Positions 1-64,000 of a stretch of 64,000 nt of DNA are shown here, piece after piece (the stretch's first letter is position 1; each line of letters starts with the position of its first letter). The notes beneath the pieces were generated by a model. The model ran no database searches and had not been told where the DNA came from. It was given only the letters and a program-made list of their open reading frames with translations. Source of the DNA: Lichenibacterium ramalinae (GTDB lineage: Bacteria > Pseudomonadota > Alphaproteobacteria > Rhizobiales > Beijerinckiaceae). A program made the translations under genes and the position numbers. The stretch lies in assembly GCF_004137085.1 (NCBI RefSeq), contig NZ_QYBC01000010.1, positions 1 through 64,000 of the forward strand, in the 5' to 3' direction.

Positions 1-95
1 CGGATCGCGTCCGCCACGTTCGACCCTTGTGACACCAGCACGTCGACCTGACGCAGCTTGGTGATGATCTCCTCGGGCTTATGTCGCTTCGCCAT
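1..95 (-). CDS. IS3-family transposase OrfA, N-terminal part
   Basis: The minus-strand frame starts with ATG at 95 and runs off the left edge, giving about 31 residues. They begin MAKRHKPEEIITKLRQ, the conserved start of OrfA (helix-turn-helix DNA-binding subunit) in IS3/IS407-type transposases. A good ribosome binding site (GGAGG) lies about seven bases upstream. OrfA binds the element ends and is normally fused to the DDE catalytic OrfB by frameshifting. Only the N-terminal helix is in the window, so whether the element is intact cannot be told. Confidence 0.85.
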   Translation of the reverse strand, partial: MAKRHKPEEIITKLRQVDVLVSQGSNVADAI

Positions 96-160
96 TTCGT
101 CCGTCCTCCAGGGCTCGAAACCCATACCTCAGAGCGGACCACTTCAAAGGGGGAGGATCA
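1..160 (-). mobile_element. IS3-family insertion sequence, one end
   Basis: This is the left-over end of an IS3-family (IS407-group-like) element whose body lies outside the window. On the minus strand the outer boundary is placed at 160, where the sequence reads TGATCCTCCCCC inward, in keeping with the TGA-type termini of IS3 elements. Coding sequence of an ABC solute-binding protein starts immediately at 161, so the element inserted into that gene. The other end and the target duplication are not visible, so the exact boundary is inferred. Confidence 0.7.
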
Positions 161-1140
161 CTCCTCCTCAGTGAACCCAACATCGACTTCCCTTACGTGT
201 TGACCGACTATCACATCGTCGTCCAGCCCGAGGGGATGCCCCCCGACTCCGGCATTGGGACCGGTGCCTACGCCCTCTCGGAGTCGGTTCTCGGCACGAG
301 ATACCTGACCAGGAAGTTCAAGGACTACTGGCGTCCCGACGTCGGCATCGTGGAATCGGTCGAGACCCTGGTGATCAACGACGGGACCGTGCGGGTCTCG
401 GCATTGCTCACCGGCAAGGTCCACCTGATCAACAGGATCGAGCCGAAGGTGGCTGCGTTTCTGAAGGGCTCCGCGTCGGCTGCCATCGTCCCGACGCCGG
501 GGCGCGGACACTTCAGCCTGGCGATGCGTTCCGATGCCACTCCGTTTGACAACGCCGATCTGCGGATGGCTCTGAAGCTGGCGATCGACCGGGAGGACCT
601 GGTGAAGCGGAACATGCATGACTATGGATCGGTCGCGAACGATATGCCGATCAACGAAACGTACCCGCTCGCCACGGTCCTCGAGCAGAGGAAGTATGAT
701 CCCGCAGAGGTAGGCCGTCTCTACAAGAATTAGGGAGTTGTAGGGCCGATCGAGCTTTTCGTATCGGACGTGACATTTCTGGGTGCTGTGCATGCCGCGA
801 TTCTAGACCAGCAGCACGCGGCTATTTCAGGCATCAACACCAACGTGATACGTTCGCAAGGCGAGGTTATTGGAGTGACGTCTGGAACAAGAAGCCCTTC
901 TGCGCCACCTACTGGGACGGCTGGCCTACCCAGGACTTGGCTATGGCGTTGGCCTACAAATCAGACGCACCATGGAACGACACCGCGTGGAAGCGTCCCG
1001 CCTTCGATCAGCTTCTCGCCGAAGCTCGCGAGATCGACGACGAGCCCACGCGCATCGCCAAGTACAAGCAGGCGAGCGAAATGATCCGAGGTGACGGCGT
1101 CCATCACCTCGAGCGGTTTCATCCCTCGAACGCCGAATGA
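161..1140 (+). pseudogene. Peptide/nickel-type ABC solute-binding protein, interrupted and decayed
   Basis: This is the remains of a family 5 extracellular solute-binding protein, the periplasmic receptor of a peptide-type ABC importer. The frame is open directly from the IS end at 161 (reading SEPNIDFPYVLTDYHIVV) to a stop at 733, and covers the middle of the protein, including the FDNADLRMALKLAIDRE segment typical of the family. The C-terminal part resumes in another frame from about 869 (YWSDVWNKKPFCATYWDGW, then LAYKSDAPWNDTAWKRP) and ends near 1140. The stretch 734-868 has lost recognisable similarity. The 5' end was removed by the IS3 element. No partner permease or ATPase genes are adjacent. 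It is not functional. Confidence 0.85.
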
Positions 1141-1255
1141 GAGCACAGGACCAGATCCGATGTAGGATGCGGAGGCGCGTGGGGCGATTCGGCCCCCAGG
1201 CGTCATCCTCGTTCCCGGGAGCGCGCGAACCGCCGCTCGACACGGAGATGCACGC

Positions 1256-1744
1256 GTGAGCAAGCCGACCTTCATCTTCGCCCGCCCCCGTGACGAGGGA
1301 GCACCGGGAGAACCGATCGAACTGTCCGACCACGTCGACTTCCAAGCCGACCTCGGCGTGCCGTCCGGTCTGGACGATCCGAGGGAGGGGCCGGCGGATC
1401 GGATGACGCCGGACGGGTTCCTGTTCTGGCTTTGCGCACGCCATACGAACCTCGAACGCAACATCCTGGTCGAGACGGCCGTGCACGGCCTGCGCAATGC
1501 CGTGAACGGCAAGGTCAGCCTCTTCTTCAAGGGCACCGAACGACGGCCCTTGCGTCTGGACGTGAGGTTGGGTCGGATCGCGGCGAGGAAGTGCATGCTG
1601 CTGGAGCGCCACGCGAGGACGCGGAGGCTGGACGTCCAGTTGGTCGAACACTCGCAGCACGGCATTCGAGGAGCGGCGTGCTACACCGGTTCCGAGATGA
1701 TGGGCGTCTTCGCGGCGTACGACGACCTCATCCTGGAACTCTGA
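1256..1744 (+). CDS. Hypothetical protein, 162 aa
   Basis: An uncharacterised protein of 162 residues. The GTG start at 1256 is preceded by GGAG at a normal distance. The protein has mixed alpha/beta composition with no signal peptide or membrane segment. The middle (residues about 60-110, with LCARHTNLERNILVE and KVSLFFKGTERRPLRLDVR) looks like genuine coding sequence. I do not recognise a family. It stands alone between the broken binding-protein gene and a gene-poor stretch and reads away from the helicase-nuclease operon. Its role cannot be assigned. Confidence 0.5.
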   Translation: MSKPTFIFARPRDEGAPGEPIELSDHVDFQADLGVPSGLDDPREGPADRMTPDGFLFWLCARHTNLERNILVETAVHGLRNAVNGKVSLFFKGTERRPLRLDVRLGRIAARKCMLLERHARTRRLDVQLVEHSQHGIRGAACYTGSEMMGVFAAYDDLILEL

Positions 1745-2298
1745 CGCAGTTCGTCTCGACCGAGCTACCGACCGAGGGCGTGACGATCACCGCCACGGGA
1801 CTGTCGCCGCTCTGGCCTGAGCGAGTTCCCACATCACCCCTCCAGCCTTCTGCACGATCGTCGGTGGCCTCGCCTGAGGCTCGCGCGCTGCCCATGCGCG
1901 CCTCCGGTCGTGAGCATGGCCCCGTCGTGGCGGATGACGAAGGCCCCAGGCAGAGCCACCGCTTCTCAGAAGAAAGAAGTTCCAACGCCGACGCGGCGCG
2001 AGGGAGCCCCAACCACGCCCGTCTCCCCGGATCCAGCCCGGACCTCAGGCGGTCGTGGCACGCTGGCGAGGCGGCGAGAGGCAGCGTCGGGCCGACCATG
2101 CGCGTGGCGACGGCGCCGGATAGGTCGGAAGCCACGCCGAAGGCGGCTGGCCTCATCGCTCCACCCAGGGAACGGCTCGCAGCCGAGTACGATGCCCGAG
2201 CGGTCCCCGAATCGCGTGGGTCGAGTCGAGTCACGGTCCTGCCAGCCGAGGCGGGTCACGGATCTCAAGCGCGGACCCGCTCCGTCGCGCGACGCTGC
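1745..2298. other. Gene-poor stretch, nothing recognised
   Basis: About 550 bases with overlapping open frames on both strands, none with a convincing start, ribosome binding site or recognisable protein sequence. Long open frames here are expected from the high GC content. I see no terminator, repeat or RNA gene. Confidence 0.4.
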
Positions 2299-2898
2299 TC
2301 AATCAGCGTGGCCCCCTCGGCGAGCGGCCCTTGCCGCATGCGGTCGGACCCTAGCGCGGCGGACCGCATCGCGACGAGGTTGTCGTGGTCTGGCGCGGCC
2401 TTCGAGAGCATGCGGCCAGCCACAGTTGGTCCGGTCCCGTGGTCTCGCCGCGAAGATCTCCAGCGGGAGGACGCGCTCCCACCGCCTCAGGCCGCCAGCG
2501 CTTCGGGATCCACCAGCGGCGGCGTCACGGCCGCGATGAACTGCAGACGGAACGCCTCCCGGGTATCCGTGGTCGCCCGAGCGCGCGGGCGATCGTGACC
2601 CGCGGACAATCCGTGAGCAGCTGGTTCGCCACCTGCGCCGTCGCCCGAGACCCCCTCGACCGCCGCTCTGACTACGAGGAATTCTCGGGTTCGATGCTGG
2701 AACGCCTCGAGCTGAGCCATTCACACCCACGCGGACCGGATCGACCCACCGGAGCACGTCCGTCCAGGCATCGAGGACTGCCGGGGGCCACGCTTCCGCT
2801 GCCAGCAGGACCGCGTGGCTCGCGACGGGTCCGCCGGTCGAGCGCAACGGCGGCATCAAGGAGGTCGTCAGGTCCGCGAGGTACTCCGCCAGTCGCAT
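2299..2898 (-). pseudogene. Decayed second copy of the small protein encoded at 8996-9463
   Basis: Nucleotides 2330-2600 match 9020-9290 closely over long runs. The translated pieces line up with the intact protein but in different frames: TREAFRLQFIAAVTPPL corresponds to GEVLRLQFISAVMPPL, and RWERVLPLEIFAARPRD to RRERALLLELFATGTSG. At least one frameshift separates the pieces. The upstream part, starting at ATG 2898 (MRLAEYLADLTTSLMPPL), has no counterpart in the intact copy and may be a fused foreign start. The copy lies just beyond the 3' end of the helicase-nuclease operon whose first gene is the intact paralogue, so the operon is bracketed by two copies. Function is presumed lost. Confidence 0.65.
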
Positions 2899-3019
2899 GA
2901 CGATCGCATCAGGGGCCGGGGGCGGCGCGGCGCGCCCGTCTCACCACCCGACCTCTCGACCACCCGTCCATACTCCGCCACCCTCGCCGCGGCGGGCTAC
3001 CGGACCCGAGCCGGACCGC

Positions 3020-6000
3020 TCAGGCTGGCTGGGCGTCAGGGTCGACCTCGGCCATGACGCCGACGACCGGCATGTGGACGAACGTCCCGAGGCACATGCC
3101 CCCCGTGACGGAGGCCACCGCCTGTGCGTAGAGCGCGAGTTGCGGGGCGTGGGACGCCGCCCTGGCCTCCCACAGGTCGCGCCGACCCGGAAAGCTCTTG
3201 TGGTCGAAGATGGCGAACCCCTCGCCGTCCTCGACCAGGAGGTCGACCCTCCCCACCACCTCCTGCCCGCCCACCAGGGCGTGCACCGGCACCTCGCGTC
3301 GCACGCGAGCTTCGGGGAACCGGCGCCGGAGGAAGGCCCAGAGCCGGTCCGACGCCGCCATCGCGTCGGCCGGCGCCAGGCTCTCGGACACGCCCCACCT
3401 CCCCAGGACGGCCCGGGCCCGGTCCCGCCTGGGGCCCTCGCCCAGCCTAGGGTCGTCGCAGGCCAGGAAGGCGTGGAGCGCCTCGCCCAGGAGGTCCATG
3501 TCCGGATCGCCGACGAGGGGGAGCCGACCGCCGAGCTCGGTGCGGACGACGAGGCTGCCGCCCGGGTCGGAGGCCGCGCTCGGGCGCAGGCGGAGCGGCC
3601 TGGCCATGGCGGCGCCGAGCGACGCGGGCAGGTGGGCGGGGGCGACGTCCGCGGCGCGCTCGCGTTCGACGCCGCGGACGGCGACGCTCCGGGCAGGGTG
3701 GGGCCGACCGCCGACGGTGACCGCCCCCTCGCCGGGGGCGGGGAGTCGGACGTGGGTGCCGCCCCCGACGTCGAGCACGTCCAGTGCCGAGGGCGGGCGA
3801 CCGCCCGCCACCGTCAGCACGAGGTGGTCGCGAGGCCGCGTCATGCCGACGTACAGCAGGCGGACGGCCTCCTCCCGCGCGACGCGGGCCGCTTGGAGGC
3901 CGACGACGCTCGCCGCGGCCGACGCGTCCATGTGGACGTCCTTAGCCTGTCTGCCGTAGGGCCAGACCCAGAGGCGCAGCCAGCGGTTCGCCAGCGGGTC
4001 CCGCCAGGCCGGTTCGCCCTCGCACTCGACCGCCAACCCGAACGGCGAGGACCTCGACTCCCTCTCGAGCTGCCCGAGGACGACCACGGGCCACTCGAGC
4101 CCCTTCGCCCGATGGTAGGTCATGACCTGGACGGCGTCCGGGTCCTGGCTCCTCGGCCTCCCCGTCTCGCGCGCCGCGAGCCAGGCGACGAGACCCGCGA
4201 GGGTCGCGGGGGATCGCAGCCTCGCGCACTCCTGGCCGTGGGCGGCCGCGGCGCCCCTGACCGCCTCGAGGTGGTGCAGTCGCTCCGCGGCGTCGCCCCA
4301 CCGGCAGGCGACGTCGACGACGCCCGTGACGAGGATGACCGCGTCGACGATCTCGCCCGGGGTGGAGCCGACCTGTCGCCCGCGGAGTCCGTCGAGGGCG
4401 TCAGCGAACGGGACCAGCGCGGCGAGCGCGGCGTCCGGCTCGGCCGAGGCCAGCGCGGCGAGCCAGGCGGACTGGTCCGACGGGTCGCCGACGAGGCGGG
4501 CCATCTCGACCAGGGCCAGCCGGTCGTCGCGGTCGGCGACCCACCTGAGGGCCGAGGCGACGAGTTGCGCCTCGGGCGCGTCGAAGAGGGTCCCCCGCGC
4601 GACCGCGACCGGGAGGCCGCACCGGGACAGGGCGCTTGCCACCTCCGCGACGTCGTCGTTCCCGCGGCACAGGACGGCGACGTCACCCGAGCGGAGCCCG
4701 CGCACGCCGGCGCCCTCCCGGACCGGCCAGGCGTCCGGGTCGGCCAGGGCCGCCACGACGCCCCCGGCGACGGCGGCCGCGAACTGCCCCCTGTTCCTCC
4801 CCTCGAGGTGCCAGACGGAGAGCGGCGGGCCCGCCAGCCCGGCATCGTCGCACGCGGCCCCGGAGAACGCCGTCCCGTCACGCGGTAGGCCCGTCGCCTC
4901 GAAGGCCGGAACGAAGGCGTCATTGACGAAGTCGCACAACCCCGGTCGGCTCCTCCAGGACGTCGACAGGAGCTCGGTCGAGCCGCCCGTGTCGGCCGCG
5001 GCCTCGCGCGCGGCCGAGAGCGTCAACCCCGCGTCCGTCCCGCGGAACCCGTAGATGGACTGCTTGGGGTCGCCGACCCAGACGCTGCGCGAGGCTATGC
5101 GGGCCATCTCGGCGAAGAGCGCGACCTGGAGGGGACTCGAGTCCTGGACCTCGTCGACGAACACGTGGCCGATCGTCTCGCGCAGACGCTCCCGGTTCGA
5201 GGGGTCGCGCAGGACCTCGAGCGCGAGCGCCTCCTGGTCGACGAAGTCGACGAGCCCTCGCTCGGCCTTGTGGGCCTGGTAGGCCGTCATGGCCGTCGCG
5301 GCGCATGCGAAGCTGAGCTCGACGAAGCGACGCAGGTCTCGACGCAGGCGTGGGTGCCCGGCATGGGCGGCGGCTGCGCGTGCGGTCGCCCGGAAGATCG
5401 CCTCGTCCGCCTTCGGCGTCCTCGGCTTGGAGAGCTTGGCCCACAGGGACCACGGGAGCTCGTCGCCTCGACGGAGGATGTCCTCGGCGGACCTGAGCGC
5501 CTCCGCGGCGCCCGCGCTGCCCGACCTGAGCGTGGTCCCCGCCGCCGCGGCGATCGCCAGCCCGACCTCGCGCCGGAGGTCCGCGTCGAGGTCCTCGGCC
5601 GAAGCCCGGGCCTCGTCGGGGAGTAGGGCGAGGAGGCCTCGCACGGACCTCTCGGCGCAGTCCGCGAAGCGCTCCGGCTCGATGCCGTTCGAGCGGGCGA
5701 GCTCGACGACGCGCAGGACCTGCGAGCGCCAGTCCAGGTCCCGCTCCGCCAGGCCGAGGACCTCGGAGAGCTGGTTCAGCGCCGCCGCGGATCCGGCGAT
5801 GGCCTCGTCGGCGGCGGTCGCGAAGACGCCCGGGAGGCTCTCCTCCGGGATGACCTCGCTGGCCGGCGACCGGCCGAGTTCCATTGCGAACTCCGACACG
5901 AGGCGACCCGAGACGGAGTTGACTGTGCCCATGCGCGCCCCGAGGAGCTCGACGGCCTCGTCGACGCGCTCCTCCGCGACGAGGTGGGCGCGCACGCGCT

Positions 6001-6163
6001 CGACGAGCTCGCCGGCCGCCTTCACGGTGAACGTGGTCGCGACGATGCGGGACGGGTCCGCCCCGTCCGCGATCGCGCGCGCGATGGTCCGCACGAGCGT
6101 GTGCGTCTTGCCGGTGCCGGCGGAGGCGAGGGTCGCGTCGACCCGGTTCATCGGACGTCGCAT
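3020..6163 (-). CDS. RecB/AddA-like UvrD helicase-nuclease
   Basis: A 1047-residue SF1A DNA helicase fused to a nuclease, like the AddA or RecB subunit of recombination nucleases. Walker A is ASAGTGKT at residues 13-20. Later come the DEVQDS Walker B motif, GDPKQSIYGFRG (motif III), VMTYHRAKGLEW (motif V) and LLYVGMTRPRDHL (motif VI). The C-terminus has a PD-(D/E)XK nuclease core near residues 975-995 (GRVDLLVEDGEGFAIFDHKSF with D and DHK). It is somewhat shorter than housekeeping AddA. The AddB-like gene ends three bases upstream, so the two are one transcript and probably one complex. A second ATG at 6151 is an alternative start. The island setting suggests a defence or element-specific DNA-processing role rather than the chromosomal enzyme, but that is inference. 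Confidence 0.85.
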   Translation of the reverse strand: MRRPMNRVDATLASAGTGKTHTLVRTIARAIADGADPSRIVATTFTVKAAGELVERVRAHLVAEERVDEAVELLGARMGTVNSVSGRLVSEFAMELGRSPASEVIPEESLPGVFATAADEAIAGSAAALNQLSEVLGLAERDLDWRSQVLRVVELARSNGIEPERFADCAERSVRGLLALLPDEARASAEDLDADLRREVGLAIAAAAGTTLRSGSAGAAEALRSAEDILRRGDELPWSLWAKLSKPRTPKADEAIFRATARAAAAHAGHPRLRRDLRRFVELSFACAATAMTAYQAHKAERGLVDFVDQEALALEVLRDPSNRERLRETIGHVFVDEVQDSSPLQVALFAEMARIASRSVWVGDPKQSIYGFRGTDAGLTLSAAREAAADTGGSTELLSTSWRSRPGLCDFVNDAFVPAFEATGLPRDGTAFSGAACDDAGLAGPPLSVWHLEGRNRGQFAAAVAGGVVAALADPDAWPVREGAGVRGLRSGDVAVLCRGNDDVAEVASALSRCGLPVAVARGTLFDAPEAQLVASALRWVADRDDRLALVEMARLVGDPSDQSAWLAALASAEPDAALAALVPFADALDGLRGRQVGSTPGEIVDAVILVTGVVDVACRWGDAAERLHHLEAVRGAAAAHGQECARLRSPATLAGLVAWLAARETGRPRSQDPDAVQVMTYHRAKGLEWPVVVLGQLERESRSSPFGLAVECEGEPAWRDPLANRWLRLWVWPYGRQAKDVHMDASAAASVVGLQAARVAREEAVRLLYVGMTRPRDHLVLTVAGGRPPSALDVLDVGGGTHVRLPAPGEGAVTVGGRPHPARSVAVRGVERERAADVAPAHLPASLGAAMARPLRLRPSAASDPGGSLVVRTELGGRLPLVGDPDMDLLGEALHAFLACDDPRLGEGPRRDRARAVLGRWGVSESLAPADAMAASDRLWAFLRRRFPEARVRREVPVHALVGGQEVVGRVDLLVEDGEGFAIFDHKSFPGRRDLWEARAASHAPQLALYAQAVASVTGGMCLGTFVHMPVVGVMAEVDPDAQPA

Positions 6164-6166
6164 CTC

Positions 6167-8839
6167 CTAACCCCCCGCCCTGACCCGGCAGACGTGCCCC
6201 ATGTCGCAGAAGGCGCAGACCCTCTCCCCGGGCGGGAAGCCGAGGTCGGCGGGCAGGTGCTCGGCGACCCCGGGCACCCCGGTCGCCAAGCCGCGGCCCG
6301 AACGCGCCAGTCGCGTGAGCTTCCCCCAGTCCGTCTCCATCGCCTCCCAGGTCGCGTCCAGCGTCCGCGCGACTCTCAGGCCCTCGCGTGCCAGCGCGGA
6401 TCCCGCCTCGGCGAGAAGCTCGCGCTGGCGCAGGAGGTAGTAGCCGGCCGGCGCGCCGCCGGCCGGGGCGACGAGGTGGCCGTAGGTGGCGAGCTGGATC
6501 GCACGTCCCTCCTCCAGCTCCGTCCGCCGCCACGTCCGCGAGCTCGTCCACTTCAGGTCGATGACCGCCTCGCCACCCTGTCGGTCGCGGACGAGGAGGT
6601 CGATGCGGCTCCGGATCGGGGGAGCGCCGGCCGCCGACGCTCGCTCGACCTCCATGCCGACGACGGCCATGCCGCGATCGGCGAGCAGTGCCGCGAGCGT
6701 CGCCAGCGAGTCCGGGATGCGTGCGCGGGCGAAGGCGAGCTCGCCCGACGACCCGGAGAGGCGGAGGGGGGCGGCGATCGCGTCGACGACAGCGTCGAGG
6801 CCGGCCACCGCCGCCCGTCGGACCTCGTCGGGATCGGGGACCCTCCCGACGGGGAGCACGGCCTCGGCGAGGGCATGGGCGACGTTGCCGATGAGCCTGT
6901 CCCGTGCGGGGATGGCGTGCGCGCGGCCTGCGCGCAACCGGGCGACGTGGCGGAGCACCCAGCGGAACTGGCACTCGAGCAGGTCCTGGATGGACGACGC
7001 GGTCTCGGCGCGCCCCTGCACCGCGTCGGCCAGCGACGCCGGCAGCGCCCACGTGGCCCTGGCCGCGGGCAGGTCGACCTTGGAGTGGGCGCGGCGGATC
7101 ACCTCCCGCCCGGCCAGGCGCACCCTGGCGTCCGCCAGAAGAGCCTCCGCGTCCGCGCTGATCGCCGCGCGGCTGGGCCCCCTCAGCATCGGGGCCATCC
7201 TGTGGGCGAGCGGGTGACTCGTGACCTCTGCGCCTCGGTCCAGGGACGGCGTGACCAACACCAGCGCTCCCCGAGCTGCCAGGACAGGCTGCTCCCAGTG
7301 GGCCGCCGCCCTCCGACGCATGCGGGCCGCGGTCTCGACCTCGCAGCCTGCCCCGGCGAGGGCCGCGGTCTCCGCCTCGGTCCAGGGCTGCCGCGTCTGT
7401 CCCTCGGTGCCCGAGAAGCCCCACCACACGATGCGCGCGGCTTCGCCCCAGACGGCCCCCGGCCGCGTCACGACCCTCGCGCCGCCCTCCTCGGCGACGT
7501 GGGCCGGGTCGGGCAGGCCCTCCGCGACGGCGATGTCGATGAGACCCTCCACCTGCGTCGCGGTGACGGGCGAGCGGCCGAGCGCGCCGAACGCGCCGGA
7601 CAGGGCGTCGGCCGCGCCGACGGCGCAGAGGAGCAGGGGATCGCGCGCGCCGCCGTCCGTCGCGAGCGCCCATCGGCGCACCCGGTCGCTGATCGCCGCC
7701 GCCGCCGCCGCCGGCATCCCGCTCGAGCGGCCATGGGCGCCGACCTCCATCCACGCGCGCCATTCCGCCAAGATGGCCTTGCCGGCCGCGCCCCCGTCCC
7801 GTTCGGCGACGCCGGCCTCGATCGCCGACCAGGCGTCCGCCCACGCCGGCCCGCCGACGCCGGGCTCGCGCGACAGCGCGCCCGCGAGGAGGCGGGCGGC
7901 CCAGCGGTCGATGGGCGGCGTGGGGAGCAGGAGCAACTCGAGGAGCTTCTGCGGGTCGAGCGGCGCCCACGCGACCGAGAAGGCGAGGGGGAGCAGCTGC
8001 AGCGCGCCGCGGTGGGTCGACCGCGGCGAGGCGCCCAGCGCCGGTAGGCCCCGGCGCGCGAAGGCCCCGTCGAGGAGGCCGGTGTCGCCGGACGGGACGA
8101 CGAAGACCGTCCCGCGCCCGCGCCCGGGGTCGTGCGCCACCCAGTCGGCGACGGCCTCCGCGGCCATGATCGCCGTCCGACTCTCGAGCAGCGTCAGCGA
8201 GCCGTCCCCGACGAGCGAGCCGATCCCGCCCCCGCCCAGGAAGCGCTGGAGGCGGGCGAGGTCGCCGTCGCCGGCCGTCGGGGTCGTCGACGGCCGGCGC
8301 GAGACGGCGACCCCCGAGTCGGAGAGGGCCCGCGCCAGGGCCTGCCATGGCGGCGGCAGGAGGTCGAGGTCCTCGATCGTCTCGAACGTGGCGAGCTCCG
8401 ACCGCGCGCCGCCCGCCAGGCGAGAGATGACCTCCCGCAGGAGGTCGGACCGGCACCTCGGGAGCGGGGGCGGGGTGAGCTCGGCGGCGGCAAGGTCCGC
8501 GAGCCGCGGCCCCGCCGTCCCGGTGTCGACCGGAACCCAGCCGGCCTCCGTCAGATCGTCGCGCCACGACAGGAGCAGGCGCGCCGTCGAGAGGGCGTCG
8601 GCCACCAGGGAGGCGGAGTAGAAGCGCGGTCCGACCGCCGCGGCGGCCTCGAGCTTCGCCTGCCAGGCGGCGATCCTCACGACGGGCGCCACCGGCGGGC
8701 CCGAAAGCCCGAGTTGCCCGGCCAGGAGGTCCAGCAGGCCCGCGGGGCCGACCACCGCTCCGCCGACCGCGCCCGATCCCGTGCCGGGATGGGCCGGGTG
8801 GGCGCCCCCGTCGGCCGCCATGCCGAAGACCACGTGCAT
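6167..8839 (-). CDS. AddB-like PD-(D/E)XK nuclease with Fe-S cysteines
   Basis: An 890-residue protein resembling the AddB subunit of double-strand-break processing nucleases. The N-terminal two thirds looks like a degenerate helicase fold with no clear Walker A motif. The C-terminal nuclease domain carries RIDLLVRDRQGGEAVIDLK (about residues 745-765), the PD-(D/E)XK core. One cysteine in LLECQF (about 621) plus CAFCDMGHVC near residues 875-884 form the four-cysteine iron-sulfur set of AddB/Cas4-type nucleases. The ATG at 8839 has GGGGAGG upstream at ideal spacing, so longer upstream frames were rejected. It lies between the small gene at 8996-9463 and the helicase gene, in one operon from the promoter near 9580. 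Confidence 0.8.
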   Translation of the reverse strand: MHVVFGMAADGGAHPAHPGTGSGAVGGAVVGPAGLLDLLAGQLGLSGPPVAPVVRIAAWQAKLEAAAAVGPRFYSASLVADALSTARLLLSWRDDLTEAGWVPVDTGTAGPRLADLAAAELTPPPLPRCRSDLLREVISRLAGGARSELATFETIEDLDLLPPPWQALARALSDSGVAVSRRPSTTPTAGDGDLARLQRFLGGGGIGSLVGDGSLTLLESRTAIMAAEAVADWVAHDPGRGRGTVFVVPSGDTGLLDGAFARRGLPALGASPRSTHRGALQLLPLAFSVAWAPLDPQKLLELLLLPTPPIDRWAARLLAGALSREPGVGGPAWADAWSAIEAGVAERDGGAAGKAILAEWRAWMEVGAHGRSSGMPAAAAAAISDRVRRWALATDGGARDPLLLCAVGAADALSGAFGALGRSPVTATQVEGLIDIAVAEGLPDPAHVAEEGGARVVTRPGAVWGEAARIVWWGFSGTEGQTRQPWTEAETAALAGAGCEVETAARMRRRAAAHWEQPVLAARGALVLVTPSLDRGAEVTSHPLAHRMAPMLRGPSRAAISADAEALLADARVRLAGREVIRRAHSKVDLPAARATWALPASLADAVQGRAETASSIQDLLECQFRWVLRHVARLRAGRAHAIPARDRLIGNVAHALAEAVLPVGRVPDPDEVRRAAVAGLDAVVDAIAAPLRLSGSSGELAFARARIPDSLATLAALLADRGMAVVGMEVERASAAGAPPIRSRIDLLVRDRQGGEAVIDLKWTSSRTWRRTELEEGRAIQLATYGHLVAPAGGAPAGYYLLRQRELLAEAGSALAREGLRVARTLDATWEAMETDWGKLTRLARSGRGLATGVPGVAEHLPADLGFPPGERVCAFCDMGHVCRVRAGG

Positions 8840-8995
8840 CCTATCCTCCCCGAGGTCCGATCGAGCACCGCCCCGGACACCCGCGACGCGAGCGATCCGG
8901 TCGGCCCGGGTGACGGTCAAGTCGCGGTCGGGTCCCGCCCGTCGGTCGCGGCGCTGGCCGCACCGGCGGCGTCCGCCCCGCACGCATGCTCGCGC

Positions 8996-9463
8996 TCAGC
9001 CGGCGTGGCCGGGCTCGGCGAGGAGGCCCTGGCGCATGCAGTCGAACTCGAGCGCGGCCGACAGCATCGCGACGGTGTTGTCGTGGTCGGGCGCGCACCG
9101 CGAGAGCAGCGCCGCCAGCCGCAGTTCGTCCGGCCCCGAGGTCCCCGTGGCGAAGAGTTCGAGAAGGAGCGCGCGCTCCCGCCGCCTGAGGCCCCTCAGG
9201 GCCTCGGGATCCCCGAGCGGGGGCATCACGGCCGAGATGAACTGCAGGCGGAGCACCTCCCCGGCCATGTCGTCGAAGGACCGCCTCTCCCGACCCGCCC
9301 TGCGCAGCTCGCGAAGCTCCTCCGGCGTGAGCGGCTTGACCCTGATCGAGCGCGCGGCCGACAGGTCGGCGCCGGGGATAAGACCCCGGCCGGAGCCCCC
9401 CGCGCGGGTCAGGTCCCCCGCTTCGGCCCGATGGTCGGCGGCGTCCCCTGGTTTGTTGAGCAT
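8996..9463 (-). CDS. Small unknown protein, first gene of the helicase-nuclease operon
   Basis: An uncharacterised 155-residue soluble protein. The start is ATG 9463 (MLNKPGDAADHRAEAG), chosen because GGAGGGG lies six bases upstream; an in-frame upstream ATG at 9568 overlaps the promoter. The C-terminal half is helical and better conserved (VLRLQFISAVMPPLGDPEALRGL, then SAALEFDCMRQGL), because the same segment survives in the decayed copy at 2299-2898. No enzymatic motif is visible. It is 156 bases ahead of the AddB-like gene and shares its promoter, so it is a candidate third subunit, inhibitor or regulator of the nuclease. Which one cannot be told. Confidence 0.7.
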   Translation of the reverse strand: MLNKPGDAADHRAEAGDLTRAGGSGRGLIPGADLSAARSIRVKPLTPEELRELRRAGRERRSFDDMAGEVLRLQFISAVMPPLGDPEALRGLRRRERALLLELFATGTSGPDELRLAALLSRCAPDHDNTVAMLSAALEFDCMRQGLLAEPGHAG

Positions 9464-9510
9464 GTGTCCCCTCCAACGCACGTCCCCTCCCGAGCCTCCA
9501 GGGTCGGGAG

Positions 9511-9582
9511 TCACGCGTGACGGTACGTCTCGCGTGATGCAGTCTGAAGCAATAGATGCATAGCGCATCTCTACTAGTCAAG
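9511..9582 (-). promoter_or_regulatory. Promoter P1 with shared operator, helicase-nuclease operon
   Basis: On the minus strand a TTGACT -35 (9577-9582) and ATCTAT -10 (9553-9558) are 18 bases apart and drive the operon 9463-3020. The -10 lies within GCATCTATTGCTTCA, which recurs at 13.9 and 14.8 kb. A perfect inverted repeat AGATGC-N5-GCATCT covers 9555-9571, over the -10. A second one, TCACGCG-N13-CGCGTGA, covers 9511-9537 in the leader. This layout suggests repression by a dimeric helix-turn-helix protein, most likely the Xre protein at 13615-13860. Confidence 0.65.
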
Positions 9583-9948
9583 GGTTGCGATCACCGACGA
9601 TGCTGCTCCGTTTGGGGGGCGGGCAGCGCCGACCTCGCGTCGCCCACAGGTGCGAGCCGAGCCTCATCGCCGATGCGTCGGACCGCGTGCGCTCGCCCCG
9701 CAGCCGATCGTCACCTCCCTCCTGGGCCAATCAGCCCTCCCATCGGGTCACCCTGGCGACCACTGGGGCGATCCACCGTCACGGCACGTCGGGCCGACGA
9801 GATGGCGGCGGCGTCGAGACGCCCGCACCGCGAGCTCCGGCAACGTGGGGCGACCATCCCCGACGGCCCGGGCGCGAACGCCAGCGTGCTTGACCACGTC
9901 CGGATTTGGACTATCTCTGATCCTGGACTAGTAGCTGCGAGGATGGCG
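9583..9948 (+). promoter_or_regulatory. Intergenic region with putative toxin-antitoxin promoter
   Basis: Most of this stretch shows no gene. Near its end a TTGACC -35 (9890-9895) and a TATCTC-like -10 (9912-9917) precede the antitoxin start. The heptamer TGGACTA occurs twice, at 9907-9913 and 9924-9930, around the -10 and start region. Such repeats suit autoregulation by the antitoxin, which is usual for Xre/RES pairs. The assignment is tentative. Confidence 0.4.
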
Positions 9949-10476
9949 ATGTCTGGACGAGCCGCTCACGCCGACGTGGCCATCACGCCTGGCCCGACCT
10001 TCCTGGACGCCAGCCGGTTCGCCGCAACCAACCGCCGGAGGCTGAGCGCCCCCGGCCTCCGCACGTTCCTGGCGATCGCGGACCTATGGCGGTTGGACGA
10101 GACGCAGCGGCTGCTCGTGCTCGGCCTGCCGTCCCGTTCGACGTTCTACGCATGGGTCAAGGCGGTCCGGGAGCATCGCGACGTCACGCTGGACGTGGAC
10201 GTCCTGCTCCGGATCTCCGCCGTGCTCGGCATCCACCAGGCGTTGGGTATCCTGCATGGCACCGAGGATGCGGGGGTCGCGTGGCTGCGGACGCCCCACG
10301 ATACGCCCGTGTTCGGCGGCCGCCCGCCCCTCGACCTCGTGTGCAGCGGGACCCAGGACGGGCTGCTCGCCGTCCGGCGCTTCCTGGACGCCGCGCGAGG
10401 CGGCCTCCACATGCCTCCCAACGAGGTCGATCGCGACTTCCGTCCCTACACCGACGCCGACATAGTCCTGTCTTGA
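9949..10476 (+). CDS. Xre/MbcA/ParS-type antitoxin
   Basis: A 175-residue antitoxin of the Xre/MbcA/ParS family (DUF2384). It neutralises the RES toxin encoded next to it and normally represses the operon. The N-terminal helical region (residues about 40-90, LAIADLWRLDETQRLLVLG) is the helix-turn-helix part. The C-terminal toxin-binding domain is seen as WLRTPHDTPVFGGRPPLDL followed by AVRRFLDAARGG. The start at 9949 was preferred over 9943 because GAGG then sits six bases away. The stop overlaps the start of the toxin gene by four bases, which gives translational coupling. Confidence 0.88.
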   Translation: MSGRAAHADVAITPGPTFLDASRFAATNRRRLSAPGLRTFLAIADLWRLDETQRLLVLGLPSRSTFYAWVKAVREHRDVTLDVDVLLRISAVLGIHQALGILHGTEDAGVAWLRTPHDTPVFGGRPPLDLVCSGTQDGLLAVRRFLDAARGGLHMPPNEVDRDFRPYTDADIVLS

Positions 10477-11138
10477 AGACCTCCGACGCCCCGCGACCGA
10501 GCTTTCGGCTGATACCCTCGCGCTTCCCTCCCATCGACGCGTTCGAGACCGTCGCGACCGCGGCCGACCTCGCGGCGGTCATGGACCTGGCCGGTTGGAC
10601 CAACGATCATCTCGTCGAGGAGCGCCTCCGTCGGTTGCCGCGAGCGGAATGGGTCTTCGGACGCCCGAACGCCAGCGTCGTCATGGCGTCGTTCCTGCAC
10701 GTGGCGCCGGGCGGGATGCGCTTCAACGGCGGCGATCTCGGCGCCTGGTACGCCGCGGCGTCCGTCACCACCGCCGTGGCCGAGGTCGCCCACCACCTCA
10801 GGCGCGAGGCCGTCGCCACGGGGTCGGACGAGCTCAGGCGGACGTATCGCACCTACGTCGCGAGCATCGACGGGACGTTCTGCGACCTGCGGGGACGGGC
10901 ATCGGACCTGCCCCGACTCTACGATCCGACGAGCTACGCCGCCTCGCAGACCTTCGGCGAGGGCATCCGCTCATCGGGCGGTCACGGGGTCGTCTACGAC
11001 AGCCTGCGCCACGCCGGCGGGGTGAACGTCGCCGCGTACCGCACGCACGACGTCCGGGACGTCGTCCAGGCGGATCACTACGAGATCACGGTCAGGGCGG
11101 CGGACCGCAGGATCGAGGCCCGCAGGATCACGGCCTGA
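10473..11138 (+). CDS. RES-domain toxin (NAD+-consuming)
   Basis: A 221-residue RES-family toxin. Characterised relatives degrade NAD+ or ADP-ribosylate metabolic enzymes and stop growth. The family's conserved features are visible: an early arginine (FRLIPSRFPPID), GGDLGAWYAAASVTTAVAEV with the conserved Tyr and Glu, and a serine-containing segment near SQTFGEGIRSSGGHGVVYDS. The start is the TTG at 10473 inside the antitoxin stop (TTGA overlap), because no other start fits between the end of the antitoxin and the conserved domain. Length is normal for the family. The gene appears intact, so the pair should work as a toxin-antitoxin or abortive-infection module. Confidence 0.85.
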   Translation: MKTSDAPRPSFRLIPSRFPPIDAFETVATAADLAAVMDLAGWTNDHLVEERLRRLPRAEWVFGRPNASVVMASFLHVAPGGMRFNGGDLGAWYAAASVTTAVAEVAHHLRREAVATGSDELRRTYRTYVASIDGTFCDLRGRASDLPRLYDPTSYAASQTFGEGIRSSGGHGVVYDSLRHAGGVNVAAYRTHDVRDVVQADHYEITVRAADRRIEARRITA

Positions 11139-11266
11139 GGAGGTCGAGGTCGGGATCCGTCTCCCGGCGGCCCGCGATTGACGTCGCCCTTTCCCCGGGA
11201 CGTTTCGGCATGAAGCTGTCACGAACCCCGTCCACCATGTCGGCCCGGGCAGGGGAGGGTTCAGGC

Positions 11267-13464
11267 ATGACCGACGCTCTGACGCACTCGCGCAACTTCC
11301 GCAGCTTGTCCTTGAGGGACCTCCTCGAGGCTCGCGACCTCTACCACTGCACCTTATCAACAAGGCCAACGTGGTGGGGACCGCGGTCGGGCTGTACCTG
11401 ATCAGGGACTCGGAGGTCGGCACGCGGGAGGGGGATCGCGGCGGGGCGCCGGCGGAGCGCTCGTCGAGCGGCCCAAGGACGTTCGAGAACTCCGGGGTCA
11501 CCTCCTACTCGTGGCCGTGCGTGCTCGTCCTCGTCAGGGACTGGGTGGACGCCACACGGTTCGGTCACGGCGGCGTCGATCCCGATCACATGGTCCCCCG
11601 GACCCTCTACCTCCCCGACGGCCGCGCTGCGCCGGTCTGCGTCGTCGCCGTCTCCCCCGCGGAGCCGCTCCCGGCGGGGCCCGCCGACGCGCGCTTGCCA
11701 TCGTCCTACCTCGGCCCGGGCTTCCCGATCGTCGCCGACGTGCAGGGGGCCCGCCACCGGGCCAGCGTGGGATGCCTAGTGACCGACGGCCATCGGACCT
11801 ACGCCCTGACCAGCCGCTACGTCGCCGGCGAACCTGGATCGGTCGTGCAGGCGCCCCTGCGCGGCAGCCTCAGGCCGATCGGCGAGACGGCGCCCCGCCA
11901 GCTCGCCCGGCTGCCCTTCTCAAAGGTGCTCCTGGAGTTCCCCGGTCGTCGCAGCTACGTCACCCTCGACGTCGCGGACCTGAACGAGCTCAACCTGGGC
12001 CTGCAGCTGATCGACCAGCCCGTCGAGGCGTTCGGCGCCGCCTCGGGGCGCATGAGGGTAACGATCAAGGCGCTGTTCTACCGACACGAGGCGCTCGCCG
12101 GCTACGACTGCGTGTCCGAGTTCCTCATCGCCCCCGAGGAGGGCGGCGTGCAGACGAGCCCCGGGGACTCCGGCACCGTGTGGCACCTGCGCACCTCGGT
12201 CGCGGACGCGGGCGGGGTCGGCAGGATCGTCCTGCGCCCGATGGCGGTCGAGTGGGGAGGGCAGGGGGTCGCCGGCACGACCGGCCGACGGTACGACTTC
12301 GCGCTCGCCACGGGTCTCGGCACCGCCTGCCAGCTGCTCGACGTCGATCTCGTCACCGGTCACAACGTCGGGGCCCAGCCCTTCTGGGGGCAGGAGGGGC
12401 ACTACAGCATCGCGACGGTCGCGATCGACCAGGTCCGGGACGGGCGCCTCGAGGCCTTCCTGCGGGACAACGTCGAGCGCGTCAGCTTCCGGCCCGACGA
12501 ACTCGACCCGGACACAATCCGGAGGCGGCTGTCGGAGGGCGACTTCGTCGAGTTGGCGGACGTGCCGGACCTCGTGTGGAAGAAGGTGGCGGCGGACGTC
12601 CCGGGCGGGCGGGACCACGCCCGCAACGCGGGCCCCGAGCACCCCGACCACTACGCCGACATCGACCTGCCGGGCCCGGACGGCCGGACGCTCCGCGACC
12701 TGACGCTGTCGGGGATCGCCAACATGGACCCGCAGGTCTGGCGGGACTGGTACCGCGCGAACGGCGCCACCGAGGCCCGCTCGCAGGGGCTGCTCCCGTT
12801 CCGGGTCTGGCAGATCTTCGACGAGATGGTGGCGAGCCTGAGGGCAGGGGACGCCGAACGGTTCCTCTGCGCGGCGGGCATCGTCTCGCACTACGTCGGC
12901 GACGCCTGCCAGCCGCTGCACGGCTCCTTCCTGTCGGACGGCCGCAAAGACCCGGCGGACCCGAAGGCCAGGACGTGGTCGGGCAAGGGCGTCCACGCGA
13001 CCCTCGAGGACGAGATGGTGGACCGGCACGCCGTCGAGCTCCGGCCGATGATCGGCCCCGCCGCGAAGGCCTTCGGGGGTCCCATCCCCGCGATCGCCGA
13101 CGGTCGGGACGCCGCATTCGCCACCGTTACCCTGATGGCGCAGTCGGCCGAGATCCTGCCTCCCGGCGCACTCGTCGACACCTACGTCAAGCTCGGTGGC
13201 GGCGCCTCGGCACGCGTCGTCGACGGCCTCTGGAGTGCCTTCGGCCGGCAGACCGCGGACGTGATGGGCGCCGGGGCGCGCTACCTCGCGGCGATCTGGG
13301 ACGCGGCCTACGCGGTCGCGGCGACGCCGCTGCCCGATGGCGCGGGTGTCGTCTCGGAGACCGCACTGGCAGCCATCCACCAGGATGGTGGCTTCGTGCC
13401 CTCCCTGACGCTGGACGAGATCGGGTCGGTGCTGCGCCGGGCGGGTGGGGAGGCGACCCGCTGA
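11267..13464 (+). pseudogene. Trypsin-like protease fused to S1/P1-type nuclease, frameshifted
   Basis: About 730 residues in two frames. The ATG at 11267 follows GGGAGGG and encodes MTDALTHSRNFRSLSLRDLLEARDLYH; the frame then changes near 11350 and continues HLINKANVVGTAVGLYLIR to the stop at 13464. One lost C would explain it. The first half has the chymotrypsin-like layout: SVGCLVTDGHRTYALTSR before the expected catalytic His, and QTSPGDSGTVW for the catalytic Ser. The His position is Tyr (codon 11818-11820). The second half has S1/P1 zinc nuclease features: PDHYADID, GLLPFRVWQ, HYVGDACQPLH and GKGVHATLEDEMVDRH. No signal peptide is seen. Either the gene is dying or the frameshift is recent or erroneous. 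It may be an effector of a defence system, but that is inference. Confidence 0.65.
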
Positions 13465-13614
13465 CTCCCCATCGGACGCCGCGGCTGCTGCCCTTCGGGG
13501 CGTCGTCGGTCGGAGGGCGCCGATCGGGACGGAGACCGGTGCGTTCCTGACGGGGCGCTTCCCGATCTCGACCATGCGCGGGCCTAGGAGACCCGACGGT
13601 TCCGGCCGGCCCGC

Positions 13615-13860
13615 CTAGCCCGGCCGACGTAACCCGACCCCGCCGAACACCGGCACGCCCTCGACCACGGCCCCGTCCGGCAGGAGGACGATGCCGTCGT
13701 CCTCCAAGGCCCTTTGCATCAGGAGCGTCTGTCCCTCGCCCACCCCGGTCCCGGACTCGTGCCGGTTCACGGACGCCCGGCTGACCTTGGCCGCCTTGGC
13801 GAGCTCGTCCTGCGTCCAGCCGAGCATGAGCCTCGCGGCCCTGAGCTGGACCGGCGTCAT
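13615..13860 (-). CDS. Small Xre-type helix-turn-helix regulator
   Basis: An 81-residue DNA-binding protein made almost entirely of one Xre/Cro helix-turn-helix (residues 2-58: LRAARLMLGWTQDELAKAAKVSRASVNRHESG). Phage-like repressors of this size usually act as dimers on short palindromes. The ATG at 13860 lies about 30 bases from the divergent promoter P2, whose operator element is repeated at P1 and P3. It is therefore the best candidate for the common regulator of the helicase-nuclease and HNH operons. Direct binding is not shown by the sequence. Confidence 0.82.
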   Translation of the reverse strand: MTPVQLRAARLMLGWTQDELAKAAKVSRASVNRHESGTGVGEGQTLLMQRALEDDGIVLLPDGAVVEGVPVFGGVGLRRPG

Positions 13861-13887
13861 CGCGTGCGCACCCGCACGCCCAACATC

Positions 13888-13951
13888 TTGACAGCCGTGC
13901 AGATGTCACGCATCTATTGCTTCACCGTGCGTCAAAAGCGGCACGGTGAAG
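13888..13951 (+). promoter_or_regulatory. Promoter P2 with operator and perfect inverted repeat
   Basis: TTGACA at 13888-13893 is followed after 18 bases by ATCTAT, inside the shared element GCATCTATTGCTTCA. AGATG-N5-CATCT (13901-13915) overlaps the -10. Just downstream is a perfect 11-base inverted repeat, CTTCACCGTGC-N10-GCACGGTGAAG (13920-13951). It could be a second operator or an RNA hairpin in the leader. The promoter reads right, away from the Xre gene, toward 14019 and 14328. Confidence 0.65.
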
Positions 13952-14053
13952 TGTCCGTGCCGGCGATCACGTCATCACACTAGCGTCGGCCGAAGTCCCC
14001 GTCACTCACCGGACCGCGATGGTCGAACATCTCCCCAGCCCGAACGTCGCCAT
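13888..14053 (+). repeat. Direct repeat copy 1: promoter and start of the 14901 gene
   Basis: This segment matches 14771-14937: promoter, shared operator element, the CTAGCGTCGGCC block, and the start codon with the next 30 or so coding bases (CTCCCCAGCCCGAACGTCGC). The middle, which holds the inverted repeats, differs in sequence but keeps position and symmetry. A duplication of the promoter-plus-start module is the simplest explanation. Confidence 0.7.
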
Positions 14054-14258
14054 GGCCCAACCTGATGGGACCGGCGAGGGTCGTCGTCGATCGTCGCGAC
14101 GCCCTGCGCCGACGGCGGACCGGGGCCATCACGACGCGGCATCGGCTCGCGACGGAACCGGTCCGCGCGATCGGCGAGCGAGCACGCGAACCGTCGCGCG
14201 CGACGCGGAACGCGACGCACGGTCGCCGGGGTGCCTTCCGGCCCCGAACGCGCGGTGA
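14019..14258 (+). pseudogene. Truncated duplicate of the 14901 gene start
   Basis: A 79-codon frame from ATG 14019. Its first 12 or so residues (MVEHLPSPNVAMAQP) match MTVYLPSPNVAVARP at 14901; after that it is Arg/Ala-rich, low-complexity sequence with no similarity. It is driven by P2. It is most likely the leftover of the promoter-plus-start duplication rather than a functional gene. Confidence 0.5.
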
Positions 14259-14327
14259 CGACCTCCCGCGCGGGCCCGCGTCGCGCCCACCCCCGACACG
14301 AACTCCGACTTGCTGAGGATCACCACC

Positions 14328-14711
14328 ATGGACGACGTCACGCGGGTCTACGCCACGCTCGCGCCGGGACGGGCGCAGGCGAGCCTCTTCTCGGAGGTCG
14401 ATCTCCGCTCGGCGCTGCACCGGATCAGGACGGAAGCTCACTCGCCCCGTGCCAAGGTCGCGCTCTGGATGGAGGCGCCCCCGCCAGGGCAGGGGCCTGA
14501 CGTCGTCGTCTGCGTGCCCGTCGAACAGTTCGAGACCCGACGGGCACATGCCGAGGAGATCGTCGCTCGCTGGGACGCCACTTGGCTCGTCATCGAATCC
14601 ATGCCTCGCCAGCACCGTGACGCAGCTCGTCAGCTGTTAGTCGACCTCATCTCGATGTCGCTCCTCAACGCCGCGATCGAGGGCATCGAACCGACCGACG
14701 ACGACTTCTGA
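14328..14711 (+). CDS. Hypothetical protein, 127 aa
   Basis: A small soluble protein of 127 residues from ATG 14328, preceded by GAGGA at eight bases. It has an alternating strand/helix pattern (SPRAKVALWMEAPPPGQGPDVVV, then a helical AARQLLVDLISMSLLNAAIEG) and ends in an acidic tail (EGIEPTDDDF). I recognise no family. It lies between P2 and P3 and probably belongs to the P2 transcript, so it may share the Xre-controlled regulon. Function unknown. Confidence 0.55.
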   Translation: MDDVTRVYATLAPGRAQASLFSEVDLRSALHRIRTEAHSPRAKVALWMEAPPPGQGPDVVVCVPVEQFETRRAHAEEIVARWDATWLVIESMPRQHRDAARQLLVDLISMSLLNAAIEGIEPTDDDF

Positions 14712-14770
14712 CATTTGGGGACGCCGTCGGCCGTGCCCGGCGTGGCGTGGGCGGCGCCATGCCCGAACCC

Positions 14771-14832
14771 TTGACAGGCGCCGTACGTCACGCATCTATT
14801 GATTCATCATGCATCATTAGATGCATGATGAA
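14771..14832 (+). promoter_or_regulatory. Promoter P3 with operator and perfect inverted repeat
   Basis: TTGACA at 14771-14776 is separated by 17 bases from ATCTAT within GCATCTATTGATTCA, the element shared with P1 and P2. Immediately downstream is a perfect 12-base inverted repeat, TTCATCATGCAT-N6-ATGCATGATGAA (14803-14832). It sits at the same place as the differently spelled palindrome of P2. It drives the three-gene operon 14901-16484. Confidence 0.68.
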
Positions 14833-14937
14833 GCGCACCGTCCGGCATGGCGTCACCACGCTAGCGTCGGCCAAAAACCTCGTCACCCGCCGGAGCCGCG
14901 ATGACCGTCTATCTCCCCAGCCCGAACGTCGCCGTGG
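14771..14937 (+). repeat. Direct repeat copy 2: promoter and start of the 14901 gene
   Basis: The second, functional copy of the duplicated module described at 13888-14053. Here the promoter leads into the complete gene at 14901. The two copies share the -35, the GTCACGCATCTATTG block, the CTAGCGTCGGCC block and the first coding bases. Confidence 0.7.
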
Positions 14938-15575
14938 CCAGGCCCCGACCCGCGGGCGACGTGGTCCGGATCGCCGCCTTCTCGTGTCGCGGCCTGGAGG
15001 TCCTGTCGCGAAGGCTCGGCTTCCCGGTCGCGGTCGTGGCCGCCGTCCCGGACCCGGAGCGCCACCGCGAGCGCCTCCGCGACCTCTGGTACGCGTCAGG
15101 CGCGCCGATGGGCTACGGCGACTGGGTCTTGCCCTTCGACTTCGACAACTGGGACTACCGGGAATGGTCGAGGCAGGTCATCGACCCCAGGTGGTTCGGC
15201 GGAGGGAACCACCCCCTGTCCACCTGCGTGATGGACGGCGACCTGCTGCTGCGCCTCCCGCCGGGCATCCCCCCGCGCGCCTACTCCGACGCGTTCCGGG
15301 ACCGCCTCGCGCCCCTCCGCTTCGAGGCCGTGGCCAGCAGGCCCTCCTACGTCGTCCGCATGCACCACGCCCGCCGCCCCGTGACCGTCGCGTCCCGGTA
15401 CGCCCGCGCGTCTACCGAGGATCTGACGGCGGTCGAGGTCCGCGACCTCGTGCACTTCGAACCGCGGTGCCTGACGCGGATCGCTGACATGGCCCTCGCG
15501 GCCCTGCGCGACGCGACCGTCCGTACCGGCGTCGGGGCAGAGACCCCGGGACCGTCGGACGCGGTGGCGTCGTGA
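14901..15575 (+). CDS. Hypothetical protein, 224 aa, first gene of the HNH operon
   Basis: A 224-residue soluble protein. The ATG at 14901 has GGAG seven bases upstream. The central region is aromatic-rich and looks structured (YGDWVLPFDFDNWDYREWSRQVIDPRWFGGG), followed by a beta-rich part (PSYVVRMHHARRPVTVASRYA). No catalytic motif or family is recognised. It is the first gene after P3; its stop overlaps the GTG start of the HNH gene, so they are translated together. A role in the nuclease module is inferred from the operon only. Confidence 0.65.
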   Translation: MTVYLPSPNVAVARPRPAGDVVRIAAFSCRGLEVLSRRLGFPVAVVAAVPDPERHRERLRDLWYASGAPMGYGDWVLPFDFDNWDYREWSRQVIDPRWFGGGNHPLSTCVMDGDLLLRLPPGIPPRAYSDAFRDRLAPLRFEAVASRPSYVVRMHHARRPVTVASRYARASTEDLTAVEVRDLVHFEPRCLTRIADMALAALRDATVRTGVGAETPGPSDAVAS

Positions 15576-15913
15576 AGGCCGGCGAGGCCGCGTCGGCCTA
15601 TGGCGCCTACATCCGGAGCTCGGCGTGGCGGGACTCGGTGGCCCGCCATGCGGAACTGCGGTTGGCGGGGTTCCGGTGCCGGATCTGCAACCGCGGACGA
15701 TCGGAGGTGCGCCTCGAGGTGCACCACCGCTCCTACGAGAACTTCGGGCGCGAGAGCGTCGAGGACCTCACGACGCTCTGCTCCGAGTGCCACGCGATGG
15801 CGACCGAGGCGCTGCGGCGCCGACGCTACCGCGACGCCGAGCTCCCGCCGCTCGTCGACACCCCGCGGGTCCTCCGTGGGCGCGACGCCCCACCCTGCCG
15901 TTTACGAGGATGA
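15572..15913 (+). CDS. HNH endonuclease-like protein
   Basis: A 113-residue protein with a compact zinc-finger HNH fold. CRIC (residues about 31-34) and CSEC (about 70-73) form a zinc site around the core LEVHHRSYENFGRESVEDLTTLC, where the His pair and Asn match the beta-beta-alpha metal centre. HNH proteins cut DNA or RNA. The N-terminal YIRSSAWRDSVARHAELRLAG is typical of small HNH proteins near phage and defence loci. The GTG start overlaps the previous stop (GTGA), and the next gene starts one base after this stop. It is probably the nuclease of this operon. Confidence 0.82.
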   Translation: MKAGEAASAYGAYIRSSAWRDSVARHAELRLAGFRCRICNRGRSEVRLEVHHRSYENFGRESVEDLTTLCSECHAMATEALRRRRYRDAELPPLVDTPRVLRGRDAPPCRLRG

Positions 15914-15914
15914 C

Positions 15915-16484
15915 ATGCCGGAAACCATCAGGCTGAGGCTGACGGGCGTCGCGCCCCTCCTCATGCATTCGGGCCGCCTGGCCGACCCCTTGGATCCCTA
16001 TGCCAAGCAGTTGGCTCGCCTCACCGCGAAAAGGGCCAAGACCGATGCCGACCTCGAGGAGATCGCGCGCGTCGAGTGGACCGGCGGCCTCTGGCTCGCT
16101 GACGGCGCGCCCTGCGTGCCCGCCGAGGCCCTGGAGGCGGCGATCGTCCAGGCGGGGAAGGCGAGGAGGGCGGGTTCGCTGATGCGCGCCGCGATGACCG
16201 TCAGGGACAGCATGCCGATCGAGCACGACGGGCCGGCTGAGCCGGCGCTGCTCTGGGCCGACGCGGCCTACCGCCACCGCTGCGGCGTCCGGATCGGGGC
16301 GCGGACGACGATAAGGACGCGTCCGCGCTTCGATCGTTGGGCGGTGACGGCCACTCTGCGATTCGAGCCATCGATCGTCGACTCGACCATGGTGACCGAT
16401 TTGGCCAGACACGCGGGCGATCTCGTGGGTTTGGGTGACTGGCGGCCGCGGTTCGGCCGCTTCCGCGTCGATGTCGCGACATAG
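15915..16484 (+). CDS. Conserved phage-type protein, possible RAMP-like fold
   Basis: A 189-residue protein. ATG 15915 has GAGGA five bases upstream. The opening PETIRLRLTGVAPLLMHSGRLADPLDPYAKQL, the block KRAKTDADLEEIARVEWTGGLWL, and the ending LVGLGDWRPRFGRFRV match, as I recall it, a family of conserved hypothetical proteins in phages and mobile elements. The N-terminal beta strand plus the terminal Gly-rich GLGDWRPRFGRF resemble RAMP/Cas5-7-type folds, but that is a guess from pattern. It is the last gene of the P3 operon. RNA- or DNA-binding partnership with the HNH protein is possible. Confidence 0.65.
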   Translation: MPETIRLRLTGVAPLLMHSGRLADPLDPYAKQLARLTAKRAKTDADLEEIARVEWTGGLWLADGAPCVPAEALEAAIVQAGKARRAGSLMRAAMTVRDSMPIEHDGPAEPALLWADAAYRHRCGVRIGARTTIRTRPRFDRWAVTATLRFEPSIVDSTMVTDLARHAGDLVGLGDWRPRFGRFRVDVAT

Positions 16485-16716
16485 CGCGACGGCGATGACC
16501 GTTTTCTTGGCAAGGTTGGGTAAGGCAGGGCATGGTGGGCTCGGCTAGGCTCGGCACGGGGGGTGGTCGGAGACGGCCACCCCAGTCCCGCATTGGCGAC
16601 CAGAGTTCGTTGAAAAATCGCGTGCCGCAATCCTGCCTGTGCTCGTCTCTCGCTGCCTCCGATATTTTACGGTGCTGTCATTTCTGCTTCGGGCCTGCTG
16701 GCGCGAACGATCGCCA

Positions 16717-18003
16717 TCACCGACCTCTGCCGCGGTTCCTGCGACTGAGCACGGCTCGACGCTTTCGCTTGCGCTTCTCGATCTCCTCCTCACGCTCGCG
16801 ACGGCGACGTTCGTCGTCCGCCCGTTCTTCTGGCTTGTCGAAAGGCTGACGGTCTGTGGCGGTCAACGCACCTACGGGCACCACCGTCCCAATCAATCGC
16901 GGAGCGACCGACCCGGCCGCCGTGGCACGCACCCGCGGCCTTGCGTCCCCGATGCTGGCCGCCCTTGCTGCGATCTCCTCGGGCGCGACCGTCGTGGGGT
17001 TTGCTGAAGTAGCGACTCCCCCGGCCGTTCCGTCGGTCGCGCCACCCGCCTTGGCAGGGCGCTCCGCAGCGCCGCCTTGGGTCTGCGTCTCCAAGCCGGT
17101 TGCGGGTCCAGCTGCGTCGCTGATGTTTCGCGAAGGCCTTATGCTCTCGACCAGCGCATCAAGCATGGCGATCCGCCGATCGACGTCGTCCGGCGCCGCA
17201 TTCCTGATCGCCTTGATCCATCCTGAGACCGCCGAGGACGCGGCCTGCGCCTCCGCAAGCGTCGGTGCCCGTCGGCCGGCCCGCGCCAGGGGGCTGGTCG
17301 TGGAGCCGGCGGAGACCGCGCCTCGACCGGCCGACGCAGCGCGGGCCAGGGCGTCGTTTCCCCGGCGCGCGCCGGCGCCCCTCGCCATCGACGGCACCTC
17401 GACGGCGACCTCCCGACTTGACTGGCGCTGCACCTCGTCGTGAGCGCCGCCCTCGCGCGCGGGCCCGACGGCCGCGTCGGCCCGCGCGAGGGCGATCCTC
17501 ATCGCCAGCGTCACCGTCGGGGGCGGTGCCCCGACGAGGGCCTTCCACTCGTTGACGGCCTTGCCGACCTGGTACCGCAGCGCCCGCCTGGCTTTCTCCG
17601 TCGAGGCCCTCGTCTCCCGGATCTCCTCCAGCGCTGCCGCTTGGAGGAGGCGCGCCGCCTCGGCCGCGGGGGCCTCCCCCTTGAGGACGGGGTCCTTCCT
17701 CCCGGCGGCGGCCTCGACGGCCTTGGGCGACGTCGCCGCGACGATCCGCTCGAGGGACGCCAGGGTCGCCCTCTCCATTACGTCGACGTGGAGAGCGGCG
17801 TGCCGCGCCTTCAGGATCCCCCTCCCGGCCTTCTGCAGGGAGGCTCTCCCGACCTGCGCGAGTGGCGAGGCCGCGACCTCGATGCCGCCAAGCCGCAGTG
17901 CGGCGGCGGCGATGGCCTGCGCCGACCGGTCGCCGCCGGATCCCGCAAGCGCCTCGGCGTGGCGGGCGCGCGCCCGCAGGCGGACCTCCGTCAGGGGATC
18001 CAT
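16717..18003 (-). CDS. Hypothetical Ala-rich protein with basic tail
   Basis: A 428-residue protein rich in alanine, arginine and glycine. The first 190 residues are predicted helical (AVEAAAGRKDPVLKGEAPAAEAARLLQAAALEEIRE pattern). A low-complexity Ser/Ala/Gly linker follows. The end is strongly charged: acidic/basic coiled-coil-like sequence, then a lysine/arginine tail ending RRNRGRGR, suggesting nucleic-acid binding. No family is recognised. It starts three bases after the stop of the 18007-18387 gene, so they form a two-gene operon. The reverse strand also stays open, but the start context and operon spacing support this strand. Confidence 0.5.
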   Translation of the reverse strand: MDPLTEVRLRARARHAEALAGSGGDRSAQAIAAAALRLGGIEVAASPLAQVGRASLQKAGRGILKARHAALHVDVMERATLASLERIVAATSPKAVEAAAGRKDPVLKGEAPAAEAARLLQAAALEEIRETRASTEKARRALRYQVGKAVNEWKALVGAPPPTVTLAMRIALARADAAVGPAREGGAHDEVQRQSSREVAVEVPSMARGAGARRGNDALARAASAGRGAVSAGSTTSPLARAGRRAPTLAEAQAASSAVSGWIKAIRNAAPDDVDRRIAMLDALVESIRPSRNISDAAGPATGLETQTQGGAAERPAKAGGATDGTAGGVATSANPTTVAPEEIAARAASIGDARPRVRATAAGSVAPRLIGTVVPVGALTATDRQPFDKPEERADDERRRREREEEIEKRKRKRRAVLSRRNRGRGR

Positions 18004-18006
18004 GGC

Positions 18007-18387
18007 TCAGCCCTCCGCGGCCGGCGAGGGCCTCCGGACGCGGGCGGCGGCGGAGGTGCCCGGGCCGGCGCCGGTCCCGCCGGCGTTGGTGCCCCGCGCT
18101 GCGCCTGCTGCCCCCTCGGTCTCCACGCCTTCCACTGCGGGGGCTGGACCTGCGGTTCCGGCTGCGTCCTCGACGGCGGCGGACACCGGGCCGCGGGGCG
18201 CGACGGGGTCGACCTCGCCGGAGGACGCGCATGTGAAGCCCGGCCTCCGGACTTGGTCGCGGCCTACGGGCGGAGCCTCCACGAAGGCCAGGCTCTCCCC
18301 CTGCGGCGAGTTTCCGGGTCCGCCCGCCGCCGATGCCACCATCGGTCCAGCTCCGTCGTCCGCCTTGGTCCACGTCGTTCCGCCCAT
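18007..18387 (-). CDS. Hypothetical Gly/Ala/Pro-rich small protein
   Basis: A 126-residue low-complexity protein. ATG 18387 is preceded by GGAGGG at eight bases, a strong site that supports translation. The sequence is rich in Gly, Ala, Pro and Thr with no clear globular core, and ends ARVRRPSPAAEG. No family is recognised. It forms an operon with the Ala-rich protein downstream. The upstream 280 bases hold no other gene. Confidence 0.45.
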   Translation of the reverse strand: MGGTTWTKADDGAGPMVASAAGGPGNSPQGESLAFVEAPPVGRDQVRRPGFTCASSGEVDPVAPRGPVSAAVEDAAGTAGPAPAVEGVETEGAAGAARGTNAGGTGAGPGTSAAARVRRPSPAAEG

Positions 18388-18667
18388 CGGTCCGCCCTCC
18401 GTTCACCGGGTGGTCGGAGCCACCCATGATGGACGGCGAGGCGGGCGCCGCTTTGTCGGACATCTCGCTAGGGCTGGCATGCCGGCGTCTTCGGCCGCGG
18501 CACCGGACGATGGGACCGACGCTGTCTCCCTCGGCGTCGGTCCTGGTCGCCTGCGAGTTGGCGCGATCGCTCACGGCCTGGCGATCGCCCGCCGTCGACC
18601 CGCAAGTGCCAGGGCCGACAGGACAGCCGTCGTCGCCTATGCTCGGCGGGCGCATGGCCCGAGCGAG

Positions 18668-18927
18668 GTGATCGTGGAGGTGATGTGTTTGGCGCCGGGC
18701 ACGCCGGCCACCGCGTCCTCGACGCGCCACGTGACCTGGCCTTGCAGTTCGGCCGGCGCGGCGCCGCTTTCGGTCACGGTGACGGACACCACCGGCACGT
18801 CGACGTTGGGCAGGCGCGTCACCGCGAAGGAGCGAAAGGAGGCGAGGCCGAGCACGAGCAGAACCATGAACAGGACCAGCGGCGCGAGTGGCCGGCGGAT
18901 GGCCCAGGCGGAGACGTTCAGGCGCAT
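18668..18927 (-). pseudogene. RND efflux permease, N-terminal fragment only
   Basis: From ATG 18927 the frame encodes the start of an HAE1/AcrB-type inner-membrane pump: MRLNVSAWAIRRPLAPLVLF, the first transmembrane helix, then VTRLPNVDVPVVSVTVTESGAAP and VEDAVAGVPGAKHITSTIT. Similarity stops abruptly near 18668, about 87 residues into a protein that is normally over 1000 residues. The rest is absent. It is a recombination scar, not a working gene. Confidence 0.85.
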
Positions 18928-18997
18928 GGACAAGCGACCGATCCGGAGCAAGAGGGGAGGACGGGAGTGAAACGCAAGGTGCGCGAGGCTCAGGGAG

Positions 18998-19073
18998 CCG
19001 TGGCCGGGTCGACCGAGGCTGGGACCGCACGCACGCTGTCGCCGTCGCGCAGGAACGAGCCGGCGCCCGCTGA
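18998..19073 (-). pseudogene. RND membrane-fusion protein, C-terminal fragment
   Basis: Directly upstream of the RND fragment, a minus-strand frame reads SAGAGSFLRDGDSVRAVPAS and stops near 18998. This matches the usual C-terminal end of HlyD/AcrA-type membrane-fusion proteins that precede RND permeases. It begins exactly where the PLD nuclease gene ends (stop at 19074-19076), and in the same frame. The defence genes therefore appear to have joined into a former efflux operon at this point. Assignment rests on a short stretch. Confidence 0.5.
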
Positions 19074-20903
19074 TCACTCGACGCCTGCGGGTCGCTGGTT
19101 CCGCCTCCTCCTGCGTCGGCGGCGCGGGCGTTCCCCGCCCGGCACATCACTTCCGAACAAGCCAGGGTAGCGTGCCGAGACCTCCCGTACGACGTGCTCG
19201 GCGATACCGGCGGAATGGACGTGCACGCCCACCTCGGCTTGCGGGGTGCGGTCGTCCGCGGTCGCCGACCCCCAGTTCAGGCTGGTCACGACGGCGTCGT
19301 TCTCGTCCCAGGCGAGGAACTTGCCATGCAGCGAGGGCACGGCGCGCATGAGCCTCACGCCCACTGTCCTTGCATCGTTCTCGGCGGCTCGCGCGTCCCT
19401 GTTCCTGACCGGTCCCGACGCCCTCGTGTAGATCAGCGTAGCCTCCACTCCGACGCGTCGGGCAGCAATCTCGGCCGGAAGCACCATCCCGGGTCGCGCG
19501 GTCGAGCCCAGACGGTGGGTGCCGACCAGGAATCGCCTTTGCGCCTGGCCGCTGGCCTCCCGCATGAGCGCTGCGTGTCTGTTGCCGAGCACCAAGCTGA
19601 CGCGGGCCGACCCTGCCTGCGTCCGGGGGCGGCGGCGGAGATCGGCCGCGAGGAGTGCCATCTCGCTCGCCACGGGGTCCGACAGACCCCGCTCCCCGGC
19701 CATGTCCTGCAGCACCTCGGCGACGTCGGCCACGATCCCCGGGGCGCGGAGGACGGCGGTCGCCTCGTTGGACTGGAACGGCGAGGAGAACCAGTTGCAG
19801 GACCCGACGGCGGCGATCCACGCACCCTGGTCGTCGTCCGCCAGGAGGATCTTGGCGTGCGACCCGGTCGACTTGGCGTGCACCTTGAAGCGCCCGCGCA
19901 TGTCGGGATCCTCCCGGACGGCCTTCGCGATCGAGACGGCAGCGGCCAGGTTGTGGTCGTCCGGCTCGTCCCCGACGTCGGCGCCCCAGAGCAGGTCGAA
20001 GCGCACGCCGCGGGTGCAGGCCGCCCTGACGTGCCCCGCGAGCGCGTCGAACCTGTCGCGGGACAGGAACGTGGAGTGGACGATCACGCGCGTCTGCGCC
20101 GCTGCGATGATGGCGACGAGGCGCTCCCGCTGTGCCGGACCGCCGATGACGAGGTCGCGGTGGTCGAAGTCGCAGGCGTGGCCGCCGTCGAGCCGTTTCG
20201 GGCTGGCCTCGACGCCCCGGTACGCGACGGCGACTTTTGCCGCGCCGCACCCCGGACGCGCGGCGACCTCCGCCACGACGTCGCGGAAGGCGGCGCCCGC
20301 CGTCTCGGGGACGTTGCGGGGCACGCCGTCGACGACGCGGATGGGGACGTACACCTCCCGCACGTCGGCCGTGAGCGCGTCGACGTAGGCGAGGCGCTCC
20401 TCGAACCCCCGTGCCGTGATCGAGGCCAGCCTGGCGAAGTTCGCCTCATGCGTCATGGACGGCGCCCCGTTCTCGACGAGCACCTCCCTGAGATCGGGGT
20501 CGGCGTCGTTCCGCAGGCGCTCCAGCGGCGAGGCCCTCACGCGCGCGCCGTGGAAGATCTCGCCCGTCGCCCTGTCGACGACGAAGCCGACCCATCGCCT
20601 CTCGCTCCTCGGGAAGAACGGCAGGAGCAGCCCCCCTTCCACGATCTCGCGGCCGTACGGGCTGGCCCGGAACCGGGGTCCGCCGTCGCCGAGTTCGAGT
20701 TCGACGAGGCGGAAGCGCATCAGGCGGGCGATCGCCGCGACCACGACCTGGCGCGGCAGGCGAGCCTCCTCCGCGAACCCACCGATGGTGTTCGGACGTC
20801 TCGCGCTCGCCCAGAGCGTGATCTCCTCGATGACGCTCCACGCCCTCCCCGTGTCGATTCGGACCGCGCAGGAGACCTGGTAGGCTGGGATGGCGATCAG
20901 CAC
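19074..20903 (-). CDS. PLD-family nuclease, Mokosh MkoB-like
   Basis: A 609-residue protein with two phospholipase D catalytic motifs. The first is SHAKILLADD followed by GSCNWFSSPF; the second is LHGKFLAWDE followed by TSLNWGS. Two HKD motifs in one chain make a complete active site. The N-terminal part (residues about 1-150) contains a winged-helix-like segment (PNTIGGFAEEARLPRQVVVAAIARLMRFRLVELE). The GTG start at 20903 overlaps the stop of the kinase-helicase gene, so the proteins are coupled. A kinase-bearing COG1112-type helicase next to a PLD nuclease is the composition reported for Mokosh type I anti-phage systems. The last residues are a poly-Arg stretch next to a recombination junction, so the native C-terminus may be altered. 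Confidence 0.85.
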   Translation of the reverse strand: MLIAIPAYQVSCAVRIDTGRAWSVIEEITLWASARRPNTIGGFAEEARLPRQVVVAAIARLMRFRLVELELGDGGPRFRASPYGREIVEGGLLLPFFPRSERRWVGFVVDRATGEIFHGARVRASPLERLRNDADPDLREVLVENGAPSMTHEANFARLASITARGFEERLAYVDALTADVREVYVPIRVVDGVPRNVPETAGAAFRDVVAEVAARPGCGAAKVAVAYRGVEASPKRLDGGHACDFDHRDLVIGGPAQRERLVAIIAAAQTRVIVHSTFLSRDRFDALAGHVRAACTRGVRFDLLWGADVGDEPDDHNLAAAVSIAKAVREDPDMRGRFKVHAKSTGSHAKILLADDDQGAWIAAVGSCNWFSSPFQSNEATAVLRAPGIVADVAEVLQDMAGERGLSDPVASEMALLAADLRRRPRTQAGSARVSLVLGNRHAALMREASGQAQRRFLVGTHRLGSTARPGMVLPAEIAARRVGVEATLIYTRASGPVRNRDARAAENDARTVGVRLMRAVPSLHGKFLAWDENDAVVTSLNWGSATADDRTPQAEVGVHVHSAGIAEHVVREVSARYPGLFGSDVPGGERPRRRRRRRRNQRPAGVE

Positions 20904-23900
20904 GTGGGGCCTCTCTCCTGCAGCGTCTCGGGTCCGACGATCGTGGCCTTGGGCGTTCCGTCGGACCGTCGTCGCTTCATCAAGTCTTTGATGGTCGCGT
21001 CGACCCTGGTCAGGAAGGTCAGGTCGCCTGCGGCACCGTCGGGCGCGACGCCCCTCACGGCCTCGCGCAGGAACCCGAGGCTGCCGACGACGACGAGCTT
21101 CCACTTCGCCCGGCTCAGGGCGACGTTCATCCTGCGCTCGTCGCGCAGGAAGCCGAGCGCCGACGCGCCCGTGCCGGGGTTGTTCCTGACGAGCGAGAGG
21201 ATGACGAGGTCGGCCTCGCTCCCTTGGAAGCCGTCGACGGTGCTGACCCAACCACCGCTCGCCTTTCGCTCGAACCCCGCGAGTCCGGGGAGGCGCCCGT
21301 TCGCGACCTCGGCGTCGATCCGCTCGCTCAGCTTGTCGACCTGGGCGTTGTAGAAGGATAGGACGACGAGCGTCGGGGGCTTCTCGGACCCCGGCCGGGC
21401 GCGGATCCGGCGCAGGACGTCGATCACGGAGTCGACTTCGCCCGGGTTGTGGAAGCGGGGTCTGTCGCGCTCGGCCGGTTTCGGGGATCCCGTCCGGCTC
21501 AGGTGCTCGAACTCCACCACGACGATGGGCGACTTCGGGAGTGGTGCCAGCACCTCGAACGGCGGCGATTCGGCCTCGCTCGCCTCGATGCGCTTCGGTT
21601 CCGTCTCCAGCTTGCCGTCGTAGAACGCCTTCGAAACGACCTCGCCGATGGCGGGGTCCATGCGACGCAGGGTCAGCTCGGACGAGATCCGCCGGTGCGC
21701 TGGGTTGCCTTGCGCCCGGCGCTCGTCCTCGACGACGAATGTGCGGAACGGCTCGAGGAGGCGCAGCGCCATGTTCCCGACCTGTCGCAGCTTCACCGGA
21801 TCCTGCGCCAGCGACTGCATCTCCTCTACCTCGCCGTCCCTGACGAGTTGTCCGAGGTGCTGTCCGGCGAGGCCGACGGCCTGGGTGAGCACGTCGTGGT
21901 CGAGGAGGATCGCGCGCAAACGCTCCGCGTCGAACGGCGGGAGCTGATGGTGGTCGCCGATCATCAACCGGCGTCCCGACAACATCAGCGGGGCCACGAG
22001 CTCCGGTCCGGTCGCCTTGGCGGCCTCCTCCACGATGACCCAGTCAAACTGTTCTCGCGCTTCCACGAGACGCGCGAGGTCGGGCGAGTTGGCCGTCGAG
22101 ATCACGACGTTCGCGGCGTCCAGCACGAGGCTGGACAGCGCGTTCAAGGCGGCTCCGTCCTCCTTGGCGAGGTCGGCACCCGCCGGCCCACGCCCGGCCG
22201 CTAGCCCCGACAGCCCGGCGACCCGGTCCTGCAGGGGGCCGGGAGCGTCGGCCATCAACGGGCTGGTCGCCAAGGCCTCGAGGAGTTCAGAACCCGTCCG
22301 CCGCACGTCCTCGGCGCTTTCGGGCCTGTCCAGGGCCGTCGACCGCACCACGATGAGGTTGGGGAACCCCTCGCCCTTGAGCGCGTCCAGCAGCTCGCGC
22401 TGCAGGTGGTCAAGGGCGTCGTGACCCTGGGCGGTCACCAGCAGGCGGCTAGAACGCTCGGCCTCGAACCGCCGGCGCACGACCTCGGTCACCAGGAAGG
22501 TCTTGCCGACGCCGGGTGGCCCGACGACCGAGTAGGACGGGAGGGTCGCCGACAGCCCGGTCAGCGCCGCCTGCTTCGACTGGTCCAGCTCCCCGTAGCG
22601 CTCGTCGCCCTCGCCGCCCGGGGGCGCGTCCCTGCTCGAGCGTCGCGCGCGCCATGGGTCGTCCAGCATGCCGGCGAGGTCGACGCGGGCGTCCAGGTCC
22701 CTTATCACCTTGAGACGCCGTCGGATCTGCCCCTCGGTGCCCGCATCCCTCTCGAGCCTCAGGAACCACCTGCCGCCAGCGTCGACGGGGTCGTCGACCT
22801 CGAACCAGTAGGCGCGCCGGCCCTCGTGCCGGTCGACCTTGTGGAGGGACACGGGGATGTCGTCCTTGCGCCTGGCGCCGAGGGCGTTGGATCTCGACAG
22901 ACACCAACGACCCACGAGGTCGCGCTGATCGTCCTCGAACAGGCGCCGGAGGGTTCTCGCGGTGTCGGCCAGGCCGATCCGCCTGGCGAAACCGTCCCGG
23001 TCGTTGTCCGGCAGGGCGCGGAGGACCAGGAACCGTCGACCGCCGGCGACCTCGATGTCCAGGATCTCGACAGGATAGGTCTCGAAGGCCCGGACTAGGG
23101 CCTCGACTATTTGCACAAGCGCCAGCGAACGCCGGACGAGCGTCGTCCTGTCATCGCTCGCGGGCGCGCTTTCGGTGTGGGCAAAGCCGCTCCAGTCGAG
23201 GGCGTCGGGCCCAAGCCGGGCGCGCGCGTCGGCTGCCGCCTTGGCCGACGGCGCGACCTCCACGGGATGGCCCAGGACCCGCTCCTCGCCGCTGACGTTG
23301 GAATCGTCACCCCGCCTCCTCGCGGTGCGGCAGATGGCGACGTCCCACTCGGGGGCGCCGTCGCCGAGGAGTAGCGGGGCCAGAGTGTAGGACATCTCCG
23401 TCGTGACGAGGCGCAGCCGGCCGCTCGACGGCTCGAACCCGCGCGGGACGACGAGGCGGGCTCCGCCGTCGAGGTCTGCCCGAACCCATTCCAACTGGTC
23501 CCGGTACTCGTCGACCGCGATCCGGCCCTCGGTGGCATCGAACACCGCCTCGTCCAAGCCGGAGTTGTTCGAGAAGCAGAGCAGGAACGTTCCGGCGCGC
23601 GCTTCCGAGCCCTTTCCGACACCGAGGATGATCTCGTCCACGGAACGGGTCAGCGACGCCGCGTCGAGGTCGTCGCTCCGCCTCGGGCGAGCCAGTGTCC
23701 TCACGAAGGTCGCCTCCGCGACGCTCAGGTGGCAGGCCGTGTCCTGACCGGCCTTGGGCCTTGTCTGCCCGGTGGGCGACACCTCGTGGCCGAGACACTC
23801 GGCCACGAGGCTCGCGAGGGCACGCCAGTCGCCTTCGAAGGAATACCGGTCGTCCCTCGCCGGCCCGCCGGGGCCGACGTCGTCACCGAGGCGGAGGCTC

Positions 23901-24508
23901 CACTCGAACGCGGCCAGCTTGAAGTCGGGCTCATCGGAACCCTCCGTCATCACCGAGTCCGCAGACACGCGGCCGTGGACCAGGCCTTGGGCGTGCACGA
24001 TGCCCAGCGCCTGGACCAGACGTCTCACGTTCCTCCAAAGGATGCCCCTCGGCCGCACCGCGTGGAGGTTCCTCAGCCAGTGCTGGGGGTTGACGCGCAG
24101 CCTCCGCTCGGAGAGCGCCTGTCCGGCGTGTTCGACAAGGACGCCGAACTCCTCGTCGTCCTCGACAGCCTCCAAGACTTCTGCAATGACCTCGCCGGCG
24201 CCGCCGCACGCGGCCACGCGTTGGACCTGCCGGACCTCGCGAACCCAGAGCTGCCGCAACTCCTCGTCCACCGGGGTGCCGGTCTTGCGCCACAGCTTGA
24301 GGCTTCGCTCGCGACCGCAGGTTCTGTCCACGACCTCGTGCCGCACGGCGTGCATAGGCTCGCCTCTGACCGGGGCCGATCCGAGGAACTCGAACCTTTC
24401 CTCCAGGGACGGGAGGGACTTCTTCCCGGTTTGACCCTTCGCCATGGCCCGTCCGAACGGTTGGTCTCGACGCTGCCCTGAACGGCATCGGGTGCCGTCG
24501 CGCGTCAT
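20897..24508 (-). CDS. Kinase-like domain plus Upf1-type SF1 helicase, Mokosh MkoA-like
   Basis: A 1203-residue two-part protein. Residues about 60-290 resemble a Ser/Thr kinase (GLVHGRVSADSVM in place of the HRD loop, FKLAAFEWS near the DFG position), but key catalytic Asp residues look altered, so it may be a pseudokinase. From about residue 640 it is an SF1B/COG1112 helicase: GPPGVGKT (about 660), VIVEEAAKA (about 823), GDHHQLPPF, STVDGFQGSEADLVILS and RRMNVALSRAKWKLVVVG (about 1125). ATG 24508 has AAGGAC upstream; ATG 24445 (MAKGQTGKKS) is an alternative. It is followed, with overlap, by the PLD nuclease. The pair probably senses and degrades phage nucleic acid. Confidence 0.85.
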   Translation of the reverse strand: MTRDGTRCRSGQRRDQPFGRAMAKGQTGKKSLPSLEERFEFLGSAPVRGEPMHAVRHEVVDRTCGRERSLKLWRKTGTPVDEELRQLWVREVRQVQRVAACGGAGEVIAEVLEAVEDDEEFGVLVEHAGQALSERRLRVNPQHWLRNLHAVRPRGILWRNVRRLVQALGIVHAQGLVHGRVSADSVMTEGSDEPDFKLAAFEWSLRLGDDVGPGGPARDDRYSFEGDWRALASLVAECLGHEVSPTGQTRPKAGQDTACHLSVAEATFVRTLARPRRSDDLDAASLTRSVDEIILGVGKGSEARAGTFLLCFSNNSGLDEAVFDATEGRIAVDEYRDQLEWVRADLDGGARLVVPRGFEPSSGRLRLVTTEMSYTLAPLLLGDGAPEWDVAICRTARRRGDDSNVSGEERVLGHPVEVAPSAKAAADARARLGPDALDWSGFAHTESAPASDDRTTLVRRSLALVQIVEALVRAFETYPVEILDIEVAGGRRFLVLRALPDNDRDGFARRIGLADTARTLRRLFEDDQRDLVGRWCLSRSNALGARRKDDIPVSLHKVDRHEGRRAYWFEVDDPVDAGGRWFLRLERDAGTEGQIRRRLKVIRDLDARVDLAGMLDDPWRARRSSRDAPPGGEGDERYGELDQSKQAALTGLSATLPSYSVVGPPGVGKTFLVTEVVRRRFEAERSSRLLVTAQGHDALDHLQRELLDALKGEGFPNLIVVRSTALDRPESAEDVRRTGSELLEALATSPLMADAPGPLQDRVAGLSGLAAGRGPAGADLAKEDGAALNALSSLVLDAANVVISTANSPDLARLVEAREQFDWVIVEEAAKATGPELVAPLMLSGRRLMIGDHHQLPPFDAERLRAILLDHDVLTQAVGLAGQHLGQLVRDGEVEEMQSLAQDPVKLRQVGNMALRLLEPFRTFVVEDERRAQGNPAHRRISSELTLRRMDPAIGEVVSKAFYDGKLETEPKRIEASEAESPPFEVLAPLPKSPIVVVEFEHLSRTGSPKPAERDRPRFHNPGEVDSVIDVLRRIRARPGSEKPPTLVVLSFYNAQVDKLSERIDAEVANGRLPGLAGFERKASGGWVSTVDGFQGSEADLVILSLVRNNPGTGASALGFLRDERRMNVALSRAKWKLVVVGSLGFLREAVRGVAPDGAAGDLTFLTRVDATIKDLMKRRRSDGTPKATIVGPETLQERGPTC

Positions 24509-24758
24509 CCCGTCCTTCTACCGGTCGGCAACCGGAATGTCGTCGTCCCAGTTGCCCGGCGTCGGAACCGGGGATGTCATCCGGCTCGACGCTGACGAGC
24601 GTCTAGCCAGCCAAGCATACACCCTTCGCCACGAGCGCGGCCGCGTCCTGGCGTCACGCCAGGACGCGAGGGTCAGCGCGGAGGACGACGGCTTGTCGGC
24701 ATACCGCCGCCTCCGCGCTCACCCCGACCAACCTGCCGGAAGTGCCAGGCTGCATCCA

Positions 24759-25240
24759 TCAGGTTTCACGAAGCCAAAAGGCCTTGGCTTCGTCGAGGAT
24801 GTCGCGCGACGCGATAGCCTCCGCGTGGGTCTTCACCCCACGGAACGGCTTGACCCCGGCGCCCGACATGCCCCCACTGGGGAACCTGTGACTTCCCTCA
24901 GCGGCGCCGCGGACTCGCTCTCGCGGAACTCGGAAGGTCGTCGCGAGCGCTTCCCCCATCGCTGGCCCGAGCGGGGCGCAACCGTTCCCTCAAGCAGCCA
25001 AGACATGACTTTGTCCGGCACGTTCCCGTCCGGCGCGACCTGGACGACCGTCCTGCCGTCGACCCGGAGGAGGTCGGACAAGGTCGTCTCGGCGTGCCGT
25101 GAGCGGGTGCCGACGGCCTTATCGACCCGGTCCGACACGAGCGCGTCGCGGCGAGGGGCTGGGAGAGCCTCGCCCTCGAACTCCTCGACCAGGTAGCCCA
25201 GGGACGCCAAACCGCGAGCACGTCGCCGTAGAGCCGCTCC
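24759..25240 (-). pseudogene. Unrecognised, probably frameshifted gene
   Basis: Minus-strand pieces in different frames look like one former protein: MERLYGDVLA at 25240, then LGYLVEEFEGEALPAPRRDALVSDRVDKAVG and RVDGRTVVQVAPDGNVPDKVMSWLLEG (frame ending at 24833), and finally GVKPFRGVKTHAEAIASRDILDEAKAFWL (stop at 24759). The composition is protein-like, but I recognise no family. The flanking stretches 24509-24758 and 25241-25483 show no gene. It lies between the kinase-helicase/PLD pair and the SIR2 gene. Confidence 0.4.
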
Positions 25241-25483
25241 ATTGCGCAGGGACTAGAGAACGAGCATGGGACAGGCGACGCGTCGCCCCGAGGCCCGGTC
25301 TTGTCGTCGAGACGCTGCTCGATGACGAGGCCGGCCCAACCCTCGGCGGGCATGCGGCGGCGTCCGAGGTGAGTTCACCGGGTCTCGACGTTTCGGACGC
25401 GTATGGCGGGTGGCCGCCAGCCTGCGCCCTTCATCCAGTCGCCGCGGCGGATCGCTCGGCAAGGGGCGGGGAGGATCGAGCCG

Positions 25484-28400
25484 CTACCTGCCGGGCGCGT
25501 GGGCGTCGAACGCCGCGGCCGCCTGCCTGACCTCGGGCAGCGGGTCGACCCTCCCTGCCTCAAGCCAGTTTGCCGCCGTGACGTCGTCAGGCGCCCGTCG
25601 CAGGAGAGACCCCGCCAGCGTCACCGCGCCCGCCCGGACCAGCCCGAGCATCGATCTCCCGGTCTCGTCCGCCGGACCCGCCTCATAGGTCGCCTCCCGC
25701 GCCAGGCAGGCGAGGCCGACATCGAGGCGACGGGCCCGTCCCGGCGTGACGCGCCCCTCGTCCACCATGCGCGCGGCGATTCGGAGCGCCGCCGGCATGG
25801 CATTTCCTACGCGCAGAGCGACCAGCGAGACGACCTCGTCGACGAGCTCGGACGGCACGGCCGAGGCCTCGCCGAGGTCGAGCCAGGCCTCGATCGCGAG
25901 CAGGGCCTTGTTCGACCGGGACCGCTCGCCGTCCAGCGCAGCCCTCTGGATCGTCTCGCCGGCGGCCTCCGCGGGCACGACCCCCAGTCGGACAAGGTGA
26001 GGGAGGATCGTGAGGTGGCTCTCGCTCGGCGGTTCGGCGACCAACTCGCGCCACCGCCGGACGAGTGCCTCGTCAAGGTCCCCCGGCTCGAGGGCAGGCA
26101 GGAGGGTGCGGACCAGGACCGTCGTGGCGCCCTCGAAGCGGTCCCGCGCTAGGCGCTCCGACAGGCCGAACAGGTCGGGCACGTCGCGATCCCGCGCCGG
26201 ACCGCGCCAGGCGAGGAGCCGGTCGACGGCCGCCATAACCTCTTCGGTCGACAACACTCGCGCGACCCTCCCGCCGTCAGGCGCGCCGAGGCGGCTGAGC
26301 AGACGGAGCGCCACGGGTGACGGTCCCGCCTCGTCGACAAGACGCTCGTTGACCTGCGTCCTAACGAACGCGACCCCCTCGGCCGTGTCGGGCGAGGCGA
26401 CCTCGCACAGGGCCTCGACGCCCGCCATCCCCCAGGCAGCCAGGCCTCCCGAGCCGCGCCTCTCCCAGACGAGGGCGTGGAAGGTGGCCCGCTCTTCCGA
26501 GGTCAGGAGCGACCAGGCGTTCAGGCGGGACAGTCTGCGCACCGCGGAGGGGGCGTCGACGGGATCGTTGGAGGAAGCGACGGCGAGCATGCGTTCCACG
26601 GCCCGCGACAGGTCCGGTCCCTGTGCGCCCGCCGCGAAGTCCACCTCCAAGAGCGGGGCAGGCCATTTGAGCGGGAACGCTTCCACGCCCCTTTCGGACG
26701 GCAGTGGGAAAGCGACGACATCGGCGAGAAAGCTCGTCCGCTCCTCGGCCGGGAGGGCGTCGAGGGCCCGTCGGATCAGGTTTCCCAGGGGGGCGGCGGC
26801 GTCGCGGACGCGCGAGGCGTCCTGCCTTGAGAGGGCCAACGCGCGTTCGACGATCGACGCCACCCTTGGCCCAGGGAGACGGACGACGACCCTGGAGAGC
26901 AGTTCGACAAGGGTCGCCAAGGGCGTGGCCGCGGCTGCCGCGGGCCGCTCCCATGCGTCGGCCTGAGGAACGCGCCTGGCCAGGGCGACCACGGCCGCCT
27001 CGACCCTCGCAGCCAGCTCCGCGACGGTGGCGTCGTCCATGCGGGCGATCCCGACGCGGTCGAAACCGATGTCGTCCAACGCTCGGGAGCCCCGGCTCGC
27101 CGCCAGTAGGCTCCGCATCGCTTCGAGGTGCCCGGAGCCGTTCGAGGCCAGGACGGCGCGGGCGATGCGGCCGGCGGTCATGCCCACGGACCCGCTCGCC
27201 GGCGGAATACCGACGTGATCGACGGTGCGCACGACTAGGCGCTCGACCGTCGCCCGGTGGGCGACGCGCAGGATCAGCCCCGGGCCGCGGGTGACGCCGG
27301 CGTCGAAGCCCGACGTGACCGATGCGCGATCCCGCTGGAGCCTTCCCTCGGCTGCGGCGACGGCGTCGTCCAGCCCCGTCACCACGTCCCAGGGTTCGCA
27401 GGAGGGGTCGAGGCCCCTGGACGGGTCCGCTCCGTCGAGTCCGGCCACCACGAACTCCTCGACCCTCTCGTCAGGCCCGACCGACCTCGTCACCGCGTTC
27501 GCGACCCAGGCTGCCCACGCAAGGCGGGAGCGCAACCATACGGAGCGCCTCGCGCGCGGGACCGTGGCCGCGACGGACAGCCAGGCCTCCCGCACCGCGG
27601 CGACCATCTCCCGGCCCTCGCCGAGTTCGCCCCAGAGTGCGGACCGTCTCAGGTGCCAGAGCGGGTCGTCGCCCCGGACCTCGGGGATCAAGGTCCGGAG
27701 CCTTTCGTAGGACAGCCGGTCTCGCCACCACAGCGACTCCTCGTAGGCGAGCGCGGCAGTCGTCTCGCGGTCGCCGTCCGCGCCGGCCGCGAGCCAGGCG
27801 CGCCAGCGGTCGAAGCCCTCCCTGTCCTCCCTCTCGCGGTGCTCCCGAAGGAGGACGCGGCCGAACAGCAGCCGGTCGTCGCGGTCCGACGCGTCGCCGG
27901 GCGCCGCGATCATTCCCGCGAGCCACGCGAGCTCCCCGTCATCCAGCGACGCGTGGGCGAGGTCGACCCGCCAGATGACATCGGCGAGCACGCGGCGGCG
28001 CGCAGGCAGTGGGATCCGCCCCAGGCCGAGCCTCAGGGAGCGCAGGTGGTCGGCCAACCCCGTCCGGATCCCGTCGGCGACGCGCGGCGGCGGCTCGACC
28101 CAGCCCGGGTAGGTTTCCCGCTCCGTCCGCCAGCGCGGCGCGCAGCGCTCCACGTAGGTTCCCGCGAAGTCTGCGTCGTCAAGGTCGAGGAATGCGTCGG
28201 GCGGCCTCGCCGGGCCATCCGCCGGAGCCATAGGTGGCGGCCAGTCGAAACGGCTTGGCCAGTCACCGGGGGACGGCGGTCTGGCTCTTTGGAGCGCGTC
28301 GACGAGTAGTTCGAGGGCGCGTGCGTTCCTCCCATCCTGATCACCGTCCCGATCCGGCACGAGCGGGCCCAGGTCGACGGGTACGATGCTTCGCTCTCGC

Positions 28401-29155
28401 AGCCGGTTTCGCCCGGCGTCATCGAGGTCGAGCGTGCCCGCGAGGAAGAGCGTGCGGGCGTGGCGGTCCATCTCGGCGCGCACCCATCCCGTCCAGTTCA
28501 CGAAGTTAGGGTCGTCCCCGGAGAAGCCGACCATGAGCACGTCGTTCTCGAGCAGGATCTGCCGCGCGAGGTTGACGAACGGGGCGAAGCGGGTGGGATA
28601 GGCCGCGTAGTCCGACGCCGTGATGACGAATGGCGTGTGCGAGGGCAGGCTGCCGTGCAGCTTGACGACGCGCGGCGAGCGCGTGCGCGCGACGTCCTCG
28701 GGCGTGAGTACGGGCTCGTAGCGGATCCCGGTGATGCGTCCGGCCGCCCGCTCGAGCAGCGTGTCGTAGTTCGTGGTGAGCACGTCGGTCCAGGGCAAGC
28801 CGAGCAGTCGCTCGTGGAGCCGGCCGGGTTCCCAGGCGTCGTCGGTCACCACGCCCCGGATCAGCCCCTCGAGCCTCCCGCGGCCGAACGTCTCCTCGTA
28901 CCGCTCCGCCAGGTCCAGGGGTGCGAGCCCGGCCTCGCCCTGCGCGCCCAACTCGGCGAGCATGGGGCGCAGGAGGCCGCTCCAGAGCGGGGGACGGGGG
29001 CTGGTCGGGTCCAGGCGGACGGCGTTTCTGCTCATCCCGGCCCCGACCATGACGGCCGCGCCCCGGAGCTCTGTCTCGCCCCACAGAGAACGTGCAAGTG
29101 AGCGCAGGTGAGGGTCCGCGAGAAGGCGTCGGACCGCGTCGGGGTCGCTGGGCAT
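25484..29155 (-). CDS. SIR2-domain anti-phage protein, 1223 aa
   Basis: A very large protein with an N-terminal SIR2 (sirtuin-like) domain. Residues about 35-45 carry GAGMSRN (NAD-binding GAG motif), about 128 TTNYDTLLE, about 166 KLHGSLPS, then VMVGFSGDDPNF. The long C-terminal part (residues about 320-1223) is helical and repeat-like, as expected for a sensor. This layout resembles defence-associated sirtuins (DSR-type), which destroy NAD+ on phage sensing and abort infection. The ATG at 29155 was taken as the first in-frame start. It stands alone in its orientation, with a decayed helicase gene just upstream. The exact DSR class cannot be assigned by eye. Confidence 0.85.
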   Translation of the reverse strand: MPSDPDAVRRLLADPHLRSLARSLWGETELRGAAVMVGAGMSRNAVRLDPTSPRPPLWSGLLRPMLAELGAQGEAGLAPLDLAERYEETFGRGRLEGLIRGVVTDDAWEPGRLHERLLGLPWTDVLTTNYDTLLERAAGRITGIRYEPVLTPEDVARTRSPRVVKLHGSLPSHTPFVITASDYAAYPTRFAPFVNLARQILLENDVLMVGFSGDDPNFVNWTGWVRAEMDRHARTLFLAGTLDLDDAGRNRLRERSIVPVDLGPLVPDRDGDQDGRNARALELLVDALQRARPPSPGDWPSRFDWPPPMAPADGPARPPDAFLDLDDADFAGTYVERCAPRWRTERETYPGWVEPPPRVADGIRTGLADHLRSLRLGLGRIPLPARRRVLADVIWRVDLAHASLDDGELAWLAGMIAAPGDASDRDDRLLFGRVLLREHREREDREGFDRWRAWLAAGADGDRETTAALAYEESLWWRDRLSYERLRTLIPEVRGDDPLWHLRRSALWGELGEGREMVAAVREAWLSVAATVPRARRSVWLRSRLAWAAWVANAVTRSVGPDERVEEFVVAGLDGADPSRGLDPSCEPWDVVTGLDDAVAAAEGRLQRDRASVTSGFDAGVTRGPGLILRVAHRATVERLVVRTVDHVGIPPASGSVGMTAGRIARAVLASNGSGHLEAMRSLLAASRGSRALDDIGFDRVGIARMDDATVAELAARVEAAVVALARRVPQADAWERPAAAAATPLATLVELLSRVVVRLPGPRVASIVERALALSRQDASRVRDAAAPLGNLIRRALDALPAEERTSFLADVVAFPLPSERGVEAFPLKWPAPLLEVDFAAGAQGPDLSRAVERMLAVASSNDPVDAPSAVRRLSRLNAWSLLTSEERATFHALVWERRGSGGLAAWGMAGVEALCEVASPDTAEGVAFVRTQVNERLVDEAGPSPVALRLLSRLGAPDGGRVARVLSTEEVMAAVDRLLAWRGPARDRDVPDLFGLSERLARDRFEGATTVLVRTLLPALEPGDLDEALVRRWRELVAEPPSESHLTILPHLVRLGVVPAEAAGETIQRAALDGERSRSNKALLAIEAWLDLGEASAVPSELVDEVVSLVALRVGNAMPAALRIAARMVDEGRVTPGRARRLDVGLACLAREATYEAGPADETGRSMLGLVRAGAVTLAGSLLRRAPDDVTAANWLEAGRVDPLPEVRQAAAAFDAHAPGR

Positions 29156-29290
29156 GGCTTCGGATGTCGGGCTGCGTCATCTCGGTCGCGTCCGGGCCCG
29201 CCGCCGCGGACCGGCGGCACCGGGGCTGCGCTCCCGCGCGGCTCGGACGCAACCGTCGTGAGCTCCGCGTCTACCAGTTCTCGGCTAAGG

Positions 29291-30105
29291 TCAAGGGCCT
29301 TCCTCCAGGGCAGCCGCGTCAGAGGAGCGGTCGCCGTCGGTGACGAGATCCGACAATGCCTCGGGCCGAGGCTCCGGGACGTTGCCGACAGTGTCCTCCT
29401 CCCGACCGTCGGTCTCCCGGACGGCCCCGCGTAGCGCGCGGTAGCTGGCGACGGCCGGCGGGGGCCGCCGCCTGATCTTCTCCAGCCGCTTGACGACCTT
29501 CTCGGTCTCGAGCTCGGGATCGTCGATCTCGTAGTCCTCCGTGACACCCGGGAGCGCCTCGGGATCCCGGCCCTGCTCGGTCCCGCTGACGATCGAGCGC
29601 ACCAGCGCGTTCTCGACCGGGCCGCCCCACCGCTCGGGATCGAGGTCGGCGAACATGGCGAAGCGTCCGAAGTTGAAGTGCCCGAGCACCAGCCACCGGC
29701 GCACCCGCCACCGCTTCAGGCCTTCGACGGCCGCCGAAACCTCGTCGAGGTAGGCGTAGACCGAAGGTGCGGCGTCCTCTCCGCCTGCGTCGAGCTCGGG
29801 GATCTGGCGCCCGAAGTTCTGCTCGACGTACTTCCGCAGGCTGAGGTTCGGCTCCACGCCGCCCTCGCTCGCGGCGAGGTGATAGATCGCCCGACCCTTC
29901 TGCTTCTGCTTGATGACCCGGACGGGCAGCAGGAGGAGCGGCGCGTAGGCCTTCTTGTCGGAATCGTCGCTCTGGTACTACTCGAGAAAGCCGTGCGCGA
30001 CGAAGAGCGTTGAGACGCCCATCTCCTGCTCCGCGAGTTTCGCCTCCGCGGCGACCTTCTCCGTCAATTGGCACGCGAGAGTTGCTCCGCGCTGCTCTCG
30101 GCCCC
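29291..30105 (-). pseudogene. DUF4011/COG1112-type helicase, fragment with internal stop
   Basis: The frame preserves a segment typical of the region ahead of the helicase core in DUF4011 proteins: KAYAPLLLLPVRVIKQKQKG, IYHLAASEGGVEPNLSLRKY, then RRWLVLGHFNFGRFAMFADLD. Upstream, LAEQEMGVSTLFVAHGFLE is followed by an in-frame TAG near 29980 where tryptophan is expected. The upstream and downstream ends are lost, and no helicase motifs remain. A full-length protein of this type is over 1000 residues. It is a dead remnant, probably of another defence gene. Confidence 0.75.
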
Positions 30106-30235
30106 AAGCCTGCGCGCCAACGCTTCCATCAGCACTCTGTGGCTCTCACCGTCTTGACCACCAGCTCGCCGCTTACGGGTGCGGCGCCCGCGGGTGGCGC
30201 CACGATCTGATGCACCATCGCTCGTTCCTCCCTGG

Positions 30236-32953
30236 TCAAGTCTTCCCGTCTAGCTCCTCGATCAGCTTCCGAGCCTCCAGGGTGTGGGCATGCTGCTCAC
30301 CGAACGCCTTCGTTAGGATCGGCAGGGCGCGCGAACATTCGGCGTACGCCTCCGCCGTCCGGCCCTGGGAACGGTGCACACCGCCCAGGTTGGTCAACGT
30401 GATGGCGACCTCTGGATGGTCCAACCCGAAGAGACGTTCCTTCATCGCTAGCGCACGGGTCTGGCTTGCCTCCGCGCCGGCCAGATCGCCGCGGATCTCC
30501 TGAACGTTGCCGAGACCGCCGAGCGCGTAAGCGATAATGGAATGATCGCCAAGGTGGATTTTTCGGAGGATCGCCAGGGCGCGCTTCTGATTCGCCTGCG
30601 CGCTTGGCAGCTTGCCGCGCTCAAGCTGCACGTTGCCCAGGTTCAAGAAAGCGCGGGCGACGTCGGGGTGCTTTCGCCCGTAGGAATTCCTCAAGATGAC
30701 CAGAACGCGGGTCTGGCTCGCCTCCGCCTCGACGAGCTTTCCGCGCTGCCGCTGCACGATGGCGAGATTTCCCAAGGAGCGGGCTATTGAGGGACTGTTT
30801 GGAGCGAGTACGAAAAGCTTTTCCTTGATCTCGAGCGCGCGGGTGTGACTCGCCTCGGCACTTTCAAGGTCGCCGCGCTCGCGCTGTACGTTACCCAGGT
30901 TACCGAGGGTGACAGCGATTTGGGATTGGTCGGGGTCTTCGGCCCCCTCGAAGATGTCGAGCGCGCGGGTGTGGCTCGCCTCTGCGGCGGCCAGGTCGGT
31001 GACACTGCTCTGCACCTTGCCCAGAGTGCCGAGGATGACGGCGACCATGTGATGGTTACGGCCAAAGTTGGCTTCCAAGCGGGGCAGCGTGTCCTGGATC
31101 AGGCTTTGGCCCAGCTTTGGATCTCCCTCGAGCAGGCTGTAGTAGCTGGCTTCGTTGACGAGGCGAGCCGCAGTCAGCGTCCCGTCTCGCCGAGCCTCCA
31201 CCGCGGCCGCGATGAGATGCACCGACCAGGTCCGCAACGGCGACGGGTCGTTATGCAACAGCCAATGGCGAGCCTCGGCTGCAAGGGTCTCCTGAACGGC
31301 CGACCGCACGGTGGAGCCCTGGTCCAGGCGCGCCCGGCCGAAAGCGGCGAGGAGGCGATGCAGCACGATTGCACCCTCCCGCGCGGGCTCGACCAGCGCC
31401 AGTTCTGCGAGTCGCGTCAGCGCATCGGCGAAGGGCAAACCTGCCGCGGCGTCCTCGGGCTCGATGCCGGCGCAGCGCTTGAGCAGGAAGCGTGGGATCG
31501 GCGCGCCGGGCGATAGGCAAGCCGCGCGGCCGAACAGGTCGCGAGCCAGCGCATCGTCCGGACGCTCGACCCGCAGCCGGTTTAGGCTCACCAGGAAGGT
31601 GCGAGCGAGGTTAGCCTCATGGGGAGTCAGCGGCCGGGTCTGCCCCGGCGCCTCAGGGTCCTCCACTGCTAGCGAGGCATGGGTGAGCAGGTCCGCCCGC
31701 AGAGCGTCGAGGTAGGCGTGGGGCACCCCGGCCGACTCGTCACGGTAACGGGCCAAGTACCGCCCCGCAAGTTCCAGAGCTAGCGGTAGGTCGCCGAGTT
31801 CCTCGGCTATGGCGTCGAGGTCGGGGTCGTTTATCCGCAGGTCCGGGCGATGGTGGCGGAGGAGAGCGAGGCCCTCGCACCGTTCCAGTATGCCGAGCGG
31901 CACCGCGACGATGCCGCGCGCTGCCGACCAGGACTGGCGCCGCGCTGTGATGAGAACCCGACAACCACCGGCTTTGGGCGCCCAGGCGTCAACCAGCGCC
32001 TCGTCCTCGCAGTTGTCGAAGATGAGGAGGCGAGGAAGGTTGCCCGCCCAGGCGTCCCTGACCAGGGCGACGCGCTCGGGCAACGGCCGGGCGCTGAAGC
32101 CAGGCTGGTTGGGGTAGAGGACGAGGCCACAGGCCGCGACGGCCTCCGCCACAGCGGATGGCACGGCGCAATCCACCCAGAAGACGCCGCCGGCGAACCA
32201 GTGCCCGTAGCGGTAAGCGAACTCCACGGCGAGCTGAGACTTGCCTAGACCGCCCATCCCGGTGAGGACTGGACTCTGACCGACGGCCGCCGCGCGATTC
32301 GCGTGCAGCTGTCTCGCCAAGCTCAGCAGATCGCACTTGCGCCCGACGAAGGAAAGGTTGCGCGGCCATGGCAATAGGTGGAGCGACGGCAGGCCGCCAT
32401 CGGGCAAGGCGTCGAGCGGCATGGTCGCCAGGTGCGCCTCGGCCTTTGCGACGGGGTCAGGAACATCGGGGCGCACGGCGGGGAAGAAGAAACGATAAGC
32501 CTCCTCATGCCGCGCGATCATTTCCTCGAGGTTGCCCCATCCGAGGATGACGACCCTCAGGTCGTGACCGTCGGCCCTCAACTCATTCTCGACGGTGCGG
32601 GCGGTTAAGGTGGCTTTCACGTCGTTGGGCGCCGTGGTGGCGAAGATGAGCTCTTTAAGATCAAGGCCAAGCCCGATGGCGGCCCTGCAATCGGAGAGGA
32701 TCTTTTCGGGACTATCGTGCTTTGTCGTGCGGCGACACTGAACGCCGACGGAGTGCCCAGGGCGGTTCTCCCGGCGTCCGACCAGGTCGATGCCTCTTTG
32801 GTTTTGTCCACCACGGCCGAAGCTCTGCATCGTCGGATCGCGCAGCTCCGCTCTGAAGAGGATGAGGCACCCCCGCTCGAAGGACTGCCAGTCCTTTGGC
32901 TTCGGGATCTCGTGCGACAGGCGGACGGCCGCCGGGACTTCGTCAGGTCTCAT
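30236..32953 (-). CDS. PD-(D/E)XK-NB-ARC-TPR STAND defence protein
   Basis: A 905-residue NLR-like protein with three parts. Residues about 20-155 form a PD-(D/E)XK nuclease of Mrr type (GIDLVG with D56, then GVQCRR with Q72-C-R74). Residues about 205-500 are a STAND NTPase of NB-ARC type: FVGRKCDL, Walker A GMGGLGKS (about 228), Walker B LPRLLIFDN (about 310), RVLITARRQ and GDLPLALELAG. The C-terminus from about 640 has five to six 42-residue TPR repeats of kinesin-light-chain type (LGNVQRERGDLESAEASHTRAL pattern). Such proteins sense a phage product through the TPR part, oligomerise and activate the effector nuclease. It is close in plan to Avs/bacterial NLR systems. It appears intact and works as a single gene. 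Confidence 0.88.
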   Translation of the reverse strand: MRPDEVPAAVRLSHEIPKPKDWQSFERGCLILFRAELRDPTMQSFGRGGQNQRGIDLVGRRENRPGHSVGVQCRRTTKHDSPEKILSDCRAAIGLGLDLKELIFATTAPNDVKATLTARTVENELRADGHDLRVVILGWGNLEEMIARHEEAYRFFFPAVRPDVPDPVAKAEAHLATMPLDALPDGGLPSLHLLPWPRNLSFVGRKCDLLSLARQLHANRAAAVGQSPVLTGMGGLGKSQLAVEFAYRYGHWFAGGVFWVDCAVPSAVAEAVAACGLVLYPNQPGFSARPLPERVALVRDAWAGNLPRLLIFDNCEDEALVDAWAPKAGGCRVLITARRQSWSAARGIVAVPLGILERCEGLALLRHHRPDLRINDPDLDAIAEELGDLPLALELAGRYLARYRDESAGVPHAYLDALRADLLTHASLAVEDPEAPGQTRPLTPHEANLARTFLVSLNRLRVERPDDALARDLFGRAACLSPGAPIPRFLLKRCAGIEPEDAAAGLPFADALTRLAELALVEPAREGAIVLHRLLAAFGRARLDQGSTVRSAVQETLAAEARHWLLHNDPSPLRTWSVHLIAAAVEARRDGTLTAARLVNEASYYSLLEGDPKLGQSLIQDTLPRLEANFGRNHHMVAVILGTLGKVQSSVTDLAAAEASHTRALDIFEGAEDPDQSQIAVTLGNLGNVQRERGDLESAEASHTRALEIKEKLFVLAPNSPSIARSLGNLAIVQRQRGKLVEAEASQTRVLVILRNSYGRKHPDVARAFLNLGNVQLERGKLPSAQANQKRALAILRKIHLGDHSIIAYALGGLGNVQEIRGDLAGAEASQTRALAMKERLFGLDHPEVAITLTNLGGVHRSQGRTAEAYAECSRALPILTKAFGEQHAHTLEARKLIEELDGKT

Positions 32954-32997
32954 GTCTGGTCGGTTCCGGGACGGATCTTGGACACGCCGAGCTTAGC

Positions 32998-33870
32998 CTA
33001 CACGTGAATCTGCCCCAGCCAAGCATCGCCAGAGTCTCGGTCTCCAGCCGTCGATGGGCCGTCCCGATCCGCGGGAGGTGACCAGCGCCCGCCCTGGTCA
33101 CAGGTCGCGGGCGTGGCAACACAGGCCGTGGTCCGAGTTGGTGGCCATGGATGAGGCCGGCGTCGCTCGGCTCCCCCTCGGTCGGATCGCGGAGTCGAGG
33201 GCCGTCCGAAGCGGCGCCATGGCGTCGCCGTCGGTGCGGGCGACGATGCGAGCACGGAGGAACCGACGCATGATCGAGACAGACGAAGTGGAGGCGGATC
33301 GCATCGACGCCGCCGCGACCGCAGTCCCAATGCAGGCGAGAGACCAGGCAGCGGACGAGGGTGTCGTCGTCGTGGTTTCGCCAGCAGCGCCTTGGTCCTC
33401 GCCTTCAGAGGCATCGCGCGCAGTCGACGCAACAGCGGCCCGGGATCGGCCCCGCCGGCCGCGACACGTCCCCAGTACGCCAGCCCCGGCTCGCCCTCGA
33501 CCCGGTCGCCCTGGCTAGCCTCGAGACCGATCGGCGAGGTCGTCATGTAGCGGAGGTGGACGGCCCGCTCCGGGTTGCGGTCGGTCAGGTCCACGAGCGA
33601 ATCGATGGCCTGGATCACGCCCGTGGTGTTGAGCGTAACGCTCCCGGACCCTCGGGTGTCCTTGGCCTGGGTCGCGTGCAGCGCGGTCGCGTAGTCCTCG
33701 ACGAGTTCGAGGTGGAGCACCTCCTCCTCGGCGAGGCAGGTCCACGCCAGCACGCTCCCGTAGATCTGGAACCCATAGCCCCGCAGCGCATCCACCGCCG
33801 ACCTGCCTTCGTCTCCCCTTGGAGGTGCCGCCGGGGTGGCCGACCTTTGCGGGTCTCGGGGTGCATCCAT
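32998..33870 (-). pseudogene. DUF4297-like anti-phage gene, frameshifted remnant
   Basis: From ATG 33870 the first 140 or so residues look authentic (VDALRGYGFQIYGSVLAWTCLAEEEVLHLELVED, then HATQAKDTRGSGSVTLNTTGVIQAIDSLVDL and HLRYMTTSPIGLE). This resembles the N-terminal nuclease region of DUF4297/Cap4-like proteins, with ED and QAK as possible catalytic residues. After about residue 165 the frame turns into Arg/Pro-rich sequence, while protein-like pieces (FLRARIVARTDGDAMAPLRTALDSAI) continue in another frame near 33100-33300. The gene is frameshifted and truncated, so it is not functional. Confidence 0.55.
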
Positions 33871-33922
33871 CGTCTGTGGAGGTCCTGGCGGGAGTCGAGG
33901 AGAGCTGGTCGCGAAGCGTCAC

Positions 33923-35038
33923 CTAGTCGTCGTTGGCGTGATCCGCAGCTTTCGTCGTGACGGACGGGCGTGGCCCGATCGGCACTTGGTCGAGCACCTG
34001 CTCGACCAGCTGGGCGCATAGCCCCAGCTGGTCGAGAATGGCCGGCAAGGCCCCGGGATCGCGATCTCGCAGAAGCCTGACAGCCGAGGGGAGAAGCTCG
34101 GGCCGCTCCGGATCGAGCTCGTCGTCGTACCTCTCGACCTTTGACTGCCCGGTCTTCACGAGGTGGACGTTCGCCGTCCTGTACTGCGCGGCGTCGATGA
34201 GGCCGAGATCGTAGGCCCGCCGCGTGATGGCCCTGGCCGACACGCGCCACCGGAGCTTCATCCCGAAGATGCCGTACCAGTCGAGAGCCCGCCTCGAGCG
34301 GGGGAACTCCTTGGCGAACGCGCCGCGTGGGATCAGGAAGGCACTGGCGAACCTGTGTGCCTGATCCTCCGTAGCGGCGTCCCCCGTTACGACGCCCTGG
34401 TGCATGACGAGGTGAGCACACTCGTGAGCGATGTCGAACCGCAGGCGAACCGCCGCCTTCTTCGCGGTGGCGCGGACGATGATCGGCCGACGCCGGGCGA
34501 TCGACAGCGCGTCGATCCGCTCGGAGATCCCGGGCAGGTGGACGACGACGACTCCCGCGTTCTCGACGACGCGCGTCATGTTGGTTATGGGTCCCTCGTC
34601 GCCCAGTCGCCAATGCACCCGAGCGCGCTCAGCCGCGCGCTCGACACCTTCCGCGTCGTCGGGCCTGCCTAGGTCGGGCACGTCGACGACGGGAAGGCGC
34701 ACCCTCTCCTCGATGGCTTCTACCAGCATCTCCACCAGCGTGCCGCGCGCCGCGGCCTGCGACGTGAGAGAGCGCGGCGCAGTGGACAGACGCCTGAAGT
34801 GGCAATGGTCCTCACGGACCGGGCTCGTCAGCGCGAAACTGAAGAATGACGGGAGCACGCCGAGGGCGGCGGCGAGCGCGACGCGCATGTCCTGGGACGG
34901 TGACTTCGCCTCCGTCTCAAGCTGGTGGAGATACTGCCGGCTCGCGGCGACACGTTCGCCAAGTTCGTCCAGCGAGAGGCTTGACAGGAGGCGGGCGAGG
35001 CGCAGCCTGTCGCCATGAAAGCGCGTGTTCGACGACAT
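33923..35038 (-). CDS. Xre-family protein with ImmA/IrrE metallopeptidase domain
   Basis: A 371-residue protein joining an N-terminal Xre helix-turn-helix (residues about 8-60: LSLDELGERVAASRQYLHQLE) to an ImmA/IrrE zinc peptidase. The HEXXH motif is HECAH in FDIAHECAHLVMHQG at about residue 204, followed by the EDQAHRFASAFLIPRGAF segment with the third ligand. Relatives cleave phage-type repressors or act as stress sensors and antitoxins. ATG 35038 was preferred to an upstream frame that overlaps the previous gene. It begins 16 bases after that gene's stop, so the two form an operon. It could derepress elements nearby, but its target is unknown. Confidence 0.85.
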   Translation of the reverse strand: MSSNTRFHGDRLRLARLLSSLSLDELGERVAASRQYLHQLETEAKSPSQDMRVALAAALGVLPSFFSFALTSPVREDHCHFRRLSTAPRSLTSQAAARGTLVEMLVEAIEERVRLPVVDVPDLGRPDDAEGVERAAERARVHWRLGDEGPITNMTRVVENAGVVVVHLPGISERIDALSIARRRPIIVRATAKKAAVRLRFDIAHECAHLVMHQGVVTGDAATEDQAHRFASAFLIPRGAFAKEFPRSRRALDWYGIFGMKLRWRVSARAITRRAYDLGLIDAAQYRTANVHLVKTGQSKVERYDDELDPERPELLPSAVRLLRDRDPGALPAILDQLGLCAQLVEQVLDQVPIGPRPSVTTKAADHANDD

Positions 35039-35054
35039 GCTTCTCGCGCCTGGG

Positions 35055-35648
35055 TCAGGCCTGACGCTCGTGCGGTGCCTCGACGGCATCCTCGTGCAGG
35101 CCCACCGACGGAGGCGGCAGCTCCCGTCCCTCGGAACGCTCGTGGTCGACGGCGACCAGGGGGAGCGCGACACGGTCGAGCGGGATGGGCCAGACGGTCT
35201 CGGGCTCCCGGTTGAGGAGGGCGACGAAGCAGGCCTGCACGAAGACTCCCTCGTCGTCCTCGATCACCCCTATGCGGAACAGCACGTCCGCGCGGTCGTC
35301 GCCAGCGCCGAAGTCGAGCCGCAGTTGCTCCATCGGCGTCGGGCAGCTCACGCGCGGGCCGGGATGGTGGGGGTTCCCACGCCAGAAGCGCATCGGTCGG
35401 GCTCCGATCTTGAAGACGAAGCGCGCCCCGGAGTCGACGACGGACAGCCACTCGAAGCCTGCCGTTCCGGCCGCCTCAGCGATGCGGTGGCGAGCGAACG
35501 AGTACGCGCAGACGCCCAACGTCCAGCGGTTGTCGCCGATGGACGGATCGTGCCGCTCGACGGCGTCCCGCCGGCCGACGGCCAACAGCGAGGCGATCTT
35601 GGTGAGGCGATCGGCGGTGAGTTCCGCGTCGTAGTCCCAAGGCAACAT
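35055..35648 (-). CDS. Hypothetical partner of the Xre-ImmA protein
   Basis: A 197-residue soluble protein. ATG 35648 (MLPWDYDAELTADRLTKIAS) has GGAGAG about eight bases upstream; a TTG at 35687 is a longer alternative. The protein alternates strands and helices (WLSVVDSGARFVFKIGARPMRFWRG, VLFRIGVIEDDEGVFVQACFVALLN) with no known motif. It sits just ahead of, and in one operon with, the Xre-ImmA gene. This arrangement resembles toxin-antitoxin or phage-response pairs. No family is recognised, and function is unknown. Confidence 0.65.
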   Translation of the reverse strand: MLPWDYDAELTADRLTKIASLLAVGRRDAVERHDPSIGDNRWTLGVCAYSFARHRIAEAAGTAGFEWLSVVDSGARFVFKIGARPMRFWRGNPHHPGPRVSCPTPMEQLRLDFGAGDDRADVLFRIGVIEDDEGVFVQACFVALLNREPETVWPIPLDRVALPLVAVDHERSEGRELPPPSVGLHEDAVEAPHERQA

Positions 35649-35924
35649 CCCATGCTCTCCGAATGGGCAATATCGGTAAGATGTCAACTTCGATCGGAAA
35701 CGTCAACTGAGCTGACGGGACGACGCCGCATTCCGGCGACGCCTTCGGCGGTGCGGGTGGCTTCCGGAGCGATGCACGACGAGATGGACGCTTCGCGGCG
35801 TCCGCCAACGAGACCGGCTCGAGGACCGCCGCCATGGTCGGTCGGACCACGCGCACTCCGATCGAGGTGCGCGCGAGACACCGTCGCGCCGATCCGTGCG
35901 GAGGCCCGGGCCGACAAAAAGCCA

Positions 35925-36163
35925 TAGAGCGCATAGTTGGACGAGAAGGCCCTGATCCCGTCGCACCTGCAGCGGTCCCGGATCTTGAACCACGGGTCGC
36001 CCATGGCGATGCCGAGCGCCTTGGCCTCTGCCGTGCGCGCGATCGCGCAGCCGTCGTTGTTCGACAACACGATGACGGGCACTCGCTTGAGCCTGGGGTC
36101 GAAGACCCGCTCGCACGAGCAGTAGAAACTGTTGCCGTCGATGAGGGCGAGCACTTGGCTCAC
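35925..36163 (-). pseudogene. umuC: UmuC-like Y-family polymerase, N-terminal fragment
   Basis: The GTG start at 36163 overlaps the umuD stop (GTGA), as in umuDC operons. The frame encodes [42 protein letters not shown] and GDPWFKIRD, the canonical UmuC N-terminus with the first catalytic Asp. Similarity ends after SSNYALYG at about 35925, roughly 80 residues into a protein of about 420. The frame then runs on as unrelated Arg/Gly-rich sequence to 35684. The polymerase core is missing, so no polymerase can be made. Confidence 0.88.
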
Positions 36164-36594
36164 CGCCGCGCCGCCCGGCGCTGCGGGCTGATGCTGCTGG
36201 CGACGACGCCCCAGACCTCGACGAGTGCGTCGGCCGAGAGGCCGAAGGCGGGATACGCAGGGTTGGCGAATGCGAGGCTGACGCGGCCGCCGCGCCGGCC
36301 CCAGATCTTGAAGGAGCGATCACCGTCGACATCGACCACCACGACGTCGCCGTCCCGCGGCTCGAGCGATTGGTCCACCACGGCGAGGTCGCCGTCGAAC
36401 AGGCACGCGCCGACCATCCTGTCGCCGGAGACGCGCACCAGGAACGTGGCCGGCCGGTTCGTGATGAGTAGTCGCTGGATGTCGATCTCCTCCTCGATGA
36501 AGTCGTCGGCCGGACTCGGGTAGCCGGCGCGCACGGGCTTGGCCAGCAAGGGGAGCGGCATTGGCAGCCCCACGATGATGTCGATCGCCTGCAC
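36160..36594 (-). CDS. umuD: UmuD-like S24 peptidase lacking the catalytic serine
   Basis: A 144-residue UmuD homologue, normally the self-cleaving accessory subunit of DNA polymerase V. The GTG start at 36594 follows GGAGGG at five bases. The Ala-Gly self-cleavage site is present ([11 protein letters not shown], residues 22-32). The catalytic lysine is at residue 96 (SFKIW). The catalytic serine, expected in GDSM, is Arg59 (VSGDRMVGA, codon AGG), a one-base change from AGC. It should therefore fail to cleave itself or LexA-like targets. With umuC broken next door, the pair is decaying together. An SOS box lies upstream. Confidence 0.85.
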
Positions 36595-36616
36595 GTTGGC
36601 CCTCCTGTTCGGATAA

Positions 36617-36631
36617 GAACAAATAGGGAAC
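36617..36631 (-). promoter_or_regulatory. LexA SOS box of alphaproteobacterial type
   Basis: On the minus strand the sequence reads GTTCCCTATTTGTTC, an exact GTTC-N7-GTTC site, 23 bases upstream of the umuD start. This is the LexA-binding consensus of Alphaproteobacteria and shows that umuDC was DNA-damage inducible. Together with the rest of the interval 36595-36917, which holds no gene, it forms the divergent promoter region toward 36918. Confidence 0.85.
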
Positions 36632-36917
36632 AAACGGGACGCCGCGTCAAGATGGGCCGGCGTCGAGCCGGCCTTGAGGTCGCCCGTCGGGATACAGGTG
36701 GCGGGGTACTGACGATCCGCATGGACTGGTCGCCGTCCGACGCGCATCTGAGCCGTCCTACGAAAGGCCCATGCGACGGGTGCGGGACTTTACCTCCCGG
36801 GGAACTCGGACCACATTACGTGGGCTACGCTATCGCGCACGTCGCCGCTGAGCGGCGAGCGCGGTGTGGTGCCGCCGGGGGTCGTGCTCCGGCCTTCTCG
36901 GAACACGGGTCGTTGTC

Positions 36918-37298
36918 ATGGCGCGAGCCAAGGATCACGCAATCGCGACGGGTCGCTCGGGCGTGACGCCGGGCGGTCGGCGGGTCATGCGCATCAAGTC
37001 GTTGTCCGGCGAGGCGGACGCCTACGGGCCGATCGAAACCAAGGTCGCTCGTTTCGGGTCCGTGAGCCTGGAGCATGATCCCATCAACACGGCTGAGGCG
37101 GCCCAGAACGTCGAACGGGGGCGTTCGGCGCTGAATCGCATGGGGGCGGCGCTGTCAGCGCCAGGCGTCAAGCTGGACGTTGCGAGGGGGGTGCCCCTCT
37201 ACCACGCCGACCCGCACCATCCCGATCGCCTCGTCCGCGTGCTCGACGGCGCTCGCCAGAGCGGGGTCTTGGTCGACGGCGAGTTCAAGGCTCTCTGA
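36918..37298 (+). CDS. Hypothetical protein, possible partner of the zeta-type toxin
   Basis: A 126-residue soluble protein that starts at ATG 36918 with a weak ribosome binding site. The middle is helical (INTAEAAQNVERGRSALNRMGAAL). The C-terminus, LDVARGVPLYHADPHHPDRLVRVLDGARQSG, resembles small proteins found directly upstream of zeta-like kinases. The zeta pseudogene begins three bases after its stop. It was probably the antitoxin or partner of that toxin, inferred from position only, and now lacks a working partner. Confidence 0.55.
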   Translation: MARAKDHAIATGRSGVTPGGRRVMRIKSLSGEADAYGPIETKVARFGSVSLEHDPINTAEAAQNVERGRSALNRMGAALSAPGVKLDVARGVPLYHADPHHPDRLVRVLDGARQSGVLVDGEFKAL

Positions 37299-37301
37299 GG
37301 T

Positions 37302-38053
37302 TTGCCGACGACGCTCGGGGAGGCGGTGGATCAGGTCCTTGCCGCGTAGGCCGGATCCGGCAAACCGCTCGCCATCGTCCTCGCCGGGCACAACGGATCG
37401 GGCAAGTCGACGCTCTTGTACGAGCGATTGGCACCTTAGATCCGCGTCCCGCTGGTCAACGCCGATCGCATGATGATGTCGATCCTGCCCGAGCCAGACG
37501 TACAGCGACGCCTCCCTGGTTGGGCGTCGGAGCTCCGGGACAGGGACGAGAGCTGGATGAGGATCGCCCAGAAGGGCGTCGAGGCGTTCGTGGTCCAGGC
37601 CATGGTTCATCAGGTCCCCTTCGCCATGGAGACCGTCTTCTCGCATTGGAAACCTCGCGGGGACGGGACCTTCGAGTCGAAGGCGGACCGGATCCGGGAG
37701 ATGCAGCGCGAGGGCTACTTCGTCGTCCTCGTCTTCGTGGGCCTGTCGAGCCCTCAGCTCTCCGTCGCCCGTGTGTCCACACGGGTGGCCGGAGGGGGCA
37801 CGCCGTCGACGCCGCCAAGCTGCTCGAGCGGTTCCCTCGCACCCAGGCGGCCAACGCCGACGCTCTGGCCGTCGCCGATGCCGCGCTGCTCGTCGACAAC
37901 AGCCGGACCTCCGACGAGGCTTTCACGCTCTGCAGGATCCAGCTCGGGACGCGACTCCTCTACGACCTCCGCGACGATGGGGAGGCCGTGCCACCCGAGA
38001 TCCGGGTCTGGTTGGAGCGGGTCGCTCCCGCACTCCGTCCGAGCGGTGCGTGA
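37302..38053 (+). pseudogene. Zeta-toxin-like P-loop kinase with two stops and a frameshift
   Basis: The reading frame from TTG 37302 contains Walker A (IVLAGHNGSGKST), then PLVNADRMM, FAMETVFSHW and KADRIREMQREGYFVVLVFVGL, the plan of zeta toxins that phosphorylate UDP-sugars or other small molecules. In-frame TAG codons occur at 37347-37349 and 37437-37439, the second right after the P-loop. A frameshift near 37790 moves the C-terminal part (AAKLLERFPRTQAANADALAVADAALLVDNS) to another frame. The toxin is therefore dead, while its upstream partner is open. Loss of the toxin before the antitoxin is the expected order of decay. Confidence 0.8.
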
Positions 38054-38423
38054 TGGGGGCCGGGGAGGTCGAGGGGTGCTCGAGACGGATGATGGTCATG
38101 GGCCCCGTCCGCCGATGCGGACGGGTGCTTTGCGGCCGTGCCTCAGCAAGAAGTAGCAGCGTCCCGATGGCACACCGGACCCATGTGGGCCGTCGCTTGC
38201 AGAGCAGTGCCAGCTAAGTCGGACCGCTCTCCTCGCCCTTCTCCCCGCCTTGCCGGGTTTTAGGCTGTTGGACGGACCCGAGACGGCTCAGCAGGCGACC
38301 CTACGGGCCAGGAGCCTGGCCGCGGTCGCCGGGACGCTCTCGACGCGGAGGCGCTTCACCTCGACGACCTTGCGCAAGAGCACTTCGGGGATGCCATGTG
38401 CGATCTGGGCCAGTCGGCTCGCA

Positions 38424-39701
38424 TCATCGTGGGGTGATGGTCGTCAAGCCGGCGTGTTGTCCGTCCTGGTTGATGCTCAGCACGTATTGGACCCACTCCC
38501 TGCGGTCGATCTCCTGGCGATGCTTCCCACACATCGGTTCGATGAGGATGACCTGGCAGCATTTGCTGCAGTCGTCGATCACGTCGGCCACCCATCTGAA
38601 CGTCGTCGAGTCAAGACCCCAGGAGCCGGCGTCGATGACGAGCACGGTAGGTACGTCGACGCTCTTGTGTCTCGCCAGCTCTGCTGCGAACGCGAGGAGC
38701 ACCTCTGCTTGCACGCCGCCACCGAAGGTCGTCAGCCTGCGACGCTCCTGCCGGTGGTAGGTTTCGACCACGAGCCTCTGCCGCGGCGCAACGTCCCGTG
38801 GTGCTTGCCCCTCGGCAGGCCGATCTCCGTCGTCGTATTCGTCGTCCGTCTCATCCTCGATCACCATGTCGCGGAATCGTTTGCTGCTCCCGGTGCTGAC
38901 GGCGCCCGAGATGCCCTCGATGGTGGCCCTGTCGACGCCAAACGCCTCGGCCAACCCCGTGACGTCGTCGTGGGACCTGGAGTCGATGGACCGCTGGTGC
39001 AGGTAGACTACGTCGAACGCGAACGGCGAGCTGACCTGCCGCACGCCGTCCCTCCGCCAGTGTTCGGGTCCACCGCGCTCGATGGACAACGCGACCGCGC
39101 ACCCTCCCTTGCCTCCGACCTTCATGGTCATGTCGAGCCCGTCGCGAGAGTTGCGCCTCGTCCAACGATCGAGGAGCCGGGGCTGGCGAAGCGCGCTCAC
39201 CCATTCGCAGACGGCCGACTTGCCTACCCCGTTCTGACCGGAGAGTACGGTGACCTTGCCCAGCTTGACCCTAAGATCCGGGACGAACAACGGACTTCTG
39301 TGAAAGTGGATCTCCTCGATCCATGTCGTCTTCCAGAGACCGGAAACCAGATTGCGGATCTTCTCTTCGTGGAGCTCCTTCCAATATTTCAGCAAGCCAA
39401 CGGGGTACTCCTTACCCTTGTTGTTGTCGATGATGTCACCGTGATCTGCACAGGCCCAGAAGCCGTTCTCGAGATCAGAGAGCTGCTCCTCGGTCAAGCC
39501 GCCACGGCCTCGGGGTCCATGTACGCCCGCGCTGTAGATGTGGCAGGCGCGTCCTATGCTCGACGTCTCGTCCGCGTCCGCACCGGGGCCGATCGTACGC
39601 TTGCCGCAGCCGGGCACGCTGCATTCGAAGCCCGCCCTCTCGGCCAGGGTGTTCCTGGTCTTGAGCGTGAACTCCGTGTCTTTGCTCCTGGTCCCGGACA
39701 T
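38424..39701 (-). CDS. HNH-ATPase fusion, Septu-like single-chain defence protein
   Basis: A 425-residue protein. ATG 39701 follows GGAGA at seven bases. The N-terminus is an HNH-type zinc nuclease region (CSVPGCGKRT, then RACHIYSAG and FWACADHGDIID). From about residue 135 it is an SMC/ABC-like ATPase with Walker A SGQNGVGKS and a terminal TVLVIDAGSWGLDS Walker B. Septu uses a separate ATPase (PtuA) and HNH nuclease (PtuB); here both seem to be in one chain, in reverse order. After the stop at 38424 a protein-like tail (HDDASRLAQIAHGIPEVLLRKV to RLLARRVAC, stop at 38288-38290) continues in another frame. A lost C in the CCCC run near 38430 may have removed about 45 residues. Confidence 0.65.
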   Translation of the reverse strand: MSGTRSKDTEFTLKTRNTLAERAGFECSVPGCGKRTIGPGADADETSSIGRACHIYSAGVHGPRGRGGLTEEQLSDLENGFWACADHGDIIDNNKGKEYPVGLLKYWKELHEEKIRNLVSGLWKTTWIEEIHFHRSPLFVPDLRVKLGKVTVLSGQNGVGKSAVCEWVSALRQPRLLDRWTRRNSRDGLDMTMKVGGKGGCAVALSIERGGPEHWRRDGVRQVSSPFAFDVVYLHQRSIDSRSHDDVTGLAEAFGVDRATIEGISGAVSTGSSKRFRDMVIEDETDDEYDDGDRPAEGQAPRDVAPRQRLVVETYHRQERRRLTTFGGGVQAEVLLAFAAELARHKSVDVPTVLVIDAGSWGLDSTTFRWVADVIDDCSKCCQVILIEPMCGKHRQEIDRREWVQYVLSINQDGQHAGLTTITPR

Positions 39702-39819
39702 GGGCCGTCTCCATCCGCTAGGCCAAGCAGATGGTTCTCCGGCCGGCAAAGTTCATCCCCGCCCGGCATCGAGCGGCGACGGGTCCGATCGGACCTCGGA
39801 ACACGAACCGCTCGGGCTT

Positions 39820-39847
39820 GTCAACGATAATGAAGTTTATCGTTGAC
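39820..39847. repeat. dif-like recombination site, 11-6-11 inverted repeat
   Basis: GTCAACGATAA (39820-39830) and TTATCGTTGAC (39837-39847) are perfect inverted 11-base arms separated by six bases. This is the exact geometry of Xer/dif core sites, where two recombinase molecules bind the arms and cut at the edges of the spacer. It ends 30 bases before the tyrosine recombinase gene at 39878. It could also be an operator for one of the two divergent genes. No second copy was noticed in the window. Confidence 0.6.
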
Positions 39848-39877
39848 TAGCACCGTCGGGGGCGGCAGGGTGGCGCG

Positions 39878-40888
39878 ATGATCTCCCCGCTCGTGCCGAA
39901 CCGAAGCCTGACCGTCCCCGAGGCCGCCGGGCAGCCGGCCGATCCCGCGACGATCGCCGCGCGGCTCGAGGATCACGCGCGTGCGGCCGCGGGCGCCTTC
40001 GCGCCGAACACCGAGCGCGCGCTGCGCGCGGACTCGCGCGTGTTCTCGGCGTGGTGCGCGGGGCAGGGCAGGGAGACGCTGCCGGCGATGCCCGAGACGG
40101 TGGCCGACTTCGTCGACGCGATGGCCGAACTCCGGGCTCCGGCGACCGTGCGGCGGTACTGTGCCTCGATCGCTGCGATGCACCGTGCCGCCGGTCTTGC
40201 TCCGCCGACGTCGGCGCAGCCCGTTCGCCTCGCGCTCCGGCGCATGGCGCGGTCCAAGGGTGGCCGGCAGCGACAGGCGGAGCCGCTGAACCGCCCGGCG
40301 CTCGACCGCATGCTTGCGGCCGCCGGGCAGGGGGCCGATCCCAAGGCGATCGACCTGCGGGACGCGGCGCTCGTCGCGGTCGCCTATGACACGCTACTCC
40401 GCCGCTCGGAACTCGTGTCTTTATATATAGAGGACCTCGCGCCGACGCCGGACGAGGGAGGTACGATCCTGGTGCGAAAGTCGAAGACCGACCAGGGCGG
40501 TGAGGGGATGATCAAGTTCCTCGCCCCGGACACGCTTCGCTCCCTTCGCGCCTACCTCGCCGCGATCGGCGCTCCCCAGCGGGGGGCGTTGTTCCGGCCG
40601 GTGTCGCGGTGGAGCAGGGCGGGCGATACGGCACTGGAGGCACAGGAGGTGCCGCGCATCTTCAGACGGCTGGCCACGGCGGCGGAGCTCAAGACGGGGC
40701 GACCGCACTCCGGTCACTCGACGCGGGTCGGCGCCGCCCAGGACATGCTGGCGGCCGGCCTCGAGCTCGGTGAGGTGATGCAGGCCGGGAGCTGGAAGTC
40801 GGTCGCTATGGTGGCGCGCTACGGCGAGCGCCTGCTCGCGCGACGCGGCGCGGCGCGCAAGCTCGCCGTCATCCAGAACAGGGCCTGA
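39878..40888 (+). CDS. Tyrosine recombinase (phage-integrase family)
   Basis: A 336-residue site-specific recombinase. The N-terminal SAM-like core-binding domain covers residues about 25-115 (FAPNTERALRADSRVFSAW, ATVRRYCASIAAMHR). The catalytic domain shows Arg in LLRRSELVSL (about 174), Lys in VRKSKTDQGGEG (about 198), the HSTR box (about 279-282), Trp in GSWKSVAMV and the nucleophile Tyr315 in ARYGERLL. All expected residues are present, so it should be active. It breaks and rejoins DNA through a 3'-phosphotyrosine bond. The dif-like palindrome immediately upstream is its likely target. It is probably the mobility or dimer-resolution enzyme of the island or of a plasmid from which this DNA came. 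Confidence 0.9.
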   Translation: MISPLVPNRSLTVPEAAGQPADPATIAARLEDHARAAAGAFAPNTERALRADSRVFSAWCAGQGRETLPAMPETVADFVDAMAELRAPATVRRYCASIAAMHRAAGLAPPTSAQPVRLALRRMARSKGGRQRQAEPLNRPALDRMLAAAGQGADPKAIDLRDAALVAVAYDTLLRRSELVSLYIEDLAPTPDEGGTILVRKSKTDQGGEGMIKFLAPDTLRSLRAYLAAIGAPQRGALFRPVSRWSRAGDTALEAQEVPRIFRRLATAAELKTGRPHSGHSTRVGAAQDMLAAGLELGEVMQAGSWKSVAMVARYGERLLARRGAARKLAVIQNRA

Positions 40889-41008
40889 GCGAGCCTGTTG
40901 TCCCGTTATATGTATGATTTGCACGCCATGTCGTAAGTGGGTGGTGTGCAGACGGTCCGCTTCGGGTCTGGAAAAGTGTGGAGCAGACGCTTCTCGCTGC
41001 CCGGCAGC

Positions 41009-41323
41009 CTAGTGGCTTTGCACAGTGGATTTGACGGTTTGCTCGTTGGCACTCCTGAGGGTGGGCAGGATCCCAGGGTCGACGAGGAGCCGGATGGACC
41101 GGGCCGTTCCAGGCGTGCGGGTGATGAAACCGGCTCGTTCGAGGGCGAGGATCATCTGATGGACGGAAGGCGGCGTCACGCAAAAGTGACGTTGCAGGTC
41201 GGCTTCGGCGGGCGGTCGGCCGAGCACGATCGTGTAGGCGTGGATAAAGGCGAGATACTGCCCCTGCTTGTCTGAGACTATGGGGTTTGCGGCGGTTTTA
41301 TTCTGATTCATCCCTGCTGCCAT
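41009..41323 (-). CDS. LexA-like winged-helix DNA-binding protein inside the IS630 element
   Basis: A 104-residue protein whose residues about 20-85 match the winged-helix domain at the N-terminus of LexA-type repressors (KQGQYLAFIHAYTIVLGRPPAEADLQRHFCVTPPSVHQMILALERAGFI). It has no S24 peptidase part. The gene lies within the element, and its stop codon falls inside the left terminal inverted repeat, so it belongs to the element rather than the host. It may control the divergent transposase gene 17 bases away. A start at the internal Met (MNQNK, 41311) is also possible. Confidence 0.8.
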   Translation of the reverse strand: MAAGMNQNKTAANPIVSDKQGQYLAFIHAYTIVLGRPPAEADLQRHFCVTPPSVHQMILALERAGFITRTPGTARSIRLLVDPGILPTLRSANEQTVKSTVQSH

Positions 41324-42482
41324 CCAGATCGGGGGCAGCGATGAACGTAAAGTACCGGGTGGAGCTGGACCAGGACGAACGTGAGCGACTGACGGCCCTG
41401 TCGAGCGGTGGCAGGATCGCCGTCCGCCGGCTCAAGCGGATCCAGATCCTGCTGGCCGCCGATGCCGGGATGGACGACGCCGGCATCGGCGAAGAGCCTC
41501 GGCCTCAGCGGATCGACGATCTATCGGACCAAGCGCCGCTTTGTCGAGGAGGGCCTAAAAGCTGCCCTGTCCGAGCAGCCTCGGCTGGGCGGCGCCCGCA
41601 AGCTGTCGAACCGCGACGAGGCCCTTCTTGTCGCGACGGCCTGCTCGGCGGCGCCTGCTGGCCGCAAGCGTTGGACGTTGACCTTGCTGGCCGACGCCAT
41701 GGTGAACCTGACGGAGCATGACGCGCTATCGCGCGAGACCGTGCGTCGGCGCTTGGCCGAGAACGCCCTCAAGCCCTGGCGCCGCGACATGTGGTGCATC
41801 CCGCAGATCGACGGAACCTACGTGGCCCGCATGGAGGATGTCCTCGATCTTTATGCCGAGAAGCCCGATCCGAAACGGCCCGTCGTCTGCTTCGACGAGA
41901 GCCCGATGCAGTTGATCGGTGAGGCGCGCCAGCCTGTCCCGGCCAAGCCGGGCCGGCTGGAGCGTTACGACTACGAGTACAGGCGCAATGGGACCGCCAA
42001 CCTGTTCGTCTTCGTCGATGCCCATCGCTCCTGGCGCAAGGTGAAGATCACTGATCGACGGACCGCAATCGACTTCGCCCACTGCATGCGCGATCTCGTC
42101 GACCTTCACTATCCGGATGCAGATCGGGTCAGGGTCGTGCTGGACAATCTGTCCAGCCACTCGCCAGGCGCGCTTTAAGACGCCTTCCCGGCGCAGGAGG
42201 CCCATCGCATCCTGCGCCGCCTGGATTTCCATCACACGCCGAAGCACGCAAGCTGGCTCAATATGGTCGAGATCGAGATCGGCGTTCTGCGCACCCAAAG
42301 CATCGACCGGAGCATCCCCGATCGTGCCACCTTGCAACGCGAGGTCTCAGCCTGGGAGCAACAGCGCAATCAGAGCGGGGAGAGGATCAACTGGATGTTC
42401 ACCACCGACCACGCCAGAGCCAAACTCGCCCAGGCCTATCCCCAACCCGCCAAAGAGTCATAATCCCAGTGCAGAGCCACTA
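41010..42482 (+). mobile_element. IS630-type element with passenger winged-helix gene
   Basis: An element of about 1.47 kb bounded by TA dinucleotides at 41010-41011 and 42481-42482. The terminal inverted repeats are imperfect: AGTGGCTTTGCACAGTGG on the left, and AGTGGCTCTGCACTGGGA read inward from the right. IS630/Tc1-type elements insert at TA and duplicate it. Inside are a minus-strand winged-helix gene and a plus-strand transposase, which is broken. Its right TA coincides with the left TA of a MITE-like repeat, so both elements used the same target dinucleotide. Confidence 0.75.
41341..42463 (+). pseudogene. IS630-family transposase, frameshifted and with a nonsense codon
   Basis: The DDE transposase begins at ATG 41341 (MNVKYRVELDQDERERL, RRLKRIQILLAADAGM). 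One extra base near 41492 shifts the frame to SLGLSGSTIYRTKRRFVEEGLKAAL, which continues through VVCFDESPMQLIGE (first Asp) and VRVVLDNLSSHSPGAL (second Asp). A TAA at 42177-42179 stops it where Tyr is expected. The same frame then carries FHHTPKHASWLNMVEIEIGVL (catalytic Glu) to 42463. Some IS630 elements use programmed frameshifting, but the nonsense codon makes this copy inactive. Confidence 0.88.
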
Positions 42483-42581
42483 GCGTGTGTCGGGCTGTTG
42501 CCGACACACGCCAGCTCTAAAATGTGAGTCTGTCCAATGGCTTCGATTGGAGCTTCGCTCCAATTGCAGCCTGACAGACCC
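42481..42581 (+). repeat. MITE-like repeat, copy A
   Basis: A sequence of about 100 bases starting TAGCGTGTGTCGGGCTGTTG and ending CAGCCTGACAGAC, so its ends are imperfect inverted repeats. An internal hairpin is CGATTGGAGC-TTC-GCTCCAATTG. It matches the reverse complement of 48634-48732 through the outer 50 bases. It looks like a non-autonomous TA-inserting element. The right end has no clear TA and may be worn. Confidence 0.65.
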
Positions 42582-42606
42582 CAGGGGCGGCGCCCCGTCC
42601 CGGCCC

Positions 42607-43938
42607 TCACGCGTCCGGAAAGAAGCGGTTGGCGGGCCGGGGCAGGCCGAGGTTGTCGCGCAGGGTCGGGCCCTCGTACGCGGTGCGGAACAGCCCCCGG
42701 CGCTGCAGCTCCGGGATCACCCGGTCCACCACGGCGTCGAGCCCGGCCGGGAGGTCGGACACCATGATGTTGAAGCCGTCGCAGGCCTCTCCGTCGAGCC
42801 ATTCCTCCATGCCGTCCGCGATCGTCCCGGGCGTCCCCACGAAGGCGAGGCCCGCGTAGCTGCCCGCCTTCTGGGCGAGCTCACGGATCGTCAGGTTCTC
42901 GCGGCGGGCCATCTCGACCATGCGGGCCCGGCCGCTCTTGCTGGCGTTGGTGTCGGGAATCTCCGGCAGGGGCCCGTCCGGGTCGTGGCCCGACACGTCC
43001 GTGCCGAGGATGCCGTTCAGCGAGCCGATGCCGCTGTCGTAGTGCACGAGGGCGTCGAGCCTGGCCCGCCTGGCCCGCGCCTCCTCGACGGTGTCGCCCA
43101 CGACCAGGAAGGCGGCGGGCAGGATCTTGAGGTGCTCGGGGTCGCGGCCGAGGGTTCGCATGCGCCCCTTCACGTCGGCGTAGAAGGCCTTGGCGGCCAT
43201 GAGCGAGGGCTCGGCCGAGAAGACCACCTCGGCGGTCTCGGCGGCGAGCTGCCGGCCCGGCTCGGAGGAGCCGGCCTGCACCACCACGGGCCAGCCCTGC
43301 ACGGGCCGGGCGATGTTGAGCGGCCCCCGCACCGACAGGCTCGGGCCCCGGTGGTCGAGGACGTGCATGCGGGCCGGGTCGAAGTAGGTCCCGGCCTCGA
43401 CGTCCCGCACGAAGGCGTCGTCGGCGAAGCTGTCCCACAGGCCCGTGACCACGTCGTAGAACTCGCGGGCCCGCTGGTAGCGGGCGCCGTGGTCCATCTG
43501 CTCGTCTTGGCCGAAGTTCAGCGCCGCGTCGGGGTTGGCGGTGGTGACGATGTTCCAGCCCGCGCGCCCGCCGCTGATGTGGTCGAGCGAGGCGAAGCGG
43601 CGCGCCACGTGGAAGGGCGCGTCGAAGGTGGTGGAGGCTGTGGCGACGAGGCCGATCCGCTCCGTCACGGCGGCGAGAGCCGAGAGCAGCGTGAAGGGCT
43701 CGAAGGACGTGACCGTGTGGCTGCGCTTCAGCGCGTCCACCGGCATGTTGAGCACGGCGAGGTGGTCCGCCATGAAGAAGGCGTCGAACTTGGCGGCCTC
43801 GAGCCGCTGCGCGAAACGCTTGATGTGGGCGAAGTTGAAGTTCGCGTCCGGATAGGCGCCCGGATAGCGCCACGCGCCGGTGTGGATGCTGACGGGCCGC
43901 ATGAAGGCGCCGAGGCGAAGGCGACGGGTTCGGCTCAT
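42607..43938 (-). CDS. NtaA/SnaA/DszA-family FMN-dependent monooxygenase
   Basis: A 443-residue class C flavin monooxygenase of the luciferase-like superfamily. Family signatures run through the protein: LRLGAFMRPVSIHTGAWRYP, FFMADHLAVL, THTVTSFEPFTLLSALA-like positions, SGGRAGWNIVTTANPDAALNFG and PVVVQAGSSEPGRQLAAE. Relatives (NTA, DszA, SnaA) use FMNH2 from a separate reductase and O2 to oxidise chelators, sulfones or antibiotics. No flavin reductase gene is in the neighbourhood. It is the last gene of the TetR-controlled operon. The substrate is unknown; the deacetylase in the operon hints at an N-acyl or amine compound. Confidence 0.88.
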   Translation of the reverse strand: MSRTRRLRLGAFMRPVSIHTGAWRYPGAYPDANFNFAHIKRFAQRLEAAKFDAFFMADHLAVLNMPVDALKRSHTVTSFEPFTLLSALAAVTERIGLVATASTTFDAPFHVARRFASLDHISGGRAGWNIVTTANPDAALNFGQDEQMDHGARYQRAREFYDVVTGLWDSFADDAFVRDVEAGTYFDPARMHVLDHRGPSLSVRGPLNIARPVQGWPVVVQAGSSEPGRQLAAETAEVVFSAEPSLMAAKAFYADVKGRMRTLGRDPEHLKILPAAFLVVGDTVEEARARRARLDALVHYDSGIGSLNGILGTDVSGHDPDGPLPEIPDTNASKSGRARMVEMARRENLTIRELAQKAGSYAGLAFVGTPGTIADGMEEWLDGEACDGFNIMVSDLPAGLDAVVDRVIPELQRRGLFRTAYEGPTLRDNLGLPRPANRFFPDA

Positions 43939-43966
43939 GGAGCCCTCCGGAGCGGGCGGGCGCGGG

Positions 43967-44293
43967 CTATCGCACCGCCGAGAAGGATGTCGGGGCGAGG
44001 AAGGAGCTCGACACGCGGGCGTTGATCGGGCCGTCCTTCTCGCTCTCGTCGCGCGCCGCGATCCAGGCGGGATCGGCCAGGAAGGCGCTCCACTTGGCCT
44101 CGCGCTCGCCGAGGGATTCCCAGGCCAGCAGGTAGGTCAGGTCGTTGCTGTCCGGCCCCACCAGGGTGGTCCAGAACCCCGCCTGCCGGATGCCGTGCCG
44201 GGCCCAGATCGCGAGCGTGTGCTTCTCGAAGCGGGCCAGCAGGTTGGGCAGGCGGCCCGGCAGGGTAGTGTAGACGCGGAGTTCGTGGATCAT
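43967..44293 (-). CDS. NIPSNAP-family protein
   Basis: A 108-residue alpha/beta-barrel protein of the NIPSNAP family: MIHELRVYTTLPGRLPNLLARFEKH, GFWTTLVGPDSNDLTYLLAWESLGERE and WSAFLADPAWIAARDESE. The start at ATG 44293 matches the family's usual beginning; an extra Arg-rich N-terminal stretch from 44371 was rejected. NIPSNAP proteins form ferredoxin-like dimers and occur with degradation genes; the role is unclear. It lies between the deacetylase and monooxygenase genes in one operon. Confidence 0.85.
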   Translation of the reverse strand: MIHELRVYTTLPGRLPNLLARFEKHTLAIWARHGIRQAGFWTTLVGPDSNDLTYLLAWESLGEREAKWSAFLADPAWIAARDESEKDGPINARVSSSFLAPTSFSAVR

Positions 44294-44401
44294 GGGCTTG
44301 CGGTCGCTCGGTTCGGCGGGCGCGCGGCTGCGCCGGGAGGCCATGGTGCCCCGCCGCGCCCCGTTCGGCAACGGCGCCAGGCGCGGCGGCGGGATCGCCG
44401 C

Positions 44402-45427
44402 TCAGCCACCGCCCGCGATGCCCTCGAGGAAGCTGTCGAGGTTGCCGCCGAGCGCGGGGCTGAGGTAGCCGCCCTCCTGGACGAGCAGCGTCGGGCGGCC
44501 GAGCTCCGCTAGGCGGCGCCCCGCCTCCGAGAAGCCCGAATCGGTGATCTTGAAGGCGTTCGAGGGGTCGTGTTCGCCCGCGTCGAAGCCGAGCGACACC
44601 ACGAGCGCCTCGGCGGCGAAGTCGCGCACCCGCGCCAGGGCGGCGTCGATGGCTGCCAGCCAGGGCCCGTCGGGCGTGGCGAGCCCCAGCGGCTGGTTGA
44701 AGTTGAGGTTCAGGCCCGCGCCGGCGCCGACCTCGTCGGCATGGCCGGCGTAATAGGGGGCGGACAGGTTCGGGTCGATGTGGATCGAACAGACGAGCAC
44801 GTCCGACCGCTCCCAGAAGATGAACTGCGTGCCGTTGCCGTGATGCACGTCGATGTCGACGATGGCGACCTTGCCGAAGCGCTTGGTCAGCTGGTGCGCC
44901 GCGATCGCGGCGTTGTTGAGGAAGCACACGCCGGTCATCAGGTCGGGATAGGCGTGGTGGCCGGGCGGGCGGCACAGCGCGTAGACGGGGCCGCTCGACC
45001 GCGACAGGCGGTCGGCGCCGTGGACGGCAACCTGCGCGCTGGCGAAGACGGTGGGCCAGGTCCCCTCGACGATGGGGCACGAGGTCGAGTTCGAGTACCA
45101 GCCGAACTCGCCGAGCAGTTCGGTCGGCTTGCGATGCATGCGGTGGGTCGGGTGCACGTTGGGGATCGCCACCGGCCCGTAGTCGGGGTGCTGCCGCCAG
45201 CGCGCGTAGACGCCGCGCAGGAACTCGACATAGGCGGGGTCGTGGATTTCGGTGATGGCCGAGCCCCGGTCGAGCGGGGCCTCGACGATCTCGTGCCGGC
45301 CGCGCCGGACGACGTCCAGAAAGATGCGGTAGCGCTCGGCCCGGTCGGGCTGGGCGATGAAGCGGCCGGTGCGGAACACTTCGGCGGGGTCGTGCAGCGC
45401 CTGGTCGGGGTGGTGGATGACGAGCAT
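44402..45427 (-). CDS. Acetylpolyamine/HDAC-family zinc deacetylase
   Basis: A 341-residue class II histone-deacetylase-like enzyme, closest in pattern to acetylpolyamine amidohydrolases. ATG 45427 begins MLVIHHPDQALHDPAEVF, the usual family start, with AGGAG upstream. Key motifs are CRPPGHHA (catalytic His pair), VDIDVHHGNGTQ (zinc Asp and His), SIHIDP and SLGFDAGEHDP (zinc Asp). It would remove an acyl group from an amine, feeding the product to later steps. It is encoded between the MFS transporter and the NIPSNAP/monooxygenase genes, so uptake, deacylation and oxidation of one compound is a likely sequence of events. Confidence 0.88.
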   Translation of the reverse strand: MLVIHHPDQALHDPAEVFRTGRFIAQPDRAERYRIFLDVVRRGRHEIVEAPLDRGSAITEIHDPAYVEFLRGVYARWRQHPDYGPVAIPNVHPTHRMHRKPTELLGEFGWYSNSTSCPIVEGTWPTVFASAQVAVHGADRLSRSSGPVYALCRPPGHHAYPDLMTGVCFLNNAAIAAHQLTKRFGKVAIVDIDVHHGNGTQFIFWERSDVLVCSIHIDPNLSAPYYAGHADEVGAGAGLNLNFNQPLGLATPDGPWLAAIDAALARVRDFAAEALVVSLGFDAGEHDPSNAFKITDSGFSEAGRRLAELGRPTLLVQEGGYLSPALGGNLDSFLEGIAGGG

Positions 45428-45458
45428 GGTCTCGGGTCTCCTGGACGTCCGGGGGCTC

Positions 45459-46772
45459 TCAATCGAGCGGCCGGCCCCGCGTCTCGGGGGTGAGGACGAG
45501 ATGGGTGAGGAGCGTGACGAGGCAGACCGCCATGACGTAGAGGGCGATGTAGAGGGGGCCGCCCGCCTGCTGCAGCCAGGTCGCCACCGCCGGCGCCGTG
45601 CCGCCGAAGATCGCCGCGCAGACCGCGTAGGGGATGCCGATGCCGGAGGTGCGCACGCGCGTCGGGAACAGTTCGGCGAAGACGGTGCCGAGCACCGCAT
45701 TGTTCAGCGACACGAAGACCGACCCCACCACGGCGACGAACGCGAAGGTGCCGAAGCCGAGGTTCGGCACCGCCAGCATGGACAGCAGGGGATAGGTGAA
45801 GACGAGGAAGCAGACCGCGGCCCCGATGAGGAAGGGCTTGCGGCCGATCCGGTCCGAGATCGCGGCGAACACCGGCACGCCGATGCAATATGCGATGCTC
45901 GCCAGGATGGAGCCGGCGAAGCCCGAGGCGCGGTCGAGATGGCCCACGATGTTGGCGTAGGTGGGCAGGAAGATCAGCCACAGGTAATATTGCAGCCCGT
46001 TCATCTGGATGACGAAGACGATGAACACCTCCTTGGGAAACTGCCGGATGGAGGCCAGGATCGAACCCAGCTTCACGTCGGCGCCGACCCGCGCCTTCTC
46101 GAAGGCCGGGGTTTCCGGCATGCCAGACCGCAGGTACAGGCCGAAGAGCGACAGGACCGCGCCGAGCAGGAACGGCACGCGCCAGCCCCAGGCGGCCAGC
46201 GCGTCCGGGGGCAGGGCGCCGGTCGCGAGGCTGGAGACCGCGGTCGCGGCCAGCACCGACAGCCCGATCGACAGTTGCTGGGGCGAGGCCGCGAGCGCCC
46301 GGTGCCGGCGCGACGCATGCTCGTTCAGGAACGTGATGGCGATCTGATATTCGCCGCCGGCCGAGAACCCCTGCAGCAGGCGCGCCAGGATGATGACGAG
46401 GGGCGCCGCCGCCCCGATCTGGGCGTAGGTCGGGCAGAGCGCGATGACGAGGCTGCCGAGGCCCGCCATGACGATCGTGGCGGAGAGCATCGTGCGCCGC
46501 CCGTATTTGTCGGCCAGCGGCGAGAGCACGAAGGCGCCGACCGGCCGCCCGATGAAGCCGATCGCGAAGGCCGAGAAACTGGCGATCAACGAGGCCGCGG
46601 CGCTGTCGGCGGGGAACATCTGGACGGCGAAGACGCCGGCCAGGAAGCCGTAGATGGCCCAATCGTACCATTCGATGAAGTGGCCGATGGCGCCGCCGAG
46701 CAGGATCCGGCCGCGACCGACGTCGGTCCCGGGGGCGAGGCCGGCGCGGTCGTGCTCCGGTGCAGGGATCAT
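45459..46772 (-). CDS. MFS transporter, metabolite:H+ symporter family
   Basis: A 437-residue major facilitator with 12 predicted helices. The signature GRPVGAFVLSPLADKYGRRTML lies between helices 2 and 3. GGAIGHFIEWYDWAIYGFLA at the N-terminus is typical of the MHS branch (KgtP, ProP, ShiA), which carries organic acids, betaines and similar solutes with protons. ATG 46772 overlaps the TetR stop, so both are one transcript. It probably imports the substrate of this operon. Confidence 0.88.
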   Translation of the reverse strand: MIPAPEHDRAGLAPGTDVGRGRILLGGAIGHFIEWYDWAIYGFLAGVFAVQMFPADSAAASLIASFSAFAIGFIGRPVGAFVLSPLADKYGRRTMLSATIVMAGLGSLVIALCPTYAQIGAAAPLVIILARLLQGFSAGGEYQIAITFLNEHASRRHRALAASPQQLSIGLSVLAATAVSSLATGALPPDALAAWGWRVPFLLGAVLSLFGLYLRSGMPETPAFEKARVGADVKLGSILASIRQFPKEVFIVFVIQMNGLQYYLWLIFLPTYANIVGHLDRASGFAGSILASIAYCIGVPVFAAISDRIGRKPFLIGAAVCFLVFTYPLLSMLAVPNLGFGTFAFVAVVGSVFVSLNNAVLGTVFAELFPTRVRTSGIGIPYAVCAAIFGGTAPAVATWLQQAGGPLYIALYVMAVCLVTLLTHLVLTPETRGRPLD

Positions 46773-47431
46773 GGCTCGGTCCTTTCGCAGTCGTGCCGGG
46801 CGGCGCCCGCCCGCCCGCCCGGGGCGGCGAGCGCGGCGAGCCTTGGGCCGACCAGGTCGGCCAGGAGGCCGAGGTGGGTTTCGAAATAGGCGGGGTCGCG
46901 GTGCAGGAAGCGCTCGAGCCCGAGGCCACGGATGGCGATCAGCATGAACTCGAAGAGGGTCATCGCCTCCGGCCTCGCCGCGGCCGAACCGATGCAGCGG
47001 TCGATCCAGGGGTGGACGACCGATTGGATCGTGGCGCGCCGATGCTCCACCACGCTCCGGTGGACGTCGCCGCTGGCGCGCGTCCCGATGATGATCTCCC
47101 ACACGGCCCAGTAGGCCGGGTCGCCGTAGGCCTGCCACAGGTGAGCGACGAGCCGGCGCGCGTCGACGTCGCCCGGGGCCGGGGCTGGGGCCTCGTAGCG
47201 GTCGAGCAGGGACCGGATGCGGGCCGTCGCGGCATCGAGCACGCCCATCATGAGCTCGTCCTTGCCCGCATAGTGGTGGTGAAGCGCCCCCGTGGTCACG
47301 CCGGCCTCGCGCGCGATCAGCGCCGTCGTGGTGCCGGCATAGCCCGCCGACTGCAGCAGCGAGACCGTGGCGCGCACCAGCAGGGCGCGTGTCTCGTTGC
47401 TCCTGTCCTTCTGGTGCCGCCGCTCCGTCAT
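46769..47431 (-). CDS. TetR-family regulator of the deacetylase/monooxygenase operon
   Basis: A 220-residue repressor-type protein. Residues about 14-60 form the TetR helix-turn-helix (TRALLVRATVSLLQSAGYAGTTTALIAREAGVTTGALHHHYAGKDEL). The rest is the helical ligand-binding domain. It is the first gene of the operon, overlaps the MFS gene by four bases, and has a palindrome in its promoter, so autoregulation and induction by the transported compound are likely. Confidence 0.88.
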   Translation of the reverse strand: MTERRHQKDRSNETRALLVRATVSLLQSAGYAGTTTALIAREAGVTTGALHHHYAGKDELMMGVLDAATARIRSLLDRYEAPAPAPGDVDARRLVAHLWQAYGDPAYWAVWEIIIGTRASGDVHRSVVEHRRATIQSVVHPWIDRCIGSAAARPEAMTLFEFMLIAIRGLGLERFLHRDPAYFETHLGLLADLVGPRLAALAAPGGRAGAARHDCERTEP

Positions 47432-47453
47432 GCCCGACGCCGTCCTCCGAGTT

Positions 47454-47489
47454 ACATACCAATCGATAGGTATGTCGATGGCCTGTCAA
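47454..47489 (-). promoter_or_regulatory. TetR operator and promoter
   Basis: ACATACC-N8-GGTATGT (47454-47475) is a perfect inverted repeat 22 bases ahead of the TetR start. On the minus strand TTGACA lies at 47484-47489, and the -10 region falls within the palindrome. Binding there would block the operon, which fits a TetR autorepressor. Confidence 0.72.
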
Positions 47490-47641
47490 GGGGGCGGCCC
47501 CTACGCCTTCCGGGCGGACGGGGCCGCCGTTCTGCCGATGCGGCCCGCCCGCCCGAACCGTCGACGCGGGCGCGAAACCCGCGACGATCGGGGGCGGCCT
47601 GCACGTCGGGGTCGCGTCCCCCGTTCCGGACCGGTTAGCCC

Positions 47642-48349
47642 ATGGGCCACGCCAACCTCGTCGTCACCCGGGCGGGACCCCGCAGCCTCCATGCGGCCTG
47701 GCGCCCGCCGCCGGGGCCGCGCAGCTTCGACCTCCTGGTCGCGTCCTACTGCGAGGAGGCCGAGCACCCCATGGCCGACGGCGTCATGCAGACCCTCGTG
47801 CCGGGCCGGAAGGTGGAGGGCTGGGACGTCGTGCTGGAGCGCTGTGCCGAGGTTGTAGTGCGCTACGACAGGGTCGCCCTCATCGACGACGACATCCTCG
47901 CGGGCGCCGACGCGATCGGCCGCTACTTCGCCGCCGGGGCGGAGCAACGCCTGTCGATCTGGCAGCCGAGCCTGTCCTGGGACAGCTACTTGACCTATGC
48001 GGGCACGCTTCACAACCCCATTTTCGCGCTGCGCTACGTCAACGTGGTCGAGATGATGTGCCCGTTCTCTTCGGCCGAGGCGCTCCAGCGCGTGAAGCCG
48101 CTGTTCGGCTATGGGTGGGAAAGCGGGATCGACCTCGTCTGGTGCAGCCTCCTGCCGCGGCGGCCGCGCCAGTTCGCGATCCTCGACGACGTGGTGGTCC
48201 GCCACACCCGGCCAGTCGGGGCCCTGAAGCAGGCCAACGGCTTCGTGGGACGCGACTACGAGGGCGACATCCACGCCCGCCTGCGCCACTTCCCGCGAAC
48301 CCGATTGGGCGCCCGTTCGCCGAAGAATGACCCCCGGTTCGTGTCATGA
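47642..48349 (+). CDS. DUF707 family protein, glycosyltransferase-like
   Basis: A 235-residue protein of the DUF707 family. It has YDRVALIDDDIL (acidic cluster like the DxD metal site of GT-A glycosyltransferases), RLSIWQPSLSWDSYLTYA, FVEMMCPFSS-like EMMCPFSS, and FGYGWESGIDLVWCSLL. No signal peptide is seen. It is divergent from the TetR operon and is not obviously linked to it. DUF707 enzymes have no firmly known reaction; a sugar-transfer role is inferred from the fold pattern. Confidence 0.75.
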   Translation: MGHANLVVTRAGPRSLHAAWRPPPGPRSFDLLVASYCEEAEHPMADGVMQTLVPGRKVEGWDVVLERCAEVVVRYDRVALIDDDILAGADAIGRYFAAGAEQRLSIWQPSLSWDSYLTYAGTLHNPIFALRYVNVVEMMCPFSSAEALQRVKPLFGYGWESGIDLVWCSLLPRRPRQFAILDDVVVRHTRPVGALKQANGFVGRDYEGDIHARLRHFPRTRLGARSPKNDPRFVS

Positions 48350-48357
48350 CCGGCTGG

Positions 48358-48500
48358 TGAGTGTCGTCTGCGAGCTCGTCACCCGGCACGACACCATGCT
48401 GATCGTCTCGCAAGAGATCGAGTGCGTGCGCGGCTCGCCCGATCGCGTTGCCTTCATGGCGGCCGGACGCATGCAGGAAATCAGCTTCCCGGCCGAGAGC
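48358..48500 (+). pseudogene. Possible remnant of a polar amino-acid ABC ATPase
   Basis: A short plus-strand stretch reads VVCELVTRHDTMLIVSQEIECV and DRVAFMAAGRMQE. This resembles the D-loop/H-loop end of GlnQ-type ATPases (TMVVVTHEM, DRVIFMDQGRIVE), but the switch His is Gln and everything else is missing. It is a likely remnant, low confidence. From 48501 to 48633 nothing is recognised. Confidence 0.4.
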
Positions 48501-48633
48501 TTCGGCTGGCCGGAGGGCATGGGCACGCAGGATATTCCGGCAGGGTCGTGTACCGATCTCGCTGGGGCTCCTCGGGCTCGCGAAGACTGGTCACGACAGA
48601 TGGTCGCGAGCGGCAAACGCGAGCCGCCCTTTA

Positions 48634-48732
48634 GAGCCTGTCAGGCTGTTGTTGAAGCAAAGCTTCAACTTAAGACTGTGAAAAGGCTCGCACTTTCGAG
48701 CTGGCATGCGTCAGCAACAGCCTGACACACGC
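48634..48732 (-). repeat. MITE-like repeat, copy B
   Basis: Ninety-nine bases flanked by TA at 48632-48633 and 48733-48734, with terminal inverted repeats sharing TGTCAGGCTGTTG and an internal hairpin TTGAAGC-AAA-GCTTCAA. It matches copy A at 42481 in opposite orientation. TA flanks and this size fit a Tc1/mariner- or IS630-derived MITE. The following 48735-48915 shows no gene. Confidence 0.7.
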
Positions 48733-48915
48733 TAGACGTCCGCTTCGGAGAGGTACCTAATCCGCTCTTCAACGGCGAGGTTGGGTCGAAGCCGGTCGGT
48801 CCGACGAAGTGGCCTGGAGCGTGCCAATAATTTCTTGCTAAAGTTCCACCGAACATGGAGATGCATTTCATCCGCTGATCTTTATCGGTTCGGAATGCCT
48901 GAGGCATTTCTGTCT

Positions 48916-50226
48916 TTACCGGTTCACGAGGCGCGCAGGTATGAGGAAAATCATGCCACTTGCTACGCACATCGTGCCAGCGAGGAACAGAATGGCGGCC
49001 CCTGTACCACCCGTGGCCGTCGACACCCATCCCACGATGGCCGGCCCGAAGAAGCCGGACAGGTTCGCGAACGAGTTGATGACGGCCAGCCCGGCCGCGG
49101 CCGACACGCCGCCGAGGATGGCGGTTGGCAGGTTCCAGAACAGCGGCGGGATCGAGGTGAGGCCCATGGTGGCGAGGCAGAGCGCCACGAGCGTCAGGAC
49201 AGGGCTGCTGCTCCACAAGACCGACAGGGTCAATCCGACGGCCCCCACGAGGAAGAGCGCCGCCAAGTGCCAGCGCCGCTCGCCGCGTAGATCGGAACTC
49301 CGGCTGACCAGCACCATGGTGGCAATCCCGCAGATGCTGGGCGCCGACGACATGATGCCGATCATCAGCGGATCTTTCACGCCCGAATGCACGATCAGCG
49401 TCGGCAGCCAGAAGCCCAAGCCGTAGAGGCACAGGTTGCCGATGAAGAAGATGCCGGTCATCAGCAGGACGTTCCGGTCGAGGAGCAGGCGGACGAGCGG
49501 CACCACCGGTTTCCTGGCCTGGTCCCGCGCGAGGTCCCCCTGAATCACGGCCTTCTCGTCGGACCCGAGCCAGGCGGCGTCCTCGACCCGGTCTTCGAGG
49601 AACAGGTAGAGGGCGATGCCGACCGCGATGCTCGGGACCGCCTCCAGCAAGAACAGCCATTTCCACCCGGCGAGCCCGGCGACCCCCGACATGCTGTGCA
49701 GGATGAGGCCCGAGAGCGGCCCCCCGACGAAACCGGCGAGGCCGAGCCCGATAAAGTAGAGGCCGACGACCCGGCCGCGGCGATGGGACGGAAACCAGCC
49801 GCTGAGGTAGTAGATCACGCCGGGCATGAAACCCGCCTCGGCCAGGCCCAGCGCGAAGCGCGCGACGTAGAACTGCATCGGCGACTGGACCAGCATCGTC
49901 AGCGCCGAGATGATCCCCCAAGTGACCATGATCCGCGCCAACCAGATGCGGGCGCCGACGCGGTGCAGCATCAGGTTGCTCGGGACCTCGAAGATGAAGT
50001 AGCCGAAGAAGAAAATGCCGGCCCCGACCCCGTAGACGGCGTCGCTGAGGCCGAGGTCCGCGGCCATCTGCAGCTTGGCGAAGCCGACATTGACCCGATC
50101 GAGGTAGGCGGCCAGGAAGGCCGCGATGATCAGCGGCACGATCCGCCAGGCGACCTTGCTATAGGCCTGGTCGTCCAGGGCCGCGTCGCCTATGGCCGGC
50201 GCCGTCAGTGTCAGGTTGCTCGCCAT
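48916..50226 (-). CDS. MFS transporter, anion:cation symporter family
   Basis: A 436-residue major facilitator with about 12 helices. ATG 50226 follows GGAGAA at six bases. The pattern AFLAAYLDRVNVGFAKLQMAADLGLSDAVYGVGAGIFFFGYF and FALGLAEAGFMPGVIYYLSGWFP is that of the ACS branch (hexuronate, phthalate, tartrate carriers). It is the distal gene of the catabolic run 53885-48916 and probably imports an organic acid or sugar acid. Confidence 0.87.
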   Translation of the reverse strand: MASNLTLTAPAIGDAALDDQAYSKVAWRIVPLIIAAFLAAYLDRVNVGFAKLQMAADLGLSDAVYGVGAGIFFFGYFIFEVPSNLMLHRVGARIWLARIMVTWGIISALTMLVQSPMQFYVARFALGLAEAGFMPGVIYYLSGWFPSHRRGRVVGLYFIGLGLAGFVGGPLSGLILHSMSGVAGLAGWKWLFLLEAVPSIAVGIALYLFLEDRVEDAAWLGSDEKAVIQGDLARDQARKPVVPLVRLLLDRNVLLMTGIFFIGNLCLYGLGFWLPTLIVHSGVKDPLMIGIMSSAPSICGIATMVLVSRSSDLRGERRWHLAALFLVGAVGLTLSVLWSSSPVLTLVALCLATMGLTSIPPLFWNLPTAILGGVSAAAGLAVINSFANLSGFFGPAIVGWVSTATGGTGAAILFLAGTMCVASGMIFLIPARLVNR

Positions 50227-50266
50227 GCACGTTCTCCGGTCTGTTCGAACCATCGGTGGCCTGCCG

Positions 50267-51214
50267 TCAGATGCGGTAGAACCGCCGGGCATTGTCGGCG
50301 AAGACTGCGCGCAAGGTCGCGGGCTCGTGATCCGGCAGGCCGGCGAGCACCGCGTCCACGATCGCGGGGATCGGGGCCGACAGGCTGCTGACCGGAAGGT
50401 TGCTGCCGTAGAGCACCCGATCCACCCCGAAGATCGCCACGGCGTCACGCACGACCGCGGCATTGCCGGGCCCGTCCCAGACACCGCCCCTGAGGCCGAG
50501 TTCCGACAGCTTCAGCACGACCCTGGGGGAGGCCGCTAAGGCGGCGAGCCCGCGGCGCCACACCGCGAGCGCCTCGGGTGAGCGGTCGATCGGCAAGCCG
50601 CAATGGTTGACGGCGATCGGCTGGTCGGGAAGCGACGCCGCCACCTCCGCGGCCTCGGCCAGATGCCAGAACGGCACGCGGAGGTCCCAGGACAGGCCGA
50701 ACGCCCGGAGCCGCGACAGCCCGCGGAGCCAGGCCGGATCCTGAAGGGTGCACGACCGTCCTTCGACCGTCGCGCCGGCCCTGTCCGCCGTGACCGGCTT
50801 CGAGCGGATGCCGCGCATGAGCGGGGAAGCCGCCTGAGCGGCCAGGAGCGCGTCGAGGTCGGCCTGCAGGAACGAGGCATGGCCGACCAGCACGGTCGGC
50901 AGGCCAGAGGCAGCGTGGATGGTTTCGAGCCACCGCGTCTCGCCGAGCTGGTCGGCCCGGTCCCGCTCCGCCTCGATGTGGACGGTGGCGGCGAGGCGGA
51001 GCGGGAGGGTGTCGTTGCGGAGGTCGCCGGGCGCATAATCGCGCCGCAGCGCCGCATAGGGGCCGAGGAAGAAGCCTTCCCCGTCATAGGCATCCTGCAG
51101 CCACGGGTAGCGCCCCTGGTCGAGGTCCCAGAGGTGGTGATGGGCGTCGACGATGCCCTCGGGCAGGGCACGCCGCAGGGCCGTGAGACCATCCTCCCGA
51201 GGCTCGGCCGTCAT
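50267..51214 (-). CDS. Amidohydrolase/lactonase (COG3618 type)
   Basis: A 315-residue TIM-barrel hydrolase. The N-terminal metal motif is VDAHHHLWD; other conserved points are RGIRSKPV, VNHCGLPID and GVDRVLYGSNLPVSS. Relatives hydrolyse sugar lactones or 2-pyrone-4,6-dicarboxylate. A second member of the same family is encoded at 60290-61267. It lies directly after the kinase gene, overlapping it by four bases, so it belongs to the same operon. Lactone opening is the likely reaction; the substrate is unknown. Confidence 0.85.
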   Translation of the reverse strand: MTAEPREDGLTALRRALPEGIVDAHHHLWDLDQGRYPWLQDAYDGEGFFLGPYAALRRDYAPGDLRNDTLPLRLAATVHIEAERDRADQLGETRWLETIHAASGLPTVLVGHASFLQADLDALLAAQAASPLMRGIRSKPVTADRAGATVEGRSCTLQDPAWLRGLSRLRAFGLSWDLRVPFWHLAEAAEVAASLPDQPIAVNHCGLPIDRSPEALAVWRRGLAALAASPRVVLKLSELGLRGGVWDGPGNAAVVRDAVAIFGVDRVLYGSNLPVSSLSAPIPAIVDAVLAGLPDHEPATLRAVFADNARRFYRI

Positions 51215-52929
51215 GGCGCGTCGCCGGGCCGGGCCAGCCGGCCGGCCACGACCGACGCGCAGCGCGCCAGGGAGGCCGCGCCCGCGTCCGGATGGCCGAG
51301 GCTCCTCTCCGCATGCGAGCGGGCGCGGCCGAGCCGCGGCCGGAGCGCGGCCGTCGCGGCCGCGGCCCGTTCGGCCGCCGCGGCCGCCAGGGTCCAGGCC
51401 TCGGCGAGCGGCCGGCCCGCCGAGACCGCTTCGGACAGCGTCGCCACGAAGGGCGCCAGCGCGTCGACCAGCGTCTTGTCGCCGACCTCGGCCCCGCCGA
51501 CCCGCGCGATCGCCGCCAGGGCCGCCCGGGCGCCGGCCGCCGCGGCTTCGGCCGTCACGGCGGCGGCGTCGTCGAGGGCGGCGCTCCAGCTCCGGAGCGC
51601 CAAGCCCCAGAGCGCACCGGAGGTGCCGCCGGCACGGTCGGCCCAGGCATCGCCGGCCTTCGCCAGCAGCGTGGCGGGGCCGGCGCCCTGACCGACCGCA
51701 GCCCGCCCGGCGGCCGCGGCGGCGGCCGATCCGCGCGCCATGCCCTGGCCGTGGTCGCCGTCGCCGGCCAGCGCGTCGAGACGCCCGAACTCGTCTTCCG
51801 CGTCGCGCATGGCGGCCGCCACGGCGTCGAGCAGGGTGGCGACGCAGAGGCCCGCGGCGCGTCCCGCCTCCGACGTCGCCGCGACCGCCTCGTCGGGCTC
51901 GACCGCCTCGACGACCGCGCCGGCGGGTTCGGCCGCCACGAGGCCGCGTTCGAGCACGAAGCTGCGCACGGGGGCCCGCCAGAGCGGCTCCAGCTCCGCG
52001 TCGAGCCACGTCAGGGTGAGGGAACATCCCGCCATGTCGAGGCTCGTGACGAGCTCGCCGACCGCGGGATCGACGATCTCGACCCCGGCTCGTGCCAGAA
52101 TCTCGGCCACCCGCCCCCACAGGACGAACAATTCTTCGTGCTTGGTGCGGCCGAGCCCGTTCAGCGCCACGGCGGCCCGGGGCGCGCCCTCGGGGCGCTC
52201 GGCCAGCAGCCGGTCGACCAGCAGCGCCGCGAGCGCGGCCGCGGTCGGCCGGTCGACCTCGTCGATGCCCGGCTCGCCGTGGATGCCGAGGCCCACCGCC
52301 ATCCGGCCCTCCGGCACGGTGAACAGCGGCCCCGCGGCGCCCGGCAGGGTGCAGCCCGAGAACGCCACCCCGAAGCTCGTCGTTCGGTCATTCGCGCGGT
52401 TCGCGAGCCGTTCGACCTCGTCGAGCGGAATGCCGGCCTCGGCGGCGGCGCCGGCGACCTTCAGCACCATGAGGTCGCCAGCGACGCCGCGGCGCAGGTC
52501 CCGGCGCTCGGCCGGGGCGCTGGCGACGTCGTCGGTCACGGCGAGCACGCGCGCGTCGATCCCCTCGGCTCGCAGGCGCTCGGCGGCGGTGCTGAAGTTC
52601 AGGACGTCGCCGGCATAATTGCCGAAGCAGAGCAGCACGCCCCCGCCGTGGTCGGCCGTGCGCGCCACGTGGGCCACGGCCTGGGCGGAGGGCGAGGCGA
52701 AGACGTCGCCCGCCACCGCCGCGTCGGCGAGCCCGACGCCGACATATCCCGCGAAGGCCGGAAAGTGCCCCGAGCCCCCGCCCGTCACCACCGCCACCTT
52801 GCCGGGCGGGGCCGCGGCGGCACGGACGGCGCCGCCGCGGACCGGCCGCACGAGGTCGGGGCGGAGGCTGCAGAACCCCGCCAGGGCCGCGGTGGCGAAG
52901 TCCTCGGGACGATCGACGATGCTCGTCAT
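51211..52929 (-). CDS. Dihydroxyacetone kinase-type kinase (DhaK-DhaL fusion)
   Basis: A 572-residue ATP-dependent kinase. The DhaK half has VTGGGSGHFPAFAGYVG, CFGNYAGDVLNF, and the substrate-binding His in GLGIHGEPG. The DhaL half (from about residue 360) carries AGDGDHGQGMARG with the ATP/Mg aspartates and GGTSGALWG. Family members phosphorylate dihydroxyacetone, glyceraldehyde or erythrulose. Neighbouring isomerase, lactonase and PdxA-like genes make a tetrulose (for example L-erythrulose) or triose substrate plausible. ATGA overlap with the isomerase gene shows tight coupling. Confidence 0.88.
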   Translation of the reverse strand: MTSIVDRPEDFATAALAGFCSLRPDLVRPVRGGAVRAAAAPPGKVAVVTGGGSGHFPAFAGYVGVGLADAAVAGDVFASPSAQAVAHVARTADHGGGVLLCFGNYAGDVLNFSTAAERLRAEGIDARVLAVTDDVASAPAERRDLRRGVAGDLMVLKVAGAAAEAGIPLDEVERLANRANDRTTSFGVAFSGCTLPGAAGPLFTVPEGRMAVGLGIHGEPGIDEVDRPTAAALAALLVDRLLAERPEGAPRAAVALNGLGRTKHEELFVLWGRVAEILARAGVEIVDPAVGELVTSLDMAGCSLTLTWLDAELEPLWRAPVRSFVLERGLVAAEPAGAVVEAVEPDEAVAATSEAGRAAGLCVATLLDAVAAAMRDAEDEFGRLDALAGDGDHGQGMARGSAAAAAAGRAAVGQGAGPATLLAKAGDAWADRAGGTSGALWGLALRSWSAALDDAAAVTAEAAAAGARAALAAIARVGGAEVGDKTLVDALAPFVATLSEAVSAGRPLAEAWTLAAAAAERAAAATAALRPRLGRARSHAERSLGHPDAGAASLARCASVVAGRLARPGDAP

Positions 52930-53885
52930 GGCTTGGCTTCCGGGGCGCGCGGCAGGAGGGTGCGGAGGTAGTTTCGGTTGGTGGCGCTGACGCTGATGCC
53001 ATCCCCGCCATAGTGTTCGCACAAGAACGGCGAGTTGAAGCCGTAGCTCAGCGCCAGCCTGATGGCGGTGCGATAGTTGATCAGCCCGAGTTCGAGCGAG
53101 GTCGGGGCGGTCACCACTAGCCCGGTCGCCTCGTCTTCGGTACGCATGTAGTTCTTGACGTGCCAGTAGCGGGCGAAGGGCATGGTCTTCTCCACCATGC
53201 GCAACCAATGTTCGACAGGACGGTGCAGGCGGATGAGGTTGCCGAGGTCCGCGTTGATCCCGACATTGGGCAGCCCGACATCCGTGACGAAGCGCACCGT
53301 GCCGTCGGCGGTGCCGATATAGGTGTCCTCATACATCTCGAGCGCGATCTCGATGCCGACATCCTCGGCGTGCCGGCCGAGTTCCCGCACCCGGGCGACC
53401 GCGAGGGCGTAGCTGTCGGGGTCGTCGGGATTGCTTTCGCCCTGCACGGTCCAGAACCAGAGCGCCTTCTTCTGCGCCTCGGTGAGGCCCCCGAAGAGGC
53501 CGAGCGAGACCGACCGGGCGCCGATACCCGCTGCCGTGTCGATCACGCGGTGGGCATAGGCCACCATCTCGGAGCCCCGCTCCGGGTCGATCAGGTTCTT
53601 GCGAGCCGTGGAGATGGCGGGAATCGTCAGGCCCAGTCCCTTCACCACGCCCATGAAGGCGTCGAGCCGGGCCGGGGCGAGGTCCGCGATGCGGAGCCAG
53701 GCGTCGGTCGGATCGAGTTCGGTGAAGCCCGCGTCCACGATGTCGGCCAGCGTCGCGGCCCAGTCTTCCGGGGCTTGATCCTGCACCGAGCGGCCGTCGG
53801 GCAGGATGTTGGGATATTGAATCATGGCGGCCGCGATCGGCCAGGTGTCGCGGGTGTAGCGCGGTGCATGGATCGGGTCGGGCAT
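52926..53885 (-). CDS. Sugar phosphate isomerase/epimerase-like TIM-barrel protein
   Basis: A 319-residue xylose-isomerase-like (AP endonuclease 2 family) protein. Candidate metal ligands lie in ALEMYEDTY (Glu), INADLGNL (Asp), RYWHVKNY (His) and FLCEHYGGDG (Glu/His), spread along the barrel as in the family. It probably isomerises or epimerises a ketose in the pathway. ATG 53885 precedes the kinase gene, which starts within its stop. The upstream neighbour is the ABC binding-protein gene. Confidence 0.82.
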   Translation of the reverse strand: MPDPIHAPRYTRDTWPIAAAMIQYPNILPDGRSVQDQAPEDWAATLADIVDAGFTELDPTDAWLRIADLAPARLDAFMGVVKGLGLTIPAISTARKNLIDPERGSEMVAYAHRVIDTAAGIGARSVSLGLFGGLTEAQKKALWFWTVQGESNPDDPDSYALAVARVRELGRHAEDVGIEIALEMYEDTYIGTADGTVRFVTDVGLPNVGINADLGNLIRLHRPVEHWLRMVEKTMPFARYWHVKNYMRTEDEATGLVVTAPTSLELGLINYRTAIRLALSYGFNSPFLCEHYGGDGISVSATNRNYLRTLLPRAPEAKP

Positions 53886-53944
53886 GGCACGTGTCCTGCT
53901 GGCAGGGATCGCCGGGGACGGGTCGCCGCCCGGGCGGAAATGGA

Positions 53945-54736
53945 TCATTCCTTCGGCATGTCGGCAGGCAGCTCCGCCTCGTGCCACTGCTTGAACGAAG
54001 TGCGCAGCTTGCCGTCGGCGAGGTCCTTCTCGATCCAGGCATCGACGGCCTGCTTGAGGGCGGCATCGCCCTTGCGCAGTCCCACCGCGTAGCCGTTGGT
54101 GCGCAACAGGAACTTCTGTTCCAGCTGGCGCGATGCGCGCTTGTTGGTATCGCGCATCTGGGCTGGGGCCGATATCATGATGTCTTGCTGGCCCGAGGAC
54201 AGGGCCGTGATGAGGGTGGCGTCGTCGTCGAAGCGCACGAGGCTGATCTTGTCGTCGGCCTTGGCGAGCTTGGTGGCGTCGGCGTCGGCGCCGGTGCCGC
54301 GCGTCACCGCCACGGTCTTGCCCTCGAGGTCCTTGGCGTCCTTGATAGCGATCTCGGCCGGGGCTGCGCAGATGATCGAGATGACGCCGTAGGGGATCGA
54401 GAAGTCGACCACCTTCTTGCGCGCCTCGGTGACCGAGAAGGAGGCCATCACGGCGTCGATCTTGTGGGTCTGCAGGAAGGGGATGCGGTTGGCGCCGGTG
54501 GTTGGCACGATCTCGAGTTCCACCCCGAGATCGGCGGCGAGCAGGCGCGCCGCCTCGACGTCCGAGCCCGTCGGCTGCATGGCGGCGTCGACCGTGCCGT
54601 AGGGGGGCAGCCCGAGGTCGATGCCGACGAGGAGCTTGTGGCGCGCCTTGATGTCGGACAGCGTGTCGGCCCGCGCGGGAAGCGCCGCAGCGAGCGCCGC
54701 CAGGCAGGCCAGGCCCAGGATCCTGTTGGTCTTCAT
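53945..54736 (-). CDS. ABC transporter substrate-binding protein, family 3
   Basis: A 263-residue periplasmic binding protein. The first 23 residues are a signal peptide ending ALPARA. The mature part follows the polar amino-acid type: KLLVGIDLGLPPYGT, GSDVEAARLLAADLGV, AVMASFSVTEARKKVVDFSIPY and GKTVAVTRGTGAD. It serves the two permeases and ATPase encoded upstream. Its presence in a sugar-acid cluster suggests the ligand is a small polar acid rather than necessarily an amino acid. Confidence 0.9.
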   Translation of the reverse strand: MKTNRILGLACLAALAAALPARADTLSDIKARHKLLVGIDLGLPPYGTVDAAMQPTGSDVEAARLLAADLGVELEIVPTTGANRIPFLQTHKIDAVMASFSVTEARKKVVDFSIPYGVISIICAAPAEIAIKDAKDLEGKTVAVTRGTGADADATKLAKADDKISLVRFDDDATLITALSSGQQDIMISAPAQMRDTNKRASRQLEQKFLLRTNGYAVGLRKGDAALKQAVDAWIEKDLADGKLRTSFKQWHEAELPADMPKE

Positions 54737-54764
54737 AAGGTCCTCCCGTGGTGTCTTCTTCAGG

Positions 54765-55544
54765 TCAGAGCCCGGTGCCGACGAACTGCCGGAGTTCCGG
54801 TGTTTCGGGCCGGGACAGCATGTCGCGCGGGCCGGCCTCGTGGACGCGGCCCTGGTGCATGAAGATGATCTTGTCGGCGACGCGGCTGGCGAAGGCCATC
54901 TCGTGGGTCACCAGCACCATGGTCATCCCGCCCCGGGCCAGGTCCTCCATCACCTTCAGCACCTCGCCGGTCAGTTCGGGGTCGAGCGCCGAGGTCACCT
55001 CGTCGAAGAGCATCACCTCGGGCTGCATGGCGAGCGCCCGCGCGATGGCGACGCGCTGCTGCTGGCCGCCCGAGAGCTGCTCGGGATAGCTGTCCCGCTT
55101 GTCCGAGAGCCCGACCTTGGCCAGGACGTCGGCCGCGATGGCGCGGGCCTCGGCCGGCGCGGTCTTCTTCACCCGCCGCGGCGCCAACGTGATGTTCTGC
55201 TCGACGGTGAGGTGGGGGAACAGGTTGTAGCTCTGGAACACGATGCCGACCCGCTTGCGGACGGCGTGGAGGTCGGCCCTGCCGTCGGGCGACACGACGT
55301 GGCCGCAGACGTCGATCGACCCCGTGGTGATGCGCTCGAGCCCGTTGATGCAGCGCAGCGCCGTGCTCTTGCCCGAGCCGCTGCGGCCGATGAGGCAGAC
55401 GACCTCGCCGCGGCCGACCGCGAAGGAGATGCCCTTCAACACTTCGAGGGTGCCGAAGCTCTTGTGCACGGCATTGAAGCGCACCGCCGGGGCGGCGGCG
55501 GCGGGCTCGACGGCCGGAGCCGGGGCGGTGGCATGCAGCGTCAT
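54765..55544 (-). CDS. ABC transporter ATP-binding protein, polar amino-acid type
   Basis: A 259-residue ATPase. Walker A is GRSGSGKST, the signature LSGGQQQRVAIARALA, Walker B VMLFDEVTSALDP and the switch His in VTHEM. The first 20 residues are an Ala/Pro-rich extension not usual in GlnQ/HisP. It powers the importer formed with the permeases at 55547-56895 and the binding protein at 53945-54736. The gene follows the permease gene by two bases. Confidence 0.92.
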   Translation of the reverse strand: MTLHATAPAPAVEPAAAAPAVRFNAVHKSFGTLEVLKGISFAVGRGEVVCLIGRSGSGKSTALRCINGLERITTGSIDVCGHVVSPDGRADLHAVRKRVGIVFQSYNLFPHLTVEQNITLAPRRVKKTAPAEARAIAADVLAKVGLSDKRDSYPEQLSGGQQQRVAIARALAMQPEVMLFDEVTSALDPELTGEVLKVMEDLARGGMTMVLVTHEMAFASRVADKIIFMHQGRVHEAGPRDMLSRPETPELRQFVGTGL

Positions 55545-55546
55545 GG

Positions 55547-56203
55547 TCAGGCTCCCCGGGCCCGCAGCCGCGCTTCGAGGCGGCGGCTGGCGTTCGACAA
55601 TGGTGAACACAGCGCGAAGTAGACGAGGCCCACGATGGTGAAGATCAGAAAGGGCTCGTACAGGGCGTTGTTGATGATCTTGCCCGATTGCGTCAGCTCG
55701 ATGAAGCCGATCACCACCGCATAGGACGTGTTCTTGATGATCTGCACCGAGAAGCCTATCGTCGCGGGAATGGCGAGACGGATGGCCTGGGGCAGCACCA
55801 CGTCGACCATGCGCTGGAACCCGTTGAGCGCGAGGCTGTCGGCCGCCTCCCATTGCGTCTTGGCGACGGCCTGGATGCAACCGCGCCAGATGTCGCCCAG
55901 GAAGGCCGAGGAATTGACCGCGATCGACAGGGCCGCGGCGGCCAGCGCCGGCACGTCGAAGCCCGTGACGCCGAGCCCGAAGTAGGACAGAAAGATCAGG
56001 ACCGGCAGCGGGATGCCCTGGATCACCTGGATCCAGGTTCCGGCCGCGAAGCGCAGCGCGCCGAAGCGCGACACGCGCATCAAGGCCACGGCGAGCCCGA
56101 GGACGCCGCCCCCGACGAAACTCAGCAGGGCGAGCGCGACGGTCCAGAGCGTGCCCTGGAGCAGGTAGACGAGGTTGGCGAGCGAGAACGTCATGGGCGT
56201 CAC
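55547..56203 (-). CDS. ABC transporter permease 1, polar amino-acid type
   Basis: A 218-residue HisM/GlnP-type inner-membrane protein with about five helices (WTVALALLSFVGGGVLGLAVALM and others) and the coupling EAA loop, ADSLALNGFQRMVDVVLPQAIRLAIP. The GTG start at 56203 overlaps the preceding stop (GTGA); ATG 56194 is an alternative. It pairs with the permease at 56200-56895. Confidence 0.9.
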   Translation of the reverse strand: MTPMTFSLANLVYLLQGTLWTVALALLSFVGGGVLGLAVALMRVSRFGALRFAAGTWIQVIQGIPLPVLIFLSYFGLGVTGFDVPALAAAALSIAVNSSAFLGDIWRGCIQAVAKTQWEAADSLALNGFQRMVDVVLPQAIRLAIPATIGFSVQIIKNTSYAVVIGFIELTQSGKIINNALYEPFLIFTIVGLVYFALCSPLSNASRRLEARLRARGA

Positions 56204-56895
56204 ACCGGCGTGCCGAGGCGCCGGCGGCGCGGAAAGGCGGCCCAGGCCAGGAGCGCGAAGGCGAAGCGGAGCGCCACCGTCAGGGCGAGGTAGACCACCG
56301 CCACCACGATGTAGATCTCGAAACCCCGAAAGGTTTCGGACTGGATGCGGCTCGCCGCTGCCATCAGTTCCTCGGTCGAGATCTGCGCCATGATGGACGT
56401 GGCGAGCATCATGAGCACGAACTGGCCGGACAGGGAGGGCAGCACGCGTTCGATGGCCGGGGGCAGCACGACGTCGAACAGGAGCTGCATGCGGGACAGG
56501 CCGAGGCTCTCAGCGGCCTCGATCTGGCCCTTGCGCACGGATTCGATGCCGGAGCGGATGATCTCGCTCGTGTAGGCGGCGATGTTGACCGTCAGGGCGA
56601 TCACGGCGGCCGTGAAAGCCGAGAATTTGAAGCCGATGCTGGCCAGGCCGAAGAACAGCCAGAAGGTCTGGACCAGCAGCGGCGTGTTGCGGATGACCTC
56701 GACGTAGACTGCGATGGCGCGGCGCAGGGCGGGCATGCGGCTCGTGCTGCCGATGGCGCAGGCGGCCCCGAGCGTGAAGCCGAGCACGATGGCGAGCAGA
56801 GTCAGCTCGACCGTGAGCCAAGTGCCGTGCAGGATGTCCCGCCAATAGCTGTTGTCGGGATCCCACAGGAAGCTGAAGTCGAACTGGTAGTTCAC
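56200..56895 (-). CDS. ABC transporter permease 2, polar amino-acid type
   Basis: A 231-residue permease with the same plan: GTWLTVELTLLAIVLGFTLGAACA, RNTPLLVQTFWLFFGL and the EAA loop AAESLGLSRMQLLFDVVLPPAIERVLP. It forms the membrane channel together with permease 1. It is the first of the transporter genes and follows the pdxA-like gene by about 80 bases, so the operon probably begins upstream at 58001. Confidence 0.9.
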   Translation of the reverse strand: MNYQFDFSFLWDPDNSYWRDILHGTWLTVELTLLAIVLGFTLGAACAIGSTSRMPALRRAIAVYVEVIRNTPLLVQTFWLFFGLASIGFKFSAFTAAVIALTVNIAAYTSEIIRSGIESVRKGQIEAAESLGLSRMQLLFDVVLPPAIERVLPSLSGQFVLMMLATSIMAQISTEELMAAASRIQSETFRGFEIYIVVAVVYLALTVALRFAFALLAWAAFPRRRRLGTPV

Positions 56896-56978
56896 CGCCG
56901 TCCTCCCTCGGCTGCCCCTCGCGGGGACGGAGATCCGGACGCCGCCGTTCGGCTGGTCTGCCCGGGGCTCGGGGTCGC

Positions 56979-58001
56979 TCAGTGGGCCGGGGTGGCCTCG
57001 CGGGCCCGGCGGCCCATCTCGGCGGCCAGCAGCAGGGCTTGGCGCGTCGCCCCAACATTGGCGACGCCCTGGCCGGCGATCTCGTAGGCCGTGCCGTGGG
57101 CCGGGGTGGCGATCGGCACCGGATAGCCGCCGAGCAGCGTCACGCCGGTGTCGAAGCCGATGAGCTTCATGGCGATCTGTCCCTGGTCGTGGTACATCGT
57201 CAGCACGGCGTCAAAGGCGCCGGCCCTGGCGCGCAGGAACACGGTGTCGGACGGGAACGGCCCCTCGACGCTGTAGCCCTCGGCCTTGGCGGCCTCGACC
57301 GCCGGCCCGATCACCTCGATCTCCTCGCGGCCGAAATTGCCGCCGTCCCCCGCATGCGGGTTCAGCGCCGCGACAGCGATCCGCGGCTCGGTGAAGCCGG
57401 CCGTGATCATGTTGGTGCGGGTGCGAGCGATGGCGCGGTCGATGTTGGCCCGCGTGATCAGTTCGGCCACGCCCTTCAGCGGGACATGCGAGGTGACGCG
57501 GGCGTTCCAGATCCCGTTCATGATGTTGTACTCGCTGGCCGTGCCCTCGGTGCCGAGGACTTCGTCAAGGAAGACGATCTCGTCCGTGTAGGTCGGGTGG
57601 GCGAGGCGCATGGCGCCCTTGTTGAAGGGCGTGAAGCAGAGCGCATCGATGTGGCCCGCGCCCGCGAGGTCGATGGCCGCGCGGAAGTTCTGCACCGCAG
57701 CGGCGCCGCCCTCTCGGCTGACCACCCCGACCGCGATGGCGGCGGGGTCGCAGTTGCGCATGTCGACGAAGACCGGCCCGTCGGTCGGCTTCAGGGCCTC
57801 GTCGAGCGAACTCACGACGGGAACGTCGGCCGCCGTCCCCGCCGTACGGGCGCCGGCCTCGAACAGGCGGCGGTCGCCGATGACGATGAAGCGCGCGGCG
57901 GCCCGGATATCGGGCAGAGCCATGACCTTGGCGGTGAGTTCGGGGCTGATGCCGGCGGGGTCGCCCATGGCGAGCGCGATGGTGGGCAAGGATCGGCTCA
58001 T
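56979..58001 (-). CDS. pdxA2: PdxA2-type 4-phosphate dehydrogenase
   Basis: A 340-residue NAD-dependent dehydrogenase of the PdxA family. Motifs are MGDPAGISPELTAKV, NPHAGDGGNFGREE, MYHDQGQIAMKLIGFDTGVT and ATPAHGTAYEIAGQG, with the three metal-binding His residues. Catabolic PdxA2 members oxidise 4-phospho-D-threonate or D-erythronate to yield dihydroxyacetone phosphate, rather than making vitamin B6. Its place beside an ABC importer, a GntR regulator and a Dha-type kinase supports the catabolic role. The usual DUF1537 kinase partner is not in the window. Confidence 0.85.
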   Translation of the reverse strand: MSRSLPTIALAMGDPAGISPELTAKVMALPDIRAAARFIVIGDRRLFEAGARTAGTAADVPVVSSLDEALKPTDGPVFVDMRNCDPAAIAVGVVSREGGAAAVQNFRAAIDLAGAGHIDALCFTPFNKGAMRLAHPTYTDEIVFLDEVLGTEGTASEYNIMNGIWNARVTSHVPLKGVAELITRANIDRAIARTRTNMITAGFTEPRIAVAALNPHAGDGGNFGREEIEVIGPAVEAAKAEGYSVEGPFPSDTVFLRARAGAFDAVLTMYHDQGQIAMKLIGFDTGVTLLGGYPVPIATPAHGTAYEIAGQGVANVGATRQALLLAAEMGRRAREATPAH

Positions 58002-58058
58002 GGTGTTTCCCCTGGTCGGCCTTTTCTGTCAGACCACTCTGGCACGCGTACCGCCGAC

Positions 58059-58081
58059 ATGCAACATGCTGCATACAGCAT
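58059..58081. promoter_or_regulatory. Putative GntR/FadR-type operator
   Basis: Between the GntR gene and pdxA lie two overlapping inverted repeats: ATGCA-N6-TGCAT and TGCTG-CATA-CAGCA (58067-58080). FCD-type GntR regulators bind short palindromes near their own genes. It is placed to control the pdxA/transporter/kinase operon. Confidence 0.5.
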
Positions 58082-58100
58082 TCAGAAGAGACGTAGCGCC

Positions 58101-58772
58101 TCAGACTACGTCCCGTACCCGGTCCCAGGTCCGGTTGAGGTGCAGCCGCATGATGGCGGCCAGACGCTCTTCATCTCGGGCTTCCAGCGCTGCGATCATC
58201 TCGACGTGCTCGGCGACGGCGCCGTCCCACTTCGCCTGCTGCTCGTTGCCGATGAAACGAATTCGCTTCAGCCGCATCTGGATGCCGGCATGGGTCTCGA
58301 CCAGGCAGGCGTTGTCGGACAAGGCCACGATGCCGGTGTGGATGGCTTGGTTGAGTTTGTAATATTCGAGCCGGTCCCCGGCGGCGTAGAACGCCATCAT
58401 GGCGTCGTGGAGCGCTCGGATCCGAACCACGTCCGCCGCCGTCGCCAGTCGGCAGGCGAGGCGAGCCCCGAGGTCTTCCAGCACCACCAGCACGTCGAGC
58501 ATGCCCTCGACGTCGCGCCGCGTGAGGGCCCTCACCACGGCGCCGCGGCCGGGCTGTAACGAGATCAGCCCCTCGCTGGCCAGGAACTTCAAAGCCTCGC
58601 GCAGGGGTGTGCGCGAGACGCCGAGCGCCGCGCCGACCTGCCCCTCGTGGACGCGGGTTCCGGGCGCGAGCGTGCCGGCGATGATCATGTCGCGCAGCCG
58701 CTCCACGAGGTCGTCGTGTAGGTTCCGTCGCTGCATCGGCGGGCCCGCGTCGAAGCCCGTGGTCATCGTCAT
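58101..58772 (-). CDS. GntR-family (FCD) regulator
   Basis: A 223-residue regulator. The winged helix-turn-helix at residues about 15-75 reads DLVERLRDMIIAGTLAPGTRVHEGQVGAALGVSRTPLREALKFLASEGLI. The helical FCD ligand domain follows, with metal-site residues such as NQAIHTGIV and EHVEMIAALEARD. ATG 58772 has GGAGA nearby. It sits at the head of the catabolic operon and probably releases repression when a sugar acid binds. Confidence 0.9.
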   Translation of the reverse strand: MTMTTGFDAGPPMQRRNLHDDLVERLRDMIIAGTLAPGTRVHEGQVGAALGVSRTPLREALKFLASEGLISLQPGRGAVVRALTRRDVEGMLDVLVVLEDLGARLACRLATAADVVRIRALHDAMMAFYAAGDRLEYYKLNQAIHTGIVALSDNACLVETHAGIQMRLKRIRFIGNEQQAKWDGAVAEHVEMIAALEARDEERLAAIMRLHLNRTWDRVRDVV

Positions 58773-58855
58773 GTCCTGTCTCCACCCCGGTGCCGGGAAG
58801 GATCGGTCACCGCGCGGCCTGTCATACAATGGACAGGCGGGCGCAGCGTCATGTT

Positions 58856-60160
58856 TCAGACTGTCTCCGCAGCCTTGCGCGGGAAGGCGATCATCAGCGT
58901 GCCGAGGATGTAGAGGCCGGCGCAGGCGGCGAAGAAGGCCAGGACCGCCCCGTACGCTCCCGTGGCCTGCAGGAGTGCGCCGGTGATGATCGGGACCGCG
59001 ACGCCGCTGACGCTGCCGGCACAGTTCATCACGCCACCGAGCAGCCCGATCTTGCCCCGCGGCGCGAGCAGGGCCGGCAGGCTCCAGTAGAGGCTCCCCC
59101 AGTAGAGGAAGAACAATGTGGTGGACAACACCGCGATGGCGCCGACGGGATCCGCGACCTGCGGCAGGACGAGGAAGCTGACGAGCGTGGCGGAACCGGA
59201 CACGGCCAGCATGGCCTTGTACACGCCGGCCCTGGCGTAGCCGCGATTGATGAGGGCATCGGCCGTGAAGCCGGCAAAGAGCGATCCCGCCATGCCGCAC
59301 AGGAAGATCACGAAGGTCGAGTAGCCGATCTGCTTCAGGTCAAAGTGCCTGGCCTGCACGAGGTAGCTCGGCCCCCAGGTCAGGAGGCCGAAGTTGATCA
59401 TGGCCCAACCCATGCGCCCGGCCAGCAGCCCGGCGACCGAGCGGGGCGCGATGGCCTCCGGGACGGCCGCGACGTCGGCGACCCGGGATGTCGATCCCTC
59501 GCCGCGGATGTGGGCAAGTTCCGCGGCATTGACCCCAGGGTGGGTGGCGGGATCGTCGCGCAGGTATCGCCAAGCCACGAAGCCGACCGCCATGGTGGCC
59601 AGGCCGGCGATCAGAAATGCCGTGCGCCAGGAGCCGAAGGTCAGGATCAGCGAGGCGATGACGACGCCCCCGAAGGCCGCGCCGAGCGGCCCGCCGCTGT
59701 CCATCAGTACGGCGCCGCGCCCGCGCTCACCGGGCGCCAACCAATCGGCGCTGAGCCGCGCGCCCGAGGGAAACAGCGGTGCCTCGGCGGCCCCGAGCCC
59801 GACGCGCGTGAGCAGGAGGCTCAGTCCTCCGGTTGCGAATGCCGCCAGGGTCTGGAACAGGCCCCATAGGACCGTGGCGCCGGTGATGAGCCGGCGTGGG
59901 CCGAACCGGTCGATCAGCCAGCCGCCGGGGATTTGAAGGGCGGCATAGGACCAGAAGAAGGCGCTGAGCAGCACGCCCTGCAGGGTGGGGGAGAGATCGA
60001 ATTCCTTAGCGATGGTCGGCATGGCGATGGAGAGCGCCGTGCGGTCCACGAGGTTCAGCGTGACGAGCAGGAACACGATGCCGAAGATGCGCCAGCGCAC
60101 GCCGGAGCGCGGGCCCGTTTCGGCGGCTGCGGCGGCGAGCGGACGGGTGATGGACGACAT
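58856..60160 (-). CDS. MFS transporter, ACS/glucarate type
   Basis: A 434-residue major facilitator of about 12 helices. FLLVTLNLVDRTALSIAMPTIAKEFDLSPTLQGVLLSAFFWSYAALQIPGGWLIDRFGPR is represented by its key parts NLVDRTALS, FFWSYAALQIPGG and DRFGPRR, typical of hexuronate/glucarate carriers. It lies between the lactonase gene upstream and the GntR gene downstream and probably forms a unit with the lactonase at 60290-61267. Confidence 0.86.
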   Translation of the reverse strand: MSSITRPLAAAAAETGPRSGVRWRIFGIVFLLVTLNLVDRTALSIAMPTIAKEFDLSPTLQGVLLSAFFWSYAALQIPGGWLIDRFGPRRLITGATVLWGLFQTLAAFATGGLSLLLTRVGLGAAEAPLFPSGARLSADWLAPGERGRGAVLMDSGGPLGAAFGGVVIASLILTFGSWRTAFLIAGLATMAVGFVAWRYLRDDPATHPGVNAAELAHIRGEGSTSRVADVAAVPEAIAPRSVAGLLAGRMGWAMINFGLLTWGPSYLVQARHFDLKQIGYSTFVIFLCGMAGSLFAGFTADALINRGYARAGVYKAMLAVSGSATLVSFLVLPQVADPVGAIAVLSTTLFFLYWGSLYWSLPALLAPRGKIGLLGGVMNCAGSVSGVAVPIITGALLQATGAYGAVLAFFAACAGLYILGTLMIAFPRKAAETV

Positions 60161-60289
60161 GGTTCTGGACCTCCCTCGGTCGGGCCGTGGCGGCCCTGGA
60201 TCGTCGCTGTTTTTGCCCGCCCTTCTGTCGGGGGCGGTTCCCACCGGGCCGGGATCGCCGACGCGATCTTTACCGGTCCAACACGGGTC

Positions 60290-61267
60290 TCAGGGACCGG
60301 TGCGGTAGATCCGGCGGGCGGTGCCGCAGAAAAGATCCACCTGTTCGGCCGCGGGCCGGCCCGCCACGATGCGTTTGAAGCCGGTCATGATGGCATCGTA
60401 GGTTCCGCACAGGCGGTCGACCGGGAAGTTGCTGGCGAACATCGCCCGCGCGGGGCCGAAGGCCGCGATGGCTTCTTCCACGACGCGGCGGTTCCCGTCG
60501 GCGCTCCAGGGCCGGCCCCGCAGGCCGAGGCCGGAAATCTTGATAGCCGTGTTGTGCCGCGCCGCGAAACGATCGAGGTGGGCACGCCAAGCCAGCAGGC
60601 CGGCGTCGCTGCGGTCCAACGGTAGTCCCGTGTGGTTCAGCACGATGGTGGTCCGGGGAAAATCGTCGGCGAGGCGCGCCGCTTCGTCGAGGTTCCACCA
60701 CGGCGTCTGCAGGTCGAAGTGAAGGCTGTGGCTCTCAAGCAGGGCGAACCCGCGACGCCAGGTCTCGTCCGACATGAGTGTTCGCGAGGTCCCGACCTCG
60801 TCCGGTCGGGTCGGACCTCCGGGTTTGTGGCGGATGCTCCGCACCAGCGGCTGCAAGGCCTGCCCCGCCAGGACGTCGGTCACGTCGCCGCGGTCGAGCC
60901 AGGCCTGGGCCACGATGGCGTTGGGCCAACCGTGACGCGCCGCCAGGGAGGCCGCGTAGCCGGTTTCGCCGAGCGGGTCCGTCGGATCCCACTCGGTCTC
61001 GACATAGACGCTCTCGCGCAGGTCGTGCCCGGCAGCGTCGCGCCGAAGGTCCTCCGGGAGGTACGGGCCCTTGATACTGTCGTAGTTGCCGTAGCGGAAC
61101 GGGATGCTGACGCCCGGGGCGAGCCAGGGGTGATGGTTTCGGATCGGATCCCAAAAGTGATGATGGGCGTCCACCATCGGGCCATCGTAGAGCGGCGGCG
61201 AGACCCCGTCGCGCGTCGTGCCCTCGGCTAAGCCCTCAGGATTGTCGCGATGCCGCGAGACCTCCAT
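60290..61267 (-). CDS. Second amidohydrolase/lactonase (COG3618 type)
   Basis: A 325-residue TIM-barrel hydrolase related to the one at 50267-51214. Shared points are VDAHHHFWDP, SIRHKPGG, LNHTGLPLDRS and FASNFPVDRL. ATG 61267 is preceded by GGGAGAA. A paralogue in the same region suggests either successive lactones or alternative substrates. It is divergent from the LysR regulator gene at 61408; the 140 bases between hold the promoters. Confidence 0.85.
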   Translation of the reverse strand: MEVSRHRDNPEGLAEGTTRDGVSPPLYDGPMVDAHHHFWDPIRNHHPWLAPGVSIPFRYGNYDSIKGPYLPEDLRRDAAGHDLRESVYVETEWDPTDPLGETGYAASLAARHGWPNAIVAQAWLDRGDVTDVLAGQALQPLVRSIRHKPGGPTRPDEVGTSRTLMSDETWRRGFALLESHSLHFDLQTPWWNLDEAARLADDFPRTTIVLNHTGLPLDRSDAGLLAWRAHLDRFAARHNTAIKISGLGLRGRPWSADGNRRVVEEAIAAFGPARAMFASNFPVDRLCGTYDAIMTGFKRIVAGRPAAEQVDLFCGTARRIYRTGP

Positions 61268-61407
61268 GCCGCTTCTCCCTATTGCCTTCCCGCGGGTGCC
61301 AGATCGCAATTTTTCAAGAGTTTGGCCCTGGTCGGACACATCGACCAGATGGCATCTTTCGCCGCCAGTGATAGCTTTCTGGCCATCCCCGGAGCGGCCC
61401 TCCCGCT

Positions 61408-62370
61408 ATGAGAAGCTTGCCTCCCAAGCCGATCCTGAGCCGCGTGAAAACCCGGCACCTTGAACTCCTGGTCGCGCTGGGGCAGCATGGCAGCCTACGC
61501 CGCGCTGCGCTGGCGCTCGGGATCGAGCAACCAGCGGCCACGAAGCTCTTGCGCGGGCTGGAGAAAGTGGTGGGTCGCCCCCTTTTCGTGCGCTCGCCGC
61601 GCGGCCTCAAATCGAATGGCTTCGGCGACGTGATGATGTGGCATGCCCGGGTCGTCTCGGAGGCGTTGGACCGGGCGCAGCGGGAGATGGATCGGCTCGC
61701 CGAAGGCGGACCGCAGCGCGTGCGCGTCGGCGCAGTGCACAGTGCCGCTCCCTTCCTGATAGCGCGCGCCATCGCGCGGTTGAAGCGGGACCAGCCGTTG
61801 ATCGTGGTCGAGGTTTCGATTGACACAAGCAACAACCTCCTGCCGCTGCTGTTGAGCGACGATCTCGACGTCCTCGTGGCGCGCCCCTGGGAAATCGGGC
61901 CCGAAACCGGGGTGGCCTACGAGGCCTTGATCGACGAACGACTCGTCGTGGTGGGTCGCGCCGGTCACCCGCTGGCAGGACAGGATGGCCTTATCCTGCG
62001 CGATGTCATCGACCGACCCTTCGCGCTGCTGCCTCGCGATAGCCCTATGCGTCGCGTGCTGGCTCCGTTGTTCCGCGAGACCGGCGTCGAGGCGCCAGCC
62101 GACCTCGTGGAAACCGCGTCGATCATGACCATCGTGGCGCTGCTGAGTGAAAGCGACACTGTAGCGGTGTTGCCGGAGGACGTGGCGCGATTCTACGAGG
62201 ATCAAGGTACCCTCGTTCGCTTGTCGCCGGCGCTGCCGGCCGTGATGGGCGCCTACGGCATCATCACGCGTCACGGCATCCCGGCATCGACCGGGGCCGA
62301 GCACTTCCTGCTGGCGATCCGGGCCGTGCTCAGGGCGCTAGGCGAAGATGCCGCCCTGATCCGGTCGTAG
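61408..62370 (+). CDS. LysR-family regulator
   Basis: A 320-residue activator-type regulator. The winged helix (residues about 12-72: RVKTRHLELLVALGQHGSLRRAALALGIEQPAATKLLRGLEKVVGRPLFVR) is followed by a substrate-sensing domain like those of the GbpR/CbbR group. It is transcribed away from the lactonase/MFS genes, the usual arrangement for LysR proteins and their targets. It probably responds to the lactone or its product. Confidence 0.9.
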   Translation: MRSLPPKPILSRVKTRHLELLVALGQHGSLRRAALALGIEQPAATKLLRGLEKVVGRPLFVRSPRGLKSNGFGDVMMWHARVVSEALDRAQREMDRLAEGGPQRVRVGAVHSAAPFLIARAIARLKRDQPLIVVEVSIDTSNNLLPLLLSDDLDVLVARPWEIGPETGVAYEALIDERLVVVGRAGHPLAGQDGLILRDVIDRPFALLPRDSPMRRVLAPLFRETGVEAPADLVETASIMTIVALLSESDTVAVLPEDVARFYEDQGTLVRLSPALPAVMGAYGIITRHGIPASTGAEHFLLAIRAVLRALGEDAALIRS

Positions 62371-62858
62371 TAGACCCAGCCGCGCGTTGTCGGTAAGAGG
62401 CAACGCTGAGGTGCGACCACGCCGCATCTTTTCAGGACAGCAAGAGGCAAGCATTACTGTAAGGCTCGGTGTCACTTACGAAGGCGCCGACCATCAAGGT
62501 CCCGTCAGGATGGTGCGAGAGGGTGAGCCTGTATTTCGGTACGAAAATGACCTGGCGCTTGCAAACGACTCAGAATTCACGAGCACGAGATTTCGTCGGC
62601 TTCACGGCGCCTAAATCGAGTTCTGATTGGTCAGAGTCCAAAAACAGATTTCAATGGAGGCTTCAGTCGGCCTCAAGGATCCCCAGATTGATGAGTTTAC
62701 AGGCGCTGCCGCCTTCGATCGCGGCTCGGGTCGATCGAGCTCGTCGATGTCTGCTTTGGATCAAAACGGGATCGGCACTGAACGTCTTGGAGGGGTCGTT
62801 AGCCGACGTTACATGGGCCTCCTCCGGCGCCAGCGAGCTCTTGGGAGAGGTCGCGACG
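62371..62858. other. Intergenic region, nothing recognised
   Basis: About 490 bases of noticeably lower GC content than its neighbours (for example 62560-62660). Open frames exist on the plus strand, but none has a convincing start or resembles a known protein. The change in composition may mark an old insertion boundary. I see no clear terminator. Confidence 0.4.
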
Positions 62859-64000
62859 TCAATGACCTGCCGGTGACTGCGGCGCGGCGTTCGCCGCCGC
62901 TAAGGCGTCGAGGTCCCCGTAGAACGCCTGGGCGCTCCGGTAGAGGCGGTCGAAGAGTGGTTGCATGCGCCGGTAGGTGTCGGCCCAGGCCGGTTCGGGC
63001 GGCACCTCGGCGGCATAGCGGACCATGGCCGCCGCGGCCTCGTCGAGGCTGCCGAAGCGGCCGGCCGCGGTCTGGGCCATGGCGGCGCACCCGACCACGC
63101 CGCATTCGGGTTCGGCCGGGACCAGGATCGGGCGATCGTAGACGCTGGCCTTGATCCGAAGCCAGAGCTCTGTTTTTGCCCCCCCGCCGGAGGCCACGAC
63201 CCGCTCCACCCGCCGGCCGGCCGCGTCCTCCATGATGCTGAGGTGGCGGGCGGCCGCGAAGGCGACGCCTTCGAGTGTGGCGCGTTCCAGTTCGGGCAGG
63301 CCGTGGGCCGCTGCGAGTCCGAAGTACTGGGCCCGCGCGTTGCGGTGCTGCCCCAGCCGCTCGCCCGACAGGTAGGGCAGGAAGAAGAGGCCGTCACAGC
63401 CCGGCCGCGCCTGGGCCGCCTCGGCGACCACCGCGTCGTAGCCGATGCGGTTCTGGTGGAAGGCACGCCGGGCCCAGCGTACGGCGTCGCCGCCCGTTTC
63501 AAGCAGCACGAAGGGTCCCCAATGGCCCTCGATTGTGGCGACGTTGCAGATCTCGGGATCGAGCAAAGGCCGCTCGGCGATCACCGTCAGGATGCAGGAC
63601 GTCCCGGTCACATCGGACGCCAGACCCGGGCGGCAGACGCCGGAGCCGTAGAGCGCCATGGGGTAGTCTGCGCCGCCGACGAGCACGGGCGTCCCGGCGA
63701 GGAGGCCGGTGGCGGCCGCGGCCTCGGGGGTGACAAGCCCGATGATGTCGAGCCCTTCGCGGATCGGAGGCAGCTTGCTCGTGTCGAGCCCAAGCGAGGC
63801 CGCCATGACGGAGGACCATGCGCCTGTCGCGGGGTCCATAAGGAACGAGCATGACGCGTCCCCCCGGTCCATAGCGACGGCGCCCGTGAGGCGCAGGTTG
63901 ATGAAGTCCTTCGGCATCAGGACGTGGGCGGCGCGTGAGAAGGCGCTCGGGTCGTGGTCGCGGAGCCAGGCCAGCTTGAAGCCGGGCCAAGCCGGCGTCG
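62859..64000 (-). CDS. FGGY-family carbohydrate kinase, C-terminal part
   Basis: About 380 residues of a sugar kinase that runs off the right edge. It includes VLMPKDFINLRLTG, GLVTPEAAAATGLLAGTPVLVGGADYP, DVTGTSCILTV (phosphate-binding region) and the FGGY signature region VASGGGAKTELWLRIKASV. Pattern and length suggest the xylulokinase/ribulokinase branch. The N-terminal ATPase half is outside the window. It follows a different promoter region from the LysR gene, but fits the sugar-acid theme. Confidence 0.9.
   Translation of the reverse strand, partial: TPAWPGFKLAWLRDHDPSAFSRAAHVLMPKDFINLRLTGAVAMDRGDASCSFLMDPATGAWSSVMAASLGLDTSKLPPIREGLDIIGLVTPEAAAATGLLAGTPVLVGGADYPMALYGSGVCRPGLASDVTGTSCILTVIAERPLLDPEICNVATIEGHWGPFVLLETGGDAVRWARRAFHQNRIGYDAVVAEAAQARPGCDGLFFLPYLSGERLGQHRNARAQYFGLAAAHGLPELERATLEGVAFAAARHLSIMEDAAGRRVERVVASGGGAKTELWLRIKASVYDRPILVPAEPECGVVGCAAMAQTAAGRFGSLDEAAAAMVRYAAEVPPEPAWADTYRRMQPLFDRLYRSAQAFYGDLDALAAANAAPQSPAGH

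Follow-up and report, generated by a model that had tools for sequence, protein, structure and literature searches.

The switching-on of defence genes is far less known than their action. RptR (PMC12255303) is reported to repress the promoter of its own defence island via a conserved site, TAGCTA, and to accompany Type I restriction-modification. The locus described here resembles that of RptR in having a small locally encoded (here, candidate) repressor, a defence cluster with a toxin-antitoxin pair, and repeated short palindromic promoter sites, and differs in that two separate operons have one operator in common, the sequence of which varies by locus. The WYL regulators BrxR and CapW (PMC9122601, PMC9122589, and PMC9122588) are likewise reported as transcription factors encoded beside phage-defence genes, and belong to a protein family other than that of our candidates; no WYL gene was noticed close to the AddAB-like pair of our locus. 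In Xre-RES autoregulation (PMC12204516), palindromes control transcription, and an Xre/MbcA-RES pair is also present in our locus; however, the element described below is located ahead of an AddAB-like operon and of gene 14901, not directly before the MbcA-RES genes. Local control of a defence cluster is known in kind, while the gene set and the locus-specific operator are new; the preliminary description of this DNA knew of no system with this gene set, and our searches agreed within the libraries searched. The locus provides a compact case that can be tested, with two operons that share a single private operator, an independent natural replicate with another sequence, and adjacent candidate repressors.

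Gene content of the locus

The window (the whole 64,000-nucleotide stretch analysed) contained the following genes:

3020..6163, minus strand: AddA-like UvrD helicase with a C-terminal PD-(D/E)XK domain (PF00580, E=1.2e-37; PF12705, E=7.1e-9)
6167..8839, minus strand: AddB-like protein with a PD-(D/E)XK domain (PF12705, E=2e-19)
8996..9463, minus strand: 155-aa protein, function unknown, encoded by the first gene after promoter P1 (no Pfam match over the cut-off)
9946..10476, plus strand: Xre/MbcA/ParS antitoxin, rival regulator (PF09722, E=5.7e-11)
10473..11138, plus strand: RES toxin (PF08808, E=6.7e-26)
13615..13860, minus strand: 81-aa Xre-type HTH protein, candidate repressor (HTH_3, E=1.8e-7)
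14328..14711, plus strand: 127-aa protein, function unknown, encoded between P2 and P3 (two G001 loci with 14901-family genes also contain relatives)
14901..15575, plus strand: 14901 protein, the module-defining member
15572..15913, plus strand: HNH protein (PF01844, E=9.9e-6)
15915..16484, plus strand: phrog_4652 protein (profile match, E=5.1e-47), predicted Cas7-like fold

As in canonical alphaproteobacterial AddAB, a UvrD helicase with a C-terminal PD-(D/E)XK domain was adjacent to a second PD-(D/E)XK protein; however, the AddA-like protein scored 156.2 bits against NCBIfam TIGR02784 (addA_alphas), far under the cut-off of 860.75, and the AddB-like protein matched no NCBIfam family at E<=0.01. 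The canonical AddB of the host was found elsewhere (G000:C16:102829-105927, 956 bits). The AddA-like protein matched GajB models of Gabija over parts only, and GajA beside GajB was not found: the matches listed for the 10 scanned proteins, which for the AddA-like protein cover 25 of its 49 families, included no GajA model.

The phrog_4652 protein, called a phage-type protein in the preliminary description, matched its profile over the full length (positions 4-191 of 194), and its predicted fold is Cas7-like: all 45 PDB matches at E<=1e-3 belonged to CRISPR effector complexes of type III or VII, and most of these chains, which we take to be Cas7 subunits, had the size of Csm3/Cas7. Four viral matches were obtained at the same threshold, one named Cas-associated RAMP protein. 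While the predicted fold is like that of the Cas7 backbone proteins of Class 1 CRISPR, the protein was 9-17% identical, the 64-kb window contained no array-like direct repeats (only two 2-copy direct repeats of >=20 nt within 120 bp), and no other Cas gene was recognised among the window proteins scanned. The locus points to a putative Cas7-like protein with relatives in at least 154 phage records, and without CRISPR context seen in the window. Among ten fetched phrog_4652 loci from other genomes, HNH adjoined in four (L076-L079), three had weak phrog_4652 matches without HNH (L080-L082), and three had no phmmer match to the protein (L083-L085).

The 14901 family had no relatives in the plasmids or viral contigs searched, and was found only in its own genome in order samples of 397 genomes (for many of which just 7 candidates were scored). 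Eleven loci with distant 14901 relatives, some ended by contig ends, had no Xre, HNH, Cas7-like, or AddAB match. The predicted structure of protein 14901, built from 2 sequences, had a pLDDT of 48.6 and was set aside. PF10544 (T5orf172 / GIY-YIG-like) was matched below its cut-off by the relatives L111 (E=0.014) and L112 (E=0.0066), and not at all by L114, L118, and the window protein.

The shared element and the duplicated promoter

The element GCATCTATTGMTTCA was present in exactly three exact copies in the 5,798,877-base assembly (99.4% complete), all within 5.3 kb: 9545-9559 (minus), 13910-13924 (plus), and 14792-14806 (plus), with TTGAC ahead of each. The chance expectation for the exact element in 5.8 Mb is ~0.02 (arithmetic, equal base frequencies). 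The remaining three of six assembly matches at <=2 mismatches each carried 2 mismatches, and at <=3 mismatches the window gave four matches, a number that no shuffle out of 100 attained (0.53 +/- 0.70 matches per shuffle). The sites and associated features were as follows:

9545..9581, minus strand: P1, TTGACT-N16-GCATCTATTGCTTCA, promoter/operator ahead of the 155-aa gene and AddB-AddA-like operon
13888..13924, plus strand: P2, TTGACA-N16-GCATCTATTGCTTCA, duplicate of P3, divergent from xre
13905..14057, plus strand: duplicated segment that contains the element and dyad of P2 plus a truncated copy of gene 14901 (its first 13 codons); spacing 881-882, 73-86% identity
13920..13951, no strand: P2 dyad (11-bp arms, 10-nt loop)
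14771..14806, plus strand: P3, TTGACA-N15-GCATCTATTGATTCA, ahead of the 14901-HNH-Cas7-like operon
14803..14832, no strand: P3 dyad (13-bp arms, 4-nt loop; two compensatory double changes relative to P2)

The preliminary description had claimed TTGAC together with a shared element at three sites, each with a perfect inverted repeat close by. All three sites are real and the copies exact, with P1 at 9545-9581 rather than 9553-9582, and with gaps of 16 (P1), 16 (P2), and 15 (P3) bases between TTGAC[A/T] and GCATC rather than a spacing of 17-18; however, they are not three independent promoters. P2 is a copy of P3 from a duplication that also took in the beginning of gene 14901: colinear copies were found 881-882 bases apart at 13905-13964/14787-14846 (73% identical), 13970-14013/14851-14894 (82%), and 14014-14057/14896-14939 (86%). 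Since P2 and P3 are one duplicated promoter, P2 was ruled out as an independent promoter, and only P1 and P3 are independent. The -10 match was weak, with GCATCT at the -10 position (by eye). A decayed copy of the element, TTGACG-N16-GCATCTGAGATGCACCATGCATCAATTGCTGCA, was found 195 kb away at a paralogous locus (G000:C13 ~210 kb), between a divergent xre and a 14901 paralog (55-59% identical).

As to the inverted repeats, those of P2 and P3 are strong, whereas P1 has only the trivial GATGC-N5-GCATC and no long dyad. Because 16 such repeats (arms >=10, loop <=12) were counted in the window, versus 1-8 in 10 first-order Markov sequences, inverted repeats alone are weak as proof, and were dropped as proof of function. 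The P2 dyad differs from the P3 dyad at two arm positions, and both differences were compensated, with flanks 82-86% identical; compensation of two random other-arm changes would occur by chance in about 1 in 405 cases (arithmetic). These compensated differences do speak for function.

Recurrence in Beijerinckia and survey of AddAB-like loci

In Beijerinckia sp. L45 (G076; 97% complete), GATATCTARGATATC, a palindrome different from the window element, was present at only three places in 5.7 Mb, even with 1 mismatch, all in locus L020:

1622-1636: operator copy 32 nt ahead of a 176-aa gene, overlapping the -10 of CTTGAC-N17-TAGATA
7720-7734: operator copy next to the AddB2-AddA2 start, with the antitoxin gene on its other side (this AddAB-like pair belongs to another subfamily)
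9185-9199: operator copy 36 nt ahead of the 14901-family start

This operator was found by a palindrome search in 8 chosen regions (L019, L086, and L021 gave none with arms >=7), and is not the longest exact repeat upstream of AddB2. No copy was located ahead of xre or of HNH-Cas7 in L020, so that Xre would lack self-regulation in this locus and the shared-operator set does not include HNH-Cas7. There was no recognisable kinship among the 176-aa gene, the 155-aa gene, and gene 14328. In L019, the second locus of this strain (same contig as L062), a small ORF, a 14901-family gene, AddB, and AddA were co-directional behind CTTGAC-N17-CTATAG, and this line diverged from Xre-HNH-Cas7-like. The small ORF (excisionase-like by eye) and the L086 ORF 9658-11130 (integrase-like by eye) had no Pfam match at E<=0.01.

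The gene set of an AddAB-like pair, the 14901 family, Xre, HNH, and phrog_4652 was present in the window, L019, and L020/L086, and the 14901 module and the adjacent AddAB-like pair had an operator or transcription unit in common in 3/3 loci, which come from one bacterial family, two of them from one draft genome. The proposed association of the helicase-nuclease operon with the 14901/HNH cluster was thereby upheld in another genus, with its own shared operator (L020) and as a single gene line (L019). The same arrangement with a different operator suggests that the AddAB-like operon and 14901 gene group are turned on together; the recurring feature is the sharing of an operator or operon, not the operator sequence.

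AddB-like and AddA-like genes were adjacent in all 41 AddAB-like loci examined (9 of 26 plasmid records and 32 genome loci; L046 and L059 look near-identical, and L062, the contig of L019, was read across a stretch of N as a single frame). The module was present in one of them (L062) and absent from the fetched stretch of the other 40, and the window element at <=1 mismatch was found in 0/41; with 2 mismatches, it was present in L024, L047, and L058, about 3-7 kb from AddB. A pattern search in 149 genomes found the element only in the window's own genome. The expectation that the element always stands ahead of these genes, for which the preliminary description had itself named related genomes as the test, thus failed. 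Since neither the module nor the element accompanies AddAB-like pairs elsewhere (40/41), the switch belongs to the module.

Proposed control and rival explanations

The cluster lies in a mobile, defence-rich island (phage-type integrase, 39878-40888; IS630-like transposase, 41408-42178), and is probably a local regulon, in which a cluster-encoded repressor co-controls two operons through a private operator. This sequence-specific repressor would bind the operator overlapping the start site of operon (a), the 155-aa gene and extra AddB-AddA-like helicase-nuclease, and of operon (b), gene 14901, the HNH protein, and the orphan Cas7-like protein, and would hold both off. When the repressor is lost or inactivated (e.g. 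by entry into a new cell or phage attack), both operons would be turned on together, and the nuclease and its partner proteins would be present simultaneously; repression, the inducing signal, and the joint function are what we infer here. The scheme predicts that a regulatory module has captured an AddAB-like helicase-nuclease, which acts together with the module genes. It is a rather unlikely extension that the co-regulated proteins (AddAB-like, the orphan Cas7-like filament protein, HNH, and 14901) make up a single new interference machine, directed at invading DNA or serving island mobility, with the repressor-operator pair diverging so that each copy is privately controlled.

The likeliest regulator, tentatively, is the 81-aa Xre protein: operators were similar where the Xre recognition helices were similar (window and L017) and different where the helices differed (L018 and L086), and in L017 a gene related to xre stood divergent from the 14901 paralog. 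Contrary to the earlier statement, its gene is accompanied by a second HTH gene in the interval from P1 to P2, because 9946-10476 encodes the Xre/MbcA/ParS antitoxin, adjacent to the RES gene (9946-11138) as in Xre-RES toxin-antitoxin systems. This antitoxin with the RES toxin might control AddAB in trans instead, which we regard as possible but doubtful. The pair adjoined AddB (or the 155-aa gene before AddB) in the window and L020 (RES, E=2.7e-14; antitoxin domain, E=0.0007, under its cut-off); in L020, the operator position next to the antitoxin gene, and not ahead of xre, agrees with such control, and in Pseudomonas putida Xre-RES is reported to repress its own promoter by binding to a palindromic repeat there (PMC12204516). 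Such pairs were also near 5/41 other AddAB-like loci (L028, L046, L050, L058, and L059), all five without the module, so that the association may be with AddAB, not the module. On the other hand, the antitoxin gene had its own TTGAC promoter-like stretch without the element in the window and L020 (by eye); in the window, the nearest element, P1, ended 364 nt before 9946 and pointed away. L017 and L018 had a 14901-family gene, Xre, and an operator-like site with no MbcA/RES match in the fetched stretches, a weak argument because the same search missed the L020 pair. If neither protein is the regulator, it would be a factor not seen.

There would be no common regulator if P2 and P3 were alike only through the duplicated segment (>=150 bp) and P1 arose by promoter-DNA capture or chance. 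The colinear copies agree with this unlikely explanation, as do repeats elsewhere: when the 200 nt preceding AddB (in the window, preceding the 155-aa gene) were compared with the remainder of each locus, the longest exact repeat was 15 in the window, 10-14 bp in others, and 30 bp in L067, a weak control over 40 loci (window, L020, 9 plasmid loci, and 29/32 genome loci; L057, L073, and L074 left out), and 15-mers with 1 mismatch did not discriminate. However, among the repeats listed, P1 had a ~25-bp operator stretch alone in common with P2/P3, without flanks; moreover, the dyad covaried between P2 and P3, and L020 had the same sharing with another sequence. It is improbable that the dyads act in RNA (5' hairpins, attenuation or stability) rather than as DNA operators: their location just downstream of the -10 position and their covariation are predicted by either model, but P1 and the L017 promoter have the element without a long hairpin (by eye), the window had no Rfam match at gathering score, and the L020 palindrome at 1622-1636 overlaps the -10, upstream of the likely transcription start. 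Finally, the integrase and transposase of the island would fit a role of the element in recombination or DNA mobility (as an integrase site or a transposon end) and not in regulation, which is very unlikely because every copy stood at promoter distance ahead of a gene and different loci had different sequences at that position.

Plasmids from several rhizobial genera carried AddAB-like helicase-nucleases. Of 61 records with relatives of the second AddAB subfamily, six plasmid loci were covered; none had a 14901, HNH, or phrog_4652 match, or an L020 operator at <=2 mismatches. Of these six, L186 contained a weak match to Xre (E=4.6e-4) at a distance of about 7 kb, and in L188 an annotated RES gene adjoined the AddAB-like pair. 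A WYL gene was present in 4/9 annotated AddAB-like plasmid loci (L024, L025, L031, and L032).

Putative operator copies at three promoters

An exact pattern search located the 15-base element at three sites and nowhere else in the whole assembly (5,798,877 bases); the remaining three matches had 2 mismatches each, one of them falling within the P3 dyad.

Exact copies of the 15-base element (pattern search)
9545-9559, minus strand: P1, before the AddAB-like operon
13910-13924, plus strand: P2
14792-14806, plus strand: P3, before the operon of gene 14901, HNH nuclease and Cas7-like (phrog_4652) protein

TTGAC[A/T] was found upstream of every element, with 16 (P1), 16 (P2) and 15 (P3) intervening bases, instead of the 17-18 given in the preliminary description. 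The three promoters with one element proposed there were retained as three exact sites, but not as three separate cases, P2 and P3 duplicating one another: they lie in colinear duplicates spaced by 881-882 bp and extending into the start of gene 14901, and since the resemblance downstream of P2 stops after 13 codons, P2 is a redundant copy of P3. The informative second site is P1, which has only the operator stretch in common with the others (84% over 25 bases). The dyad of P2 and P3 reads TTCAYCRTGC...GCAYGRTGAA, in which two differing positions in one arm are both complemented in the other, a sign of selection, and the flanks are 82-86% identical. The window is abundant in inverted repeats (16, vs 1-8 across 10 Markov sequences), and therefore the mere presence of one says little.

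A second copy of gene 14901 was found in the same genome (G000:C13:209242-209832, minus strand; 59% identity in one search and 55% in another), divergent from a related Xre gene (10035-10313 of this paralogous locus, L017; E=3e-27), with TTGACG-N16-GCATCTGAGATGCACCATGCATCAATTGCTGCA between them. P1-P3 and the L017 promoter (4/4) carry TTGAC followed by GCATCT where the -10 would stand, with another GCATC or GCGTC 18-19 bp beyond, this spacing judged by eye. The xre and 14901 genes plus operator may be the older unit, separated in the window by the duplication and by gene 14328 (127 amino acids, between P2 and P3).

The simplest reading of these sequences would be that a locally encoded repressor binds a private operator and keeps the AddAB-like and 14901-HNH-Cas7-like operons silent, and that its loss would release both. 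Defence islands with a small repressor of their own are on record, RptR being one (PMC12255303), and the WYL regulators BrxR and CapW are related work. The favoured candidate is the 81-residue Xre protein (13615-13860), because the 14901 family has Xre genes in its company (window, L017, L018, L019, L021 and L020/L086) and operators track recognition helices: those of the window and L017 are alike (VSRASVNRHE and VSRATINRYE), as are their operators, and where the helices differ, the operators differ. The lack of an operator before xre in L020 counts against Xre. The regulator might instead be the MbcA-RES antitoxin-toxin pair (9946-11138); an Xre-RES system of P. putida is reported to repress via a palindrome (PMC12204516). 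Xre/MbcA-RES pairs were found near the AddAB-like pair in 5/41 loci (L028, L046, L050, L058 and L059).

The module and AddAB-like pairs in other genomes

Relatives of the AddB-like protein were found in 26 plasmid records and, using two peptide patterns, at no fewer than 32 loci of GTDB species genomes (a lower bound). The AddB-like and AddA-like genes were adjacent in all 41 loci examined (9 of the plasmid records and the 32 genome loci), several of which lie among defence-type genes, e.g., CBASS, AbiE and methylase. In the fetched stretches (up to ~10 kb per side, less where contigs were short), 14901, HNH, Xre or phrog_4652 matches lay near the pair at one of the 41, the contig (L062) of L019. 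The idea that the element precedes these genes in relatives did not hold, none of the 41 loci carrying it at ≤1 mismatch. A second AddAB subfamily is present in 61 plasmid records, and neither the module (14901-family gene, Xre, HNH and phrog_4652) nor the L020 operator was found in six examined loci. The operator therefore belongs with the module. The host genome also contains a canonical AddB, and thus the window pair is an additional helicase-nuclease.

An annotated RES gene adjoins the pair in L188 (second subfamily), and an annotated GIY-YIG nuclease (L024, 16484-16822) is encoded two genes after the AddAB-like pair of a plasmid from Sinorhizobium terangae. On a Spirochaetia contig (L067), the stretch upstream of the AddB-like gene and ~5789-5845, ~4 kb apart, share an exact repeat of at least 30 bases.

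The 14901 family is rare: 3/149 relatives (own genome counted), 10/298 family genomes via a diverged query and, in two limited searches of 397 order genomes, the own genome only. Protein 14901 is distant kin of proteins encoded on plasmids, and two of these match T5orf172 below the threshold, a lead and not membership. Distant relatives in L110, L111, L112 and L117 adjoin AAA ATPase genes (Pfam-confirmed for L117, which also has a relaxase).

At 3/3 loci with the module next to an AddAB-like pair, the two have a common operator (window and L020) or form one gene line (L019); all three loci are from one bacterial family, taken to be Beijerinckiaceae, and two from one genome, Beijerinckia sp. 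L45. In L019, the 14901-family gene lies 116 nt ahead of AddB, which AddA follows; the opposite strand carries Xre, HNH and phrog_4652 genes. The order in L020/L086 is phrog_4652, HNH, Xre, a 176-residue gene, AddA2, AddB2, antitoxin, RES, 14901 family and AAA ATPase, the last coming next to the 14901-family copy; AddA2 is no more than a distant relative of the window AddA (E=1.1e-16). This antitoxin-RES pair was missed by phmmer with the window MbcA and RES queries; by Pfam, RES matched at E=2.7e-14 and the antitoxin domain fell below the cut-off.

L020 serves as an independent replicate. A palindrome search of eight chosen promoter regions revealed GATATCTAAGATATC ahead of the 14901-family gene of L020 and GATATCTAGGATATC next to AddB2, other repeats in the L018 regions, and none in those of L019, L086 and L021. 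A scan revealed a third L020 copy before the 176-residue gene, overlapping the -10 of CTTGAC-N17-TAGATA; at ≤1 mismatch, the pattern occurs in these 3 places only in the 5.7 Mb assembly. In genome G001, a third sequence, GAGAGATACAATATCTCTC, precedes one of two tandem 14901-family genes and has a single occurrence genome-wide at ≤2 mismatches; the same stretch gave no AddAB-like match.

The phrog_4652 protein and the surrounding island

The last gene of the operon matched a phage protein profile.

15915-16484: phrog_4652 protein (profile match)

This family occurs in 154 phage records and was unnamed in all 25 rows among the matches listed. The model (pLDDT 94.7 from 24 sequences) gave 45 PDB matches at E≤1e-3, all to chains from the effector complexes of CRISPR types III or VII (lowest E, 1.3e-5; TM near 0.5), which we take to be Cas7/Csm3 from their size, the output being without chain names; in a viral structure library, the third match was by name a Cas-associated RAMP protein. 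The high-confidence prediction suggests a fold like that of Cas7-family backbone subunits. In the window, no CRISPR array-like repeats were found and Rfam gave 0 matches at gathering score. HNH adjoins phrog_4652 in 4/10 other loci fetched (L076-L079). In 4/5 phage records viewed (L122-L124 and L126), the following gene encodes a 146-179-residue protein with no Pfam match over the cut-off, possibly a partner.

Among the matches listed, titles and abstract openings (subscription papers mostly outside coverage) contained no description of a comparable orphan Cas7-like protein from phages and no such gene set, in agreement with the preliminary statement that no described system has this set. The text of PMC12839542 gave no match for AddA or AddB.

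The first 42 kb of the window (1-42 kb) resemble a mobile island rich in defence genes.

Further features of the island
25484-29155: SIR2-domain protein
30236-32953: TPR protein
33923-35173: HTH plus IrrE-like protease
36160-36747: S24 peptidase
39878-40888: phage-type integrase
41408-42178: IS630-like transposase

Downstream of the AddA-like gene lies a broken second copy, in two frames (2268-2720), of the 155-residue gene that is first behind P1, so that a copy of that gene stands on each side of the operon. A 697-residue protein (11371-13464), encoded between the RES toxin and xre, matched the PADLOC "trypsin-like" model (E=2.8e-40). A large protein (20897-24508) has SF1-type helicase domains (AAA_11/AAA_12) and an N-terminus kinase-like by eye; its relatives occur together with 14901-family genes and relatives of gene 14328 in L018 and L118, both of them G001 loci.
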